A stretch of DNA of 64,000 nucleotides from Chytridium lagenaria (taxonomy: Eukaryota; Chytridiomycota; Chytridiomycetes; Chytridiales; Chytridiaceae): the NCBI GenBank assembly GCA_025449115.1, contig JAHLKC010000137.1, positions 49,371 to 113,370 on the forward strand, read 5' to 3'. Both the position numbers and the translations under genes were made by a program. Positions 1 through 64,000 of the stretch are shown here, piece by piece. Numbering within the stretch: the first letter of the stretch is position 1; each line of letters opens with the position of its first letter. Below the pieces are notes generated by a model, which was given only the letters and a program-made list of their open reading frames with translations, was not told the DNA's origin and ran no database searches.

Positions 1-111
1 ATCCACCGTCGCGATATACTCCATCTTATCATAATGGATGACCCCGGTTTCCATGTCTTACAGCGATACTGATGAGAATGCTGGCGAGGTTTTTCTGATC
101 AAAGTTGTCAT

Positions 112-3006
<2,895 letters not shown>

Positions 3007-3478
3007 TTTTGACGGAGATCAAATGTTTTGCGGCTCATGTCGTTGGGTATTAAGGATGTCATAGGCATTTAAAGAAACCTCTCGACTTTGCAGCCAAGTT
3101 GTAACTTTGAATAAAGTAGATAAAGCTAGAAAATGTATTTTTCCACGTTGTCGCCTCCTTATAGCTCGTACCTTAACGACTCCGCGCAACTTCAATTTAA
3201 AAATTTAAAGTATACTGAAAATCTGACGTCGCTAACAACTATGTAAGAAGAGTCTATTAAACCAACGAATCCTCCATAATAATTCGATAGAGTTAGCCTC
3301 GTTTGTCCTAACAGACTTTTCAATGCCCCCATACACATGTGTATAAAGTTCTGTCAGCATCATCTATGCACGATCAGTCTGCATTATTTCCCATATCGCA
3401 TCTTTGATTCATAAAAAGGATTTAGCAGTTAAACATGTAATCTTCTTTATTCATGGACTCTAAAAGAAATCCTATCAT

Positions 3479-5021
3479 TTAGGACGACTTAGCAAATTCC
3501 TTGTTGAACTCACGGCCTAAAAATTCAAGGTCAGTTCACCATCAAATAAGTAAACTTTACCGATAATCATACGACGAATCTCGCTGGTTCCAGCACCGAT
3601 CTCGTAGAGCTTAGCGTCACGAAGGATTCTACCAGCAGAGTCTATTTCCAAAAGGTGTGTTAAATTAGAAAAAGACCGAAATACTAGGTTGAATAAATAG
3701 AAAACTCACAATCATTAATGTATCCATTTCCTCCGAGACATTGGATAGCATCTAAAGCACACTCGGTAGCGCGCTCAGCGGCGTAGAGAATCACACCGGC
3801 GCAATCCTTAGGGCTTGCGTATCCGGCATCAGCGGCACGGGCAACAGTGTGGACGTATGACCGAGATGCACCAAGCTTGGTGTAAATATCCGCAACCTTG
3901 CCTTGAACGAGCTAAGCGTTATGTCAGTATGAAAAATATAAAAACAAAAAATACAGAATTCAGAGGGCTGGATTAAAAATATTCACAAACCTGGAACTCG
4001 CCGATCCTCTGACCAAACTGTTCACGGTGGTGAACGTAGGGAACGACAAGGTCCAAAGCGGACTGCATGAGGCCAAGAGGTCCAGCAGCGAGAACGAGAC
4101 GCTCATAGTCCAAACCGCTCATGAGAACGTAAACACCCTTTCCAACGGCTCCCAAAACATTCTCCTTTGGCACCACGCAATCCTCAAATACAAGCTCACA
4201 AGTGTTGGATCCACGCATGCCGAGCTTATCAAGCTTCGGAGAGGTCGAGAAACCCTTCATCCCTTTCTCGACCAAGAACGCAGTGATTCCCTTAGGTCCA
4301 GCCTTGACATCCGTCTTTGCGTAAACAATCAACACATTAGCATCAGGTCCGTTTGTGATCCAGAATTTTGTCCCGTTCAAAACATACTCGTCTCCCTTCT
4401 TGTCAGCCCGAAGCTTCATCGAGACAACGTCAGATCCTGACCCAGCTTCACTCATTGCCAATGCCCCAACATAATCTCCACTGATCAACGCAGGGAGGTA
4501 CTTGCTCTTTTGCGCGTCGTTACCGTTACGAACGAGTTGGTTGATACAGAGGTTGGAGTGGGCGCCGTAACTCAACGCAACCGCTCCAGAAGCTCTGCTA
4601 ATCTCTTCCATGACAATGCAGTGGGCAAGGTAGCCCATGTTCTGACCGCCGTACTTTTCTTGCATAGAGTTAGGCAAAAAAACACATGCAATCGTTAAAA
4701 TATACCTGGTGCTGTAATGCCGAGCAAACCCATATCACCAAACTTCTTCCACATGTCCTGTTTACAAGCCTCAGCCCATGATTCGGAACATCGGCAAAGT
4801 CACGTATTCCTTACCATCGGAAATGAGTTCTCCTTGTCGACGGCATCTGCTCTGGGGTAGAGCTCCTTCTTCAAGAAGTCATGCACGGCCAAACGAAGCT
4901 CATTCAGATCGGGCGACAAGCCAGCAACCCGGTTGTCATACAGGTCTGAGGTGGAGTACATCCTCCTTCCCATACACTGGGAGGAGCGGCTGAGGACAGA
5001 CTGAATCCGGCGAGCAAACAT
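3479..5021 (-). CDS. ivd: isovaleryl-CoA dehydrogenase, mitochondrial
   Basis: FAD-dependent acyl-CoA dehydrogenase of leucine breakdown, converting isovaleryl-CoA to 3-methylcrotonyl-CoA in the mitochondrial matrix. The N-terminus ([14 protein letters not shown]) is Arg/Ser-rich like a mitochondrial presequence; a second ATG 20 codons upstream (5081) is possible. The body shows the acyl-CoA dehydrogenase signatures [17 protein letters not shown] and [17 protein letters not shown]. It also has the IVD-type [18 protein letters not shown], whose Glu is the catalytic base in IVD enzymes. The C-terminal flavin-binding part ([29 protein letters not shown]) lies at 3560-3920. A last 44-bp intron (3517-3560, GTAAAG to TTTTAG) joins RMIIG to [11 protein letters not shown] and a TAA at 3479-3481; without splicing, a shorter end at 3517 would be read. 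Introns interrupt the gene at about 3640-3712, 3912-3988 and 4677-4710. Confidence 0.93.
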
Positions 5022-5081
5022 CTTAGAGGACGCTGGACGGTCAAAGTGAGAAAAGTGCGATGCAAGTTTCACGTCAAACAA

Positions 5082-5511
5082 GAAAAAAAAAGGAGGTTAC
5101 GGCAAAACCAAACTCAAAAAATTAACATAGACCCGGCATCATTCGGAATGAAGTCCACCGTCTTTATGTACCAAAGCTGGAGGGGCGGGCAAGAGAAATT
5201 GAATCTAGTTACGTGATCAAGGAGCAAACTAAATGAACGCCTACTTTTGATAAGCGTACAAAGTAACTCCACAACAAGAAGCCCGGAGTAAAGAAAAGAG
5301 TCGTCACGCGAGCCCGTCGTAACCTTAACCCCTCTCAAAGGCCGTTGTGGCTGGTAATATCCCAAGAAGCGTAATTATAAGTGATTTTACTTACAGACCA
5401 GTAAGGGCCTTAGAAACAGATATTTACGTTCAAACAAGCCCGTTCCCGCGAACTGATTCTTCAAAAATAGCAGAACCGAGGAGAACATTTTTTAACAGAA
5501 AAGTGTGAAAT
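5082..5511. other. intergenic stretch, no gene seen
   Basis: About 430 bp between the 5' end of the IVD gene and the 3' end of the F-box gene. I see no convincing coding potential and no repeat. It must hold the IVD promoter. Confidence 0.6.
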
Positions 5512-7422
5512 TTATAAGAACATAAGATAATTGTAAGGACGACAGCATCCGTCCTCTGTACAAATATCCTTAATTTCCCCCAGATGTTTGCGATGTTTAA
5601 TAACAAACTCAAGTCGACTAAGCCCAGTCTTCTTTCTCGCGATGCGTACATTCTTCATGCACTCCACTTCCGGCACAGTGATACCGATATGATAAAGATG
5701 CATCGATTCGAGATGTCTGCTTGCCGACAGCATTTTCTCCAAAGCAGGATAAGTACTTCGAATAAAGTCATGAGCGGGTTTCCCTGGACTATCAGTATAG
5801 TTGAAATACGGGTCGTCCTCGTCGCCGAATCCAGATATCGTTAGATGTTTTAAGCGTTCGGGTTGTCTTGCTGCCATCCAGTCAAAAAATGGTTCCAAGT
5901 CCAGCGTGGAACAATTCTCCATGCTGATTTCCAAACATTCAAGGGCAGTCTGGCGTTCCAAAAAGGATTGGAATTCCACTGCTAAGTTGTTTGGCTTTAA
6001 GAATAATTTAGTGATGGGTTCTCTTGGTGACCTTTGGGCAAGGAGCATCTCAATCTTGGCCAACTCTCCTGGCAAAATTTGAAAAGGGAACCCGAGTGTT
6101 GACAGACTTGTGGATAAAATTACGTCGGAGAGAAATTCTTGTTTGATGTTGTCGTTCTCCAGCTGATATCGTTTGTTATCGAGAAGAAGCTCTTTCAAAT
6201 TAACACACTTTGATACGAACTTCCCAAAAAGATGGAAGCTTGAGGCGGACATAATGGTGTGAATATGAATTGCCTTGATGGTCAAGCTTGGGGTCAAATT
6301 AACGAGAATCGGGTCTAATTTAGACGTTGACAGAGGCTCAGGGTGGTAGGGATTTTTACTGCAGCGGTATGTAAACTTCTGGAGGGAGTTTCCGCCTCCA
6401 AGTAGACGGAAAAACTCAGGCTCATCGTCCCTCTCCGTGGCAATTCCAAAACTGACCTCAAGGGTCTCTATATGATTTAAAGCCCCAGATACCACGGTTT
6501 CCCTAAGTGCAGCCCAAACAGCGTCATCGGCTGAATTTAGGTTGAAGACTCGAAGGTGACGTAGGTTTATAAGGTGCTCAAAGGCTGGCGCGATTATAAT
6601 GAAGCCCAAAAGAGTCACGTTGAGAGTATTAAGCCCCTTAAAGTCATAGAAATAGGAGTTGGCTTTAGCTTCGGTAACATCTCGAGATTCTGCTTCTCTG
6701 TAAAGAAACAACTCGAGATCCTTTACTCGATTCTGCGTTTCAGCAACGTGAGAAACCACGGGTCCGACATCTGCCGTTGCAGCATTCGTGTAAACCATTA
6801 GTTTTCCTGTGAGCTGACCGGTTGTCAAACGTTCCAGCATCACCTTCAAGAATGGTGGATTGGATTGTTTCTCTAGTGGGCCGTGCTTAATTTTCACTCC
6901 TCGCAATTCGACAAGGCCTCCAATTACCCGTGCAAGCTCTAACCTTCCACCAGAATGCCACCAATTCTCACTGTGCTGACCAGGTTTTAAGTCAATGTAC
7001 CGGAGATTAGGGCACATTTGCAGAACATCAATAAAGAATGAACCAAAGCCGCCGAACTTGTGGATGTTTTTGTCTGGATTATTCCAGTAATCCAAGTATG
7101 ACCATTCCTCATGAAACGTAAGCCGTTGCAGTTTGGGTCCAACCAAACTCATGAGCTCTCGTAGCTCCTCCATCTGTTCATTTCCTTGCTTGTATATAAT
7201 AACCTCACGAACATGAGATGCAACATCAGGGGAAGTTTTGAGGAGTTGGAGAGCCTTGAGAATGATGTCTTCTTCCTGAATATCGATAGTTCGGAAGACC
7301 TCTGCGAGGAAGATACGATGGAGATGTTTGTTGACAAGAGAAATGTTGAGATAGTCCGAGTCGGTCAACAGGGGGGCGAGATACTCGATCAGTACTTCTT
7401 GCGGAACAGTTGATAGCGACAT
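5512..7422 (-). CDS. F-box protein with leucine-rich C-terminal region
   Basis: A 636-residue single-exon protein. The N-terminus (residues about 1-45) looks like an F-box: VPQEVLIEYLAPLLTDSDY, then LNISLVNKHLHRI. This domain binds Skp1 and recruits substrates to SCF ubiquitin ligases. The rest is a long array of irregular leucine-rich segments (for example NLRYIDLKPG, LNTLNVTLLG, LECLEISMEN, LKHLTISGFG) of the kind found in fungal F-box/LRR families, which are expanded and poorly conserved. There are no frame breaks, unlike several neighbours. The start ATG at 7422 gives the F-box directly at the N-terminus. The substrate cannot be inferred. Confidence 0.75.
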   Translation of the reverse strand: MSLSTVPQEVLIEYLAPLLTDSDYLNISLVNKHLHRIFLAEVFRTIDIQEEDIILKALQLLKTSPDVASHVREVIIYKQGNEQMEELRELMSLVGPKLQRLTFHEEWSYLDYWNNPDKNIHKFGGFGSFFIDVLQMCPNLRYIDLKPGQHSENWWHSGGRLELARVIGGLVELRGVKIKHGPLEKQSNPPFLKVMLERLTTGQLTGKLMVYTNAATADVGPVVSHVAETQNRVKDLELFLYREAESRDVTEAKANSYFYDFKGLNTLNVTLLGFIIIAPAFEHLINLRHLRVFNLNSADDAVWAALRETVVSGALNHIETLEVSFGIATERDDEPEFFRLLGGGNSLQKFTYRCSKNPYHPEPLSTSKLDPILVNLTPSLTIKAIHIHTIMSASSFHLFGKFVSKCVNLKELLLDNKRYQLENDNIKQEFLSDVILSTSLSTLGFPFQILPGELAKIEMLLAQRSPREPITKLFLKPNNLAVEFQSFLERQTALECLEISMENCSTLDLEPFFDWMAARQPERLKHLTISGFGDEDDPYFNYTDSPGKPAHDFIRSTYPALEKMLSASRHLESMHLYHIGITVPEVECMKNVRIARKKTGLSRLEFVIKHRKHLGEIKDICTEDGCCRPYNYLMFL

Positions 7423-7668
7423 GATCGTGAGATCTGGAGCTTGCAGTCAAAATGGGCGTCGGATCCTTGTTTTGTATGATAATGGTATGCCATATGTGGG
7501 TGGCTTGTTCAGTCGATAAACAATTTGCCCTGAAACAACGGAGCGCACCCACACACGTCAAAATGTGTATTTTAACGTTATAGCTTCCCCACCTACGATC
7601 ATTTGGTTCACAAAGATTAAGGAAAGTAAAAATTCTATAGTACAGAAAGGAACCCCGACTTTCATTTA

Positions 7669-10015
7669 TTAACCGCGATACTCGTTGTAGCTTCCGCTGG
7701 GATTTTGGTAGTCGCGATTAGGATAGTCCTTTGAGCCCCCACCGCTTCCACCGCTTCCACCACTGCCGCCACCACCGCTACCACCACCAAATTCCTTGTA
7801 GTATCCGGGCCCAGAATTGCTAGGGCCTCCGTGGTAATCATTGCGCGGAAAGTCTCCTTTGTAGTAATCCTGACGTCCGCCTTGCATGCCAGAGCCACCG
7901 CGGTATCTAGGTCCACCACCGGGTCCACCTGAACGAGGAACTTAGTGAAATATAAAGAATCAGGCAAATAAATCACCTCCGCCAAAGCCTCCTCGGTCAA
8001 AGTAGCCTGGGTACGGACCTCCTCCACCACCACCATTGTATCCGCCGCCATAACCCCCACCGCCACCCCCACCGTAGTAGGGGTCGTAAGGGCCGCGGCC
8101 GTAGAAACGCGAGTCATAACCTGGATCATGGAAATCACGGCCGTAGGGAGCGGGTGGAGGACCGCGACCACCCCCTCCAGATGGAGGACCGCCAGAGCCG
8201 AAGAACTATGGGGATGGAAGAATATAAGATCGAACACAAAACGAGAAAATCTAAAGAAAATGATAAAAACGATTCAAGATGAACAGGTGGGAAGAGGGAA
8301 AGAGGTGTTTATGCCGCCCAACCCCAAACTGTCAACCACCGCCACCTCCCCCCAAAAAATATAAAAAAAACCTAATCAAACAACAATTCCAACAAAAAAA
8401 AAAAATCATCCCCCCAAACACCAAACACCCAATGCCCACCTCTCGCACTTCCAATCTACGCCCATGCCACTCGTAATTATCAAACATTGCTAAGATGTCA
8501 CAACATGTTAATTTAACTCCAACACCCTCACTATCAAAACTTACAAATAGCATTACGAGCCTCCCCAGTATTGTCAAACATCACAGTACCCGAACCCTTT
8601 GATCGACCATCCTGCCCTTCCATTATATCTGCCCGCACAACGTTGCCTTCAAAACCATTAAGCCCCAATGCATAACCATAAACACCACTCCAGCGGAAAT
8701 CTGCGGGGAAATTGAGTACATACCAGCGGACCTAAAAAGGTCTTTCAAATCTTGCCAAGCCACAATGTAAGGGAGCTGAAATAATATTTAAGAGGTAAGA
8801 AAACCATTCCCACGTCGGCAGTTTTAATAAAACTTACATTTCCAACATAGATCGTCCGGCCACTCCCATCACCGGGGGTCCACCGCGGAAGCCAGAACCT
8901 CCACCACCTCTTCCACCACCTTCGAAACGGTCACGTCCAGGACCAGATCCAAACTTGGCTTCCTGCTCTCGGTCCTATAAGATCGAACATTAGACCAGAT
9001 GACAAATTAGATGAACAAACCTCTCTGATGAAGACAGGACGACCCATAAATGAGTATCATTCAGCTCCTTGATGGCTCGCTGAGCTTCATCAATTGTAGC
9101 AAATCCACTACACCGCATCCCTAGGTTCATATGAGCTTACTGATCTTACATAGGTCCACTGACCTTGGATCTTCCACCAGCCTGTGTAAGAATGTCGGCA
9201 AAAACTACTTCACCAACTAGTTTAATAAGCATTAGTAAAAGTACGAAAATGATGATGCCACTACCTTTGCGCATAAAGTCCTTCAAGTCCTGCCATCCAA
9301 CTTCGTAGGCCAAGTTCCCAACGTAAACTCTGCATTCCCGGTTGGAGGGTCTCCCTTCAGGTCTCTTCATTCCAGAGTACTTGGAAGCTATGGTATAGCC
9401 AACAAACCAAAAAAAAGAAAAGGGCAAAACGTCAATACGATGCACCCAAAAAAATCCACGACTATCCTCCTCTCACCTCTGCTAGCTGAATCTCCTCCAA
9501 ATGAGCGCTCGCTTCGATCGGGTCGCTCGTACGGTGTCCGCACTCGACTGGAAGATGACGAATAGGAGTGGGGGGACTTTGCGCGACGAGACCCTTCTGA
9601 AGGCAGAGATCCAAGGATGGAGTCAGCACCATCCTTTTTTGGAGAACTCCCGCCGTTCGCACCATTGTCGTTCGAGTCCACCATCAACCCAGAGTCCATG
9701 TTGTCCTCCAGTACCGTTGAAAGGTCTTGCTCCTGCACACACACACACAACCCGCCTTCAGCACAACGCACACATCCATGATCACAGCAACCAGTTGCCA
9801 ATCCCTACCATCGTTTCTGCTTCTGTAACTCTACTTTATCCTTCCTCCCTCTTAGTTCCTTTCCTTCGTTTCCTACAACTTTATTCGACTTCTGCCTTCC
9901 AAGTTGCTCAAGTTTTTCAACAAGAGATAAATTTTCTTTTCCTCGGAAATTTGAAATGCTGATACCTACCTCTCTACCACCTATCAAGGACTGCGGATGG
10001 TTGGACTTTGAGCAT
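7669..10015 (-). CDS. Gbp2/Hrb1-like RNA-binding protein, two RRMs and Gly-rich tail
   Basis: Nuclear mRNA-binding protein with a Ser/Arg-rich N-terminus (SPHSYSSSSSRVRTPYERP), two RRMs and a long C-terminal Gly/Tyr/RGG-like tail. RRM1 contains CRVYVGNLAYEVGWQDLKDF and EVVFADILTQAGGRSK; RRM2 contains GRTIYVGN, LPYIVAWQDLKDLFRSAG and ADIMEGQDGRSKGSGTVMF. The WQDLKD and FADIL signatures resemble yeast Gbp2/Hrb1, SR-like mRNA export factors; Gbp2 also binds G-rich telomeric single strands. Introns are short. Three one-base homopolymer defects (8874-8878, 9101-9103, 9048-9050) must be corrected to read the RRMs, so the model is approximate. The start is uncertain: ATG at 9699, or a small first exon from 10015. 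The stop is TAA at 7669-7671. Confidence 0.8.
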
Positions 10016-11364
10016 GTGTATTAGCGAAGCTACCCATGTGTTTTTTCTTTGAATACTGCCATTTTCAATTCACGTACTTCCCAACGCTAAAGTTTGTACT
10101 TCTTGCTGTGCTTTGTGATTTTCGAACCATCCAATTTTTGCTGATTTCGCGTAAGGTTCACTAGCAAAATCGTATATGTACTAATACGTTTTTTTTAACA
10201 AACCAGGAAATTCGGGATGATAACCGTAGTTAAAACTCCACGTTTGCTTTTACCTCAGTGGGAGTTGAGTTTGATAAATCACTGGCAAACAGGAGCGGCG
10301 GCGTGCTTTACGTTTCAGGGACCAATGTATCACCGGATGTGGTCTTTCCTATCTGGAAGGGGATGACGTCCGCAATAACTGCAGTTATATTCTTATGATA
10401 CTGACTAGGTGGACTGTTGGGTTGGTCCAAAATAAAGTAAAATAAGGTAAATTGTACCCTAAAGCCACGAGGCTAAAACCGCCGTGATAGTATTTCGTTT
10501 TATCTCCACATCATTTTGAGCTTCTTCGTATTCTTGGGAATGCGAATCCACATCATTTTAAGCTTCTTCGTATTCTTGGGAATGCGAATCCACATCTGGG
10601 TCTTTTTTTCGACATGCGGCCTGTCTTTCAGAATCGCAGACGTACAATCTTACCATACCGTCTAATATTCTAAATCAAATCAAGACGATACAATACTCTT
10701 TCAGCTTCCCAAGTTGCAATTGTTTGTGTTGAAGGAAATTACCATATACTTCAATTGTTTTGTTAACGGTTATGGGACCTAACAATAACAATGGCAAAAC
10801 GTCTATGTTTTTGACGCATTTATGCCGCTCCATGAAATTCTTCCATCATCTCACATGTTTACACTGTTGTATAAGTATTACCTTATGGTTGATTATTTTC
10901 TGGACAGGCTAAGTCTCTAATACACCTAAAGATGTTGTTGAGGACAAAGCAAAACACATTTTCTATCGTGATAACAATAGAGGGAGACAGACTGTTTTGC
11001 CTTGCAATTCTAATAACACCGTTGAGCGCGTATTGCTTTAAAGCCTACATCCCAAAATACCCTGAACAATTGTCGACCATTAGAGGCAAGTCTATAGGTA
11101 AACGTGTAGCATTCAGTGTAAAATATTTGAGGTTTTTTACATATTGGGGTGAAGTTACTTAATAAGTTCCTCAAGAAGTCGAGGTCTTAATAAGAGTAAC
11201 AGTATACGAGAGGCTCTTTAAATGAAAAAGAAGGAAAAAGCAAAAACAGAATTGTGAAAACAACAATCGCTTTTACGTTGTTTTAGTTTTAGTTTTAAAA
11301 AAAGTTAGAGTAAACGAAAGTATCGTGATTGTGTTTATTACTCTCGACTCTCTAAGCGATAGAC
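10016..11364. other. long intergenic region
   Basis: About 1.35 kb between divergent genes. I see no gene I can support; a 76-codon ORF at 10932-11162 has no recognisable features. It contains a 42-bp tandem duplication, listed separately. Confidence 0.55.
10506..10596. repeat. 42-bp tandem duplication
   Basis: Two copies of a 42-bp unit beginning CCACATCATTTT (10506-10547 and 10548-10589), differing by one base, followed by the first 7 bases of a third. No known function. Confidence 0.9.
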
Positions 11365-12296
11365 ATGACAAGAATGATGAAAGTAGTCATTGACTTTGAT
11401 GGAACTATCTCCAAGTTTGACACCCTCTCTCTCATCGGATCCACCGCTGCATGGGCTCGTCAGTACTCTGAGTTCCCTTCAGCCCTCCCACCGGTACCTC
11501 CAACAACCCCATTTGCAGGCCTTCCAAACCCCTCAGACATGATTTCCTGGCAAAAGGTTGTGGATCTCTATCTTCAAGACCTCAAAAGCCTCCCCCTGAA
11601 CCCAACTATAGACGCCAAACGATCCATCGAACTCGCTTCCCTCTCTCGTGTCGCTTCCTCCCGTATACTGGCCGGTGCAACATGGCAGCATCTCCGCGTG
11701 GCAGGCTCAAATGTTGCCGTCCGGGAAGGATGGAATGAAACAGCAACATGGTTGAAAGAGCGACAAGAAAAAGGGACAGTGGACGTTTTCATAGCGACTT
11801 TAAATTGGTCAAAAGATCTTGTGGGAGGTTGTTTGGAAGAATATGGATTCAATGTCCATGAAATGACGTATATTGGGAATGATCTAGAGTTTACCGAAGG
11901 GAAGGTAGAGACCACTGGTAGAGTACTGGGGGATGTTGTACTTGGCGAGGATAAAGTGCGTCACCTAGAGACCGTCGCTAATATTCGTCCGTCCCACAAT
12001 GGGGACATCGTAGTATATATTGGGGACAGCGTCAGTGATTTCCCATGTTTAAGTAAGAACTTTGAAATGTTATGTCATCTTAACTCCATGTAGAATGGGC
12101 CGATTATGGTCTTTATATTATTCCAGATTCTCAACCTCACCCCTCAACCTCATTTATGAAAGCATGCAAGGACGCAGGAATAGAGCTTTTGGACATTTCG
12201 TCCAGCCTTCCGTCATCTTCAAAGCCATGTATTTATGTAGCAAAGTCGTGGACTGACATCCACGATGCTCTTCGTATCATCATTGCACAGAAATGA
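11365..12296 (+). CDS. HAD-superfamily phosphatase
   Basis: Haloacid-dehalogenase-type hydrolase, probably a small-molecule phosphatase. Motif I is VVIDFDGTISKFDT at residues 7-20, with both catalytic Asp in DFDGT. Motif II is plausible at VDVFIATLNWSKDL. Motif IV is VVYIGDSVSDFPCL, with the acidic Mg2+ ligands. A 41-bp intron (12053-12093, GTAAGA to TGTAG) joins FPCLK to WADYGLYIIPD. The reading frame then continues to TGA at 12294-12296 with a C-terminus ending IIIAQK. It resembles the phosphoserine-phosphatase-like/MtnX-like HAD group in fungi, but the substrate cannot be told. The next gene is convergent, 178 bp away. Confidence 0.8.
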
Positions 12297-12474
12297 AAAA
12301 AAAGGGAGGGGCGGAGACCGGCAATTGGGAAATAATTGCTGGGAACGATTCGTGATGGAGGAGGAGAAAGGCTTCTTGAGAAATGCGGGCATAAAAAGCA
12401 ACAACAAAAATGATTGTAAAGGATGGGGATTGATTTCGGTAAATAAGATAAACGTAAGTTTTGGGCCATCATGT

Positions 12475-15153
12475 TTAGTGCCCTTGTTCGAAAAGTTCTC
12501 GACTTATGGGTGATACGTCTGCAGACGCAAGCACCTCATCCTCCATCATCAAACTCGACGATTCATGAGATAGTTTTGATAGATGGCTTAGCAGCCCATC
12601 TGGTGTGGTATCCTGACCATCGATAATGGCGCTTGGCGCGAGAAGATGGTTCTCTCTCACGTAAAAACACATGTACCTGCATAATTTGATGTCAATTACT
12701 TTGCTAGTCCGAAAATTTTTAAAAAGAACACCGCAATAGCCATAAACGAAATGTAAAGGGGCTATTAACAGACACAACGTGAACGAATTGACAGTGAAAA
12801 AGGGAAAAAACAGTAATGGGTTAAAAGGTAAATCATCAACTTACACTTTACTCTCTAGCACGTCTTTCAACGTCGCCATCTGGACGTTATGATCGTCAAA
12901 CGAAAACCACTAATTTGAACTCAGCGATTGTCATTAAAGATAATCACCTCTCCGCGACTCTTCACATAAGCCGTGTAATGTCCAGTCTCAAGTTTACCCT
13001 GATGGTTAATTACCGCAAACAAACTATAACGATAATCTGGACAGAATCGCTAATAAAAGCATATTAACTACAGAACAGGCATTATGCAAATGGCTTACGT
13101 TAGAGGATCAAAGGAGATAAGACCTTTTGTAGAATGCTTCTTTGAGCTTGTTGAATCCTTCTTGCTCTTCTTTGTACGTGATTTGACAGATCTCGTCGTA
13201 TATGGTGTCATATCAAGCTCGACAGGAATTTTAACAAATGTTTCAACCTTCGACCCTTGACCAGAATGCTCAAAACGCTAATATACCATAATAAAGGTTA
13301 GCATGCTGAACCCGCAATTTTTTTCAGTAAAATCAAGAAATAATATTAACCTTGAGCTGAATGGAGAGAACAGGAGGAAGAGTTTTGACGGTGACATGTT
13401 TAATCGACTCAATCTCTTTCGGAGGAGCCCCAGGAGTGGGAGGAGTATTCAAAACTGATTCGGTCTTGGCACAATCCGGGTTGCCACATTGATATGCGGT
13501 AAGCTTCTCAGCCGCAAAATTCCTATTCGACCAAAACTTAAATAAAACACCAACAAAAAGTGAATACCAACCTTTCCAAGCATTCCAAAAGTGTGCAATG
13601 ATCATCCTTGCCCTTAGATTTGGCATCTGACTTGCTTTCGGGGTGGCATCGGCAATGGTCTGACCCGACTTCTTCTTCGAGCTACTCTTGCTGGACTTGC
13701 TGCTTTTGGAATGTCGAATTGTGAGGGAAAGGTCAAAAATAGGATCATGTGTAGTGGTGATGTTATGGCACTTTTGGCAGGTTACTTCAGATTGAAGAAC
13801 GCCTGCAAACACGGTGTGGATGATGCATTTGCAGCTGGTGTTGGATCCAGAGTCGAGAGATCCTACAGGGCTTTAATTAGGATGTGAGTAAAACGTAGGT
13901 CTCACCGAGAACTGGTATGGATCAGGTTTAATAGGACATGAAACATTCAGCCATCGTGCTGTGCGGGTGACCAAGAGAAGAGTTTGATTTCCACAAAGAA
14001 TAGATGAATGACGTAGCGAAGGAGTATTCTGACCATTAAAAAACTTTGCGGCAACTATTAGTATGTAATTAAGAAAAAAAGCCATACTTTGTGTATAGAT
14101 TATCCAGCTCACACGCAAGACAAATCTGTTTTGCGGCCTTGACCTTGCAAAGTTGCGGATTGTGTTTGTCACTCATGAAATGAATGCGCATCAACGGGTT
14201 GTGAATGAACGTTTGGAGCACAACGTTTAAATAACACTTTTTACCGTAGGTAAGCATGAGACAAATCGAACTGAACATACCGTGGCGCCCATGTTTCGAA
14301 GTCCTCTAATCCCGGAACATTTTTTAGCAGGTGAAGACCACTTCTTAATTCCCTTCGCCTCATCTATACTGGGCATCCACTCTGAAGTGCGAACGCGCTT
14401 GATTCCGGGATCTTTAAAGATAAATCGCGTTTTCCAGCGTAATCTATATACCTTTGAATCTGGAAATCAGAGAGTCCATCCTAAATCGCTCCGAGTGGAT
14501 TACACGGTCAAAATCAATGTCGTAGACGTAATCCTTGCATTGATGACAATAGATGGCGTGATGTCCTAACTCCATAGCTTTCTTTGTTAATATAATGCCA
14601 AAATGATAGTACGTACCAAATATATGCCCTAATGTTTCCAAGTGGTGGGGAGGTGCCTATTTTCATGCAGAACATTTGCATGCAGTGAAGGCAGACATGA
14701 AGTCGCCCAAAATGTCCTCGCAAAACACAGCAAGCATGGAATCTACCGCTATGAATAAAACGACCAAAAGCAATAAAAAGGGTACTGTTCAATGATTTTG
14801 ATGTCGTCATCCCAAACCGGATGGTTCTTCCTCTTCTTCCCATTCGCTGCTTCATCTTCCTCATCCTTTTTCGACGATGATCCAGCTCCCTTTTTTGGAA
14901 TCTGAAAGTGAGATCGGTTGAAGTAGCCTAACGACTGACGTATGGCGTCTCGGTAGTTTTGGATCAAATCCTTGGCGAGTTGGGCAAACTCGAGGATCCC
15001 TGTGACGCTGAGATCATGCTTCAACTCTGCCAAATGGGCGCATCCATGGGATGCCACAGACTCGTTGGTACGGAAGACGGCGTACGGGGAGACTACAGTT
15101 GCGGTGCTGGTGGATTTCGTCGGTGTCGCTTTTGCTTTCTTATTGGGAGCCAT
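12475..15153 (-). CDS. Ubp8/USP22-type ubiquitin carboxyl-terminal hydrolase
   Basis: Cysteine-protease deubiquitinase with an N-terminal zinc-finger UBP domain; Ubp8/USP22 is the H2B deubiquitinase of the SAGA coactivator. N-terminal GCAHL is the first zinc ligand pair, followed by CLHCMQMFC and [16 protein letters not shown]. The Cys box [16 protein letters not shown] spans an intron near 14240-14280. Mid-domain zinc ligands are in [19 protein letters not shown]. The C-terminal His box is [16 protein letters not shown] with the following WFSFDDHNV. Five or more short introns are present. Around 13930-14040 the frame is broken in the QQDAHE-like segment by one-base differences. The start ATG (15153) precedes a Lys/Thr-rich leader. 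The Ubp8 assignment rests on overall domain order. Confidence 0.85.
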
Positions 15154-15262
15154 TCAACCCTCTGATCCACACAATCTGTACAAAATTTGTGAACGGGTTG
15201 ACGGGTTCGTCTATCATACGCGCATGAGATGCGTATGTCTGGGACTACTTATTGGTAATGCA

Positions 15263-16119
15263 TCACTGCTCCTTTATTACTGGAGGTCTATTTACACGGT
15301 TTCTATCCAGCCGAACCCAAAGCCAATCTATCGCGTCTCTCACACCCTCCCTAATGTCGAAAACGTTAATCTTACATCGACCAAACACCGAATAGCGACG
15401 CGGAAAAAGTATGTGGCTGTAACAAGTAAAAAGAAGAACTGACCCGCGAAGTGCTGATACTGCCATCACTTTACTATCTCTTGCACCCAATTTCAATGCA
15501 ATTTGATTAAAAACTTCCTTAACATTCGCTACGGTCAGGGCTCCAGGTTTATCCGACTTATTTGCCAACATCAAGACAGGGATTCCCTCGGTCAAATCAC
15601 TAGTAATCACGTTCTCTTGGTTATAAATTAGACTTTCATCTTCCGATGGGTAACCTGCACTTTTCCAAGTACATACCAAATGCAACTTTAACGTCCTGGA
15701 TTCGGCTTTCATCGGTTGCATCGATCACAAAGATGATGCCGTGACACTCTGAATAATACTTGCTCCAAATACTCAACAGATCTCTCTGACCGCCCAGATC
15801 CCAAAAGTTAAGACGCACTGAGTTCAGCTCAATCTTCCCAACTGCCAAAAGGTGATGATCATTAGTCACCTCCTTGCAAGTTATAAACTCAACTATTTAA
15901 TCCAATGGTTGGACCGATCTGGTCAGGTGATAGCGTTCTCCCAGTTGTGTATGTTGCCTTAATCCTCTCTAACAGCGTCTGCAATCTTCGATGTAAGCAT
16001 TTCACTTCCAGCACAGATATTCCCACCGTTTTACCTGCGTTGTCCAGGCCAAGAATCACTACATTGAACTCCTCCTTACGAGTCCACTGCGTGTAGAGCC
16101 CGCTCAAGAGTGTGTACAT
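15263..16119 (-). CDS. ARFRP1/yeast Arl3-type Arf-related GTPase
   Basis: Small GTPase of the Golgi that recruits Arl1 and golgins in vesicle traffic. The start MYTLLSGLYTQW is nearly that of ARFRP1, which lacks a myristoylation Gly and is N-acetylated instead. G1 is GLDNAGKT, the switch I region is IGPTIGLNIG, G3 is FWDLGGQRDLLSIW, the next block is KYYSECHGIIFVIDATDE, G4 is ANKSD and G5 is SALRG. The C-terminus ends RVNRPPVIKEQ. Introns split the gene at about 16030-15985, 15900-15850, 15690-15655 and 15445-15380. The stop is at 15263-15265. The gene is head to head with the next one, with only 47 bp between start codons. Confidence 0.92.
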
Positions 16120-16166
16120 CCAGGCCTCATGAACGGATAAAAATTTAATTAAATACAAAGACAAGG
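16120..16166. promoter_or_regulatory. 47-bp bidirectional upstream region
   Basis: Only 47 bp separate the ATG of the Arf-like GTPase gene (minus strand) from the ATG of the HDAC-like gene (plus strand). The region is A/T-rich. Both promoters must overlap each other or extend into the neighbouring coding sequence. Confidence 0.5.
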
Positions 16167-17729
16167 ATGAAGGTGGTGTTTTTCGTCAACCCATGCCAAG
16201 CATGATCCTCGGTTTGAGCTGGAACTTGGAAGATTTGTACCGTTCAAGGAAAGTCCCGCGCGGATGGATTCTATCCTTAAGGCCTTAGTTGGAACGATAA
16301 CCGATGCCGTCATAACTTCGGAGGATTACGGCTTTGACCCCATCTATAGTGTGCATTCAAGGGATTACGTTGAGGTTTTAATTACTTTTTAGTAAATTAG
16401 CATCTTATAGCTTAAATGTTATACAGTATTTTAGAAATGCATACAACGCGGTTGGTAGTTTGATAATTAAATTGTTTAACTGATTTGTGTTTATAAAAAG
16501 TGGGTTGAAAAAGGTCTTTCTTACATGGCGGTCTTGCTTTCCTTCACATAGTGGAATATGCACAAATCACCTCTCGTAATCTTAAAATTTTAATCTTGCT
16601 TCATACCTTATTTTAGGGGGAAATCCTCAAGGCGTGTTCCCAGACGTATACGCCGTGAGAGACTTCTCAAATGAGAGGTATACAGAATAATAGTGTAAAC
16701 TCAATTTTAAAGGCGTATCCGCTCTGAAAAATTAAGAGGCGGCGTAGAAACTACTGACGGGATGGAGTTTCGGGCAGATGGTGGTGCATTGGGCCGGCCA
16801 GGATATTATTGCTTTGATAATACTGGTATTATTGCAGAAGGAACCTTTTTGGCCGCCTATGATGCTGTTCAAGTTGCGCTTACTGCAACAAACAAGCTTA
16901 TGGAAACGGGAGATCAGGCTGTTTTTGCTTTGACACGACCACCAGGTTATTAGCATGAAGAAGTTTAGTCATTAATTATTACCTCTTAATAAATAGGTCA
17001 CCATGCACATGAGGACTTATGCGGAGGATATTGTTTTTTCAACAATGCCGCCATAGCCGTTCGCTATTTAATCGATATCCACAAGTTGGAAGAATTGCTA
17101 TTTTAGATATTGACTATCACCACGGTAGAACATTGAAGCTATATGTCGTCGTGAGACTGATTTTTTCGTAGGGAATGGGTACATAAATCCATGTAGCTAA
17201 ACGCTTCGACTAACATCAAAAGGACACAAGAAATATTCTATCACGAATCCAACCCAATCTACGTTTCACTTCATGGACATCCTGATTATCCATTTACTGG
17301 GAGCACCTTCAGAGACGGGCGAGGGCAAAGGCGAGGGCTTTAATATAAATATTCCTTTACCTATCGGAACAAAGGATGCAGAGTATGTTGAAGCATTAAC
17401 AACAGTCGTGGAGGGAAGGATAAAGGATTATAAACCTCAGGTTCTGGTAGTTTCCCTTGGTGTGGATACTTTTGTGAAGGACGTCGTTGGCAACTTCTGC
17501 CTTTCTACAGAATGTTATTTTGACATTGGAAAGGTTATCGGAAATCTTGGCGTCCGAACCTTGTTCATTATGGAAGGAGGTAGGCAGCTTGCACGGATCT
17601 ACAACTAAGTCTTAAAAGGTTACGACATTCCCACTATTGGGTCAAATGTTTATAATGTACTCAATGGTAAAGACGACTTTAAAGGTTTTTTAACTAACGA
17701 CAACAGGATTTGAGAAAGCATCCCAATAA
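16167..17729 (+). CDS. acetylpolyamine amidohydrolase / histone deacetylase-like protein
   Basis: Zinc-dependent deacetylase of the HDAC superfamily, closest in motif style to bacterial acetylpolyamine amidohydrolases. The start MKVVF, then HAKHDPRFELELGRFVPF, parallels those enzymes. An intron of about 50 bp (GTTATT to AATAG, near 16945-16995) restores RPPGHHAHEDLCGGYCFFNN, with the catalytic HH dyad. AILDIDYHHG supplies zinc ligands, and two further short introns give GNGTQEIFYHESNPIYVSLH. Later motifs are ETGEGKGEGFNINIP, VVSLGVDTF (zinc-ligand Asp) and FIMEGG. The stop is TAA at 17727-17729. One-base homopolymer defects occur at the T run near 16178-16184 and near 17300. Substrate (polyamine or protein) is not decidable from sequence. 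The neighbouring PP2C gene is convergent, 30 bp away. Confidence 0.82.
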
Positions 17730-17759
17730 TCCAAGCATATATATATGTGTCAATATACA

Positions 17760-19451
17760 TCATACTGCCTGTAACTCTCCTTTAACCTTAACCTCATCGA
17801 TCATGCGTATTGTTTTCGGGCCTTCAATTTTGCGAAGTGATTTGTCTGCGGGCTTCAAGAAAATGACTAACGCAGTCATGTCATCCCTTTAATGTTAAAC
17901 AATATCTACACATCGAGTCTTTTACCTGTGATAACGACGAATTTTCTTTTCTAAAGTCAACATACGAGATTGTCCTGTAGCTGATTTAGCCAATGACGCA
18001 ATTACCATACTCACCCTCTATACCTTGTCCATTCGCGAGCGCCGTCCTCACCAAATGAGATCCGGCATTGGAGTCCCGCACCTCTAAATTTGCCTTGAAT
18101 GATTCTTCCGTATCAGCAGCAACGTGCCTTCCGTGCATAAAATCACCAACCGCAGCAACAACTTCTTCGTCACTTAAAACATCGAAGATCCCATCGCTGC
18201 CAAGAACAACGAAATAATCAGATTCCGTCAATGTGCGGTGAGAAACGTCGGGCTTCGCTGTCATATCTGACTTTGAGTTTAGTACTCCGCCGCATAAATG
18301 CGATCCTACATGGCGGTGTCTTGCACGTTGAAAATGCCCGGTACCTACGAGCATTTGGGTGTCCTTCGAGCAGTGCAGTGATTTTTTCCTGAACAGCTAA
18401 CGGCCACTTGAAACGTCCATCACCGAAAGCTCGAGAGCAGGCCATTCCGCCTTTAAAAATCAACATTCATAAAATTCATGAGCCCAACCGATGACGCGTG
18501 GGATGCCACTACGTTCGTCTGCAACAGTTTTTCTTCTCCAGGATGCTCTCGAGTCAGTCGCGCCAACTCGTCCGGATTTTTAGGCGTATGATCGGCGGTA
18601 AGCCTAATTGCTTCCCATCCGCCATCCGCCTTCCGCCTTCCAAGCACCGCGCGACTTGAAAAGAGAACTGGTTAGAAAGAAAGGAGGCTAAAATGGATGA
18701 TGCAATACCTGTCTCCCGCGTGAGCCGTAAACAGAGTTGTACCTTCAACATACGCAACAAGGCCACATGACCCCTCAAGAGCAAGAAAGGCCGCGTCCAG
18801 TCCTTTCTTCTTTACCTCCGCAGGAAGGCCACGAATATCCGCTGCCGTTTTCTCATAAAATCTGGGAATGACTTTGGCGGGAAGGTCCAGAAGATCTTTA
18901 TCGAGTGACTCAAATGCCGTGACTAGTGCCTTTGAAATCCCTTCAGCGTCTCCTGGATTACTTTTAGCGATAAACCTTTGGATATAAGACGGAAGATAGG
19001 CCTGAACTTCAGTAACGCAATGAGGAGCCCAATGTCCATCCAAAACTGCTGCAAGAATTCCTCTCTTAGGTATTGCTTCGACAAAATTCTTGTCTTCAAT
19101 GGGGGAGTTTGCGTCAATATAATCAAGATCCACTCTAACAATAGAGTTCGAAAGGGACCTTGGAAGCAGCGTCGACTCAAATGCAGTGATTTGACGGTCG
19201 ATTTCCTCCAAAGGAAGGGTTGGGTCGCCAACCTCATCGACTCTAACCAGTGGGGCTTCCTTGAGGCGTCTTGGTGCGAGATACCAAGCTGACACAATGA
19301 ATCCAGCTACTCCTATGGAAGCGAATGCATTTTTGGACTTTACAAAAGTCTTCCAGTCTTGCTTTGAATTGGCGGCCCGCGCAAGGTTAGAAAAGAGGGC
19401 AACCCTCACACTGCTGTACGGAGCATGCGACCTCAAAACTCCTCTCATCAA
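17760..19451 (-). CDS. PP2C-family protein phosphatase, probably mitochondrial (Ptc5/PDP-like)
   Basis: Metal-dependent Ser/Thr phosphatase. The N-terminus is Arg/Ser-rich (MMRGVLRSHAPYSSVRVALF) with a hydrophobic segment GVAGFIVSAWYLAP near residues 48-61, as in mitochondrial PP2Cs such as Ptc5 and pyruvate dehydrogenase phosphatase. PP2C motifs: AAVLDGHWAPHC, FTAHAGDR, LTADHTPKNPDELAR, CSRAFGDGRFKWP, PDVSHRTLTESDYFVVLGSD and GIFDVLSDEEVV. The last exons are tiny. Splicing GIE to ATGQSQ, to KKIRRYHR, to DDMTALVIFLKPADK gives the expected RDDMT C-terminal signature, ending ELQAV with TGA at 17760-17762. The start codon lies 94 bp from the start of the divergent neighbour. Confidence 0.85.
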
Positions 19452-19545
19452 TAACTCCTGTAGAATGGCTCACAATTAATTTGAAATTGTCATAACCAAC
19501 CTACCTAATACCGATACCGCAACGCGATCCAACAGAGTCAAAAAG

Positions 19546-20840
19546 ATGTCCAGCGATTTCAACACTGATCCTTCCAATGCTTTAAGCACCACAAACACCA
19601 CAAACACCACCATCCTCAAGATATGCCCTCGTCTCGCAGAGTTTACACATGAACACATCCCTCTTGAAGAGATCCTCGATTTTTATTCACTTTCTTCAGT
19701 TTTACCACCTACCCTATCCACTTCAACTTTTGAAAGACCTTACACATGGAGCAACTCGGTCATCTCGCTCGACGGTGTCCTCCATTTTCTCGACCCAGGG
19801 ACATCCGTCAGGTGAAATATTCTGTTCCTTCATATTGAAACTACTTCTTCATATTGAAACTACTTTTCTACACCCTTTACAACCACCTCTCTAAACTCTC
19901 TAAACTTCTCTTCATCCCTCCGCTCACTTTCAATAGCGACATTGCCCTCAAATCCATCCCCCACATGTCCCAACAAAGTCTCGCCGACTACCGTCTCCTC
20001 AACGCCGGCTGGTCCATGTCCGACGCTGTCCTCATCACCGGGCAAATCCTTCGTGATGAACCCACAGCATCTTGCGTCATAAAGTAAAACCAGCACCACC
20101 CTCAATTTCTCATGACTTATGCAGCTTCCCTGACCTCCTCCATCATCGCCTCACTAACCTCGGTTTCACTGAACCCCATCCTATCAACCTCATCCTCACA
20201 GAAGGTACACGTACATAATATGCCCGTAACTTACATGATTAAAAGGTGACATTGATTACACACACCCCATTTTCGACCCCGCAAACCCAATACGTATCAT
20301 CATACTTACAACACCACACGGTCTCCAACTCGCTCAAAGGCGCCTCACCGAAATTTCATTCCCACGGGGTTACACCTTCCACACCATCCCCTCTTCTCCT
20401 TTAAACAACCTCCTTTCCTCCATCTCCTCTCACACCCTCACCGTCATCTCTTTTCCGACCCTCTCTCTCCCCCCTCTCCTCACCTTCCTCCACAATACCC
20501 TCTCCATCACCCGCCTTGATGTGAGCGCGGGGGGGAGTGTAATACGGAAGATGGTGAGGGGGAGGTTGTTGGATGAGATGAGGATTACACAGGTGGGTCA
20601 GATTGTTGGGGGCGGGCGAGGGATGGAGGGGTGAGGCCTTGTTTATTTAGAGGGAGAGGTGGGGGTAGGGGCGGGGAGGATGGGTTGAAAGGGGAGGGTA
20701 TTAGGGAAGGCAGGAGTCAAGGTGGAGAGGATGACGAGAGTTATACGAGGGAGACGAGTCCGCTTATCGCGTGGAAAGGTGTGAGGATGTTGGGTGATCA
20801 TATGATTTTTTTGAGAGGTGTGCTGGAGTATCGACATTAA
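19546..20840 (+). CDS. RibD C-terminal domain (reductase-like) protein
   Basis: Resembles the RibD-C/Rib7 reductase fold of riboflavin synthesis, a DHFR-like NADPH enzyme. Key segments are RPYTWSNSVISLDGVLHF (the SLDG motif), WSMSDAVLITGQILRDEPTA, HPINLILTEGDIDYTHPIF, RLDVSAGGSVIRKM and GRLLDEMRITQVGQIVGGG. Introns are 19811-19936 (126 bp, joining SV to SDIALK), about 20083-20134 and about 20205-20246. After 20630 the frame changes once, and the end reads WKGVRMLGDHMIFLRGVLEY with a stop at 20838-20840. The N-terminal 55 residues are unlike bacterial RibD. Whether it is the true pathway enzyme or a paralogue is unknown. Confidence 0.65.
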
Positions 20841-21680
20841 AGGTTGAGGAAGCGTATGAAATTGGATATCTTATTCTGGATAATTGTCTTGATGGATTGG
20901 TTTATTTGGGAGACTATCTCGTGGGGGTGGATGAAAGTTTTTTTTTCGTCCCGCGTGAGGTTGTGTTTAGTTTTAATGATTACATTTTTTCGAGGGGAGG
21001 TATTGGAATGAGATATTTTGCTTTTCCGTTAGATGGATGGGGGTTTTTTTTTCGCAAGCGGTGGGTGGGTGGGGTTGGAACTTTACCAACATATGAACTT
21101 TTTTGCGTTTAGTTTTTCCACCTTTTTGTTATATAATAAGGTGGTGTGTGTGTGTGTGTGGTGTGTGTGTGTGTGTGTGTGTGTGTGGGGAGGGGGGGGG
21201 GGGGGGGGTGTGAGGTGGGATTACGCGTTAAACGTAAGATCACGTGTTACGGAAAGTTTCACTGACTTTCGCTGGTATAGTAGAACCTTCATTACATATG
21301 GAGTTCGTTCAACTTTTTGCTCGCAGTTCAAAACAACATATAATAAGATAGTTTTTGGCAGAGAGACTGATATGCAAAGTAGGCACCTACGGTAGAATGT
21401 GCTTATATAAATTTGAAAATATTGAATCTCCTCTGTTATCGTTTGCTGTTGACGCTCCATTGCAGCAATCAAGCGTCTCGAACGGCAGATGCGCAATCGT
21501 TATAGAAGCAGACAAAAGACGGGGTGCAGCATTGCCACGAAGGAAGCCTCCAATTTATTGGTCTTGCCGCCTTGCGGCGTGTCCTGCAAATTTGTCTTCG
21601 CCAACAATATTTATTTATTTATTTAAATTCTGTCTTCGCAACAAATCTTTCCAAGAACAGACAACAACCAAGCGACGTAA
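20841..21680. other. non-coding stretch with microsatellites
   Basis: About 840 bp with no gene I can support. It contains an interrupted (TG)n tract at about 21141-21187 and a run of 17 G at 21192-21208. Confidence 0.7.
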
Positions 21681-23042
21681 ATGAGGTGAGCACCGTTCAC
21701 GACCGTCATCCTCTTGACCTTGGCTTCATCGTTCACCAGCTATTCAGTTAACCATTTGACCAATTGATTGTATCTGTAATCTTCATACACACAGTACCTC
21801 TGGTCGAACTCGTTTACCAACCCCAAACTACGGCTTTATCCCCCGTGCAGGAGCCACCAACACCATCAAAGATATCAGTGATTCACGGTGTATCGGCACC
21901 GTGGGATCAGGACAAGGATGCGTGCTTCAAAGTTACACCATTGCCATCCAAGTCTGCGATAGTGCTCCAACCTGCGGTGGGTTTATATGGTGAGAACAAC
22001 AATCTTCATCCGGTGATCATTACTGATAGTACGGCCTTTTCGCTAGCTGGGATGAAGCTGGGTTAGACGAAGCCCAAGTTTTATACAACAAAACTGACCC
22101 ACTTGACTATTCAAAGCAGTGCTTTGTGTTTGTGAAGCCAATTCAGCTGGTCGCCAACGCCGTTAGGCAAAACGCCTACATCAAAGGTAATATTGTTTTG
22201 ACTCGTTAATATATACTTACTATCACTTAGCTGGTGAACCGGTCATTCTACCAAATGGCACCCTTATAACTCCCTTCCCCATCGCTGGTAGCTCCACAAC
22301 CGCATCTAGCATCCGTCCCATCGCCACTTCTATCGCCACTTCCATCACCTCTTCCTCCCCTATGATAACAACATCGCAACCTATAAACATCACAATCACC
22401 AGTGCTAAACAGGGTCTTGATATCGGTAGCATCATCGGCATCGTCGTCGGAGGAGTCGGGTTGATAGCGATGGCCATCATCGTCGCCTTCATCATCATGG
22501 GAAAACGCAAGTTGAAGAAAATGAACGACGCAAAGGCCCAGAACATTCACCAGTCTCCCGCTTACGGACAACTGAATACGTTTGATGAGCCCCAAGGCCC
22601 GATAAAATTTGAGGCTCCACCTGCTGGATCACATTATGTGGCGATGGGAGGGTCAAGTCAAGCCGGACCCGCTGTGAGTTATCAGAATCAGGGAATGCAG
22701 GAAACGAAAGGCAGTGGATTGTTTTCGCCTTCTTTGCCAACGTTTACGGAGCCTTCGTCGGTGGTGACGACAATGCATCCGCAGATGTGGTCTCCGATGG
22801 ATACGATTTCTTGGCTCTACTCCAGAGGTCTCGCGGCAGAGATCATCACGGTGTTTGAACGTAAGTTCAATAATGCCTCCTATGCTCGTCATCTTACACT
22901 GATATAGAAAATAATCTCAACGGCTCCGATCTTCTGTCACTCGACGCTTACCGTCTCTCGCTACTCGGTCTCCACGATGGCCCCCCATGTACAGAAACTT
23001 CAACAAGAAATTCGCGTTCTTCACGCAGTTTTGGTCGGGTGA
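21681..23042 (+). CDS. single-pass membrane protein with cytosolic SAM domain
   Basis: Probable plasma-membrane or cell-wall sensor-like protein. An N-terminal hydrophobic segment (FTTVILLTLASSFTSYSV, near 21698) looks like a signal peptide, followed by an extracellular part with Cys (QGCVLQSYTIAIQVCDSA). After introns near 22000-22070 and 22180-22235 comes a Ser/Thr/Ile-rich stalk (22290-22410). Then a clear transmembrane helix (IIGIVVGGVGLIAMAIIVAF), a basic stop-transfer (KRKLKK), a Pro/Gly/Ser linker, and a C-terminal SAM-like domain (MWSPMDTISWLYSRGLAAEI, then LNGSDLLSLDAYRLSLLGL). A C run at 22981-22986 must be one base shorter to reach the final HVQKLQQEIRVLHA and the TGA at 23040-23042. 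The start codon is unresolved because the ATG at 21681 is followed by an in-frame TGA two codons later. Confidence 0.6.
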
Positions 23043-23486
23043 ACGCTCGACAGGGCCCGCTCTTCCTGCATATGATGAGGAGCCTTCTGGAAGTTCTGGT
23101 AGTAAACCAGTATACGTGATGATACCAAGAAGCCTTTTCTTCCCTAAATAATCCCTGTCAATCTTTCCTGTATAAAATATGCCATTGATGGGAAAAAGTG
23201 TATCAGAAATGTAGTCAGTAATTACAAGTCTCTTTTTTTTCTACAAGCAATCGATGACTACGATAATTTGTTTCATGTTACTTTTCGCCTCAGGAAAGTA
23301 TAGTCCTCGCCGCCCAGTCAATGGCGATAATGGAGAATACATATAACGTAGTAAAAGGGTTAGGTTGCTTATGAACGGGATTTAACACATTGACCCCTCT
23401 ATCATTTATACAACCGCGTACCATCCACTTCATGTTGGAGTGTGAGATAAAATGTCAAAAAATCTTGGACCCCGTTTTTTTTTATA
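23043..23486. other. intergenic region between convergent genes
   Basis: About 440 bp, A/T-rich, no coding signal seen. It presumably holds the 3' ends of both neighbouring genes. Confidence 0.5.
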
Positions 23487-24843
23487 TTATTTTCTAACGC
23501 GTTCAAGCAACCTCCTCCAAATCTCATCCCTTCCATCACAAAGTCTTGGCATATCCTCTAAAATCCCCGCAATCATCGCAATATGATCCTAGGAAAAACA
23601 AAAAAAAGGAGAGGAAGACGCAATCAGATTTTGTCACAACCATACACGCGGAATTCACCTTTTGTACAATTGACCCCTCTATCCCCCATTTATAAAACCT
23701 CTCATCATCCACCTCGCGTTGAAGCGTGCGATAACGGACTCGTGCGTTAAGATGTCGGAGGGCCGTGATTTCTTGGAGTCGTGGGTGCGTTGACGTTCGG
23801 ATTGACGGAGAGTTGGGTTGAGGAGGTGTTCTTCGGGAAGGGTCTTTAAGGTACCACATTAATTAGCCTGAGTACTCTATCCATAAAAAAAAAAACCCAA
23901 AGAGCAAATAACCCCTTGTAGATGACAAAGAGAGTGATAGAACAAAAAATGAGATATACTCACCCCCGCCGTTTCCATCCTTTTTAAAAGATTCTTTAAC
24001 CTTAGGTTTTCTACAATTCTTCTTGGAACCTCCATCTCATCTTTTATCCATCTCGATGGTTGAGGTCTCATCCGAGAATTTTACTCTCCTTTTTTCACGC
24101 TCATCACATTCTTTAGTCGATCAGAAGGTACTTTTGTGCATCAACGTCAACATTGATTTCCCTTTTCTTTGCAGGCAGAGGTGGAGGTGTTCCTTTAAGG
24201 CGCTTCAAAAGTGTGGTGTAAACAGTGGTGTGATCGGATTCAAGGATATGCTAAAACAATATAGTATATCATTAGAGACGAAAGGACGAATGTGAAATAA
24301 AAGATTTATCGGAACTTGCCATCGCCTCATCAGCATTCCGTGCATCGCAGACAGATAAGAGCTTAACCTCCTCATCGGTTCTTATAGATGCATAATTCCC
24401 AATTGAGGCACTTGACCCACTCAACGTGTTTTTCCCAGTTGAGGCTCTGGACCCACTCAACTCCTCGAAATCACTTTCATAATCGAAATCACTCTCATAC
24501 TCAAAATCATCAGAGTAATTCAATGCCGCGCTCTCTTCACCAAACTTGTTATCAATGGAACTCGACTGCCTGGATGAATAGAACGAGGAGACCGGAACTG
24601 ATGGTGATTTTTGTGGGGAATAGTTTGGAGTGGAGGCGGAAAAGATGGCGGATGTGGAGACGGGGTCAAAGGACTCGTCTGAATATCGTGATGGGTGTCC
24701 TCTGGAGGAAGGTGGAGAGATGAAGGGTCGTTGAGCGATGCTTGGATGTGGGGTGAGCTGGATTCGGCGACTGAGCTGTCTTCGGTATTGTTAATGATGA
24801 TCTCGGGGATGGAGTTGTTGGTGGACTCGTCTGATGAAGGCAT
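23487..24843 (-). CDS. unrecognised protein with acidic repeats
   Basis: I do not recognise this protein. From ATG 24843 (MPSSDESTNNSIPEIII) the N-terminal half is low-complexity, rich in Ser/Pro/His. It is followed by an acidic stretch DFEYESDFDYESDFEEL and two similar Ser/Gly units (SGSRASTGKNT, SGSSASIGNYA). The more conserved-looking part follows after short introns: EEVKLLSVCDARNADEAMA, then about 24250-24170, MEVPRRIVENLRLKNLLKR near 24040, ITALRHLNARVRYRTLQREV near 23760, and the C-terminus DEIWRRLLERVRK with a TAA at 23487-23489. The C-terminal half looks helical. Exon joins are partly guessed, and one frame change near 24530 is needed to link the first two segments. Confidence 0.5.
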
Positions 24844-25332
24844 GGTTGGGTTTGTCGGAGAGGACTTCAAAAAACAAACGCATGACTGTAGAGCTTGGCA
24901 TGACTTTAGAGCTTGAGAGTTAGCCAGCTTTAGTATGTAGAAAAGGAGCACGCAACAAAAGACGTTTTGCAAAGAGCGTTAAAAAAAGCTTTTTTACATC
25001 ACAAAATATATACATCACATAAAAAACGTCAGGTTGCGAGACTCCTCTCGTTGAAGTATGGAGAGAATTAAAAAGTAAGAAACCGACGTAAAGTTTCTTA
25101 TAGATGTGGCTTCCATACGCCAAAAAGGTAAAAGTTTTGAGCCTATCCATAGGCAAACGAATTGAACGGCAACCTGGCACCTCTCAAACACAACACTCCA
25201 TTCAACAAAACAGGAATGATATGGCCACTACCGCCAACTTAATGCCTACAGTCTGGAATGACTGGAGCATCACCCCAGCACCCGACGAAACTCCAACAAC
25301 TTCCCTGCTCGTCGCCACAGTCTCAGCCGTCG
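24844..25332. other. intergenic region
   Basis: About 490 bp upstream of the acidic-repeat gene. No gene or repeat supported. Confidence 0.45.
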
Positions 25333-25742
25333 TTACCGCGTCCTTTGAACAGAAGCGAACCCTGCATCCACTGACATTGATGGCGGGAAAGAAGTAATCT
25401 GTGCCGGAGCGACCACTTGCACAGGCGATGCGGTTTGGTGCTCAAATGTGGGTTGAATGACGGAAAACCCGGATGAAGTTGCGGCTTTAATTTCAATGGT
25501 GGGTTGGATGATGGTGGGTTCCGGTGAGGGGATTTGAAAGTCGGGTGAGAGGATTGGGGTTGCAGTGGATGTGGGTCTCGGGGGAGGGCGATTGGCGAAC
25601 AGGTCGGAGGGAAGGTGACGGAGGCAACGCTAAACGGGGTGAATGTACCAAGGTCTGTGGTAGGGAAAGACGATGCACTTTGGAGAAGGAGGATGATGAA
25701 TACGGTATGGATCAGGAGGAGTGCTGGTGATGGGAACAACAT
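25333..25742 (-). CDS. small Pro/Ser/Thr-rich secreted-type protein
   Basis: Begins MLFPSPALLLIHTVFIILLL, a convincing signal peptide, then a Pro/Ser/Thr-rich chain (FPTTDLGTFTPFSVASVTFP). After a one-base change in a C run near 25585 the frame continues as PTIIQPTIEIKAATSSGF and SVIQPTFEHQTASPVQVV, and ends ASVQRTR with a TAA at 25333-25335. In the uncorrected frame the C-terminus is an unnatural Pro/His/Leu string. No family is recognised; a cell-wall or secreted protein is a guess from composition. Confidence 0.4.
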
Positions 25743-27300
25743 ATCGCTTAATGGAATGTGGCTGGACGTTGATGGTTTTTGCTGTATTTTACTTTTAACC
25801 TAATCCCAACCTCAGGTACGCCTCGTTTTCCATCACATCACCGCTTCCCATGAAGACAATGGCCCTGGACGTCTCCCTCAAACTCCGAAGCCTCCGAGTC
25901 AAAAAATGATTTGTGTCGATTATTTTTTCTTTCGATGTTAAATAATATTTACCTGGTCGTTTCATTGAATGTTGAGACAAATAAAAAAATCAGCAAGGGC
26001 CAATTCCAAGTTGTAGTGTTATTTTCATAAATAATATATGGATTTCTATCGGTTATGACCTCGATTATAGGAGAAAGCCGCCTAAAGATTGTAGCCGTGT
26101 ACTGTCATATCCCTTCGCTATCGTTATATTTATGATATCAACAGTTGAGATAGTATATATTTACAATACATATGTAACGACGATAACATCAGCATGTAAA
26201 AAAGACATTTGAAAGGGGCAGAATGCTAAACTGAGAAACCAGGCCATTTCTTCGGCAGGTCACCAAACACTGACAACTGCAGATTGGATATCTGGACGGT
26301 GCATGTTAGTGTGCCGCAATGCGCCCTATCGGCCGGATATGTCTTCTTGCGCCAATGACCCCTTCTGACCATTCACCATAAAATCAAATCTTAAATAAAC
26401 CGTCATTGCCCTGAAAAACGTATTGCCGGCACCAGATTTGTTTTAGCTTAGGGTATCCCTCAAAGCCGTCATACGGTGATCTTACAGGTGTTTTAAATGG
26501 TTGTGCCTAACAAATGTGGTTTATCATGCAAGCACTATAATGCCCTCACGCTGACACGTTTGCTAAACGAAACAATATACGTTGGACGATAATCAACGGA
26601 TCTTATAATATCTTTGTCATTATCAGCTTTTGTGTTGTTATGCCAGTGTTTTAGCATTATATGATTCCAGTTTAATTGTATTTAAGCTCTCTTCTTCGCT
26701 GTGGTGTGTATCTCAACCCCTCGTCTTCGCCGTGGTCCTGGTTGCCTTTTTTGATACTCTTTTATTAGTTGGCGTTGCCATATAATAAAAAAAGAATTAA
26801 GGGGCTATACCTCCTCGTTAATTTACCACATACAACTATTTGTAATATTAAATATATTTTAGAACGAAGGTGCAAGATATTCCCAAGCATGTATCATTTG
26901 ATTAAGCATAAAATATGAGTACTTGTAGAAATGCTCAAAACAAGTATTTAATATTTAATATACAGAAAAAAGTAACTTTTCGTAGCAAGCCCTCATCCAA
27001 ACGCAGCGTCGAATAATCAAAACTCGGCGTACCTATACACCACTATCGACTATATTACTAATTAGGATATGCCAGTAAACTCGAACCCTGTAAAATACTA
27101 TCTGCCAGAAAAAGTATTAGCCGTTTGAAAGCTGTTCAGACCTCCAAACCCCTTATTCCGTCCTACGTAACCCTTTTATGGTCTTGATATTTCAAATTGG
27201 CAAGAGTCTGCGAAAAAAAAAAATTAGCTATTTAAGCCCGCACTGCAAGGCCACGAAACTCCATCTCAGTCATTCCCATCGTTTTAAAAAATTAGCAACA
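25743..27300. other. A/T-rich intergenic region
   Basis: About 1.55 kb without a gene I can support. It is A/T-rich with scattered short ORFs only. Confidence 0.6.
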
Positions 27301-28017
27301 ATGAAGACCGCATCTTTGATCGTCATCCTCTCCTCACTTCTTGCTGCAGTTGGCGTTAACTCGCAAGCAGTTTGCGGAAAAACTTCTGCACGCATCGGCA
27401 CTAAGCACCTTTTGTTGCGAACCCTTCCAGCGGACACACCGTCACCGGATCCATTACTATCGTCGACGACTGTACTTTTAACATCACCGGTTTCACTTTG
27501 ACCCCCGCAGGTCCCGACGTGTATTTCGTAAGTCATTCTCATTTTTTTTTTTTTTAAAGACTTAATCTTTGTTGATAATTTCTTTGATTCTTGATAGTGG
27601 GGAGCTTCTGCTGGCACTCGATCAGAGCTTCTTGCGAGTGGTCGAAGGGTCAGTGACTTCAAGGTTTCAGGGGAATATGCAACTCCGACCGACCTCTCCG
27701 TTAAGCTAATTAATGGCCAGACTTTCGACAACATTAACGTGTAAGTTTTCCTTCGGAGTTATATACATATCTATATCTAATAACTTTAACTCCTTTTCAG
27801 CGTCTCTGTTTGGTGCGAAATGTTTAAAGCTGACTTTGGACAGTCTTCTCTTGTCGCTCAGACCATCCCACCTACCACCACTGGCTCTGTCGCGTTGACT
27901 ACAGCTGCTCCTGCTGCGCCGGCCACGTCCACGACCAAATCTTCTGCCACCGGTTTAGATCGCGTTTCCGCCTGGATTTCGGTTTTTGCAGCTGTTGTTG
28001 CTGTGGCTGCCTATTGA
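27301..28017 (+). CDS. secreted DM13-domain protein, probably GPI-anchored
   Basis: A signal peptide (MKTASLIVILSSLLAAVGVN) is followed by one DM13 domain, a fold found in cell-surface proteins and proposed to act in redox or adhesion. After a one-base correction at 27398-27404 the chain reads APFVANPSSGHTVTGSITIV, DDCTFNITGFTLTPAGPDVY and FWGASAG. An intron at about 27529-27597 lies next to YF/WG and a second at about 27741-27800 joins NINV to VSVWCEMFKADFG. Cys in the SVWC motif is the conserved DM13 cysteine. A Thr/Ala/Pro-rich linker and a hydrophobic C-terminal tail (AWISVFAAVVAVAAY) fit GPI attachment. The stop is TGA at 28015-28017. Confidence 0.78.
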
Positions 28018-28320
28018 TGATACAAACCGAAGCACATCTCCTTTGGTGTATTTGAGCAGTGTCATTTTAGTTTTTGACCTCATTTTCTATCAAAATAAAT
28101 TTCCTTTCTCTTCTATATAATACAGCTATAGTTTGCCAAAATTTTGAGCGTAAACCTATTCAATATTTCGATGGGTTTCATCAACCAGATAATAGGAGTC
28201 TGGAATTTACATTGGGATCTTACACAAAGTTCTTAAGTAGGGTGTCATAAGTGCAGCGCAACTAGGAGCAGAGGATCAGTGGGAGGAGGGAGCAAAAGCT
28301 GGAAACATAAACTCCTGGAA
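28018..28320. other. 3' flank of the DM13 gene
   Basis: About 300 bp, A/T-rich, with an AATAAA-like signal at about 28095. No gene seen. Confidence 0.5.
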
Positions 28321-28700
28321 TCAGACAAGTTGCCTTGCGAGCGGAGTGTCGGCGAAATTCTCGAAAGAAGCGTCAACGAAGAGATAGAGGTTATCAGGAG
28401 AAGGTAGAGTGTTAAAATCAGTTGAGAAGTATGCCAGTCTTGGGGCCGGAATCAGGGTCGAGAGGAGATCAGAAAGCCAAGAGTAAGGGGAGCAGACGTA
28501 AAGCTTTGGTTGAAGTGACGGAATAGAATTAGAGAGCAGGGCCACAGCACGATAAAATAGTGGAGAAGGTCTTGCAACGAGTAGTGAAAAGGGGGAGGGA
28601 TGTATGGGATTTCTGAGTGAATTTGTGGTAGCATGGGAGGGTTTAGTCGTAGGACGCGTCGAGATGGCCGGGAAAACGCGACGTGCACGTATTCGTGTTT
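28321..28700 (-). pseudogene. unassigned coding-like fragment
   Basis: Two overlapping frames on the minus strand join into a possible chain: RPSRRVLRLNPPMLPQIHSE upstream, then LLSNSIPSLQPKLYVCSPYS and LYLFVDASFENFADTPLARQ with a stop at 28321. It is leucine-rich and might be the tail of an F-box/LRR-like gene, but the evidence is thin. The flanking 28700-29345 shows nothing I can support. Confidence 0.25.
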
Positions 28701-29345
28701 AACAACTCCACATGGTCCAACGAGAATTTTACAGCATAGCGACTCTTCGGTGTTGAAGCACTTTGTACAAAAGAGTGTAAAAATAATAAAGAATTCAGGG
28801 CGGGCAATTGCCCCCGGACGGGGTAAGGTAACTCACCCTAAACGTTTTGATTAAATTTTTTTTTTTCTTTCTTTGTTCTTTCTTTATTCGATAAAAATCG
28901 AGTAAACCTTTACATGTAATAAAACCATCGTCCTTTTATACCAAAAGGAACAATTACATCATCTATCACACTTCCCGTAAACCTCCGTAAACTAACGGAT
29001 AAAACATATATAAATAAACCTCCTTAAGCAATAACGTCATGCCCCAAAACAATGCGAACAAAGAAACATACAACAAAAGTGAAACTGATAACGGAACGAT
29101 GGGTAGTCAGCCCACTAAAGAATATTCCGAGGAACATCCCATGACAAAGAAACGTCATTGGGATAAAGGAAAACGGTAGAGGGTGAAAGAGCAAATGAAA
29201 AAAAAAAGCGCGATGAAGAATAACTATAATGACACGTCAAAGGAAAAAGGATGAATGACGCGTCAATAAAAGTATTGGACTCCAACATTCGGGAGGCGGA
29301 ATCCATTGTTGCTTTGGCTGATATCACAGTAGACAAGTTGTCGCC

Positions 29346-29525
29346 TGTCAGGTTAATGCCTACTACCTCCTTTATAGCACTATCAGTGTACTGAAGGGGT
29401 TAATGTAAATAAAAGTTTATTACATCATTAATATATATACCTTGTAACATGTAAATAAGAGTCGGATTACATGTTATTATAGGGGACGCGCCTATTTATA
29501 ATCTGCTGCCAGTCACGTGATGTGT
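29346..29525 (-). repeat. probable part of a copia LTR, split by the gypsy element
   Basis: Read on the minus strand this segment has a TATA-like TATAAATAGG (about 29489-29498), an AATAAA-type signal downstream and an end CCTGACA at 29346. Together with about 44 bp on the other side of the gypsy insertion (39030-39073, starting TGTTTTTACTCC after a G-rich tract) it would form a TG...CA LTR of about 225 bp. A copia RNase H remnant of the same orientation lies just beyond. No second copy of the LTR is available to prove it. Confidence 0.4.
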
Positions 29526-30012
29526 TGTGGTAGTATGAGTGGGTTTAGTGGAGGGACGTGTCAAAATGTGGTGGGAACGTGACGCGTTTGTATCCCGTCA
29601 TCACGTCTGATGACGGGATGAGCCGACGCTCATTTTCTCCCTTATATTTGACGCGTTTTTGTGTCTTTACGAGCTTTTTCTTTTCTTATGCCCCGTTTTC
29701 TTTCCTTTTTCTTTTACCCTGTAGCGTATTCACGCGTCTTACGCTCTCTTACTGGTGTTGCGGGGAGGGGAAGGGTGTCTTTCTTTTACCTTGTAGTACG
29801 TTTGCGCATTTTGTGCCTGGAGAGAGGACTGGACAGGAGGAAGACACGGTTTTCGTCTTACCATGAAGCTTAAAGACGGTGGTGGTGTCTTTGTTGAGGC
29901 TGGACGTGGCAGGGAAGGGAGGTGGTGGTCTTTGTAGGGAGGAAGTTAGAACAATAAAGCACAAAGTTGGGCTCCAAACTAGCAACTTACCTAGTGAAGC
30001 CAGACGACCACA
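29526..30012 (+). repeat. 5' LTR of the gypsy-like element
   Basis: 487 bp, TGTGG...CCACA. It contains a 12-bp-arm perfect hairpin at 29592-29619 and three ACGCGT hexamers, the core of the fungal MCB (Mbp1/MBF) site. It matches the 3' LTR throughout except for five homopolymers that are one base longer here. Confidence 0.95.
29592..29619. repeat. perfect 12-bp inverted repeat in the 5' LTR
   Basis: ATCCCGTCATCA and TGATGACGGGAT separated by CGTC. The arms contain TGACG-like half sites. The same hairpin is at 38614-38641 in the 3' LTR. Confidence 0.9.
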
Positions 30013-30014
30013 GT

Positions 30015-30036
30015 TGGTGGTTGCGTCCAGATCGAA
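30015..30036 (+). other. putative primer binding site
   Basis: Starts TGGTGGTTGCGTCC two bases after the 5' LTR. Its complement ends in CCA and contains a T-arm-like TTCGA at the expected distance to within one base, so it looks like the 3' end of a tRNA. I cannot name the tRNA. Confidence 0.6.
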
Positions 30037-30083
30037 TATTTGTTGAGTCTTCAAGGAGTTAAATACTCAAACCTTCTGCCGAC

Positions 30084-32051
30084 ATGTCCTTCCTATCGAA
30101 CCAGCTCTTCTATCCTCAGGGGATGCAGCAACCTTCCTTTCCAACTTTTAATGGTACGAATGAGCGAGTCTTTCGAGAGGAGCTCACCAGGTTCGTCTCA
30201 ATCCTGAAGTTGCAAGGGGCCCGTGTTACTGATGAAGCGTACATCACGTTTATCATCGAAAACTGCTTCCCTGAGGCAAAACATGTCAAGTCGTTAGTGT
30301 CGGACTGGAGGGATGCAGAAGTGGCGGCGAGTCGACAACTTACGTTCAAGGCTTTGTGCGAGTTCATTCAACGAACGTGGGAACACACCAATACGATAGC
30401 GTCAACAGATTCGTTCTATGAGCTCCGCAGAAGGTTCAAAGAGGCCCCCATTTCCAACCCGTGTTGGGATGGGTTGGTCACTAGCTTTGAATCTTTAAGG
30501 AGTCAGATGATCGTTAAGAAGACGGACGGGGAGTTGGTGATCTGGATCCTGTCGACGATGGATGAAATGATGAGGAGTGCGATCACAGAGGCAATTCACC
30601 GTGAACGTCACTCGTCAGCAGTCATTAACGGCATCAAAGAACAACTTCGTGCAGTCCAAGGCGGGTTTGACGACATTGCGACGTCGTCAGGGGGTACAGT
30701 CAAAGCAGTGTCCATTGCTGCCTTGGCTGACATTGCGGCGGACAAGTCGTCACCCCTCACCCTCAAGGAGATTTCCTCGGCTCTGCGTGAGTACCTTAAG
30801 GATGTTCGACCTGTGATGGGGTTTCAGATAGATACAGATGGGTCGACGGGTACGACTGTGAAAGAGGACCCGGCCGTTGTTGAGGCTTTCGGCCGATCCG
30901 TTCCGCCTCCACGGGTCTCCTTTGCGCGTCATCAGCCCCCGACTCACGCTTTCCAACCCATTCCTAAGACCCCACTCGTAACGGCTGTTGACCCTAGAGT
31001 AGACGATCTTGCTAAGCAGTTCGAAAACCTTAAGATTTACATCCAAAGCGCTATCAAACCGCCAAAGCAACCCATTGTCAAGGCTAAGGTTCCTCCAACG
31101 ACCAAGAAAGACATTCAGACAAGTGGCCTCCTCAACAGTGTGGACTCGCTGGCGGTTCAAGCAGGTCCCGGTATACGGTGCTACTACTGCGGTCTCCCAG
31201 GGCACTTCAAGGATCAGTGCGAGATCCTCACCAAAGATATCCTGGGAGGTGCAAAGGTTATGATCGGTCCTGACCGACGGCTGCATTGGGTGGTCCATGA
31301 TGAAGAAACGGGTGCCAGGAGGTTGGGAGAGGAAGTAAAGGGACATAGAGACGGGGCTCGTCATAACGTGATGGAGGTTGCAGATGACACGGCGTATTTG
31401 GCGGCTTTGGCAATGGTGGATCTGGATATAGTTATCGAATCATACACCTTGGATGTCACTGCAGAGCTGGTTTCACTCTCATCAACAATCCGCTGCAAGT
31501 CCCCGCCTGTACAAGGTGGAGAACTAGCAGCGACTGCTGTTGAGACGAAAACAGGTCCCGCAGCGACGCCCTCACCGCAAGCACCTCCAGGATCACCGAA
31601 ATACGTTTTAAAACCTTCCGACATCACGCCAGAGGAGGCCCTCAGGGTCGTCTCTTCTCTCTCCTTCGGCCTGGTCACCGACGGTATCCCAGTTTCCATG
31701 ATCGTTGAAGAAGTTTTGAAGGTCAGAGGGAAAGATACGGTTGACGGTTTTGTCAAGAGGGCGCGGGATTCAAAGGATGAAGGGAACCAGATCCCTCGAG
31801 TTGCCATTGACTGGCCACCTAAGCCTGGCATGGCAGTTGTTTATCCTCGAAAAATCGATGACTCCGTTAGGCCTACAAAGTCAGTTAATCCAGCAATCCT
31901 TCCTCCAGCGCCTTCTACGCGGTCGTCGGTGGGAACATTACCTTTAGAATCAGGAGCAGAGGGCAATGAAGACTACGGGGGCTCCTTTGTTGGGTGCAGG
32001 GAGAAAGGGGATAAGGAGTTGAGAGACGTTGAGGGGATAAAGGAAGGTTGA
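30084..32051 (+). CDS. gag-like protein with CCHC zinc knuckle
   Basis: A 655-residue structural protein. The N-terminal third is a capsid-like helical region (FNGTNERVFREELTRFVSIL, FIIENCFPEAKHVKSLVSDW, LTFKALCEFIQRTWEHTNTI). A single CCHC knuckle, CYYCGLPGHFKDQC, lies near residue 370. The C-terminal 250 residues are low-complexity with a helical patch (ITPEEALRVVSSLSFGLV). The stop overlaps the next ORF in the -1 frame. The change of frame falls in a G/A-rich stretch and may be a length error or a real frameshift. Confidence 0.8.
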   Translation: MSFLSNQLFYPQGMQQPSFPTFNGTNERVFREELTRFVSILKLQGARVTDEAYITFIIENCFPEAKHVKSLVSDWRDAEVAASRQLTFKALCEFIQRTWEHTNTIASTDSFYELRRRFKEAPISNPCWDGLVTSFESLRSQMIVKKTDGELVIWILSTMDEMMRSAITEAIHRERHSSAVINGIKEQLRAVQGGFDDIATSSGGTVKAVSIAALADIAADKSSPLTLKEISSALREYLKDVRPVMGFQIDTDGSTGTTVKEDPAVVEAFGRSVPPPRVSFARHQPPTHAFQPIPKTPLVTAVDPRVDDLAKQFENLKIYIQSAIKPPKQPIVKAKVPPTTKKDIQTSGLLNSVDSLAVQAGPGIRCYYCGLPGHFKDQCEILTKDILGGAKVMIGPDRRLHWVVHDEETGARRLGEEVKGHRDGARHNVMEVADDTAYLAALAMVDLDIVIESYTLDVTAELVSLSSTIRCKSPPVQGGELAATAVETKTGPAATPSPQAPPGSPKYVLKPSDITPEEALRVVSSLSFGLVTDGIPVSMIVEEVLKVRGKDTVDGFVKRARDSKDEGNQIPRVAIDWPPKPGMAVVYPRKIDDSVRPTKSVNPAILPPAPSTRSSVGTLPLESGAEGNEDYGGSFVGCREKGDKELRDVEGIKEG

Positions 32052-33349
32052 AAGCAGTCGACCCTGCCGAAAAGGTCGGGGATGAGGACGTTGTTGGAGG
32101 AAAAAGAATTGAGGGGAGTCCTGAGAAGAGGAGGGAGTTGGGGACAGAAGGTTTAGAATTTGGGGGTCAGGAGGGAGAGAAGAAGAAGAGAAAGAAGAAG
32201 AAAAAGGAAAGGAAGGAAGGGTCGGCGGTTGAAAATGGCGGAGAAAATAGTCTGGAAAGTGAGGTTGCGGGGCAGAGGGGTAAACAAGCGACAGTATTGA
32301 CACCGAAAACCCCTCAAGCTTCCCAACCGCCACCAAACCCCGACTACACTGTCCGCCGAGGTGTCCACCTGACTAACGAGGAGCTTCTCCACGTTATCGA
32401 TAGGCTTTTTAACCAACCAGTAGCGTCCTCACTTACTTGGGGCCAGTTTCTGGGGTTTTCACCTCGAGCCGTTCGAATGGTCATGGACCGAATTAAAGCC
32501 AAGCGATTCCCACTTTCCGGGGAAGAAAACATCGGTGAGGGAATGGATGTGGACGTAGGGTTGTCGGAGGCAATGGGTTCTAAGCCAGACCGATCTAGCG
32601 ATTTGTTCGATACCTTGTTAAGCACATTCCTGGACGAGGTGGACACGGACAAACTTATAAAAGTTCAACCGACCGTCAACGTTGAGTCTGTGGAATCCGT
32701 GGATTGTTGCTCCTTCCGTGTATCAGCCGATGACGTTTTGGATAGCTTTTCGGCGGACATCGCGGACGACGTTAGCGAGGCGGAAACCCTCGCTCCTGAG
32801 GAAGCGCGATGTAAAGTTGTTGCGGCCAGTCCCTCCCTCTATGACGTCAAGCTTGGGTTAGGGAAGAATACAGTTGTCCTCAACAAGGTCACAATTGATG
32901 GGGGGTCTCAAGTCATCACGGTTAGGCTCTCAGTCTACAAAAAGATTGGGGCTTCTGCGGGGATCGAGGAAGGTGCATCGATTAACATGAGAGGGGCCCA
33001 CGGCCATACTAGGAAGCTTGTGGGGCTCGTTCCCAGGCTCCCAGTTACAATCTTCGGCCTCACGTATTTCGTTCAGGCCTTCATCATCGACGACACCGTT
33101 GACCCCAAACCCCCTTTTGGACTCTTGCTGGGTCAACCGTTCATAGATTTAGCCCGTGCGGAGACAGTGTGGACAGAAGAAGGTGATCAGTGGACGCGTT
33201 TCCGCAGCCAGCAAGACCGCAACGTTATCCTGAAGGTTAAGACCGTGGACTCACGCGACAGGGACAATCAGTACAGCATGTCCAGCTTTAGACAAGCTCG
33301 TGCCGACCGTCCCCAAGCTTGGTCTCTTTACCGGGAGGATGATCAATAG
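32048..33349 (+). CDS. gag-pro continuation with retroviral-type aspartic protease
   Basis: A 433-codon open frame following gag in the -1 frame with no ATG at its start, so it is probably made as a gag fusion. A Lys/Glu-rich segment (32180-32220) is followed by a helical patch resembling the one at the end of gag. The C-terminal 150 residues look like a clan AA protease: NKVTIDGGSQVITVRLSVY (DGGS in place of the usual DSG/DTG) and PPFGLLLGQPFIDLARAE (LLGQPF, typical of LTR-element proteases). Confidence 0.7.
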   Translation: MKAVDPAEKVGDEDVVGGKRIEGSPEKRRELGTEGLEFGGQEGEKKKRKKKKKERKEGSAVENGGENSLESEVAGQRGKQATVLTPKTPQASQPPPNPDYTVRRGVHLTNEELLHVIDRLFNQPVASSLTWGQFLGFSPRAVRMVMDRIKAKRFPLSGEENIGEGMDVDVGLSEAMGSKPDRSSDLFDTLLSTFLDEVDTDKLIKVQPTVNVESVESVDCCSFRVSADDVLDSFSADIADDVSEAETLAPEEARCKVVAASPSLYDVKLGLGKNTVVLNKVTIDGGSQVITVRLSVYKKIGASAGIEEGASINMRGAHGHTRKLVGLVPRLPVTIFGLTYFVQAFIIDDTVDPKPPFGLLLGQPFIDLARAETVWTEEGDQWTRFRSQQDRNVILKVKTVDSRDRDNQYSMSSFRQARADRPQAWSLYREDDQ

Positions 33350-33764
33350 TTACCCTTACTTTTCATTTATTTTTCAATTCCTATTCATTTTTAGTTTCAG
33401 TCGTTTCTTTCTTATTCACACTTTACCCCCCCCATGTTGTCTCTGTAAACCGAAACTCCACTAGACTTTCCGATGTTTTTCGCGTTTATGTTAGTCTTAT
33501 CGCGTTATTCGGCTTATTATTTCTGTCCCGTACTATTCTTGGTCGTTGTCATGTTTTATTCTGTTGCTGTCTGCTTGGTGGTCTTGCAGATACAGCATCT
33601 TGTTGTCTTTTCTTTCCCGGTGTGTTTTTCCCCTGCTTTCTTTAGTTTTCGTGTTTGGTGGGCTTACTCGTTGGCTGAGGATCTTGCTTGGTTTTCATGC
33701 GGGTGTGTTTTCTTGTCTTTCCTCGGTGCTCGCTGTCTTTCTTCCCTTTTCCTTGTTCTGACTC
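33350..33764 (+). other. non-coding gap inside the gypsy element
   Basis: About 415 bp, T-rich, between the protease and RT frames, with stops in the frames that matter. It could be an intron (GTAAAC near 33446 and several pyrimidine-rich AG sites are available) or an internal promoter or leader for pol. I cannot decide. Confidence 0.4.
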
Positions 33765-35786
33765 TTGTGGCGGGAGTTTATAGGGGGGTCGGAGTTGTCA
33801 GTAGAAAATAAAGGTAGCAACGAAGAAAACACAAAAACAACGGAGCGGGCATCACAAAGGCGTCGACTTGAGCGAGAGCCAGGACCGGTCTGCGACGACG
33901 AGCGCCGCAACCGGGGACAAAGTCAGCCTGTAACGATGAGCTCTGATGGAATGTCGTTTGATGGGGCATTTAAGCAGGAAAGAGCGGAGGATGGAGAGTG
34001 GGTGAGGATGGACACTGAAGGGGTGGACATCTGTTCCTTCTCATCCACATCGAATAGCCACACTACAGAGGTCTCTCTAGAAGAGACTTACGAGGGGTTG
34101 GTTCGCGATGGTTGGGATGTTGCGTCATCATTAGTGGGAGGGAAGAAGCGGTTGATGAGGAGCCTGAGGAGGCAGGGTATCCTGGAGGAGGGAGAAACGA
34201 TAACAGCGATTGTCGCAGTGGATCACTCGATGGACACCTTTGCACTCCTCTCTATGGCTGCCCAACTTCTAACGGAAGGCTCCGTTAATCGTCCGCTGGA
34301 TTTTGAACTCCTGCTGTGGTGCATCGACGTTGCGGGTATCCAATGGCTTGAGCCGGAGGTAAACGTAATGACGATGTACAAGCCAGCATCTCGAAAGGTT
34401 CGACCAGTTGGAACGCCGCTACCTGGAGGGGTGGCTCCTACGTCTTGGGGTGGAGAGCTAGAAGAGGATGTCTTGAAGAGGCGAAGGGAGGGAATGACTG
34501 AGGAACGCGTCAACATTCTTTGCAGTGAAGCTGGTTGGCTTCAGCCCAGAGAACTTGATGCTCTCAAGGCCATGCTGCGTGAGGAAAGTGAAGCATTCTC
34601 GTTCAATCTTGCGGATAGGGGAAGGGTGAAAGCGGATGTTTGCGAGCCGGTCAAGGTCCATACGGTACCCCATTCACCATGGAAATACAGACCCCGCAAG
34701 ATCCCGTATGCGCAGCTTGAGAAGTTGGTCTCGTTCCTCAAAGAGAAACTCGAGGCCGGCATCATGGAGCCGTGCTTTGGATCTTACGCAGCGAATTTCT
34801 TTGTGGTGCCGAAGAAAGACGGTGGCATCCGCATGATACAAGATCTTCAACCCCTCAATGCAGTCACAATTCGGGATGCGGGGGTTCCACCCAGAGTAGA
34901 AGGAATAGTCAATGCGTATTCGGGGCTTTACATGGTGTCGCCTTTGGATTGCCACTCCTTTTACGACCAGTTTATTCTGGAGGTGGAGAGCCGCGACTTA
35001 ACGGCTATCGCGACGCCATTAGGCCTTATGCGCATGGTCACCTTGCCGATGGGATGGACAAACTCAGTTCCGGTCGCGCAGCGGGGATCTGTAAAAATCC
35101 TTCAGCCATTTATACCGAAGGACGTCGAACCTTACCTCGATGATTACGTTGTCAAGGGCCCAAAAGCAGCAGACGCTGATCATTCGGAGACCTGTATTGG
35201 TATTCGCCGTTTTGTTCAAGATCATCTGGACGTTTTGCGTGGAATTCTTCGGCGTATTCGAGCATCAGGAGTCACTCTTTCGGGTTTGAAGTCGAGGTTT
35301 TTCGCGGAGGCGTGTGAGGTTCTTGGTCACTGGGTTAGCCGACTAGGTCGTCAACCAAGCCCGTCTAAGGCAGTCAAACTCGCAAAGTGGGGTAATCTCA
35401 ACTCGGTTCAAGAAGTACGCGCGTTTCTTGGGCTCGCCACATTCTTTAGACGATACATCCCGCACTTCGCTTTGCGGGCTGATGCGCTCTATAGAATGCT
35501 CAGGAAAGGCGTGAAGTTTACGACAGAGGTTTGGGAGCTGGTGCAGGAGGCAAAGGCGGATTTGGCTGGGTCTCTGGCTGCACAACCGGTACTGAGAGCA
35601 ATTGACTACAGTGATGGGGCCGGGAGGATATACTTAGCTGTGGATGCTTCGCCTCTGGGTTGGGGTGCGTGGGTAGGGCAGGAGGGCAAGGCGGGGGGAG
35701 AAACGCGGTGTCATTCTTTTCAGGAAGGTTTAATGACACGGAAAAGCTATACGATCAACCGAAGAGGGAGGTTTTGGGTACCTTGA
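33765..35786 (+). CDS. gypsy pol, part 1: reverse transcriptase and start of RNase H
   Basis: RT of the Ty3/gypsy type. After a 200-residue low-complexity lead (first ATG about 33936) come VPHSPWKYRPRKIPYAQLEK, AANFFVVPKKDGGIRMIQDL, PLNAVTIRDAGVPPRVEGIV and the catalytic YLDDYVV at 35133. The thumb/connection region KSRFFAEACEVLGHWVSRLG and VRAFLGLATFFRRYIPHF follows. RNase H begins AVDASPLGWGAWVG. The frame ends shortly after a run of six G (35693-35698); one more base there would continue into the next frame. Confidence 0.85.
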   Translation: MWREFIGGSELSVENKGSNEENTKTTERASQRRRLEREPGPVCDDERRNRGQSQPVTMSSDGMSFDGAFKQERAEDGEWVRMDTEGVDICSFSSTSNSHTTEVSLEETYEGLVRDGWDVASSLVGGKKRLMRSLRRQGILEEGETITAIVAVDHSMDTFALLSMAAQLLTEGSVNRPLDFELLLWCIDVAGIQWLEPEVNVMTMYKPASRKVRPVGTPLPGGVAPTSWGGELEEDVLKRRREGMTEERVNILCSEAGWLQPRELDALKAMLREESEAFSFNLADRGRVKADVCEPVKVHTVPHSPWKYRPRKIPYAQLEKLVSFLKEKLEAGIMEPCFGSYAANFFVVPKKDGGIRMIQDLQPLNAVTIRDAGVPPRVEGIVNAYSGLYMVSPLDCHSFYDQFILEVESRDLTAIATPLGLMRMVTLPMGWTNSVPVAQRGSVKILQPFIPKDVEPYLDDYVVKGPKAADADHSETCIGIRRFVQDHLDVLRGILRRIRASGVTLSGLKSRFFAEACEVLGHWVSRLGRQPSPSKAVKLAKWGNLNSVQEVRAFLGLATFFRRYIPHFALRADALYRMLRKGVKFTTEVWELVQEAKADLAGSLAAQPVLRAIDYSDGAGRIYLAVDASPLGWGAWVGQEGKAGGETRCHSFQEGLMTRKSYTINRRGRFWVP

Positions 35787-37576
35787 GGGGGTTGAAGGCG
35801 GCCCATCAATATGTTTGGGGAGCAGACTTCGTGCTGGAAACGGATGCAAAGGCTCTTCTAGGATCCTTAAACCATGTTGAGACTTTGGATGCCACGCAGC
35901 AACGCTGGCTTCTAGCTATTCGGTCGTACCACGCCACGGTGCGCCATGTGAGCGGGAAAGCAAACGTTGTTGCCGACACTCTAAGTCGCCACAATCTCGA
36001 ACGAGGCTCATCCGACGATGGGGAAGCGGTGGAGGAACACGTTGACCGGGTCCTGGGTTTGGAACTGGTTCATCAACACCCCGTTTCTGTCATGAGTTGG
36101 AACGTCAACTCTACTCGCAATGCAGCAAAGAAGACACCCGGGTTTTCGAGTCTGGTTCTGGCCTATGACGTGATCCTCCTTCAAGAAACGCGTCAAGGAA
36201 GGTGTTCTTTTACCACCATCAAAGGTTTTGACTTCTCAACTTCACACGACGCATTCTGGATTGACTTTCCGGTCCAAGGTGGTGTGGGGTGGGGACGGAA
36301 CGGTGTAGCTATTGTGGTTAGGAAAGGACTTTTTGGTGATGAGGAGGGGGTGACGAGGGTGTGCTTTGATGGGTGGTCTGTCGAGGACATGGAAGGACGA
36401 TACCTCGAGGTTCACTTCAGAGATATAGTGCTCATTTCAGTATACTTCCCGGCAGCGGGAAGAGGTCGTGACCACCGGATTCCATACAAGATGGCGTTCT
36501 CTCGTGCAGCATCGGCCCGATTCGACGATTTGGAGCGCCAGGGAAAGACGCTAGTGATGGGTTGTGACTGGAATGTGTCCCAGACAAGCCTGGACGTTCA
36601 TCGATCCGCACTGGATCTCATTAATTCGGGATTTCGGGAGGAGGAGCGTGACTGGTTGGCACAACTGTGCTCACGCTTCACAGATGCTTTTCGGTCCCTG
36701 CATCCACGCGAGGTCTCGTACACCACGTGGTGGCATAATGATCGTCGCGGTAACGTGGGGTTCCGGTTTGATGGAGTACTGGTTTCTAGAGGGGTACACG
36801 TGCTGTCGGCGGTCCATCTAAGGGATGTTTGGGGGTCAGACCACATTCCAGTAGTGGCGGAGGTTTCCTTGGGGAAAGAGGCGGGGGTCTTTGTAGGGGT
36901 GGATAAGGTAGAAGAACCGCGGGTGGTGCTTCCCTGTCTCCAAGAGGCGATGGTGATGGAGGGACTGGACGTTGGTACGCGTCTGGGGCAAGTATTTTGG
37001 TTTCTCTGGACGGGTTCGGTACCGCCGAACGTGACGGGTCAATCTAAGTCGAGGGTGAAACGCCAGGCGTCGCTTTATTTCATAGCGGATAAGAAGCTGT
37101 TTCGGTACTCGTCTCGACATGGAGGGAACCCGTTGAGGGTTGTAGCGTCGGAGGAATGGCAGCGAGAGGTTGTACGTCAAGCGCATGAGGGGTTTGGAGG
37201 TGGCCACCGCAGTGTCTTTGGCACGGGCCAAAAGATACAGCGGAAATACTTTTGGGCCAACATGTGGTCAGACATACGGAGTTTCATCCGCACATGCGAC
37301 GCGTGTCAACGTCAAAATCCGGTACGATACATGGAGAAACTGGAGGAGCAGGAGGGGCGGTTAACAACGCTGTTTGGCACTTGGCACGTGGACCTAGTCA
37401 CGATGGAAGGAACCAAGAGATACTTGGCTCTTTTTATTGACGAGGTCTCAGGCTGGGTGGAAGGAGTGGTGTTGACGCGAAAAACTGGCTGCCCCGATTG
37501 TGAAGGCGATGGAGAGGGAAGTCTTTTCGCGGTTCGGGGTCCCGCAATTGGTTATTATAGATGGGGGAGAGCTTGA
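35660..37576 (+). CDS. gypsy pol, part 2: RNase H, EEP/AP-endonuclease domain, integrase N-terminal half
   Basis: One uninterrupted frame with three domains. RNase H: KREVLGTLRGLKAAHQYVWG, VLETDAKALLGSLN, VSGKANVVADTLSRH. The next domain (about 36085-36873) carries every hallmark of endonuclease/exonuclease/phosphatase enzymes: VMSWNVNS, VILLQETRQG, LISVYFPAAG, LVMGCDWNVS and SDHIPVV. Integrase then starts with an HHCC zinc finger (HEGFGGGHRS to CDACQRQ) and the first catalytic Asp in TWHVDLVTM. EEP nucleases normally belong to LINE elements. The frame leaves integrase at an A run (37480-37484) that is probably one base too long. Confidence 0.88.
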   Translation: MGCVGRAGGQGGGRNAVSFFSGRFNDTEKLYDQPKREVLGTLRGLKAAHQYVWGADFVLETDAKALLGSLNHVETLDATQQRWLLAIRSYHATVRHVSGKANVVADTLSRHNLERGSSDDGEAVEEHVDRVLGLELVHQHPVSVMSWNVNSTRNAAKKTPGFSSLVLAYDVILLQETRQGRCSFTTIKGFDFSTSHDAFWIDFPVQGGVGWGRNGVAIVVRKGLFGDEEGVTRVCFDGWSVEDMEGRYLEVHFRDIVLISVYFPAAGRGRDHRIPYKMAFSRAASARFDDLERQGKTLVMGCDWNVSQTSLDVHRSALDLINSGFREEERDWLAQLCSRFTDAFRSLHPREVSYTTWWHNDRRGNVGFRFDGVLVSRGVHVLSAVHLRDVWGSDHIPVVAEVSLGKEAGVFVGVDKVEEPRVVLPCLQEAMVMEGLDVGTRLGQVFWFLWTGSVPPNVTGQSKSRVKRQASLYFIADKKLFRYSSRHGGNPLRVVASEEWQREVVRQAHEGFGGGHRSVFGTGQKIQRKYFWANMWSDIRSFIRTCDACQRQNPVRYMEKLEEQEGRLTTLFGTWHVDLVTMEGTKRYLALFIDEVSGWVEGVVLTRKTGCPDCEGDGEGSLFAVRGPAIGYYRWGRA

Positions 37577-38330
37577 CGGGGGTGAGCTTCGCGAAGCAGC
37601 TTCAAGAATGGGTTACGACGTGGAGGTGACCATGGCTTATGGTCAGCAGGCGAATGGGTTGGTGGAGAGGGTGAATGTCCCAATTGTAGAGGCACTCGCC
37701 AAAGCCTGTGAGGGCCGTCACCAGTCTTATCACCTGCACCTCCATGCCGCCCTGTGGGCTGCGCGTATCACCGTCAGGCGCACAACGATGTACAAGCCTT
37801 ACGAGTTGTGTTTTGGACAGGAACCGGTCTTGCCAGTCGAGTTTGTCATTGAGTCTTTTGCTATCATTCAGTGGAGGCGGATGTCGACAGTGGAGCTGTT
37901 GGCAGCGCGTATTCGAATGATTCAGAGACGAGACTACGATATCGTCACGGCAAAGCACCGCATCCAGGAGGCACGTAAGAAAAGGGCCGAGCAGTTTAAC
38001 AAGGAACATCGCATCAGGCCGTCGTCAGAAGTAATTGAGGAAGGGGATCTTGTAGTCGTAAGGGACTCCGCTCTCGACCAGCAGATGGGGAGGAAGCTCA
38101 GGTGGCGATACTATGGGCCATTCTGGGTTCGAGAGAAGGGACTTAACGCCTATTGGTTGGCAGAGATGGACGGCGCGCACATCAGCAAGGCAGTGCAAGG
38201 TGCGCGGGTTCGGCTTTATCGAAGAAGGGATGACGAGGAGGGGGTGTTTCCTGTGGCGTTGTTGGATGAGGAAGAGGATGAGCGCGACGAAGAGGTGGCT
38301 GCGGAGTACATCGGTCTCTCTCTTTGGTGA
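37500..38330 (+). CDS. gypsy pol, part 3: integrase core and C-terminal region
   Basis: Continues the integrase core from the previous frame: FSRFGVPQLVIIDGG (second Asp), then NGLVERVNVPIVEALAKAC (catalytic Glu). It is followed by the C-terminal region with KPYELCFGQEPVLPVEF, IEEGDLVVVRDSALDQQMGR and RYYGPFWVREKG, which resembles the GPY/F module. Thus D,D,E are all present across the two frames. No chromodomain is seen. The stop is at 38328-38330. Confidence 0.85.
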   Translation: MKAMEREVFSRFGVPQLVIIDGGELDGGELREAASRMGYDVEVTMAYGQQANGLVERVNVPIVEALAKACEGRHQSYHLHLHAALWAARITVRRTTMYKPYELCFGQEPVLPVEFVIESFAIIQWRRMSTVELLAARIRMIQRRDYDIVTAKHRIQEARKKRAEQFNKEHRIRPSSEVIEEGDLVVVRDSALDQQMGRKLRWRYYGPFWVREKGLNAYWLAEMDGAHISKAVQGARVRLYRRRDDEEGVFPVALLDEEEDERDEEVAAEYIGLSLW

Positions 38331-38547
38331 TATCGCGCCAAACGATCATTAAGTTACGGCACTTTAGACAGCCGCGAAAGCCCTAGGCGAGCCTGAGCGA
38401 TATACGGGTCCCCAGCTACCGTCGTGGTTTGGGGTTAAAACATTAGCGTCTCTGAATAGTAGGAGAGGCCTGAGTGCGGGTCGCGGAAGCACTTCTTCTG
38501 GTGGGGTATCCAATGAGGGCATTGGACCTGAGGGTGGGTTCATCAGT

Positions 38548-39029
38548 TGTGGTAGTATGAGTGGGTTTAGTGGAGGGACGTGTCAAAATGTGGTGGGAAC
38601 GTGACGCGTTTGTATCCCGTCATCACGTCTGATGACGGGATGAGCCGACGCTCATTTTCTCCCTTATATTTGACGCGTTTTGTGTCTTTACGAGCTTTTT
38701 CTTTTCTTATGCCCGTTTTCTTTCCTTTTTCTTTTACCCTGTAGCGTATTCACGCGTCTTACGCTCTCTTACTGGTGTTGCGGGGAGGGGAAGGGTGTCT
38801 TTCTTTACCTTGTAGTACGTTTGCGCATTTTGTGCCTGGAGAGAGGACTGGACAGGAGGAAGACACGGTTTTCGTCTTACCATGAAGCTTAAAGACGGTG
38901 GTGGTGTCTTTGTTGAGGCTGGACGTGGCAGGGAAGGAGGTGGTGGTCTTTGTAGGGAGGAAGTTAGAACAATAAAGCACAAAGTTGGGCTCCAAACTAG
39001 CAACTTACCTAGTGAAGCAGACGACCACA
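38548..39029 (+). repeat. 3' LTR of the gypsy-like element
   Basis: 482 bp, same termini as the 5' LTR. It has no substitutions relative to it and is one base shorter in five homopolymers (T5/T4, C4/C3, T4/T3, G3/G2, C2/C1). It is followed by GTGT, matching the four bases before the 5' LTR. Confidence 0.95.
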
Positions 39030-39579
39030 GTGTGATGCAGGATAGGCCATTATAATGGTGCAGTGGAGTAAAAACAACCCCCCCCTACTCCAGTGCAGAA
39101 ATGAAGGCCAAGAGATTAAACGAGATAGTGATGATCAGCAGATTTTCAAGGCCTTAGTGAGGAGATCTGCAAGAATGAGCTTGGAGGACAATAAGACATC
39201 ATCAACTCCTTGCTCGCGAGCGTTTGCAAAGAAAGTGGTGTCAAATATTGATGTGCTTGACACAATTATGATCACGAGGATTTTTAGCCACGGCGGTAAG
39301 ACCTTGATTGTCACCGTAAAGTTGGGTGGCCTGGAAACATCTTGACCAAGGTGTTGAACCAGAGATCGTTGTGTAAAATTCTCCCTTTGGCCCTCTACTA
39401 TTCAAGCCTTGACCATAGTAGAGAGAGAGTTCGCTGTGCCATGCCACCATCCATGTTGTATGTTGTATAAGGTGGAATTGCGGTAGCAGCTTCTCTTTTG
39501 CTGAGGCAAGAATTTGTTGCGCTGTACAGCTCTGCTGTTCTTGCGAGGTTTTATCATAGAAAAGGAAGGACAATAACAA
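39030..39579 (-). pseudogene. Ty1/copia pol remnant (RNase H end)
   Basis: On the minus strand QLYGDNQGLTAVAKNPRDHN and VKHINI, followed near 39150 by LLTKALK in a shifted frame, match the end of copia RNase H (LYGDNQGA...KHIDI...D..TK.L). Frames are broken and upstream RT is not recognisable. A G-rich tract on this strand (39074-39085) could be its polypurine tract, placing the copia LTR at the gypsy insertion site. Confidence 0.65.
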
Positions 39580-40221
39580 AGAACAACAAAAAAAAAACCT
39601 AGGCAGGGATCACACTTACCCAGGTAGAAAGGGCTACGAGGAGGGAGTCTATCCTGCTCCAAGGAGTATCCTGGAACTTCACAATCAAATGAAAGCCGTT
39701 TTGGCTCGTTCTTACTTCCTCCCTTGTCTACCTGTGCCTCCTCTCTGGTCGCACTCCCCGTTGAGGACAAGTAGACTGCCCAAGTCATAATAAAATGAAT
39801 AGTACAGAAGTTGTTTATCTGAGCAGGTCTACATAAGGGGTTGTGCCATGAAGGCGTAGTAACTCTTATTTACCCTTAATTAGACTCAATTGTCTTGACC
39901 TAGCGTTGCGGCACCCATACTCAAGCACAACATGTAATACAAGGGTAGGGAGAGCACAGCACAAGGCTGGCCTAGAACAAGGTCTTTATGGGTGTTGTAA
40001 ATATTCAAGTTTGCTTAATAATTTACAAAAAATAATCTTGGGGGATATATAAACACAAAACACAACTAAACAGAACAACATAAACATAAGCCTGCCGTCA
40101 ACTCTGCACACATAATGGGTCTCCACACGCACAAGAAAATGAATCACGTAGCCATGTGGGTTAGATAAGAAGGGGAGAGACAAAGGGTAACGGGACGTAA
40201 GGTAGGTAATTAACAAACAAC

Positions 40222-40931
40222 CTATGAGCTACAAGTACGTACGCACTTATGCCTGTTCAGTGGAGTTGCTTCATAAGTCCACAAACGTCTGAATAGCTCT
40301 CGGTTCACATCTTCAGTTATTTTCATCTTTGGCCGTCGTTGGACGACAGCAAACTTCTTCCAAAGTTCTATTTCTTGTGCAAAGTCATTGTTAATACGTT
40401 TGCATGCTGCATCAGCAGAATCCGTTGGAGGTAAGATATGATAGGGACAGAGCCTGGCAGCGTTAGCTTGCCTAGACAATAACCTACCATCTGGTAGTAC
40501 TTGAACAATAGTATATTGGTTATAATTAGCGGACCTTGCAATGACGCGCATAGGACCAACCGACAGAATAGGAATTTCTTTATCTGAGCATCTATACGGC
40601 TCTGTTTCTCAGTGTGTAAGGGCATCAATGACCACACACAATCACCACTATCAAACTTTAAAGTATAGGTCTTTTTATGTGATTGCACAGTCTCAACACA
40701 GTCAAATTTTTTCTTAAGTAGCCGTTCTCTAGCATAACTAAGTGGCGCTGGTAGTTCAACAGCATAATCACTAATTTTCTGAGACTGGTTTTTCAGGAAA
40801 TCAGCTATAACTTTAGGCTGCTTCTTATAAGGCTTACTAGCGGAGTCAACTTCAGATTGTTGAGTTCTCGTGTTGGTCATATGCAATACAACAGAACACT
40901 TTATCATTAATAGTTTTTTTCTGCTGTTCAT
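40222..40931 (-). pseudogene. retroelement integrase C-terminal remnant
   Basis: Two overlapping frames. The upstream one has YARERLLKKKFDCVETVQSH and LKFDSGDCVWSLMPLHTEKQ, which resembles the spacer and DxVW/L motif after an integrase core. The downstream one continues MRVIARSANYNQYTIVQVLP and LSRQANAARLCPYHI, similar to the GPF-type end of gypsy-like integrases. No core or RT is nearby, so it is a broken relic. The element type is not certain. Confidence 0.45.
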
Positions 40932-41683
40932 CCACTGAACAAGTACGTTGTCAAGCTATGAGAGATGAGAAATGTTCATATACTCTCATAAGATGTACAG
41001 ATAGAACAGAAAACTATAATCCTCTGCCTTCACGTTCCTTACCCCACCTTGCAATTGAAGTCTACTTAGTCATCTAAGGGTTATAAAGTTGTTAGGGTCG
41101 CAGGAAGGTACAATAGATAATAGAGGAGATCTAGTAGCTTGTCACTCTAACAACAAATCGTTCTATCAGTATGTATTGTGTTGTATTGTCTAAATGGACC
41201 TGTACTCCTTCATTCCTATCCAGATTAGGAATATTACATTGAAGGAATTTTGTTTGCCTTCTTGGAAATAGCCCTTCAGATCCTTTCACATCACTTTCCC
41301 TTCAACTCAGCTATAAACGTTAGTGTTTTTCCATAGTGGAAGTGCACTTCAACCCTGCTCTCTCTGCAGTCGTACCTTCCTCTCCTATCTATCAATGTAT
41401 TAGACATAACCTCTTACACCTGTCTCTGAACGACAGTCCACCTTGAACTCAAAGTTAACACAATGTTAATCCGATAGACAAGCTAAGTATCTTTTATTGA
41501 TATTAAACTATGGGCCTGATTCCTGATTCCAGCATTCATCAAGAAATCCGCTCTCTGCACATCCCAAATCCATCAATCCGGGTGATCTGCACCTATTCTC
41601 CTGAATCTGATGACCATCCACGCTGATACCACTTGCTTGATCAAACCACACTACACTACACTGCATTTCTGCAGCCCTACTGT
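40932..41683. other. gene-poor region
   Basis: About 750 bp with no gene or clear repeat seen. Confidence 0.45.
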
Positions 41684-42590
41684 TCACTCCCTCCATCCAT
41701 ATGAATGATGAGCTTGATGGGACAGCGGTTGTGAATGTAGTGGAAGATGATGGAGTTTTGGAGTTGTGGACATGGCTGTAGTGGTAATGGTAAAAAAGGA
41801 AATGGAAGGGGTTTTCAAAGAGGTTGTTGATGTCTTGACCTCACTTGAACCCAAACTAGTCGAAGCAAAAGTAGTCATTGTTGCCACAGGAGAAGTTGCC
41901 AAACTCCCAGTCTCACTCATAGTAGCTGTTGCAGAAATGGTCATTGACGCGGTCGCTGCATCAGTCATCGTAGCTGTGAAAGAAGACTTTGGGGTTAGTT
42001 TTAGCGTGACTTGTCGTTGAGCTAGTGACAGCAACGGTAGTTGTGGTCGTTGCAACGCAATGGTTGTTGGGGACGTTGACGCCCCGCCAACAAACACAAT
42101 GGTATCATTTGGTGCAATTGCGGCAGCTCCAACGGTAACCCCAACAAATTTGTGAACCAGAACCCATTATTTACATTCACAACTTTCCCTCCAATCTGTG
42201 AGAATGAAGTATCTAAGAGAGAGAGAACGTAATATGTTATAGTTATCCATGAAAGAGTATAATAGATGAGTTGAATCAAGCACACGTGAAAGTGGGGTAA
42301 AAATCTACGTCAACACCATCCTCTCTCACGAAAACAGCCGCAAATGCACTTATACTGGTATTCTTGTTGAGAGCAAGCATGTTGGGAATAAAAATACCAT
42401 AGTAAGAGTATATGAGTGTGTTGTGGCAGGGACGCCGGTGGTAGGGTTTAATTTGTGGACCAAGGTACCGACCAGGTACCAGAGCTACCGCCCCTAACAG
42501 GCTTGTGTTTTCAAGTGAATGCAGAATCGGTATCAATGGCGATGGAGTCGTCCAATATGCAGCCTTTGGTATCATTTTAAGTACTACCAT
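41684..42590 (-). pseudogene. possible broken gene, unassigned
   Basis: Minus-strand pieces NTSLLGAVALVPGRYLGP, YSYYGIFIPNMLALN, NGFWFTNLLG and APNDTIVFVGGASTSPTTIA lie in different frames. They are followed by a Ser/Thr/Met-rich repetitive chain (ATASMTISATATMSETGS). It looks like a degraded surface or kelch-like protein, but I cannot name a family. Confidence 0.25.
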
Positions 42591-43920
42591 CGTTGAGAAT
42601 GACGCTGACCTTGATTGCCAATATTCTATCGTAGCAAATCAAACAATCTAAGCATACAAATAGTTAAAGTTTAGTTAAGATAGTTATAGGAACTACTGAG
42701 ACAAAAAGGGTGGACGGAGCCAAAATATACGCGTTCCCTGTTACGGGATCATTCGGCTTGAGGGTTTGAAAGTCAACGACGTTGAGAAGCTCCTGCATGA
42801 CAGTATGTACTAGGCATATGGTAAGGGCGTCCTAGAGTTCTGTCTCAGTGGAATTAATCGGTACTTGAATGATTTAAAGAGACCATTCAATTGCCACACC
42901 TAAAAAATATAAAATTTCATGGCAAAATAAAAGAAAATCGAAATATATAAAGAAGATTACCTGTCAGCAACAATATGAAAATGAAAGTCTCTCTACGGCG
43001 CCTAATCTCGAACTGACTTGGAAGGGGTATGGTTAGATGGGGTCGGAGAGGATTGTTCCATTTGGTACTGTTTCATCACACATTTGGGGAAAAGACTCAG
43101 GCCTGTGCATCAGCAAATTGTACCGTACATCAAACATTTGCGAAAAGACTCAAGGGCATACATCATCAAATGCTTTTTCCAAGTATGACTTTTGCAAAAA
43201 AGGAAAGGTTAGGGGTTCAAGTTACTGACTTTAAAGACAATGTAGACAGAAAGAGGAGAGCTCACTATGCAATAGTCGTATACTGATCCAATGAATATCT
43301 GCATCACTTCTTGATCCAGGAATATTCCTTCTTGATCCGGGAACATGCCCGTCCCATTAACTGGCACCACCAACAGATTCTTTGAAGTCCCATTCACACG
43401 GCAACAGCATTATCAAACCGGAAATTTGTAGAATCAAACGTCCCACAAAACAAGTTAAAGTGATGCTGCCATTTTCCAATTTACGCGTATCAGTGTGGAA
43501 GTATTGTTAACATCTGGATATACAACACTGTCACGTACTATCCAACCCAGTTTATTTTTGTTGTAATGAATTAGTTTGAATGTGTATATTATATAGTTGA
43601 TGATGACAGTGCAAAGAAAATATTTACCTTGGATGTGTCTTACTCTATTTATATTGTGGAGTTGATGATAGTGCAACAAATTTTGTTTGAATGCTGTTTA
43701 TCTTGTGGGGAGTTGACAGGGTCATGCGGCGAAGCTTTTTGATTTTTTTGGTTCCAGGATTTCACTTGTTTTGGTTGTTCTTTTTTTATTAATTTAGCTT
43801 AGGGTTGATCTTGATTTAGACTTGGCCTTAATGTAGGTCATATTATTTTTTGGTATTTTTTGAGGCATTTCATATGGTCCTGCGGGGCTTTCATTATTTT
43901 TGGAAGATTTTGGTGATATT

Positions 43921-43958
<38 letters not shown>

Positions 43959-44306
43959 GCTACTTAAATTTTTGGCAGAGGAACTGAATTTCAAATTTGG
44001 TATCCTTGAAAGCCATATGTTGTATACTATGGGGAGGGGAAAACATTGGGATGAGTGTCTTTTTGATTATGATCACACCCAAAAGATCAACCATTTTTGA
44101 AAATACCAAAATGATCAACCACTTCATTGTCCATTCCCCTGTCGCCATCTAGACCTGTCTTGTCTAGTTCCCTGAATTTGGTGGTGTGCCCTGATGAGGT
44201 TTTGCAGTGGATTTGGGTGGAGGTGAATGGGAGTTGGGGTTCATGCAAGTCATGCCTGTTTCCTTTGCTGCTGACTTAACCGTCTTGGCTGTGGCGCGCT
44301 GGTGAC
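42591..44306. other. gene-poor region with long poly(T)
   Basis: About 1.7 kb without a supported gene. The only clear feature is the 35-T run at 43923-43957. Confidence 0.5.
43923..43957. repeat. 35-base poly(T) tract
   Basis: Uninterrupted T run. It could be the poly(A) tail of a minus-strand retroposed sequence, but no flanking target duplication is evident. Confidence 0.9.
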
Positions 44307-44835
44307 TTACCCGTGGTGGCCGTTTATGCTGGTTTCTCTGTCTTGGCCCTGTTGCGTGCCTGTTGACTTTCCTGTCATAGTCGTTTCCTTGGCCGGTGAC
44401 TTGCCTGTTTCCTTTGCCTGTGACTTGTCTGTTTCTTTTGAGCGCTTTGTCTCTGCGGCAATTTCCACCCTGGTCTTCGCTGAAGAGCTACCTCCCTGGT
44501 CCTGAAACTTCTTTCTCTCCCTCTGTTGAATGCCCTTATCAATCTGGAGGTAGTCTTTACACTTGCGCAGAACTATAGAAAAATAAGTTGATGAGGCAAA
44601 GTTAGCGCTTACAATAGTAACGCTTAAAAAGCTTGATGAAAAGCACTGGCTTGTCACCCACTTGCTCAATCATTTTTACCGTCATGACAGAAGTTGACTT
44701 CAAACCCGTGCCAAAAGTTTTCCACATATCCAAAAAATTACTAAGGGTAAGGGTTGTTTGATGGTATGTCATGCACCTTTTGTGTACTTCATCCAATAAA
44801 ACCTTCTCAGCCTTCAAACATTTCCCTTTCATCAC
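44307..44835 (-). CDS. unassigned basic protein, two exons
   Basis: Upstream segment LDEVHKRCMTYHQTTLTLSN and FGTGLKSTSVMTVKMIEQVG; downstream, after a possible intron near 44572-44605, a Lys/Glu-rich tail with degenerate KETGKSPAKET repeats. I recognise no family. It may be part of a transposon-borne gene. Confidence 0.25.
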
Positions 44836-46891
44836 GACAAGTCACACATGTAGTGTCATCCAAAACTCAATTTCATTGTCATCAAAAAAATGCCATTGGG
44901 ATTGTTGAAAAGCCTGGAGAAAAAGGAGGGGTTAAGCGGAACAGTAAGTAGCGGAAACAACTCCAAGTTAAAGCTCATCAAATTGGTGGCCAACTTGGTG
45001 CCACGGACACTTGCACATCAGGCACAAACACATTGGAGAATCTCATTGTGTCCGGATTTTTACCCTTAAACGCATCCTTTTAAATACATGAGATGCAAGT
45101 CTTTTAGGTAATGCGGTAGACTTGTTATCTCTTGCACATATGGAATCTGGTTAGGTCTCAAAATAAACTCTGTCAAGCGTGACTGATGTAAAATTGGGAG
45201 GGCTTGAAGCTGCCAAAATGTGCTTGTAAGCGATAACAACTTACAGGCCTTGACCCAATCTTGAGCTGAACTTTGTAAACTTGCATAATGGGTGGTTGCT
45301 AATCATATGGTCATAACCCCATCTTGTAGCTTTCCTAAAATGGTAATAACTTGTGTTAAAGCATGTGAGGTGAAGCCATCTCCCCAAGGTCTCAACAATA
45401 CAATGGTTGTAACAATTTTGACTCTAGAAACTTTCAAATCACGTTTTTCAACGTACCCAAAACGCAAGGGACGACAGGATCAATGGATGTCTTTTCTATC
45501 TGACAATGATTCTTTCTACCAAAGGAACTTCTCACTTTGGGTCATTTTTGGAAAATTCCTTGAATCTATCCAATACAAAGTGCGTCTGTTGGGAAGCTAT
45601 TTCAAACCCATTGTCTAATAAAATTGTTATTGGTTGCTAATTTAGCTGTTAAAAAATTACAAACCACAGAAAACTAAATGTGGATCTCCTACACCCTGTT
45701 GAAGCCTGAGAAGGGTATCTTAATCTTGTTGATTTTCCATCAATTTTAGATATTCCTGGCATCCCATCTCCAGCTGATAATGCGACACAGTCAAAGTAGC
45801 ATCCTCTGTAGTAGTCAACGCTAATTCAGGCAAAGCATCTTTAAGAATAAACAACAAAGCCTTCATCTCCTTACACCCCTCAACAGAGACTAATTTTTCA
45901 AAAATGCAGATGTATAACTCTACATTTTTAATATACAGAGCACATATGGGGGGGGGTAACCCTATAGAGCCCATGGTTTTAACTCAATGTGGTGGTTGAT
46001 CACGTGACCGTGGAGAAATATTATTTGTCAACAGTCACATAACCGTTGACAATAGTATGTTAGTTAATACGTCTCACCACTGTGGGTAACGTCGTTAGTT
46101 TGTACCTGCTTGCATCCTATTTATTTATTGCATCAAACTATTTATTCTTTTTACTACATTTTTTTTTTTATTTCTGGTGTAACTGGCATATGATGTCTCC
46201 ATCTTATTCTTATTATGGTCAACAATAATGGATATCGTTGTACTTCTCCACACACAATAATTGATATCATGATTTTTCTCCACACACTTTAACATTTATC
46301 CTAAGTCTTTCTCGGTAAGAGAGTCTGGATCCCCGCACACCACCATGACAGTCTGAAAACAAAAGTGGAAAACCTGAATGAACATTTACAAAGGTTGAAC
46401 TTGGCAATCCACATGCTAACTTCATAGACAAATAAACTTGATTTTAGGACTGCATTTGACGTCCATTTTCAATGTTAACGATATATCTAGATCAGCTTTG
46501 TACAAGAACATAGTAGTTGTTTAGTCTTGGCGATAAGCCGATTACTTTGTTTACTGTAGGGGTCATCACCCAACCATCTGCCTTACACCATGACATTCAA
46601 ACTGGAACCATTAAGCAATCTATGCTTCAACTTGCTCCTATTCAGTCAGCTGACTTTGAAAATCTCATGCAGCGGTCAGCTTCAATTTTGGGAGATATTA
46701 CATTTATGGGGAATGAAGCTAGTTTACAGTTTGCATCTTTTTGAAAAGATACCTTTTTGCGTGATTCCTTATTCTAATATTGTATTCAGCACCAGTCTAC
46801 AATTGTCAAGATCATTTTAATAAGTCTCATATCAACGAATTCCCCATATATTCCCAAGGGTGCTGGCAATGAAATAAATGGAACTTGCCTT
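44836..46891. other. gene-poor region
   Basis: About 2 kb, A/T-rich. A short minus-strand ORF (45720-45974) and a plus-strand ORF (46517-46744) have no recognisable features. Confidence 0.45.
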
Positions 46892-47299
46892 TTGCTTTCC
46901 GCCCCAATTGATAACACTGTAAGGCATGCGGCTGGCTTACCAGAACTCGACATTTTTGATAACATTGTACAACTTGAGCCGGATGATGGTCGTGATGGGT
47001 ATTGTAACGGTGAATTCGAAGCCTTGGAGGATGCCAAGAGAATGGAGGAGGTCGACATAATTGACAACAATATAAATGACGACATTGAGAACCATGATGA
47101 GAATGATGACGACAATGAGGGTGCAGAGGACAATGATAACAACAATGACAACAAGGTTGACGGGTTAAGTGATATAGATGGAATTTATTCAAATGATATT
47201 GGTGTGGATAACGAAGATGGGGCTCTAGATGATGAGGGTGACGACGATTTTGGCATTAACATTAACCATAAGCATACGACTGTTAAATACATAACCTGA
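46892..47299 (+). CDS. acidic Asp/Asn-rich ORF
   Basis: A 135-codon frame with a strongly acidic low-complexity centre (NHDENDDDNEGAEDNDNNND). A following 66-codon frame (47321-47521) has LVLLYHMVTKNNLTHKAYNA and the Cys motif WRCPKGYQFFC. No family recognised; both could belong to a decayed DNA transposon. Confidence 0.25.
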   Translation: MLSAPIDNTVRHAAGLPELDIFDNIVQLEPDDGRDGYCNGEFEALEDAKRMEEVDIIDNNINDDIENHDENDDDNEGAEDNDNNNDNKVDGLSDIDGIYSNDIGVDNEDGALDDEGDDDFGININHKHTTVKYIT

Positions 47300-47521
47300 C
47301 TATTTAATGATCTAGGTACAATGAATATCAAATTACTGTGGAATAGGATAAAGGACAATGAGGACACCCAAAATCTTGTTCTTCTATATCATATGGTTAC
47401 AAAGAACAACCTCACGCATAAAGCGTATAACGCGATGATAAGCTCACCGTACTTCCAACAAACACAATTAAAAGGTACATGGAGGTGCCCGAAGGGTTAT
47501 CAATTTTTTTGTGTCACTTGA

Positions 47522-48190
47522 ATTAATATGAAATGTAGCCCTCGTTGCGGTGAGTACAGAATAGCAATTACCCTTAAGGAAACTGTCAAAATTGACAGAC
47601 GTACAAGCCTAGCTTACATCTTTCCACAGGTGTCGCACTCAAACTGTTGTCGCTCTTCGGAAGTGAGGTGGGTTATAAGGGCCTGTGGGTTAGAAGGTTA
47701 GATAATATTTTATATATAAACCACAATGAAATTGACGAGCGTATAAAGAATGAAAGAAGTTAACATGAAAAGTTGAAACCGACGTAACAACGGACAAAGG
47801 AATTATAAAAAAGTGAACGTATTTTTATTTTAAAATTAATATACATACAATTAATATATATACAATTAATGATACGCGAATAAGGAGAATAGTTAAGAAA
47901 ATGAAATAAACAAATAAAATAGGATATAAAAATATAAAAAAATGATTAATATGGATATCAAGAAAGTAAAATAATGTGAAGGCGCGCGGACATCAAGCTC
48001 ACGCGCAAGCATCGCGCTCACGCGTGCCTTCACGCGCTCAAGTAAGTATATAAAACATAAAAAAATGATAAGTATTTAAATAAATATTAAGTAAATAAAT
48101 ATAAAAAATAAATATATAAATAAGTTTAAAAAAAGAATAAATAATTAAATAAATAAAGAAAATGTAACACAATGAGTAACGTAATACAAA
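47522..48190. other. A/T-rich non-coding stretch
   Basis: Very A/T-rich from about 47820 to 48180 with a G/C-rich CGCGC-containing patch at about 47980-48035. No gene seen. Confidence 0.6.
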
Positions 48191-48211
48191 GGAGGGGGTT
48201 CGAACCCCTCC
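48191..48211. repeat. palindrome with tRNA B-box-like core
   Basis: A near-perfect palindrome around GGTTCGAACCCC. The core matches the TFIIIC B-box consensus GGTTCGANNCC. First of six similar sites in 1 kb. Confidence 0.7.
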
Positions 48212-48255
48212 AGTATAAGGGGTTAGCGACACGTCGCTCTAAAAACAATTACAAA

Positions 48256-48294
48256 AACAGCGATTCTGAGACCGCCGGTCTCAGAATCGCTGTT
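48256..48294. repeat. 19-bp-arm perfect inverted repeat
   Basis: AACAGCGATTCTGAGACCG and its exact reverse complement separated by one base. It is flanked by A and T runs, and is the first of two similar hairpins. Confidence 0.95.
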
Positions 48295-48346
48295 TTTTTA
48301 ATTGTTTCTTAGAATGGCAAATGTCACTAAAAGAAACAATTAAAAA

Positions 48347-48384
48347 AACAACGATTCTGAGACCGCGGTCTCAAAATCGTCGTT
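48347..48384. repeat. second, imperfect copy of the large hairpin
   Basis: AACAACGATTCTGAGACC with a nearly complementary right arm ending CGTCGTT. The flanks AATTGTTTCTT/AAGAAACAATT and GACAAATGTCACT repeat around both hairpins, so the pair is a roughly 90-bp tandem unit, two copies. Confidence 0.85.
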
Positions 48385-48490
48385 TTTTTAATTGATTCTT
48401 AAAGCGACAAATGTCACTATAAGAACCAAAAAAAAATACTAAGAACAAAATGTTAAAACACCACTGAACGGAGAAAAAAAAAAAAAACAA

Positions 48491-48520
48491 CTGCAGAGAG
48501 GGTTCGAACCCCTCATGCAG
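48491..48520. repeat. B-box-like palindrome, array copy 1
   Basis: CTGCAG/GAGGG arms around GGTTCGAACCCC. The same unit recurs at 48685-48714 (with one change in the core), 48845-48872 and 49019-49048. Confidence 0.9.
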
Positions 48521-48684
48521 TAGGATGGAATAGAGTTGGAGTGGAAAGTGGAGGAGCCAGTGGTTGGTGAGTGGTGGATGGTGGTGTAGGTGGTGGTGTC
48601 GGGGGGTCGGTGAATGGTGCGGCGGTTGGTGGTGGTCGGTGGTGGTGGTTGATGGGGAGTGGTCGAGGGGTGGAAAGAGAAGAA

Positions 48685-48714
48685 CTGCAGAGAGGGTTTG
48701 AACCCCTCATGCAG
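48685..48714. repeat. B-box-like palindrome, array copy 2
   Basis: Same 30-bp palindrome with GGTTTGAACCCC as core. Confidence 0.85.
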
Positions 48715-48844
48715 TTGGAAGAGGTTGGGGTTGGGGGGTCAGTGAGTGGTGTAGGTGGTGGTGTAGGTGGTGGTGTCGGGGGGTCGGTGGATGGTGCGGT
48801 GGTGGTGGTTGATGGGGAGTGGTCGAGGGATGGGAGAGAAAGAA

Positions 48845-48872
48845 CTGCAGAGGGTTCGAACCCCTCATGCAG
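48845..48872. repeat. B-box-like palindrome, array copy 3
   Basis: As copy 1 but two bases shorter in the left arm. Confidence 0.85.
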
Positions 48873-49018
48873 TTGGAAGAGGGTGGGATCGGGGGGTTGG
48901 TGAGTGGTGTTGGGTGGTGGTGTAGGTGGGTGTCGGGGGGTCGGTGAGTGGTGCGGCGGTTGGTGGTGGTCGGTGGTGGTGGTGGATGGGGAGTGGTCGA
49001 GGAATGGAGAGAGAAAAA

Positions 49019-49048
49019 CTGCAGAGAGGGTTCGAACCCCTCATGCAG
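49019..49048. repeat. B-box-like palindrome, array copy 4
   Basis: Identical in core and arms to copy 1. Confidence 0.9.
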
Positions 49049-49129
49049 TTGGAAGAGGGTGGGATTGGGGGTTTGTGAGTGGTGTTGGGTGGTGGTGTAG
49101 GTGGTGGGTGATGGTGTGAGGAGGATAAC

Positions 49130-49157
49130 GGCATGAGGGGGTCGAACCCTCTATGCC
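49130..49157. repeat. B-box-like palindrome, diverged copy
   Basis: GGCATGAG...TATGCC arms around GGTCGAACCCTC. Both arms changed together compared with the other copies, so pairing is kept. Confidence 0.7.
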
Positions 49158-49348
49158 GTCGGATTGAAATTCGTTTTTTCAAAAAAAAAGGGGGAAACAG
49201 GGCCTGCTTATGTGAAAAAAGCAAATGTAATTAATATATTTGAAAATAATTAAATAATAATATTCAATGTATTACAAAATAAATATAAGTAATAACATTA
49301 TCTCAGCAAATCACGGGAGGTGATCGTATGTCATACAAACAGAATAAA

Positions 49349-49890
49349 TGTGAGGGAACGTCCTTAAGTGGGGAAGGTTCCGAGGAATATCATGAATATT
49401 TCTAACAATAAGAGGATAGTTTTCTAGCTGAATTTTATTTAATGTCCAGCTGTCCTTTTTATAGGGACAAAGAACAAAGGTAAGTGAAAAAGCGCGTAAA
49501 AAGAAAGGAGAAAGAAAAGCGCGTAAAAGAATAGAAAAAGGGACGCGAAAAGGTGAGAGTCATGGAAAAAAGGAGGGGTCCTTCTTCAGAAGACTGTAGC
49601 GACGTCTCGTCGTTAAACGACGTTGTCGGGGTCCTCATCACGAGAAGGAAAGGGGTCGACCGGTGCTAGATAGGGGTCGACGATGGAAAAAGAAAAAGGA
49701 AGGAAAGTAAAGATGGAAAAGAGAGTTAGCCTTTTTTAGAAAGGTGGAAAAAGAAAGAAAACAAACATAGAAAGAATATAACTTATGGAAAGAAATTCAT
49801 CGTGGAAAATATCGTTCATGGAAAAAATAAGATTATAAGGTGAGACAAGGATTTCTATAATATCCGTAGGAAAATGGTTTTTCCGTGACA
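49349..49890 (-). repeat. 3' LTR of the chromovirus
   Basis: On the minus strand it follows a short G-rich tract (GTAGGGGGG) and starts TGTCACGG. A likely end CCCTCACA at 49349 gives 542 bp with TG...CA termini. The left boundary is inferred because the other LTR is missing. Confidence 0.6.
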
Positions 49891-49895
49891 CCCCC

Positions 49896-51286
49896 CTACA
49901 AGAGCCGAAGGGTCGTAGGCGATGACGGAAAGGAAAAACCGAAGAAGAATGAAGGAGAAAAGAAGGAAAAGGGACTTAGAAAGGAAAGGAGGAGAGAAGA
50001 GAGAAAAAGAAAAATTGATCGCGCAAATGGAGACGAAAACGCGTAGAGATGGGAGACGAAACGCGTTTTGAAGTCGGGAGGGACAGTTAATCCTCGGGAG
50101 GTATATCTGAAGCTTGAATTTCCGGAAAAGTCCTTGTGGAGGACTAGTTGTTGAGAGAGGAGTTTGACGTCTGCCTTGATTCTATCACGCAGTTCTTGGT
50201 CGAATGGAAGCCATGTGTTGTATATTGGTGAGTGGTTTTGCCATTTGATGAGTGCTTGTCGTTGTCCTCGACCGCGGAGTGTCTTGAGAGTACGGAGGGC
50301 GAGGAGGCGTTCAACGGATCTCTCTGCTTGAGGAAGTGACGATAGAGGGTGAGGACCGTCAGTGTCCCAGTAATAAGGACGCAGTTTTTCAGGATGGATC
50401 ACCGGATGGATACCCCAGGATTGAGGGAGCTCGAGCCCGATAGGATGTGCCGACGCGTTCAATGATCTTGTAGGGACCGGTGTACACGGGGCCGAGCTTT
50501 TGAGGGTCGATCTCGAGCATTCGGTGGAAGAACGTCTTGGCGTGAAGAAGAACGAGGTCGCCAATGTGAAAAGGGTCTTCCAGTCGTCGGATTTGCTTGC
50601 TCGGCTTGCCTGTCTTGAGCGTCTTGGATGGCGATTTTGGCTTTGGAGTACCAGGTCCTAAGGTTGCGGAGCGGCATGGGGTCCATGGGCGTCAAGAGAG
50701 ATCGAGGAGAGAGCGTGGATGGCGTCCGGTGTCGAGCAAAAGGTGTGTAACCTGTTGAGGCGTTCATGGTGTCGTTTATGGCGTGTTCGACGATGTGTAG
50801 GTACTGATCCCAATCGTTTTGATAGAAGTGAACGAACTCGCGGAGAGCTTGAATGATCCACTGGTTCTTATTTTCAGTCTGGCCGTCGGTTTGAGTGGTA
50901 AGAGGAGGAGATAGTCTGCTTGACTCGAGAGACTTCATCAGCGCGTTCCAGAAGTCACTGATGAATTTTGAGTCTCGATCGCTGATAATATGCTTGGGGA
51001 GGCCGTGATGTCGCCATACAGTTCGTAGGAAGAGTTCGGCGATGTCCTGAGCGGTGGATGTCGTGTTTGTTGCAGCGATGTGAACGCGTTTTGAAGCGGA
51101 GTCAACGACGACCATAATGTAATCGAGTTTTGTGTCGAGAGTGGTTGGCATGGGGCCCATGAAGTCGATCGAGACGGTTTCCCAGCGATGTTCGGGGGCG
51201 TTGTGTGGCTCCAACAAGCCGTATGGGAGGTGACGCGCGACCTTGTTGCGTTGGCAGGAGTCGCAGAACTTGACGTATCGTTTCAC
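49896..51286 (-). pseudogene. chromovirus integrase and chromodomain (two frames)
   Basis: Zinc finger HHDVKRYVKFCDSCQRNK, core with VSIDFMGPMPTTLDTKLDYI (first Asp), DRDSKF (second Asp) and TDGQTENKN (Glu). Then FHIGDLVLLHAKTFF and LGPVYTGPYKII (GPY/F module), and after a frame change a chromodomain: VERLLALRTLKTLRGRGQ and ALIKWQNHSPIYNTWLPFDQ. Chromodomains of this kind guide insertion to modified chromatin. The break lies at about 50460-50560. Confidence 0.85.
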
Positions 51287-53085
51287 ATCATGATGGAGTC
51301 GTGGCCAGTGATAATTCCGGGAGATTCTTTCCGACGTTCGTTCCCAGTTGTTATGGATGACTGGTCCTTCGTTGTGAGCAAGACGTATGAGTCGTTGACG
51401 GATGGTGAGGGGACGTAAAGCCGAAGGTCGTTCCCAGCCGTGTAGTAAAGAAGTCCTCGGCTGAGAAAGTAGCGCAACACCGCCGTCTTCAGATGCTTTG
51501 GGATCTTGAGTTGGCGAAAATCGGCCTTGGGGTTTACGTTGTCGTCAAGATAGGTGTTGATGTCTTTGAAGAACTCATCCGTTGGTAGGGCGTTCTTGAT
51601 GTCGTCTAGAATGTCATTGGTGATGGTCGAAAGGGAATTCAACGAGATGTGAGGATCGGTGGCGGCGTCCTTGGCATGTGGTCGTCTGGAGAGAGCGTCA
51701 GCGATGGTGTTCCAGTTTCCTGGCGTCCATTCTATGACGAAGTCTTGGGCAAGGAGGTCTGCCAGCCATCGATGGTGGACGGGACGGAGCTTGGGTTGAT
51801 CCAGGATGTATTGAAGGGAGCGATGATCCGTGAACACCTTGACCTGTCGCCCCGTGATGTAGTGACGGTGAGTTCTGAAGGCTTCAACCAGGGCGAGGAT
51901 CTCTCCGAGATATGGATGATACTTGCGTTCGCTGACGTTGCATTTTCTTGACGCGTAGGCAATGGGTACTTCGTGTCCCTCGTCATCAGGTTGGGCGACG
52001 TAACTGCCGACGGCTGATTCGGACCAGTCGGTGTAGAGATGAACGGGTCTTGTTGGATCGAAGAGACTGAGGACTTGAGGGGAGATGAGAGCTCTTTTGA
52101 CCTTCTCGAAGACCGCTTGACTTGCTGGAGACCAGATGAAGGGAGCGGGGCGTTTCTTGTTTCCGGCACCTCTTAGGAGTTCAGTCAGAGGGGCGAGAAG
52201 ACTGGCGTGTCGAGAGATGAATCGATGAATCGTGTTTGCGAGACCTATGAAGGAGCGGAGTTCTGTCCAGGAGGTAGGGGATTCGAAATCTTGAATAGCC
52301 TTAACTCGTGATGGAAGAACCTCTAGGTGACCGCGAGAAACGTGGAATCCTAGGTATTCGACTTCGGAAGTGAAGAAGGCGCACTTGTGAAGGCGGCAAT
52401 GAAGTTGGTGTTCCTGAAGTCGGGCCAAGACTTTGCGTAAGTGTTCTTCATGTTCCTCCTGTGTTTCTGAGAATACCAAGATGTCGTCCATGTAGGCGAT
52501 GAGGAACTCGTCGACGTAGTCTTGAAAGATGCTATTGACCATTGACTGGAAGGTGGCTGGGGCGTTTGCGAGACCGAAAGGCATAACGACCCATTCAAAG
52601 TGGCCGTACTTAGTGCGAAAGGCAGTCTTGTGGGTATCTTCAGGGGTGATGCGAATTTGATGATATCCAGAAGCGAGGTCGAGCTTTGAGAAATACTTTG
52701 CCTTACGAAGCCTGTCGAGGATCTCGGTGATGTTTGGGAGCGCCGTTCTGTTCTTGACTGTATTCTTGTTGAGGGCGCGGTAATCGATGACCAACCTAAG
52801 TTTGCCGGCCTGAGCGATGTAGAAGATAGGAGCGCCGTATGCGAGGATGATGGCTTGATTCTCCCATTGTCGAGGAGAAACTCGAGCTCTTTCTTGAGGG
52901 ATGCGAGTTCTTCTTCTGAGAGAGGGTAGATGGGGCGATGCGGGGGCTTTGCCGTGGAATCCTCGAGCTCGATCTTGTGATTGAAAGACGTGAAGGAGGA
53001 GTGCCAATGTATTCCGAGAAGACGGTGGGGAATTCCTTGACCATTGCTTTGATATTGTCTGGGAGGTTGGCGAGAACCTGAGCAT
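51283..53085 (-). pseudogene. chromovirus reverse transcriptase and RNase H
   Basis: RT: GKLRLVIDYRALNKNTVKN, FSKLDLASGYHQIRI, FGLANAPATFQSMVN and the catalytic IAYMDDILVFS; RNase H: DWSESAVGSYVAQ, EILALVEAF, FTDHRSLQYIL, ADALSRRPH. The N-terminal about 70 codons of this frame are out of frame. The real upstream RT sequence (KPPHRPIYPLSEEELASLKK) lies in another frame, so at least two one-base changes separate protease from RT. Confidence 0.85.
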
Positions 53086-53660
53086 CCTTGTCGTTGGCGT
53101 CGCTTGTGGTCTTGAGTATGTGATCTTGCTCTGGAGGGGGAGACGCGTCTTGAGAGAGGTGGTGACAGGAGGCGGATAGCATTTCCGCGAGGTCCTTGAT
53201 GTTGACGACTCCGATTCTTGCTCCAGGCTGTTTTGCGAGTTTGTTGAAGGTCTTGGCCGAGATGTGATCGACTTGGATGGGGGAGTAGTCCTTGCAGATC
53301 CAACGATGGTCGGCGAACATGACGGTATTGTTTTTCCAGTCGATGCGAGGGTTGATTGCAGTTAACCAGTCCTTCCCTAGGATGACATCGTAAGCGATAG
53401 GGGCGGAAACAAAATCTTGAGAGACAGTGTATCGGTCGATGTTGAGGGTAAGGTTCTTGAAAAGGCGTCCGCGAACCGTTCTTGAGGTGGGTGCGGCGAG
53501 TTTTATATTGAACTTGTCTTCTTTAGTGGGAGATGAGACCGAATAAGCGAGGGATTCTTTGACGAAGGAGTGAGTGGCTCCTCCGTCTATAAGGATCTTG
53601 GCGGCTCGGTTGTTGATCGTGCCTTGAATGACGAGAAGGCTTTCGTAAGATTCTTGAGGC
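52796..53660 (-). pseudogene. chromovirus protease region
   Basis: KILIDGGATHSFVKESLA (near 53600-53550) is the catalytic Asp motif of a clan AA protease, with DGGA. VILGKDWLTAINPRIDW is the second conserved segment. The frame runs into RT after changes near 53000 and 52870. Confidence 0.7.
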
Positions 53661-53676
53661 CTGAGGTGATGGCTTG

Positions 53677-54634
53677 CTAGGGTGGAGTGTTGATGAGGTC
53701 TTTTAGAGGTGTTTGCGAGGAGGGAGCATCGTCACCAGTGGAGTTCGCGGGTCCACTGTTGACTTCTGCGCGCTCGACCTCTGGACTTGGGTGCAGCCCA
53801 GAGGGAGCGCGCGCTGCAGGGTCTTTAAGTCTGAGAGCCAGCCTGTCGGCTGTTGCCGACGGTGAGCTCTTCTTCTTCTTCTTCGTCATCGTCGTCCTCG
53901 TAGGCCTCGAAGTTGTTGGAGCGGCTTTGTTTTGGGCGACGAATACCGGGGGCGTTGCAGTCCTCGTACTTGTGGTCATGTGAGCGGCAGTAGGTGCACC
54001 AACCGTTGTTGCGATAGGTGAGTTTTTCTTGTTCGGTAAGCCTGGTACGAGTGGCTTGGGTGTTGTCGATTTCCATGGGAGCGGGTCCTTGGTTACTTGG
54101 CTTGTCTCTAGGTCGAAAATTCCGCCGATGGCCCTGCTGATCTCTGCCCTTGTTGTCGCGGGAATGGTTTCCTTCACGCCAATGGAAATCGTCGAGTCGC
54201 TCAGTTTCCGCTGAAGTCGAACAAGGTCGTTCTGGATCTGGAAAAGGTCTTCATTGGTACGGAGGATGGGCTTGAGACCTCGTCGGTACTTGTAGCAGAG
54301 GATAACTTCAGGGTAGATGATACCGGATCCTTCGATAGCTGCCACTAACTCGTTGAACTGTTGTGAATAGAGAGTGGCCGCCTTCTTTTGTTCGATTTTG
54401 TCGAGAGCGTCCAATGCTTGTTGGAGGGTGAGGGAGGAGGAGAATGCGTCGCGAACCCATTTGCAGTAGTCGGACCATGTCATCGTGTGTCGAGTGTCAG
54501 GGTCGATCCTTCGCCAGTAGGTGAGCGCGATACCGTCAAGGCCGGTGGAGATCCAATCGACGTAGGTCTTTTGATTACGGTATCTTGGTTCCTCAAAGTC
54601 TCCAAGGAAGTCGTAAAGTCTGGCGTCCTCTGCG
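53677..54634 (-). pseudogene. chromovirus gag, N-terminally truncated
   Basis: Capsid-like MTWSDYCKWVRDAFSSSLTL and YSQQFNELVAAIEGSGIIYP (retrotransposon gag family). Upstream codons remain open to the telomeric block (WISTGLDGIALTYWRRIDPD, FLGDFEEPRYRNQ), so the protein is cut before its start. A frame change near 54050 leads to the zinc knuckle CTYCRSHDHKYEDC and an acidic tail. Confidence 0.8.
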
Positions 54635-54719
54635 GTTAGGGTTAGGGGTTAGGGTTAGGGGTGAAGTTAGGGTTAGGGTTAGGGTTAGGGTTAGGGGTAG
54701 AGTTAGGGGTAGGGTTAGG
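54635..54719 (+). repeat. interstitial telomeric repeats, G-rich strand on +
   Basis: About a dozen TTAGGG units with variants (TTAGGGG, a GTGAAG interruption, AGAGTTAGGGG). The G-rich strand runs 5' to 3' towards the right, as at a right-hand chromosome end. It joins the truncated chromovirus gag directly on the left and the 3' end of a Penelope-like element on the right. Confidence 0.95.
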
Positions 54720-54915
54720 TGGGGAGGAGTGTAGACTATGGTAAACCGATTAAGAACCTTCTTTGGTGGAAGTAAGGCTCAAGCTTAGGAGGAAGAGGGT
54801 TTTCTTAGGTTTTGGGTTTTAGAGTTTGGGTTTTAGAGTTAGGGTGGAAGGAGTTCTCTAAGTGTGGAAGGTGGCCAGGGTGTTTTGTTGGTCAGTCAAA
54901 CAAAGGTTTATTGCC

Positions 54916-54952
54916 GCAGGACGTTTCGGGTTTGTGGACCCTCTTCAGCTAC
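54916..54952 (-). ncRNA. hammerhead ribozyme, copy A
   Basis: Read 5' to 3' on the minus strand: stem I GUAG, core CUGAAGA (consensus CUGANGA), stem II GGGU-loop CCACAA-ACCC, core GAA, stem III ACGU, cleavage base C, then stem I CUGC closing with GUAG (one G-U). All invariant core positions are present. Stem III is the self-complementary ACGU, typical of minimal type I motifs in retroelements that act as dimers. Predicted cleavage lies between 54920 and 54919. Confidence 0.85.
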
Positions 54953-55284
54953 AAAACAGATATAAGAATAACGAACAAAACAACAAACTGCAAACCTTCA
55001 ACAGTAAACGAGTAACCAAAAGGTGGAGATGATTACATTGGATGAAGAAGAGAAAACAAGTGCTATAAGACAGTATTTATAGCAAAAATAAAACCAAACT
55101 CAAAATACAGTAAAGAAGAATCGATTAGAAATCATTTCAAAGCCCAACATGATTAGAAATGATTAAAAATGCTTAACAATCAAAAACTTATAACTAAGTG
55201 GAGGAATGCTTACAAATGATTAAAAATAATTTGTAATCTTAGAAAAAGTAAAAGATGAAAAGTAAACTAAACGAATCACGTGAC

Positions 55285-55365
55285 TAACGCGTCTTGCACG
55301 CGTCAGACACGGTAACTGTAGCCCAAAGAATTAAAAACGCGTAAAAAACGTGAAAAAACGCGTGA
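55285..55365. promoter_or_regulatory. cluster of four ACGCGT boxes around the RT stop codon
   Basis: ACGCGT at 55287, 55298, 55337 and 55358, plus a CACGTG at about 55278. ACGCGT is the MCB core bound by MBF at S-phase genes in fungi. The same cluster occurs in the other two copies. A regulatory role is inferred only. Confidence 0.35.
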
Positions 55366-57919
55366 AGAAAAGAAATTTAAAGACTTGGAAAAAATTGGGA
55401 AAAGGTTTAATCCGAGTCGACGACACCATTTCTACGTGAAGGTAGACGTTGGTGAGCGTATCCCATGTCGAGTAGAATGTTGTTGTATATTCTAGCCTCT
55501 TCTTCCATGATCGGGAGTTGAGGTGGTGGTGGGATGAGGGGTGGTTGCGGCGGTTGTGGGGCTGCAACAATTTGGTGTGGACGTGGTTGTACGTGTATTG
55601 GGGCGATGGGAACGCGTCCAATGGGCTCAGGTGGCGCGAAAATGATGTTGTCGCGTAAAAAATCGAAGGGGGAGTTGTGACTTTATCTTCCCTGATTCGA
55701 GTGAGCAATCGTCCTATGGAGAGGTTGGACCTTAGAGCTAAGAGAGTTCTTGGCGGTTCTCTTGGGTGGTAGGCTCTAGCAAGAAGTCCGGTGTTGTTTC
55801 TCAGAGTCGCGCCGATGGTGAGTTTGGCAACGTGGTATGTATTTCTGATGACAAAGGGAGTGATCTTTGTAGGGTTTTGTTCAGGTGGTTGGAGGAAAGT
55901 GGCGCGATCAGTGTAGAGGATAGAGGTAAAGATGGGGTTGAGGAATTGGTTGCTGTATCCACGTGCATTGAGTCGCTTTTTGAACAAATACCGTTGGGCG
56001 CGAAAGGAATCTTCATTTGACGAGTTTCTCACGTATCTGATGAGTTCTCCCTTGATGAAACCACGCTTCAAGCTAGCAGGATGGTGTGATGCTGCGGTGA
56101 TGTACGCGTACTTGTTGAGTGGTTTTTGGTGACAGGTGAAGTGAAATCCTAGGTTGGTGTTGGGCGCGTCTTTAGGGACCAGTGATACGTTAAGGTCCAA
56201 GAATTCGATGGAGGAGTGGGGTTTGACGTAGGTGACTTTAATCCGTTGGTGCCGAGTGTTGAATAGGTCGACAAGGTGGGAAAGTTCTGCGTCAGATTCC
56301 TTCCATGGAAAGATGGTGTCGTCGATGTAGCGACGGAAAAAGGGTAGCGTTGATAGGAGTGGTCCAAGTTCTTGATCCAAGTCGAAAAGACCAAAGCCAA
56401 AGAGATTTGCTACCACGACAGCCATGTTGGTGCCCATGGCCATGCCGACTACTTGTTTGTAGGTGATGTTGTTGAAGGAGAGGAGGTTGTAGTCGAAAAC
56501 CCATTTAATGAGCTGGTAAATGAACTCAGGGATGGGTTCCAAGCCAAGTTCAGGGTGATCCTGTATCCAAGTGCTGACGCGTCGGATCATGGCGATGGTG
56601 TGTTCGGCCTCCATGTTACCGTAGAAGTTGACGATGTCGATTGAGACAAGTTTGCTGCCAGCGGCCAGTTCTATGGTAGAAAGATCGTTGATGAGTGATC
56701 GTGAATCCTTCAAGACGGTAGGTAGTGCCATCATTATAGGTTTGAGGACCTCAGTAATGACTATTGACGCGTTGGTGGTAATCCAGTTGGTGGAGGCGAC
56801 AATGGGGCGTAGTGACAAAAGTCTTAGAGAGGAACGATTGAATTCTCGTAGTTTGTGGATTTTGGGAAGAATGTAAATTTGGGGTACTTCTCTTTTATCC
56901 CAAAAGGTGGCTAGGAGGAATTTGCGGACTTGTTCGGTGGGAAGTTGGCTTGCGTATCTTCTAATGATGTAGGAGAGTTGACGAAATGCCATGTCGAAAA
57001 AGTGCCATCGTTCTTCATGCGGTAGCTCAATGTATTCTTCTCCCTCGAGGTGGTTGGTGACTAGTTGGTTGTAATCACTGGTGTTGAAGATGGTGAGTCC
57101 GAGGTTTTTGTCTGCTGGTCGGATGGTGAGTTCTGTTTTGTTGAACAGTCTTCTAGCGACGGTAAGGAATTGATCCCGTTGCGGTGGGTCCTTTTCCGTT
57201 AGTGTCCACGAGGTTTGAAGTTCCTTGCGGAGGGTTTGAAGGTATTGGGCGAGAGGGAGTTCCAGGATGGGTGGTGCAGTGCGGTTGGGGTTAGTTATGT
57301 GCAGGCGCGGAATGAAGGAAGGGTCAGGTTCTGTGTTTCGGTGAGTGAATTGAACCTGTGTGCGGTAGATGAAGAGGTTGATGGCCGCGTTAAACTCTGT
57401 TCTTAGCGTGTTGGATGGAAGCATCACGTGTTTCAGGCCGAGAGAGAGAAGGCGTTCTTCATCTGGTGTAAGCGTGGCGTCAGAAAAATTGAAGTAGTGT
57501 CGGTTAGGTAGTGCCGGTAGCGTGTCGTCAGTTTTGCTGGAGTTCCAAGAAATCCAGACGGCGGGTAGTCGTTTTGTGGCGATGGCGTTCTTCACTTTTT
57601 CTTCTGCTTTCCTTTTCCTTTTCCGGTTGTTTCCTGCTTTTTGCCTTTGGAGTTCTTCAGTTTCCTTTGGCGGCGTTCTGCTGTTTCTTCTGGGATTGGC
57701 CTGTGGGCTTTGTCCTCCGGCTCTTTGAAGGACCAGCTCCGTTTTTTGAGACGTTGCTGGCCAGGACTTGAAGTTTCTCGTCCAATGTTTCTGCTCCAGC
57801 GGCGGTGAAGAGTGCTTGTCCTTTCTTCTCCGATGCTTCCTTCTTCTTCCGTTGATGTTCAAGCTTCTTCTCTTTGACGCGGTCGTTATTCTTCTTTTGT
57901 TGAAGTTGGCGGTTGGCAA
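55331..57919 (-). CDS. Penelope-type reverse transcriptase, copy A
   Basis: 862 codons in this copy; conserved RT starts at about residue 110. Penelope hallmarks in order: IRPADKNLGLTIFNTSDYNQ, PQIYILPKIHKLREF, RPIVASTNWITTNASIV, KLVSIDIVNFYGNMEA, VVGMAMGTNMAVVVANLFG, catalytic RRYIDDTIFPW, and SSIEFLDLNVS. A KPLNKYAYITAASHHP-type segment follows. The last 200 residues are Arg/His/Thr-rich, without GIY-YIG motifs. A one-base difference near 57660 merges the RT frame with an upstream reading in this copy; in copy B the RT frame opens at a GTG at 61484. Confidence 0.92.
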   Translation of the reverse strand: MPTANFNKRRITTASKRRSLNINGRRRKHRRRKDKHSSPPLEQKHWTRNFKSWPATSQKTELVLQRAGGQSPQANPRRNSRTPPKETEELQRQKAGNNRKRKRKAEEKVKNAIATKRLPAVWISWNSSKTDDTLPALPNRHYFNFSDATLTPDEERLLSLGLKHVMLPSNTLRTEFNAAINLFIYRTQVQFTHRNTEPDPSFIPRLHITNPNRTAPPILELPLAQYLQTLRKELQTSWTLTEKDPPQRDQFLTVARRLFNKTELTIRPADKNLGLTIFNTSDYNQLVTNHLEGEEYIELPHEERWHFFDMAFRQLSYIIRRYASQLPTEQVRKFLLATFWDKREVPQIYILPKIHKLREFNRSSLRLLSLRPIVASTNWITTNASIVITEVLKPIMMALPTVLKDSRSLINDLSTIELAAGSKLVSIDIVNFYGNMEAEHTIAMIRRVSTWIQDHPELGLEPIPEFIYQLIKWVFDYNLLSFNNITYKQVVGMAMGTNMAVVVANLFGFGLFDLDQELGPLLSTLPFFRRYIDDTIFPWKESDAELSHLVDLFNTRHQRIKVTYVKPHSSIEFLDLNVSLVPKDAPNTNLGFHFTCHQKPLNKYAYITAASHHPASLKRGFIKGELIRYVRNSSNEDSFRAQRYLFKKRLNARGYSNQFLNPIFTSILYTDRATFLQPPEQNPTKITPFVIRNTYHVAKLTIGATLRNNTGLLARAYHPREPPRTLLALRSNLSIGRLLTRIREDKVTTPPSIFYATTSFSRHLSPLDAFPSPQYTYNHVHTKLLQPHNRRNHPSSHHHLNSRSWKKRLEYTTTFYSTWDTLTNVYLHVEMVSSTRIKPFPNFFQVFKFLFFTRFFTFFTRF

Positions 57920-58567
57920 AGTCGGCGAGGCGCTTGTTGTAGGAGTTGATGAAGAGGATGGTGCGAGGGTTTTCCGTCGAGTGTCTCCAGATGACTTCTT
58001 TAAAGACGTCCGGGGCCATTGGCGGTTCCGTTTCAGGGTCGCTGATCCAGGTGAGAATGCGTCCCTGTTGGAGTATTTCCAGTTCCTTGATGAGGGTGGA
58101 GTAGACGGTAGCGTATGTTCTATTCAAGCGGATGTACTGTGCAGTTTCTTTCGCGAGTAGGAGCTGAACCGTGTCTCTTTTGGCCCTTCGCAGGAATTCC
58201 ACTTTGTCGTCTTCAGGAAGGGTGATTCCATGAAGTTTGATCTGAAGTCCAGGTGGGAACACGTCCGCGAGGTAGTCTTGGGCGAGTTTCTGGATGCGAT
58301 CGTGGTGATTCCTCCTTGCTGAGAAAAGTCTGGCGGCCGAATCGCTGGCTTTCTCTATGAGTTTCTTCTCCGTGTCCAGCAGAGGTATGTTCTTGAATGC
58401 GTATTTGGCAAGTGCATGAAGGTGTCTTCATCGTTGATCGCGTTCAGCTCTGGGTGTGTAAGGACGAAGAAGAGGTGTTGGTTGTTCTCAATCAAGGCGT
58501 CGTAGTCGAGGGGCTCATCAAGAGGGTAGGGGAAGGTCACGGGTATGGGGGCAGGAACGTGATCCAT
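57657..58567 (-). CDS. PLE ORF1, copy A
   Basis: Starts MDHVPAPIPVTFPYPLDEP at 58567, only 28 nt from the element end. The first about 55 codons (to TFMHLPN) continue, after a -1 frame change near 58425, as ALAKYAFKNIPLLDTEKKLI and RRNHHDRIQKLAQDYLADVF. The second part has FLRRAKRDTVQLLLAKETAQ and a Lys-rich coiled-coil-like tail (RVKEKKLEHQRKKKEASEKK). No known domain; it could be an RNA-binding or structural protein. It ends at 57657 here but runs on into the RT overlap in copy B. Confidence 0.7.
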
Positions 58568-58595
58568 GGTGTTTGCTCGGGAGTCCACGGGATGG

Positions 58596-58606
58596 TTAGG
58601 GTTAGG
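58596..58606 (+). repeat. telomeric repeat linker between copies A and B
   Basis: TTAGGGTTAGG, not quite two units, joining the 5' end of copy A to the 3' end of copy B. Confidence 0.9.
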
Positions 58607-58802
58607 TGGGGAGGAGTGTAGACTATGGTAAACCGATTAAGAACCTTCTTTGGTGGAAGTAAGGCTCAAGCTTAGGAGGAAGAGGGTTTTCTTAGGTTTT
58701 GGGTTTTAGAGTTTGGGTTTTAGAGTTAGGGTGGAAGGAGTTCTCTAAGTGTGGAAGGTGGCCAGGGTGTTTTGTTGGTCAGTCAAACAAAGGTTTATTG
58801 CC

Positions 58803-58839
58803 GCAGGACGTTTCGGGTTTGTGGACCCTCTTCAGCTAC
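58803..58839 (-). ncRNA. hammerhead ribozyme, copy B
   Basis: Sequence identical to the copy A motif over all 37 positions. Predicted cleavage lies between 58807 and 58806. Confidence 0.85.
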
Positions 58840-59219
58840 AAAACAGATATAAGAATAACGAACAAAACAACAAACTGCAAACCTTCAACAGTAAACGAGT
58901 AACCAAAAGGTGGAGATGATTACATTGGATGAAGAAGAGAAAACAAGTGCTATAAGACAGTATTTATAGCAAAAATAAAACCAAACTCAAAATACAGTAA
59001 AGAAGAATCGATTAGAAATCATTTCAAAGCCCAACATGATTAGAAATGATTAAAAATGCTTAACAATCAAAAACTTATAACTAAGTGGAGGAATGCTTAC
59101 AAATGATTAAAAATAATTTGTAATCTTAGAAAAAGTAAAAGATGAAAAGTAAACTAAACGAATCACGTGACTAACGCGTCCTGCACGCGTCAGACACGGT
59201 AACTGTAGACCCAAAAGAA

Positions 59220-61484
59220 TTAAAAACGCGTAAAAAACGTGAAAAAACGCGTGAAGAAAAGAAATTTAAAGACTTGGAAAAAATTGGGAAAAGATTTAAT
59301 CCGAGTCGACGACACCATTTCTACGTGAAGGTAGACGTTGGTGAGCGTATCCCATGTCGAGTAGAATGTTGTTGTATACTCTAGCCTCTTCTTCCATGAT
59401 CGGGAGTTGAGGTGGTGGTGGGATGAGGGGTGGTTGCGGCGGTTGTGGGGCTGCAACAATTTGGTGTGGACGTGGTTGTACGTGTATTGGGGCGATGGGA
59501 ACGCGTCCAATGGGCTCAGGTGGCGCGAAAATGATGTTGTCGCGTAAGAAATCGAAGGGGGAGTTGTGACTTTATCTTCCCTGATTCGAGTGAGCAATCG
59601 TCCTATGGAGAGGTTGGACCTTAGAGCTAAGAGAGTTCTTGGCGGTTCTCTTGGGTGGTAGGCTCTAGCAAGAAGTCCGGTGTTGTTTCTCAGAGTCGCG
59701 CCGATGGTGAGTTTGGCGACGTGGTATGTATTTCTGATGACAAAGGGAGTGATCTTTGTAGGGTTTTGTTCAGGTGGTTGGAGGAAAGTGGCGCGATCAG
59801 TGTAGAGGATAGAGGTAAAGATGGGGTTGAGGAATTGGTTGCTGTATCCACGTGCATTGAGTCGCTTTTTGAACAAATACCGTTGGGCGCGAAAGGAATC
59901 TTCATTTGACGAGTTTCTCACGTATCTGATGAGTTCTCCCTTGATGAAACCACGCTTCAAGCTAGCAGGATGGTGTGATGCTGCGGTGATGTACGCGTAC
60001 TTGTTGAGTGGTTTTTGGTGACAGGTGAAGTGAAATCCTAGGTTGGTGTTGGGCGCGTCTTTAGGGACCAGTGATACGTTAAGGTCCAAGAATTCGAGGG
60101 AGGAGTGGGGTTTGACGTAGGTGACTTTAATCCGTTGGTGCCGAGTGTTGAATAGGTCGACAAGGTGGGAAAGTTCTGCGTCAGATTCCTTCCATGGAAA
60201 GATGGTGTCGTCGATGTAGCGACGGAAAAAGGGTAGCGTTGATAGGAGTGGTCCAAGTTCTTGATCCAAGTCGAAAAGACCAAAGCCAAAGAGATTTGCT
60301 ACCACGACAGCCATGTTGGTGCCCATGGCCATGCCGACTACTTGTTTGTAGGTGATGTTGTTGAAGGAGAGGAGGTTGTAGTCGAAAACCCATTTAATGA
60401 GCTGGTAAATGAACTCAGGGATGGGTTCCAAGCCAAGTTCAGGGTGATCCTGTATCCAAGTGCTGACGCGTCGGATCATGGCGATGGTGTGTTCGGCCTC
60501 CATGTTACCGTAGAAGTTGACGATGTCGATTGAGACAAGTTTGCTGCCAGCGGCCAGTTCTATGGTAGAAAGATCGTTGATGAGTGATCGTGAATCCTTC
60601 AAGACGGTAGGTAGTGCCATCATTATAGGTTTGAGGACCTCAGTAATGACTATTGACGCGTTGGTGGTAATCCAGTTGGTGGAGGCGACAATGGGGCGTA
60701 GTGACAAAAGTCTTAGAGAGGAACGATTGAATTCTCGTAGTTTGTGGATTTTGGGAAGAATGTAAATTTGGGGTACTTCTCTTTTATCCCAAAAGGTGGC
60801 TAGGAGGAATTTGCGGACTTGTTCGGTGGGAAGTTGGCTTGCGTATCTTCTAATGATGTAGGAGAGTTGACGAAATGCCATGTCGAAAAAGTGCCATCGT
60901 TCTTCATGCGGTAGCTCAATGTATTCTTCTCCCTCGAGGTGGTTGGTGACTAGTTGGTTGTAATCACTGGTGTTGAAGATGGTGAGTCCGAGGTTTTTGT
61001 CTGCTGGTCGGATGGTGAGTTCTGTTTTGTTGAACAGTCTTCTAGCGACGGTAAGGAATTGATCCCGTTGCGGTGGGTCCTTTTCCGTTAGTGTCCACGA
61101 GGTTTGAAGTTCCTTGCGGAGGGTTTGAAGGTATTGGGCGAGAGGGAGTTCCAGGATGGGTGGTGCAGTGCGGTTGGGGTTAGTTATGTGCAGGCGCGGA
61201 ATGAAGGAAGGGTCAGGTTCTGTGTTTCGGTGAGTGAATTGAACCTGTGTGCGGTAGATGAAGAGGTTGATGGCCGCGTTAAACTCTGTTCTTAGCGTGT
61301 TGGATGGAAGCATCACGTGTTTCAGGCCGAGAGAGAGAAGGCGTTCTTCATCTGGTGTAAGCGTGGCGTCAGAAAAATTGAAGTAGTGTCGGTTAGGTAG
61401 TGCCGGTAGCGTGTCGTCAGTTTTGCTGGAGTTCCAAGAAATCCAGACGGCGGGTAGTCGTTTTGTGGCGATGGCGTTCTTCAC
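59220..61484 (-). CDS. Penelope-type reverse transcriptase, copy B
   Basis: 754 codons from a GTG overlapping the ORF1 stop to the same C-terminus as copy A; YIDD present. The RT frame opens inside ORF1, and the overlap (AAAAAGTGAAG) suggests expression by -1 frameshift or by reinitiation, not from an own ATG. Confidence 0.92.
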   Translation of the reverse strand: MKNAIATKRLPAVWISWNSSKTDDTLPALPNRHYFNFSDATLTPDEERLLSLGLKHVMLPSNTLRTEFNAAINLFIYRTQVQFTHRNTEPDPSFIPRLHITNPNRTAPPILELPLAQYLQTLRKELQTSWTLTEKDPPQRDQFLTVARRLFNKTELTIRPADKNLGLTIFNTSDYNQLVTNHLEGEEYIELPHEERWHFFDMAFRQLSYIIRRYASQLPTEQVRKFLLATFWDKREVPQIYILPKIHKLREFNRSSLRLLSLRPIVASTNWITTNASIVITEVLKPIMMALPTVLKDSRSLINDLSTIELAAGSKLVSIDIVNFYGNMEAEHTIAMIRRVSTWIQDHPELGLEPIPEFIYQLIKWVFDYNLLSFNNITYKQVVGMAMGTNMAVVVANLFGFGLFDLDQELGPLLSTLPFFRRYIDDTIFPWKESDAELSHLVDLFNTRHQRIKVTYVKPHSSLEFLDLNVSLVPKDAPNTNLGFHFTCHQKPLNKYAYITAASHHPASLKRGFIKGELIRYVRNSSNEDSFRAQRYLFKKRLNARGYSNQFLNPIFTSILYTDRATFLQPPEQNPTKITPFVIRNTYHVAKLTIGATLRNNTGLLARAYHPREPPRTLLALRSNLSIGRLLTRIREDKVTTPPSISYATTSFSRHLSPLDAFPSPQYTYNHVHTKLLQPHNRRNHPSSHHHLNSRSWKKRLEYTTTFYSTWDTLTNVYLHVEMVSSTRIKSFPNFFQVFKFLFFTRFFTFFTRF

Positions 61485-62457
61485 TTTTTCTTCTGCTTTC
61501 CTTTTCCTTTTCCGGTTGTTTCCTGCTTTTTGCCTTTGGAGTTCTTCAGATTTCCTTTGGCGGCGTTCTGCTGTTTCTTCTGGGATTGGCCTGTGGGCTT
61601 TGTCCTCCGGCTCTTTGAAGGACCAGCTCCGTTTTTTGAGACGTTGCTGGCCAGGACTTGAAGTTTCTCGTCCAATGTTTCTGCTCCAGCGGCGGTGAAG
61701 AGTGCTTGTCCTTTCTTCTCCGATGCTTCCTTCTTCTTCCGTTGATGTTCAAGCTTCTTCTCTTTGACGCGGTCGTTATTCTTCTTTTGTTGAAGTTGGC
61801 GGTTGGCAAAGTCGGCGAGGCGCTTGTTGTAGGAGTTGATGAAGAGGATGGTGCGAGGGTTTTCCGTCGAGTGTCTCCAGATGACTTCTTTAAAGACGTC
61901 CGGGGCCATTGGCGGTTCCGTTTCAGGGTCGCTGATCCAGGTGAGAATGCGTCCCTGTTGGAGTATTTCCAGTTCCTTGATGAGGGTGGAGTAGACGGTA
62001 GCGTATGTTCTATTCAAGCGGATGTACTGTGCAGTTTCTTTCGCGAGTAGGAGCTGAACCGTGTCTCTTTTGGCCCTTCGCAGGAATTCCACTTTGTCGT
62101 CTTCAGGAAGGGTGATTCCATGAAGTTTGATCTGAAGTCCAGGTGGGAACACGTCCGCGAGGTAGTCTTGGGCGAGTTTCTGGATGCGATCGTGGTGATT
62201 CCTCCTTGCTGAGAAAAGTCTGGCGGCCGAATCGCTGGCTTTCTCTATGAGTTTCTTCTCCGTGTCCAGCAGAGGTATGTTCTTGAATGCGTATTTGGCA
62301 AGTGCATGAAGGTGTCTTCATCGTTGATCGCGTTCAGCTCTGGGTGTGTAAGGACGAAGAAGAGGTGTTGGTTGTTCTCAATCAAGGCGTCGTAGTCGAG
62401 GGGCTCATCAAGAGGGTAGGGGAAGGTCACGGGTATGGGGGCAGGAACGTGATCCAT
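61481..62457 (-). CDS. PLE ORF1, copy B
   Basis: As in copy A but with one extra base near 61550, so the Lys-rich tail extends through KNSKGKKQETTGKGKGKQKK and stops at TGA 61481-61483, overlapping the RT frame. This is probably the original ORF1/RT junction. The same -1 frame change near 62315 is present. Confidence 0.7.
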
Positions 62458-62485
62458 GGTGTTTGCTCGGGAGTCCACGGGATGG

Positions 62486-62496
62486 TTAGGGTTAGG
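62486..62496 (+). repeat. telomeric repeat linker between copies B and C
   Basis: TTAGGGTTAGG, identical to the linker between A and B. Confidence 0.9.
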
Positions 62497-62692
62497 TGGG
62501 GAGGAGTGTAGACTATGGTAAACCGATTAAGAACCTTCTTTGGTGGAAGTAAGGCTCAAGCTTAGGAGGAAGAGGGTTTTCTTAGGTTTTGGGTTTTAGA
62601 GTTTGGGTTTTAGAGTTAGGGTGGAAGGAGTTCTCTAAGTGTGGAAGGTGGCCAGGGTGTTTTGTTGGTCAGTCAAACAAAGGTTTATTGCC

Positions 62693-62729
62693 GCAGGACG
62701 TTTCGGGTTTGTGGACCCTCTTCAGCTAC
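62693..62729 (-). ncRNA. hammerhead ribozyme, copy C
   Basis: Same 37-nt motif as copies A and B. Predicted cleavage lies between 62697 and 62696. Confidence 0.85.
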
Positions 62730-63110
62730 AAAACAGATATAAGAATAACGAACAAAACAACAAACTGCAAACCTTCAACAGTAAACGAGTAACCAAAAGG
62801 TGGAGATGATTACATTGGATGAAGAAGAGAAAACAAGTGCTATAAGACAGTATTTATAGCAAAAATAAAACCAAAACTCAAAATACAGTAAAGAAGAATC
62901 GATTAGAAATCATTTCAAAGCCCAACATGATTAGAAATGATTAAAAATGCTTAACAATCAAAAACTTATAACTAAGTGGAGGAATGCTTACAAATGATTA
63001 AAAATAATTTGTAATCTTAGAAAAAGTAGAAGATGAAAAGTAAACTAAACGAATCACGTGACTAACGCGTCTTGCACGCGTCAGACACGGTAACTGTAGT
63101 CCCAAAAGAA

Positions 63111-64000
63111 TTAAAAACGCGTAAAAAACGTGAAAAAACGCGTGAAGAAAAGAAATTTAAAGACTTGGAAAAAATTGGGAAAAGGTTTAATCCGAGTCGA
63201 CGACACCATTTCTACGTGAAGGTAGACGTTGGTGAGCGTATCCCATGTCGAGTAGAATGTTGTTGTATATTCTAGCCTCTTCTTCCATGATCGGGAGTTG
63301 AGGTGGTGGTGGGATGAGGGGTGGTTGCGGCGGTTGTGGGGCTGCAACAATTTGGTGTGGACGTGGTTGTACGTGTATTGGGGCGATGGGAACGCGTCCA
63401 ATGGGCTCAGGTGGCGCGAAAATGATGTTGTCGCGTAAAAATCGAAAGGGGGAGTTGTGACTTTATCTTCCCTGATTCGAGTGAGCAATCGTCCTATGGA
63501 GAGGTTGGACCTTAGAGCTAAGAGAGTTCTTGGCGGTTCTCTTGGGTGGTAGGCTCTAGCAAGAAGTCCGGTGTTGTTTCTCAGAGTCGCGCCGATGGTG
63601 AGTTTGGCGACGTGGTATGTATTTCTGATGACAAAGGGAGTGATCTTTGTAGGGTTTTGTTCAGGTGGTTGGAGGAAAGTGGCGCGATCAGTGTAGAGGA
63701 TAGAGGTAAAGATGGGGTTGAGGAATTGGTTGCTGTATCCACGTGCATTGAGTCGCTTTTTGAACAAATACCGTTGGGCGCGAAAGGAATCTTCATTTGA
63801 CGAGTTTCTCACGTATCTGATGAGTTCTCCCTTGATGAAACCACGCTTCAAGCTAGCAGGATGGTGTGATGCTGCGGTGATGTACGCGTACTTGTTGAGT
63901 GGTTTTTGGTGACAGGTGAAGTGAAATCCTAGGTTGGTGTTGGGCGCGTCTTTAGGGACCAGTGATACGTTAAGGTCCAAGAATTCGATGGAGGAGTGGG
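63111..64000 (-). CDS. Penelope-type reverse transcriptase, copy C, C-terminal part
   Basis: Continues beyond the window. The visible 290 or so residues match the C-terminus of copies A and B from LDLNVSLVPKD onward; the YIDD motif is outside. One base run near 63440 differs in length and changes a few residues (PPFDFYATT against PPSIFYATT). Confidence 0.9.
   Translation of the reverse strand, partial: HSSIEFLDLNVSLVPKDAPNTNLGFHFTCHQKPLNKYAYITAASHHPASLKRGFIKGELIRYVRNSSNEDSFRAQRYLFKKRLNARGYSNQFLNPIFTSILYTDRATFLQPPEQNPTKITPFVIRNTYHVAKLTIGATLRNNTGLLARAYHPREPPRTLLALRSNLSIGRLLTRIREDKVTTPPFDFYATTSFSRHLSPLDAFPSPQYTYNHVHTKLLQPHNRRNHPSSHHHLNSRSWKKRLEYTTTFYSTWDTLTNVYLHVEMVSSTRIKPFPNFFQVFKFLFFTRFFTFFTRF

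What the first reader, a model, noticed from the sequence alone, without database searches (positions are those of the whole stretch)
35660..37576. LTR retrotransposon whose pol carries a LINE-type AP-endonuclease (EEP) domain between RNase H and integrase
Seen: one uninterrupted frame runs from RNase H (KANVVADTLSRH) through a segment with all EEP catalytic signatures (SWNVNS, LLQET, SVYFP, CDWNVS, SDHIPVV) into an HHCC integrase finger and the first integrase Asp; the second Asp and Glu follow in the next frame. Known: EEP/APE endonucleases serve target-primed transposition of non-LTR elements, whereas Ty3/gypsy elements use integrase. I know of no LTR element with both, but I have not searched. 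Inference: the element may nick DNA independently of integrase, or use the EEP fold for RNA, lipid or phosphate chemistry, or for trimming cDNA ends. The kept catalytic residues and the recent insertion argue that the domain is useful to the element.
Basis: partly seen in the sequence, partly recalled or inferred. Interest (0 to 1): 0.92.

Follow-up and report, generated by a model that had tools for sequence, protein, structure and literature searches.

The report
Repair-type nuclease inside fungal LTR retrotransposons
Many LTR retrotransposons in this (probably chytrid) fungal genome carry, between their RNase H and integrase, a nuclease domain of the DNA-repair kind (exonuclease III/APE1), not the kind used by LINEs; two separate lineages have it in the same slot, which suggests that it helps them make or repair their DNA copies.

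The parts
29522..29525 (.). target-site duplication GTGT, left copy (right copy 39030-39033)
29526..30012 (+). 5' LTR (487 bp, TGTGG...CCACA)
   Evidence: 0 substitutions and 5 one-base gaps against the 3' LTR
30018..30030 (+). probable primer binding site TGGTTGCGTCCAG, 5 nt after the LTR; its 10-mer core TTGCGTCCAG also follows the LTR in C115, C94, C63, C158
   Evidence: complementarity to a tRNA not tested
30063..32051 (+). gag-like ORF with a weak zinc knuckle
   Evidence: Pfam zf-CCHC E 0.0059, below its cut-off
32033..33349 (+). ORF at the place of the protease; no Pfam protease match
   Evidence: protease role by position only
33762..35786 (+). ORF with reverse transcriptase (RVT_1 at 34806-35333, E 5e-11)
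35615..37576 (+). open frame RNase H - EEP - integrase finger - start of integrase core
35645..35929 (+). RNase H (PF17917)
   Evidence: E 2.6e-12
36083..36874 (+). exonuclease III/APE1-type EEP domain
37154..37321 (+). integrase H2C2 zinc finger
   Evidence: E 7e-17
37476..38330 (+). rest of the integrase core and C-terminal part, in the next frame
   Evidence: aligns with the corresponding stretch of relatives; no Pfam integrase match of its own at E 0.1
38530..38538 (+). purine run GAGGGTGGG, probable polypurine tract, 9 nt before the 3' LTR
   Evidence: inference
38548..39029 (+). 3' LTR (482 bp)

Best explanation
The window holds a recent copy of a Ty3-type LTR retrotransposon whose pol carries an exonuclease III/APE1-type nuclease domain between RNase H and integrase (shown). 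Many elements of this genome, in two lineages, have the same order (shown). Integrase still does the insertion (indicated by target duplications of about 4 bp at eight of nine sites). The nuclease is made as part of Gag-Pol and works on the element's own DNA copy before or during integration: it cuts at abasic sites and cleans blocked or damaged 3' ends, so that the cDNA can be completed and joined (inferred). In position and purpose it would resemble the dUTPase that non-primate lentiviruses carry between RNase H and integrase. I hold the architecture and family at about 0.97, and the DNA-repair role on cDNA at about 0.5.
For: Domain order in one frame. In C198 one frame of 2573 aa holds RT, RNase H, EEP, H2C2 and rve (Pfam on the 2013 aa that I hold, scanned in two pieces). 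Bimodal RH-IN gap: 30 of 31 long gaps have an EEP, 0 of 24 short ones; the 31st, C13, has a decayed EEP match. ExoIII/APE1 family by NCBIfam cut-off, PDB sequence profile (ExoIII-type up to 163 bits, APE1 about 133, LINE-1 EN about 54) and fold. Catalytic Glu, Tyr, Asp-x-Asn, Asp and Asp-His invariant in 6 of 6 sequences of A1, the other five being 29-33% identical to the window's (these five are all group II). dN/dS: window-C95b EEP 0.09 and 0.05 in two pieces, window-C94 EEP piece 0.09, C324-C234 EEP 0.04; integrase 0.05, RT 0.03, RNase H 0.10 and 0.10. EEP in the same slot in two RT lineages. Insertions with about 4-bp TSD. Retroviral precedent for a DNA-integrity enzyme in this slot (passages of PMC4531489).
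Against: No activity data. At least 24 elements of the same genome (C160a among them), and C194, the sister of the window's group, do without the domain. ExoIII-type enzymes have several activities, so the family does not fix the substrate. No dUTPase or other repair domain was seen beside it (one weak dUTPase match in the genome), so a wider repair kit is not indicated. Ten of 18 dN/dS comparisons had saturated silent sites and give no ratio, and most of the other eight have dS above 1. One group II insertion (C95a) does not look like ordinary integrase work.
Confidence: 0.5

Rival explanations
1. The domain is a 3'-5' exonuclease or RNase H-like activity that trims the cDNA ends or removes the tRNA and polypurine primers, giving integrase the right CA-3' ends.
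For: ExoIII-type fold. In the window's group the LTR-PBS spacing is 4-5 nt and the purine run-LTR spacing is 9-10 nt and conserved, against 2 nt and 0 nt in the EEP-less element C222, so longer ends would need trimming.
Against: Group II element C95a has the EEP but its purine run GCGGAGAA abuts the LTR (0 nt) and its probable PBS lies 1-3 nt off (read by eye), so long ends do not go with the EEP in general. PBS and polypurine tract were assigned by eye; few elements examined.
Confidence: 0.2
2. The domain nicks target DNA, as the APE-type endonuclease of LINEs does, giving a second, integrase-independent way in.
For: Shared EEP superfamily; one group II insertion (C95a) has a target duplication of about 210 bp and lacks about 9 nt of its 5' LTR.
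Against: Duplications of about 4 bp at the window and C11 copies and at six LTR insertions of the C95a family (C50, C33 and a T-run at C39 by script; C206, C159 and, with one extra T, C15 by eye); ExoIII/APE1 rather than LINE type. C95a is 1 of 9 sites examined.
Confidence: 0.07
3. The domain acts in trans on host factors or on RNA (for example against silencing), not on cDNA.
Against: Catalytic positions are kept and the sequence falls in the DNA-repair family above its curated cut-off.
Confidence: 0.12
4. The domain is a passive spacer or passenger picked up by chance.
For: Elements without it are common in the same genome.
Against: dN/dS 0.04-0.09, like RT and integrase, and presence in the same slot in two RT lineages; in group II the EEP is kept better (73% amino-acid identity) than the neighbouring linker (57%; C198-C234).
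Confidence: 0.06

Closest known systems
Ty3/Gypsy (Metaviridae) LTR retrotransposons
   Same: LTRs with TG..CA ends, RT-RNase H-integrase order, H2C2 finger and integrase core, 4-bp TSD
   Different: an ExoIII-type domain of about 265 aa between RNase H and integrase; group II also has about 390 aa of unknown sequence before it
Exonuclease III / APE1 family (TIGR00633 xth)
   Same: sequence above the curated cut-off, fold, catalytic residues
   Different: part of a retrotransposon polyprotein; forms two groups apart from the bacterial, plant and host APE sequences used
APE-type endonuclease of LINEs
   Same: EEP superfamily, found in a retroelement
   Different: different EEP branch, different place (after RNase H, not before RT), and integrase rather than target-primed insertion
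dUTPase of non-primate lentiviruses (PMC4531489, passages)
   Same: DNA-integrity enzyme placed between RNase H and integrase in pol
   Different: unrelated fold and reaction
DEDDy exonuclease ORF3 of bdelloid LTR elements Juno/Vesta (PMC5408684, passages) and DNMT in a charophyte Gypsy pol (PMC5890265, passages)
   Same: captured nucleic-acid enzyme in an LTR element
   Different: other enzyme families; in the rotifers it is a separate ORF3
Kuafuorterviruses (PMC11673190, one passage)
   Same: Exo_endo_phos mentioned in some animal LTR elements
   Different: described as sporadic and perhaps host-derived; position not given in the passage seen

Membership tests
Ty3/Gypsy LTR retrotransposon | two LTRs with TG...CA ends and short TSD | tested here: met
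   TG..CA, TSD GTGT; C11 copy CATC
Ty3/Gypsy LTR retrotransposon | RT before RNase H before integrase (H2C2 + rve) | tested here: met
   window; rve only weak; C198: rve 1e-12; with the EEP in between
Ty3/Gypsy LTR retrotransposon | RT groups with known Ty3 RTs | tested here: inconclusive
   group II sits among Ty3-type references; the window's group is on a long branch of its own with C194
Exonuclease III/APE1 (TIGR00633) | score above the curated cut-off 99.05 | tested here: met
   window 131.5, C198 134.4, C95a 153.9, C76 160.4, P0058 137.2 (5 of 5 tested); below the cut-off of the narrower TIGR00195 (5 of 5)
Exonuclease III/APE1 (TIGR00633) | catalytic residues (which positions are catalytic in APE1/ExoIII is recalled) | tested here: met
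Exonuclease III/APE1 (TIGR00633) | fold | tested here: met
   the alignment given to AlphaFold2 held ExoIII homologues, so this is not independent of the sequence result
Exonuclease III/APE1 (TIGR00633) | AP-endonuclease or 3'-exonuclease activity | not testable with these tools
   needs purified protein
LINE APE-type endonuclease | EEP before a LINE-type RT | tested here: not met
   EEP lies after a Ty3-type RT and RNase H and before an integrase finger
LINE APE-type endonuclease | groups with LINE endonucleases by sequence | tested here: not met
   LINE-1 EN about 54 bits against up to 163 for ExoIII-type; six presumed LINE EEPs of the same genome apart with 100/99, but the program warns of long branches, and that the six are LINEs was not confirmed by a downstream RT
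LINE APE-type endonuclease | target-primed insertion (variable TSD, no LTR) | tested here: not met
   LTRs and 4-bp TSD; C95a is an odd case in another lineage
Lentiviral dUTPase | dUTPase homology | tested here: not met
   no dUTPase match at E 0.1 in the frame; only the slot is shared

The most novel reading that the evidence does not exclude
LTR retrotransposons have at least twice taken up a base-excision-repair endonuclease into the same slot of pol, between RNase H and integrase, and use it to keep their cDNA fit for integration: a repair enzyme carried by the element itself, in a clade found across chytrid fungi.
Probability: 0.4. Interest if true: 0.85.

Novelty: new variant of a known kind. 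Interest (0 to 1): 0.77.

Why it matters
It adds a conserved DNA-repair-type nuclease to the enzymes an LTR element can carry, recurs in two lineages, and makes a question testable: whether abasic sites or 3' ends of cDNA limit retrotransposition in these hosts. It also warns that Pfam Exo_endo_phos hits cannot be taken as a mark of LINEs in fungal annotation.

Tried and rejected
Private insertion or chimera: rejected; 29 elements besides the window's copy have RH, EEP and integrase finger in this order, and 46 of 84 finger matches have an EEP within 2.5 kb upstream. LINE origin: rejected. The comparison with EEPs of the same genome is weaker: they have no integrase finger downstream, but their LINE nature was not confirmed. 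Pfam PF14529 does not settle it: 4 of 5 scanned pass its cut-off, but it is also precomputed for bacterial ExoIII. One RT clade of all EEP-bearing elements: rejected (AU p 0.000238; the 16 rows included C115a, whose EEP I could not see, and C13, whose EEP is decayed; the window's RT is stood for by the identical C11 row). One origin of the EEP itself: neither shown nor rejected (support 48/20). Long cDNA-end trimming: suggested by group I, not by group II. Long target duplication as a rule: rejected, one case only. dUTPase partner: one weak match in the genome; one search was wasted on a wrong accession (PF22042, EF-G_D2). RT rows under 150 aa (C160a, C5, C355) were dropped before the tree.

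Wider distribution: (EEP-IN query of the window, 7994 candidates scored) gave 5 hits, four of them with a DNA ligase domain set beside the EEP; (RH-EEP-IN of C198) gave 52 hits, none listing PF03372, among them animal, plant and mushroom Ty3 pols; (EEP profile; best 120 of 6482 listed) put Irineochytrium annulatum P0058 first (E 1.6e-72), Phlyctochytrium bullatum P0060 third (1.3e-42), the rest bacterial ExoIII or unnamed. No other chytrid genome could be searched directly. That the window is from a chytrid is inference from these two hits.

Papers: ten searches of open-access PMC text (one search was for dUTPase; searches found nothing; one search listed 20 of 112, most not opened). In the listings and passages seen I met no description of RNase H-EEP-integrase order; subscription papers are not held. 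Papers opened, in passages only: PMC5890265, PMC10799480, PMC11673190, PMC5055719, PMC3248453, PMC5408684, PMC8775202, PMC3158057, PMC9926174, PMC4112212, PMC4531489, PMC3441728, PMC8392823. PMC3248453 mentions complex fungal LTR elements with extra domains, put down to multiple insertions; its Figure S1 was not seen.
Full report
OBSERVATION. The frame 35615-37576 is open for 653 codons. Pfam finds RNase H, Exo_endo_phos over its whole length, the H2C2 integrase finger and, weakly, the start of the rve core, in this order. The element is bounded by LTRs 29526-30012 and 38548-39029 with no substitutions between them and a TSD GTGT. A second copy on contig C11 is 99.7% identical over 9,515 bp, with its own TSD CATC.

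NOT A PRIVATE INSERTION. The window's assembly (41.9 Mb, 356 contigs) was searched. Relatives on C95, C115, C94, C63 and C158 (59-80% identical in the EEP pieces) all have RNase H, EEP and integrase matches in that order. I then took the matches of the RNase H (85), H2C2 (84) and Exo_endo_phos (105) families and of the window's EEP (61) (lower bounds, since only best candidates are scored). Of the 84 H2C2 matches, 55 have an RNase H upstream within 9 kb on the same strand. In 24 the gap is 289-545 bp and none has an EEP within 2.5 kb upstream; in 31 it is 1,318 bp or more and 30 have one, the window and C11 copies among them; the remaining one, C13, shows a decayed EEP match. One of the 31 gaps is 7.4 kb (C109). 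In all, 46 of 84 H2C2 matches have an EEP within 2.5 kb upstream. In C198 a single frame of 2573 aa, and in C95a one of 1604 aa, holds RT, RNase H, EEP, H2C2 and rve; I read 2013 aa of the C198 frame and 765 aa of the C95a frame, and Pfam confirms the domains on these.

SELECTION. Of 18 codon comparisons, 8 gave a ratio: EEP 0.04-0.09 (four comparisons), integrase 0.05, RT 0.03, RNase H 0.10 (two). The other 10 are saturated at silent sites. In C198 against C234 the EEP is 73% identical, the linker after it 57%, the integrase finger and start of the core 87%.

TWO LINEAGES. In the RT tree the EEP-bearing elements fall into two groups: group I (C11, whose RT is identical to the window's, C95b, C63, C158), with EEP-less C194 as sister, and group II (C198 and others), next to an EEP-less reference (P0006, 95/92); one clade is rejected (AU p 0.000238). 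C160a, too short for the tree, resembles C194 and also lacks the EEP; aligned with the window, both share the sequence around ...EEHVD... just before the EEP and resume before the finger. The two EEP groups could be sisters or not (48/20). So the module entered the slot at least twice, or moved between lineages, or was lost repeatedly, which would need many losses among Ty3 elements. P0058 and P0060 from two chytrid genera group with the group II EEPs (100/99), so group II is probably not confined to this species; whether they sit in full elements there was not seen.

HOW IT WORKS. Target duplications at the two group I copies (GTGT, CATC) and at six group II-type LTR insertions are about 4 bp (C50 ATAT, C33 TCTA and a run of 5 T at C39 by script; C206 GTAT, C159 CATG and C15 AAGT plus one T by eye). 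C50 is a full-size pair; the C206, C39 and C33 pairs are short and probably non-autonomous; C159 and C15 were taken as solo LTRs. One insertion, C95a, has a duplication of about 210 bp and a short 5' end, and is the exception among nine sites. Hence integrase inserts these elements and the EEP is not the target cutter as a rule. What remains is work on the cDNA. An AP-endonuclease/3'-cleaning role fits the family, the selection on the domain and the lentiviral dUTPase parallel (passages). End trimming was tested on anatomy: group I has long LTR-PBS and purine run-LTR spacings, but the group II element looked at does not, so it is not general.

LIMITS. No enzyme assay; no other chytrid genome at hand; literature limited to open-access text; some frame breaks in the window may be sequencing errors; EEP status of C115a in the RT tree was assumed; LINE nature of the comparison EEPs not confirmed.

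Noticed in passing
window 51239-52842, - strand (C137:100609-102212): A second Ty3-type element without EEP (RH-H2C2 gap 423 bp), 95% identical in RT to C312.
   Followed up: partly
window 40222-40955, - strand: ORFs resembling the stretch after the integrase of the group II element C95a (read by eye): probably a group II remnant.
   Followed up: no
window 54707-63401: Two to three tandem copies of a unit of about 3.89 kb, 89-100% identical in the 300-nt samples compared.
   Followed up: no
L078 1862-2077 and L010 1808-2024 (C95): Group II element C95a sits inside group I element C95b with about 210 bp of target duplicated and about 9 nt of its 5' LTR missing; not the rule for the family.
   Followed up: partly
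C198 frame, residues about 897-1280 (L041/L062): About 390 aa between RNase H and EEP in group II, no Pfam match at E 0.01 in the piece scanned, partly shared with C95a (24% over 96 columns).
   Followed up: partly
window 29526-39029 against L009: Near-identical copies differ by 18 gap openings but 5 substitutions, as with homopolymer sequencing errors; frame breaks in gag, RT/RNase H and integrase may be partly artefacts.
   Followed up: partly
window 30013-30017 and 38539-38547: Group I has unusual spacing of PBS (4-5 nt) and purine run (9-10 nt, TTCATCAG conserved) from the LTRs.
   Followed up: partly
window 33350-33761: T-rich stretch between the protease-place ORF and the RT ORF.
   Followed up: no
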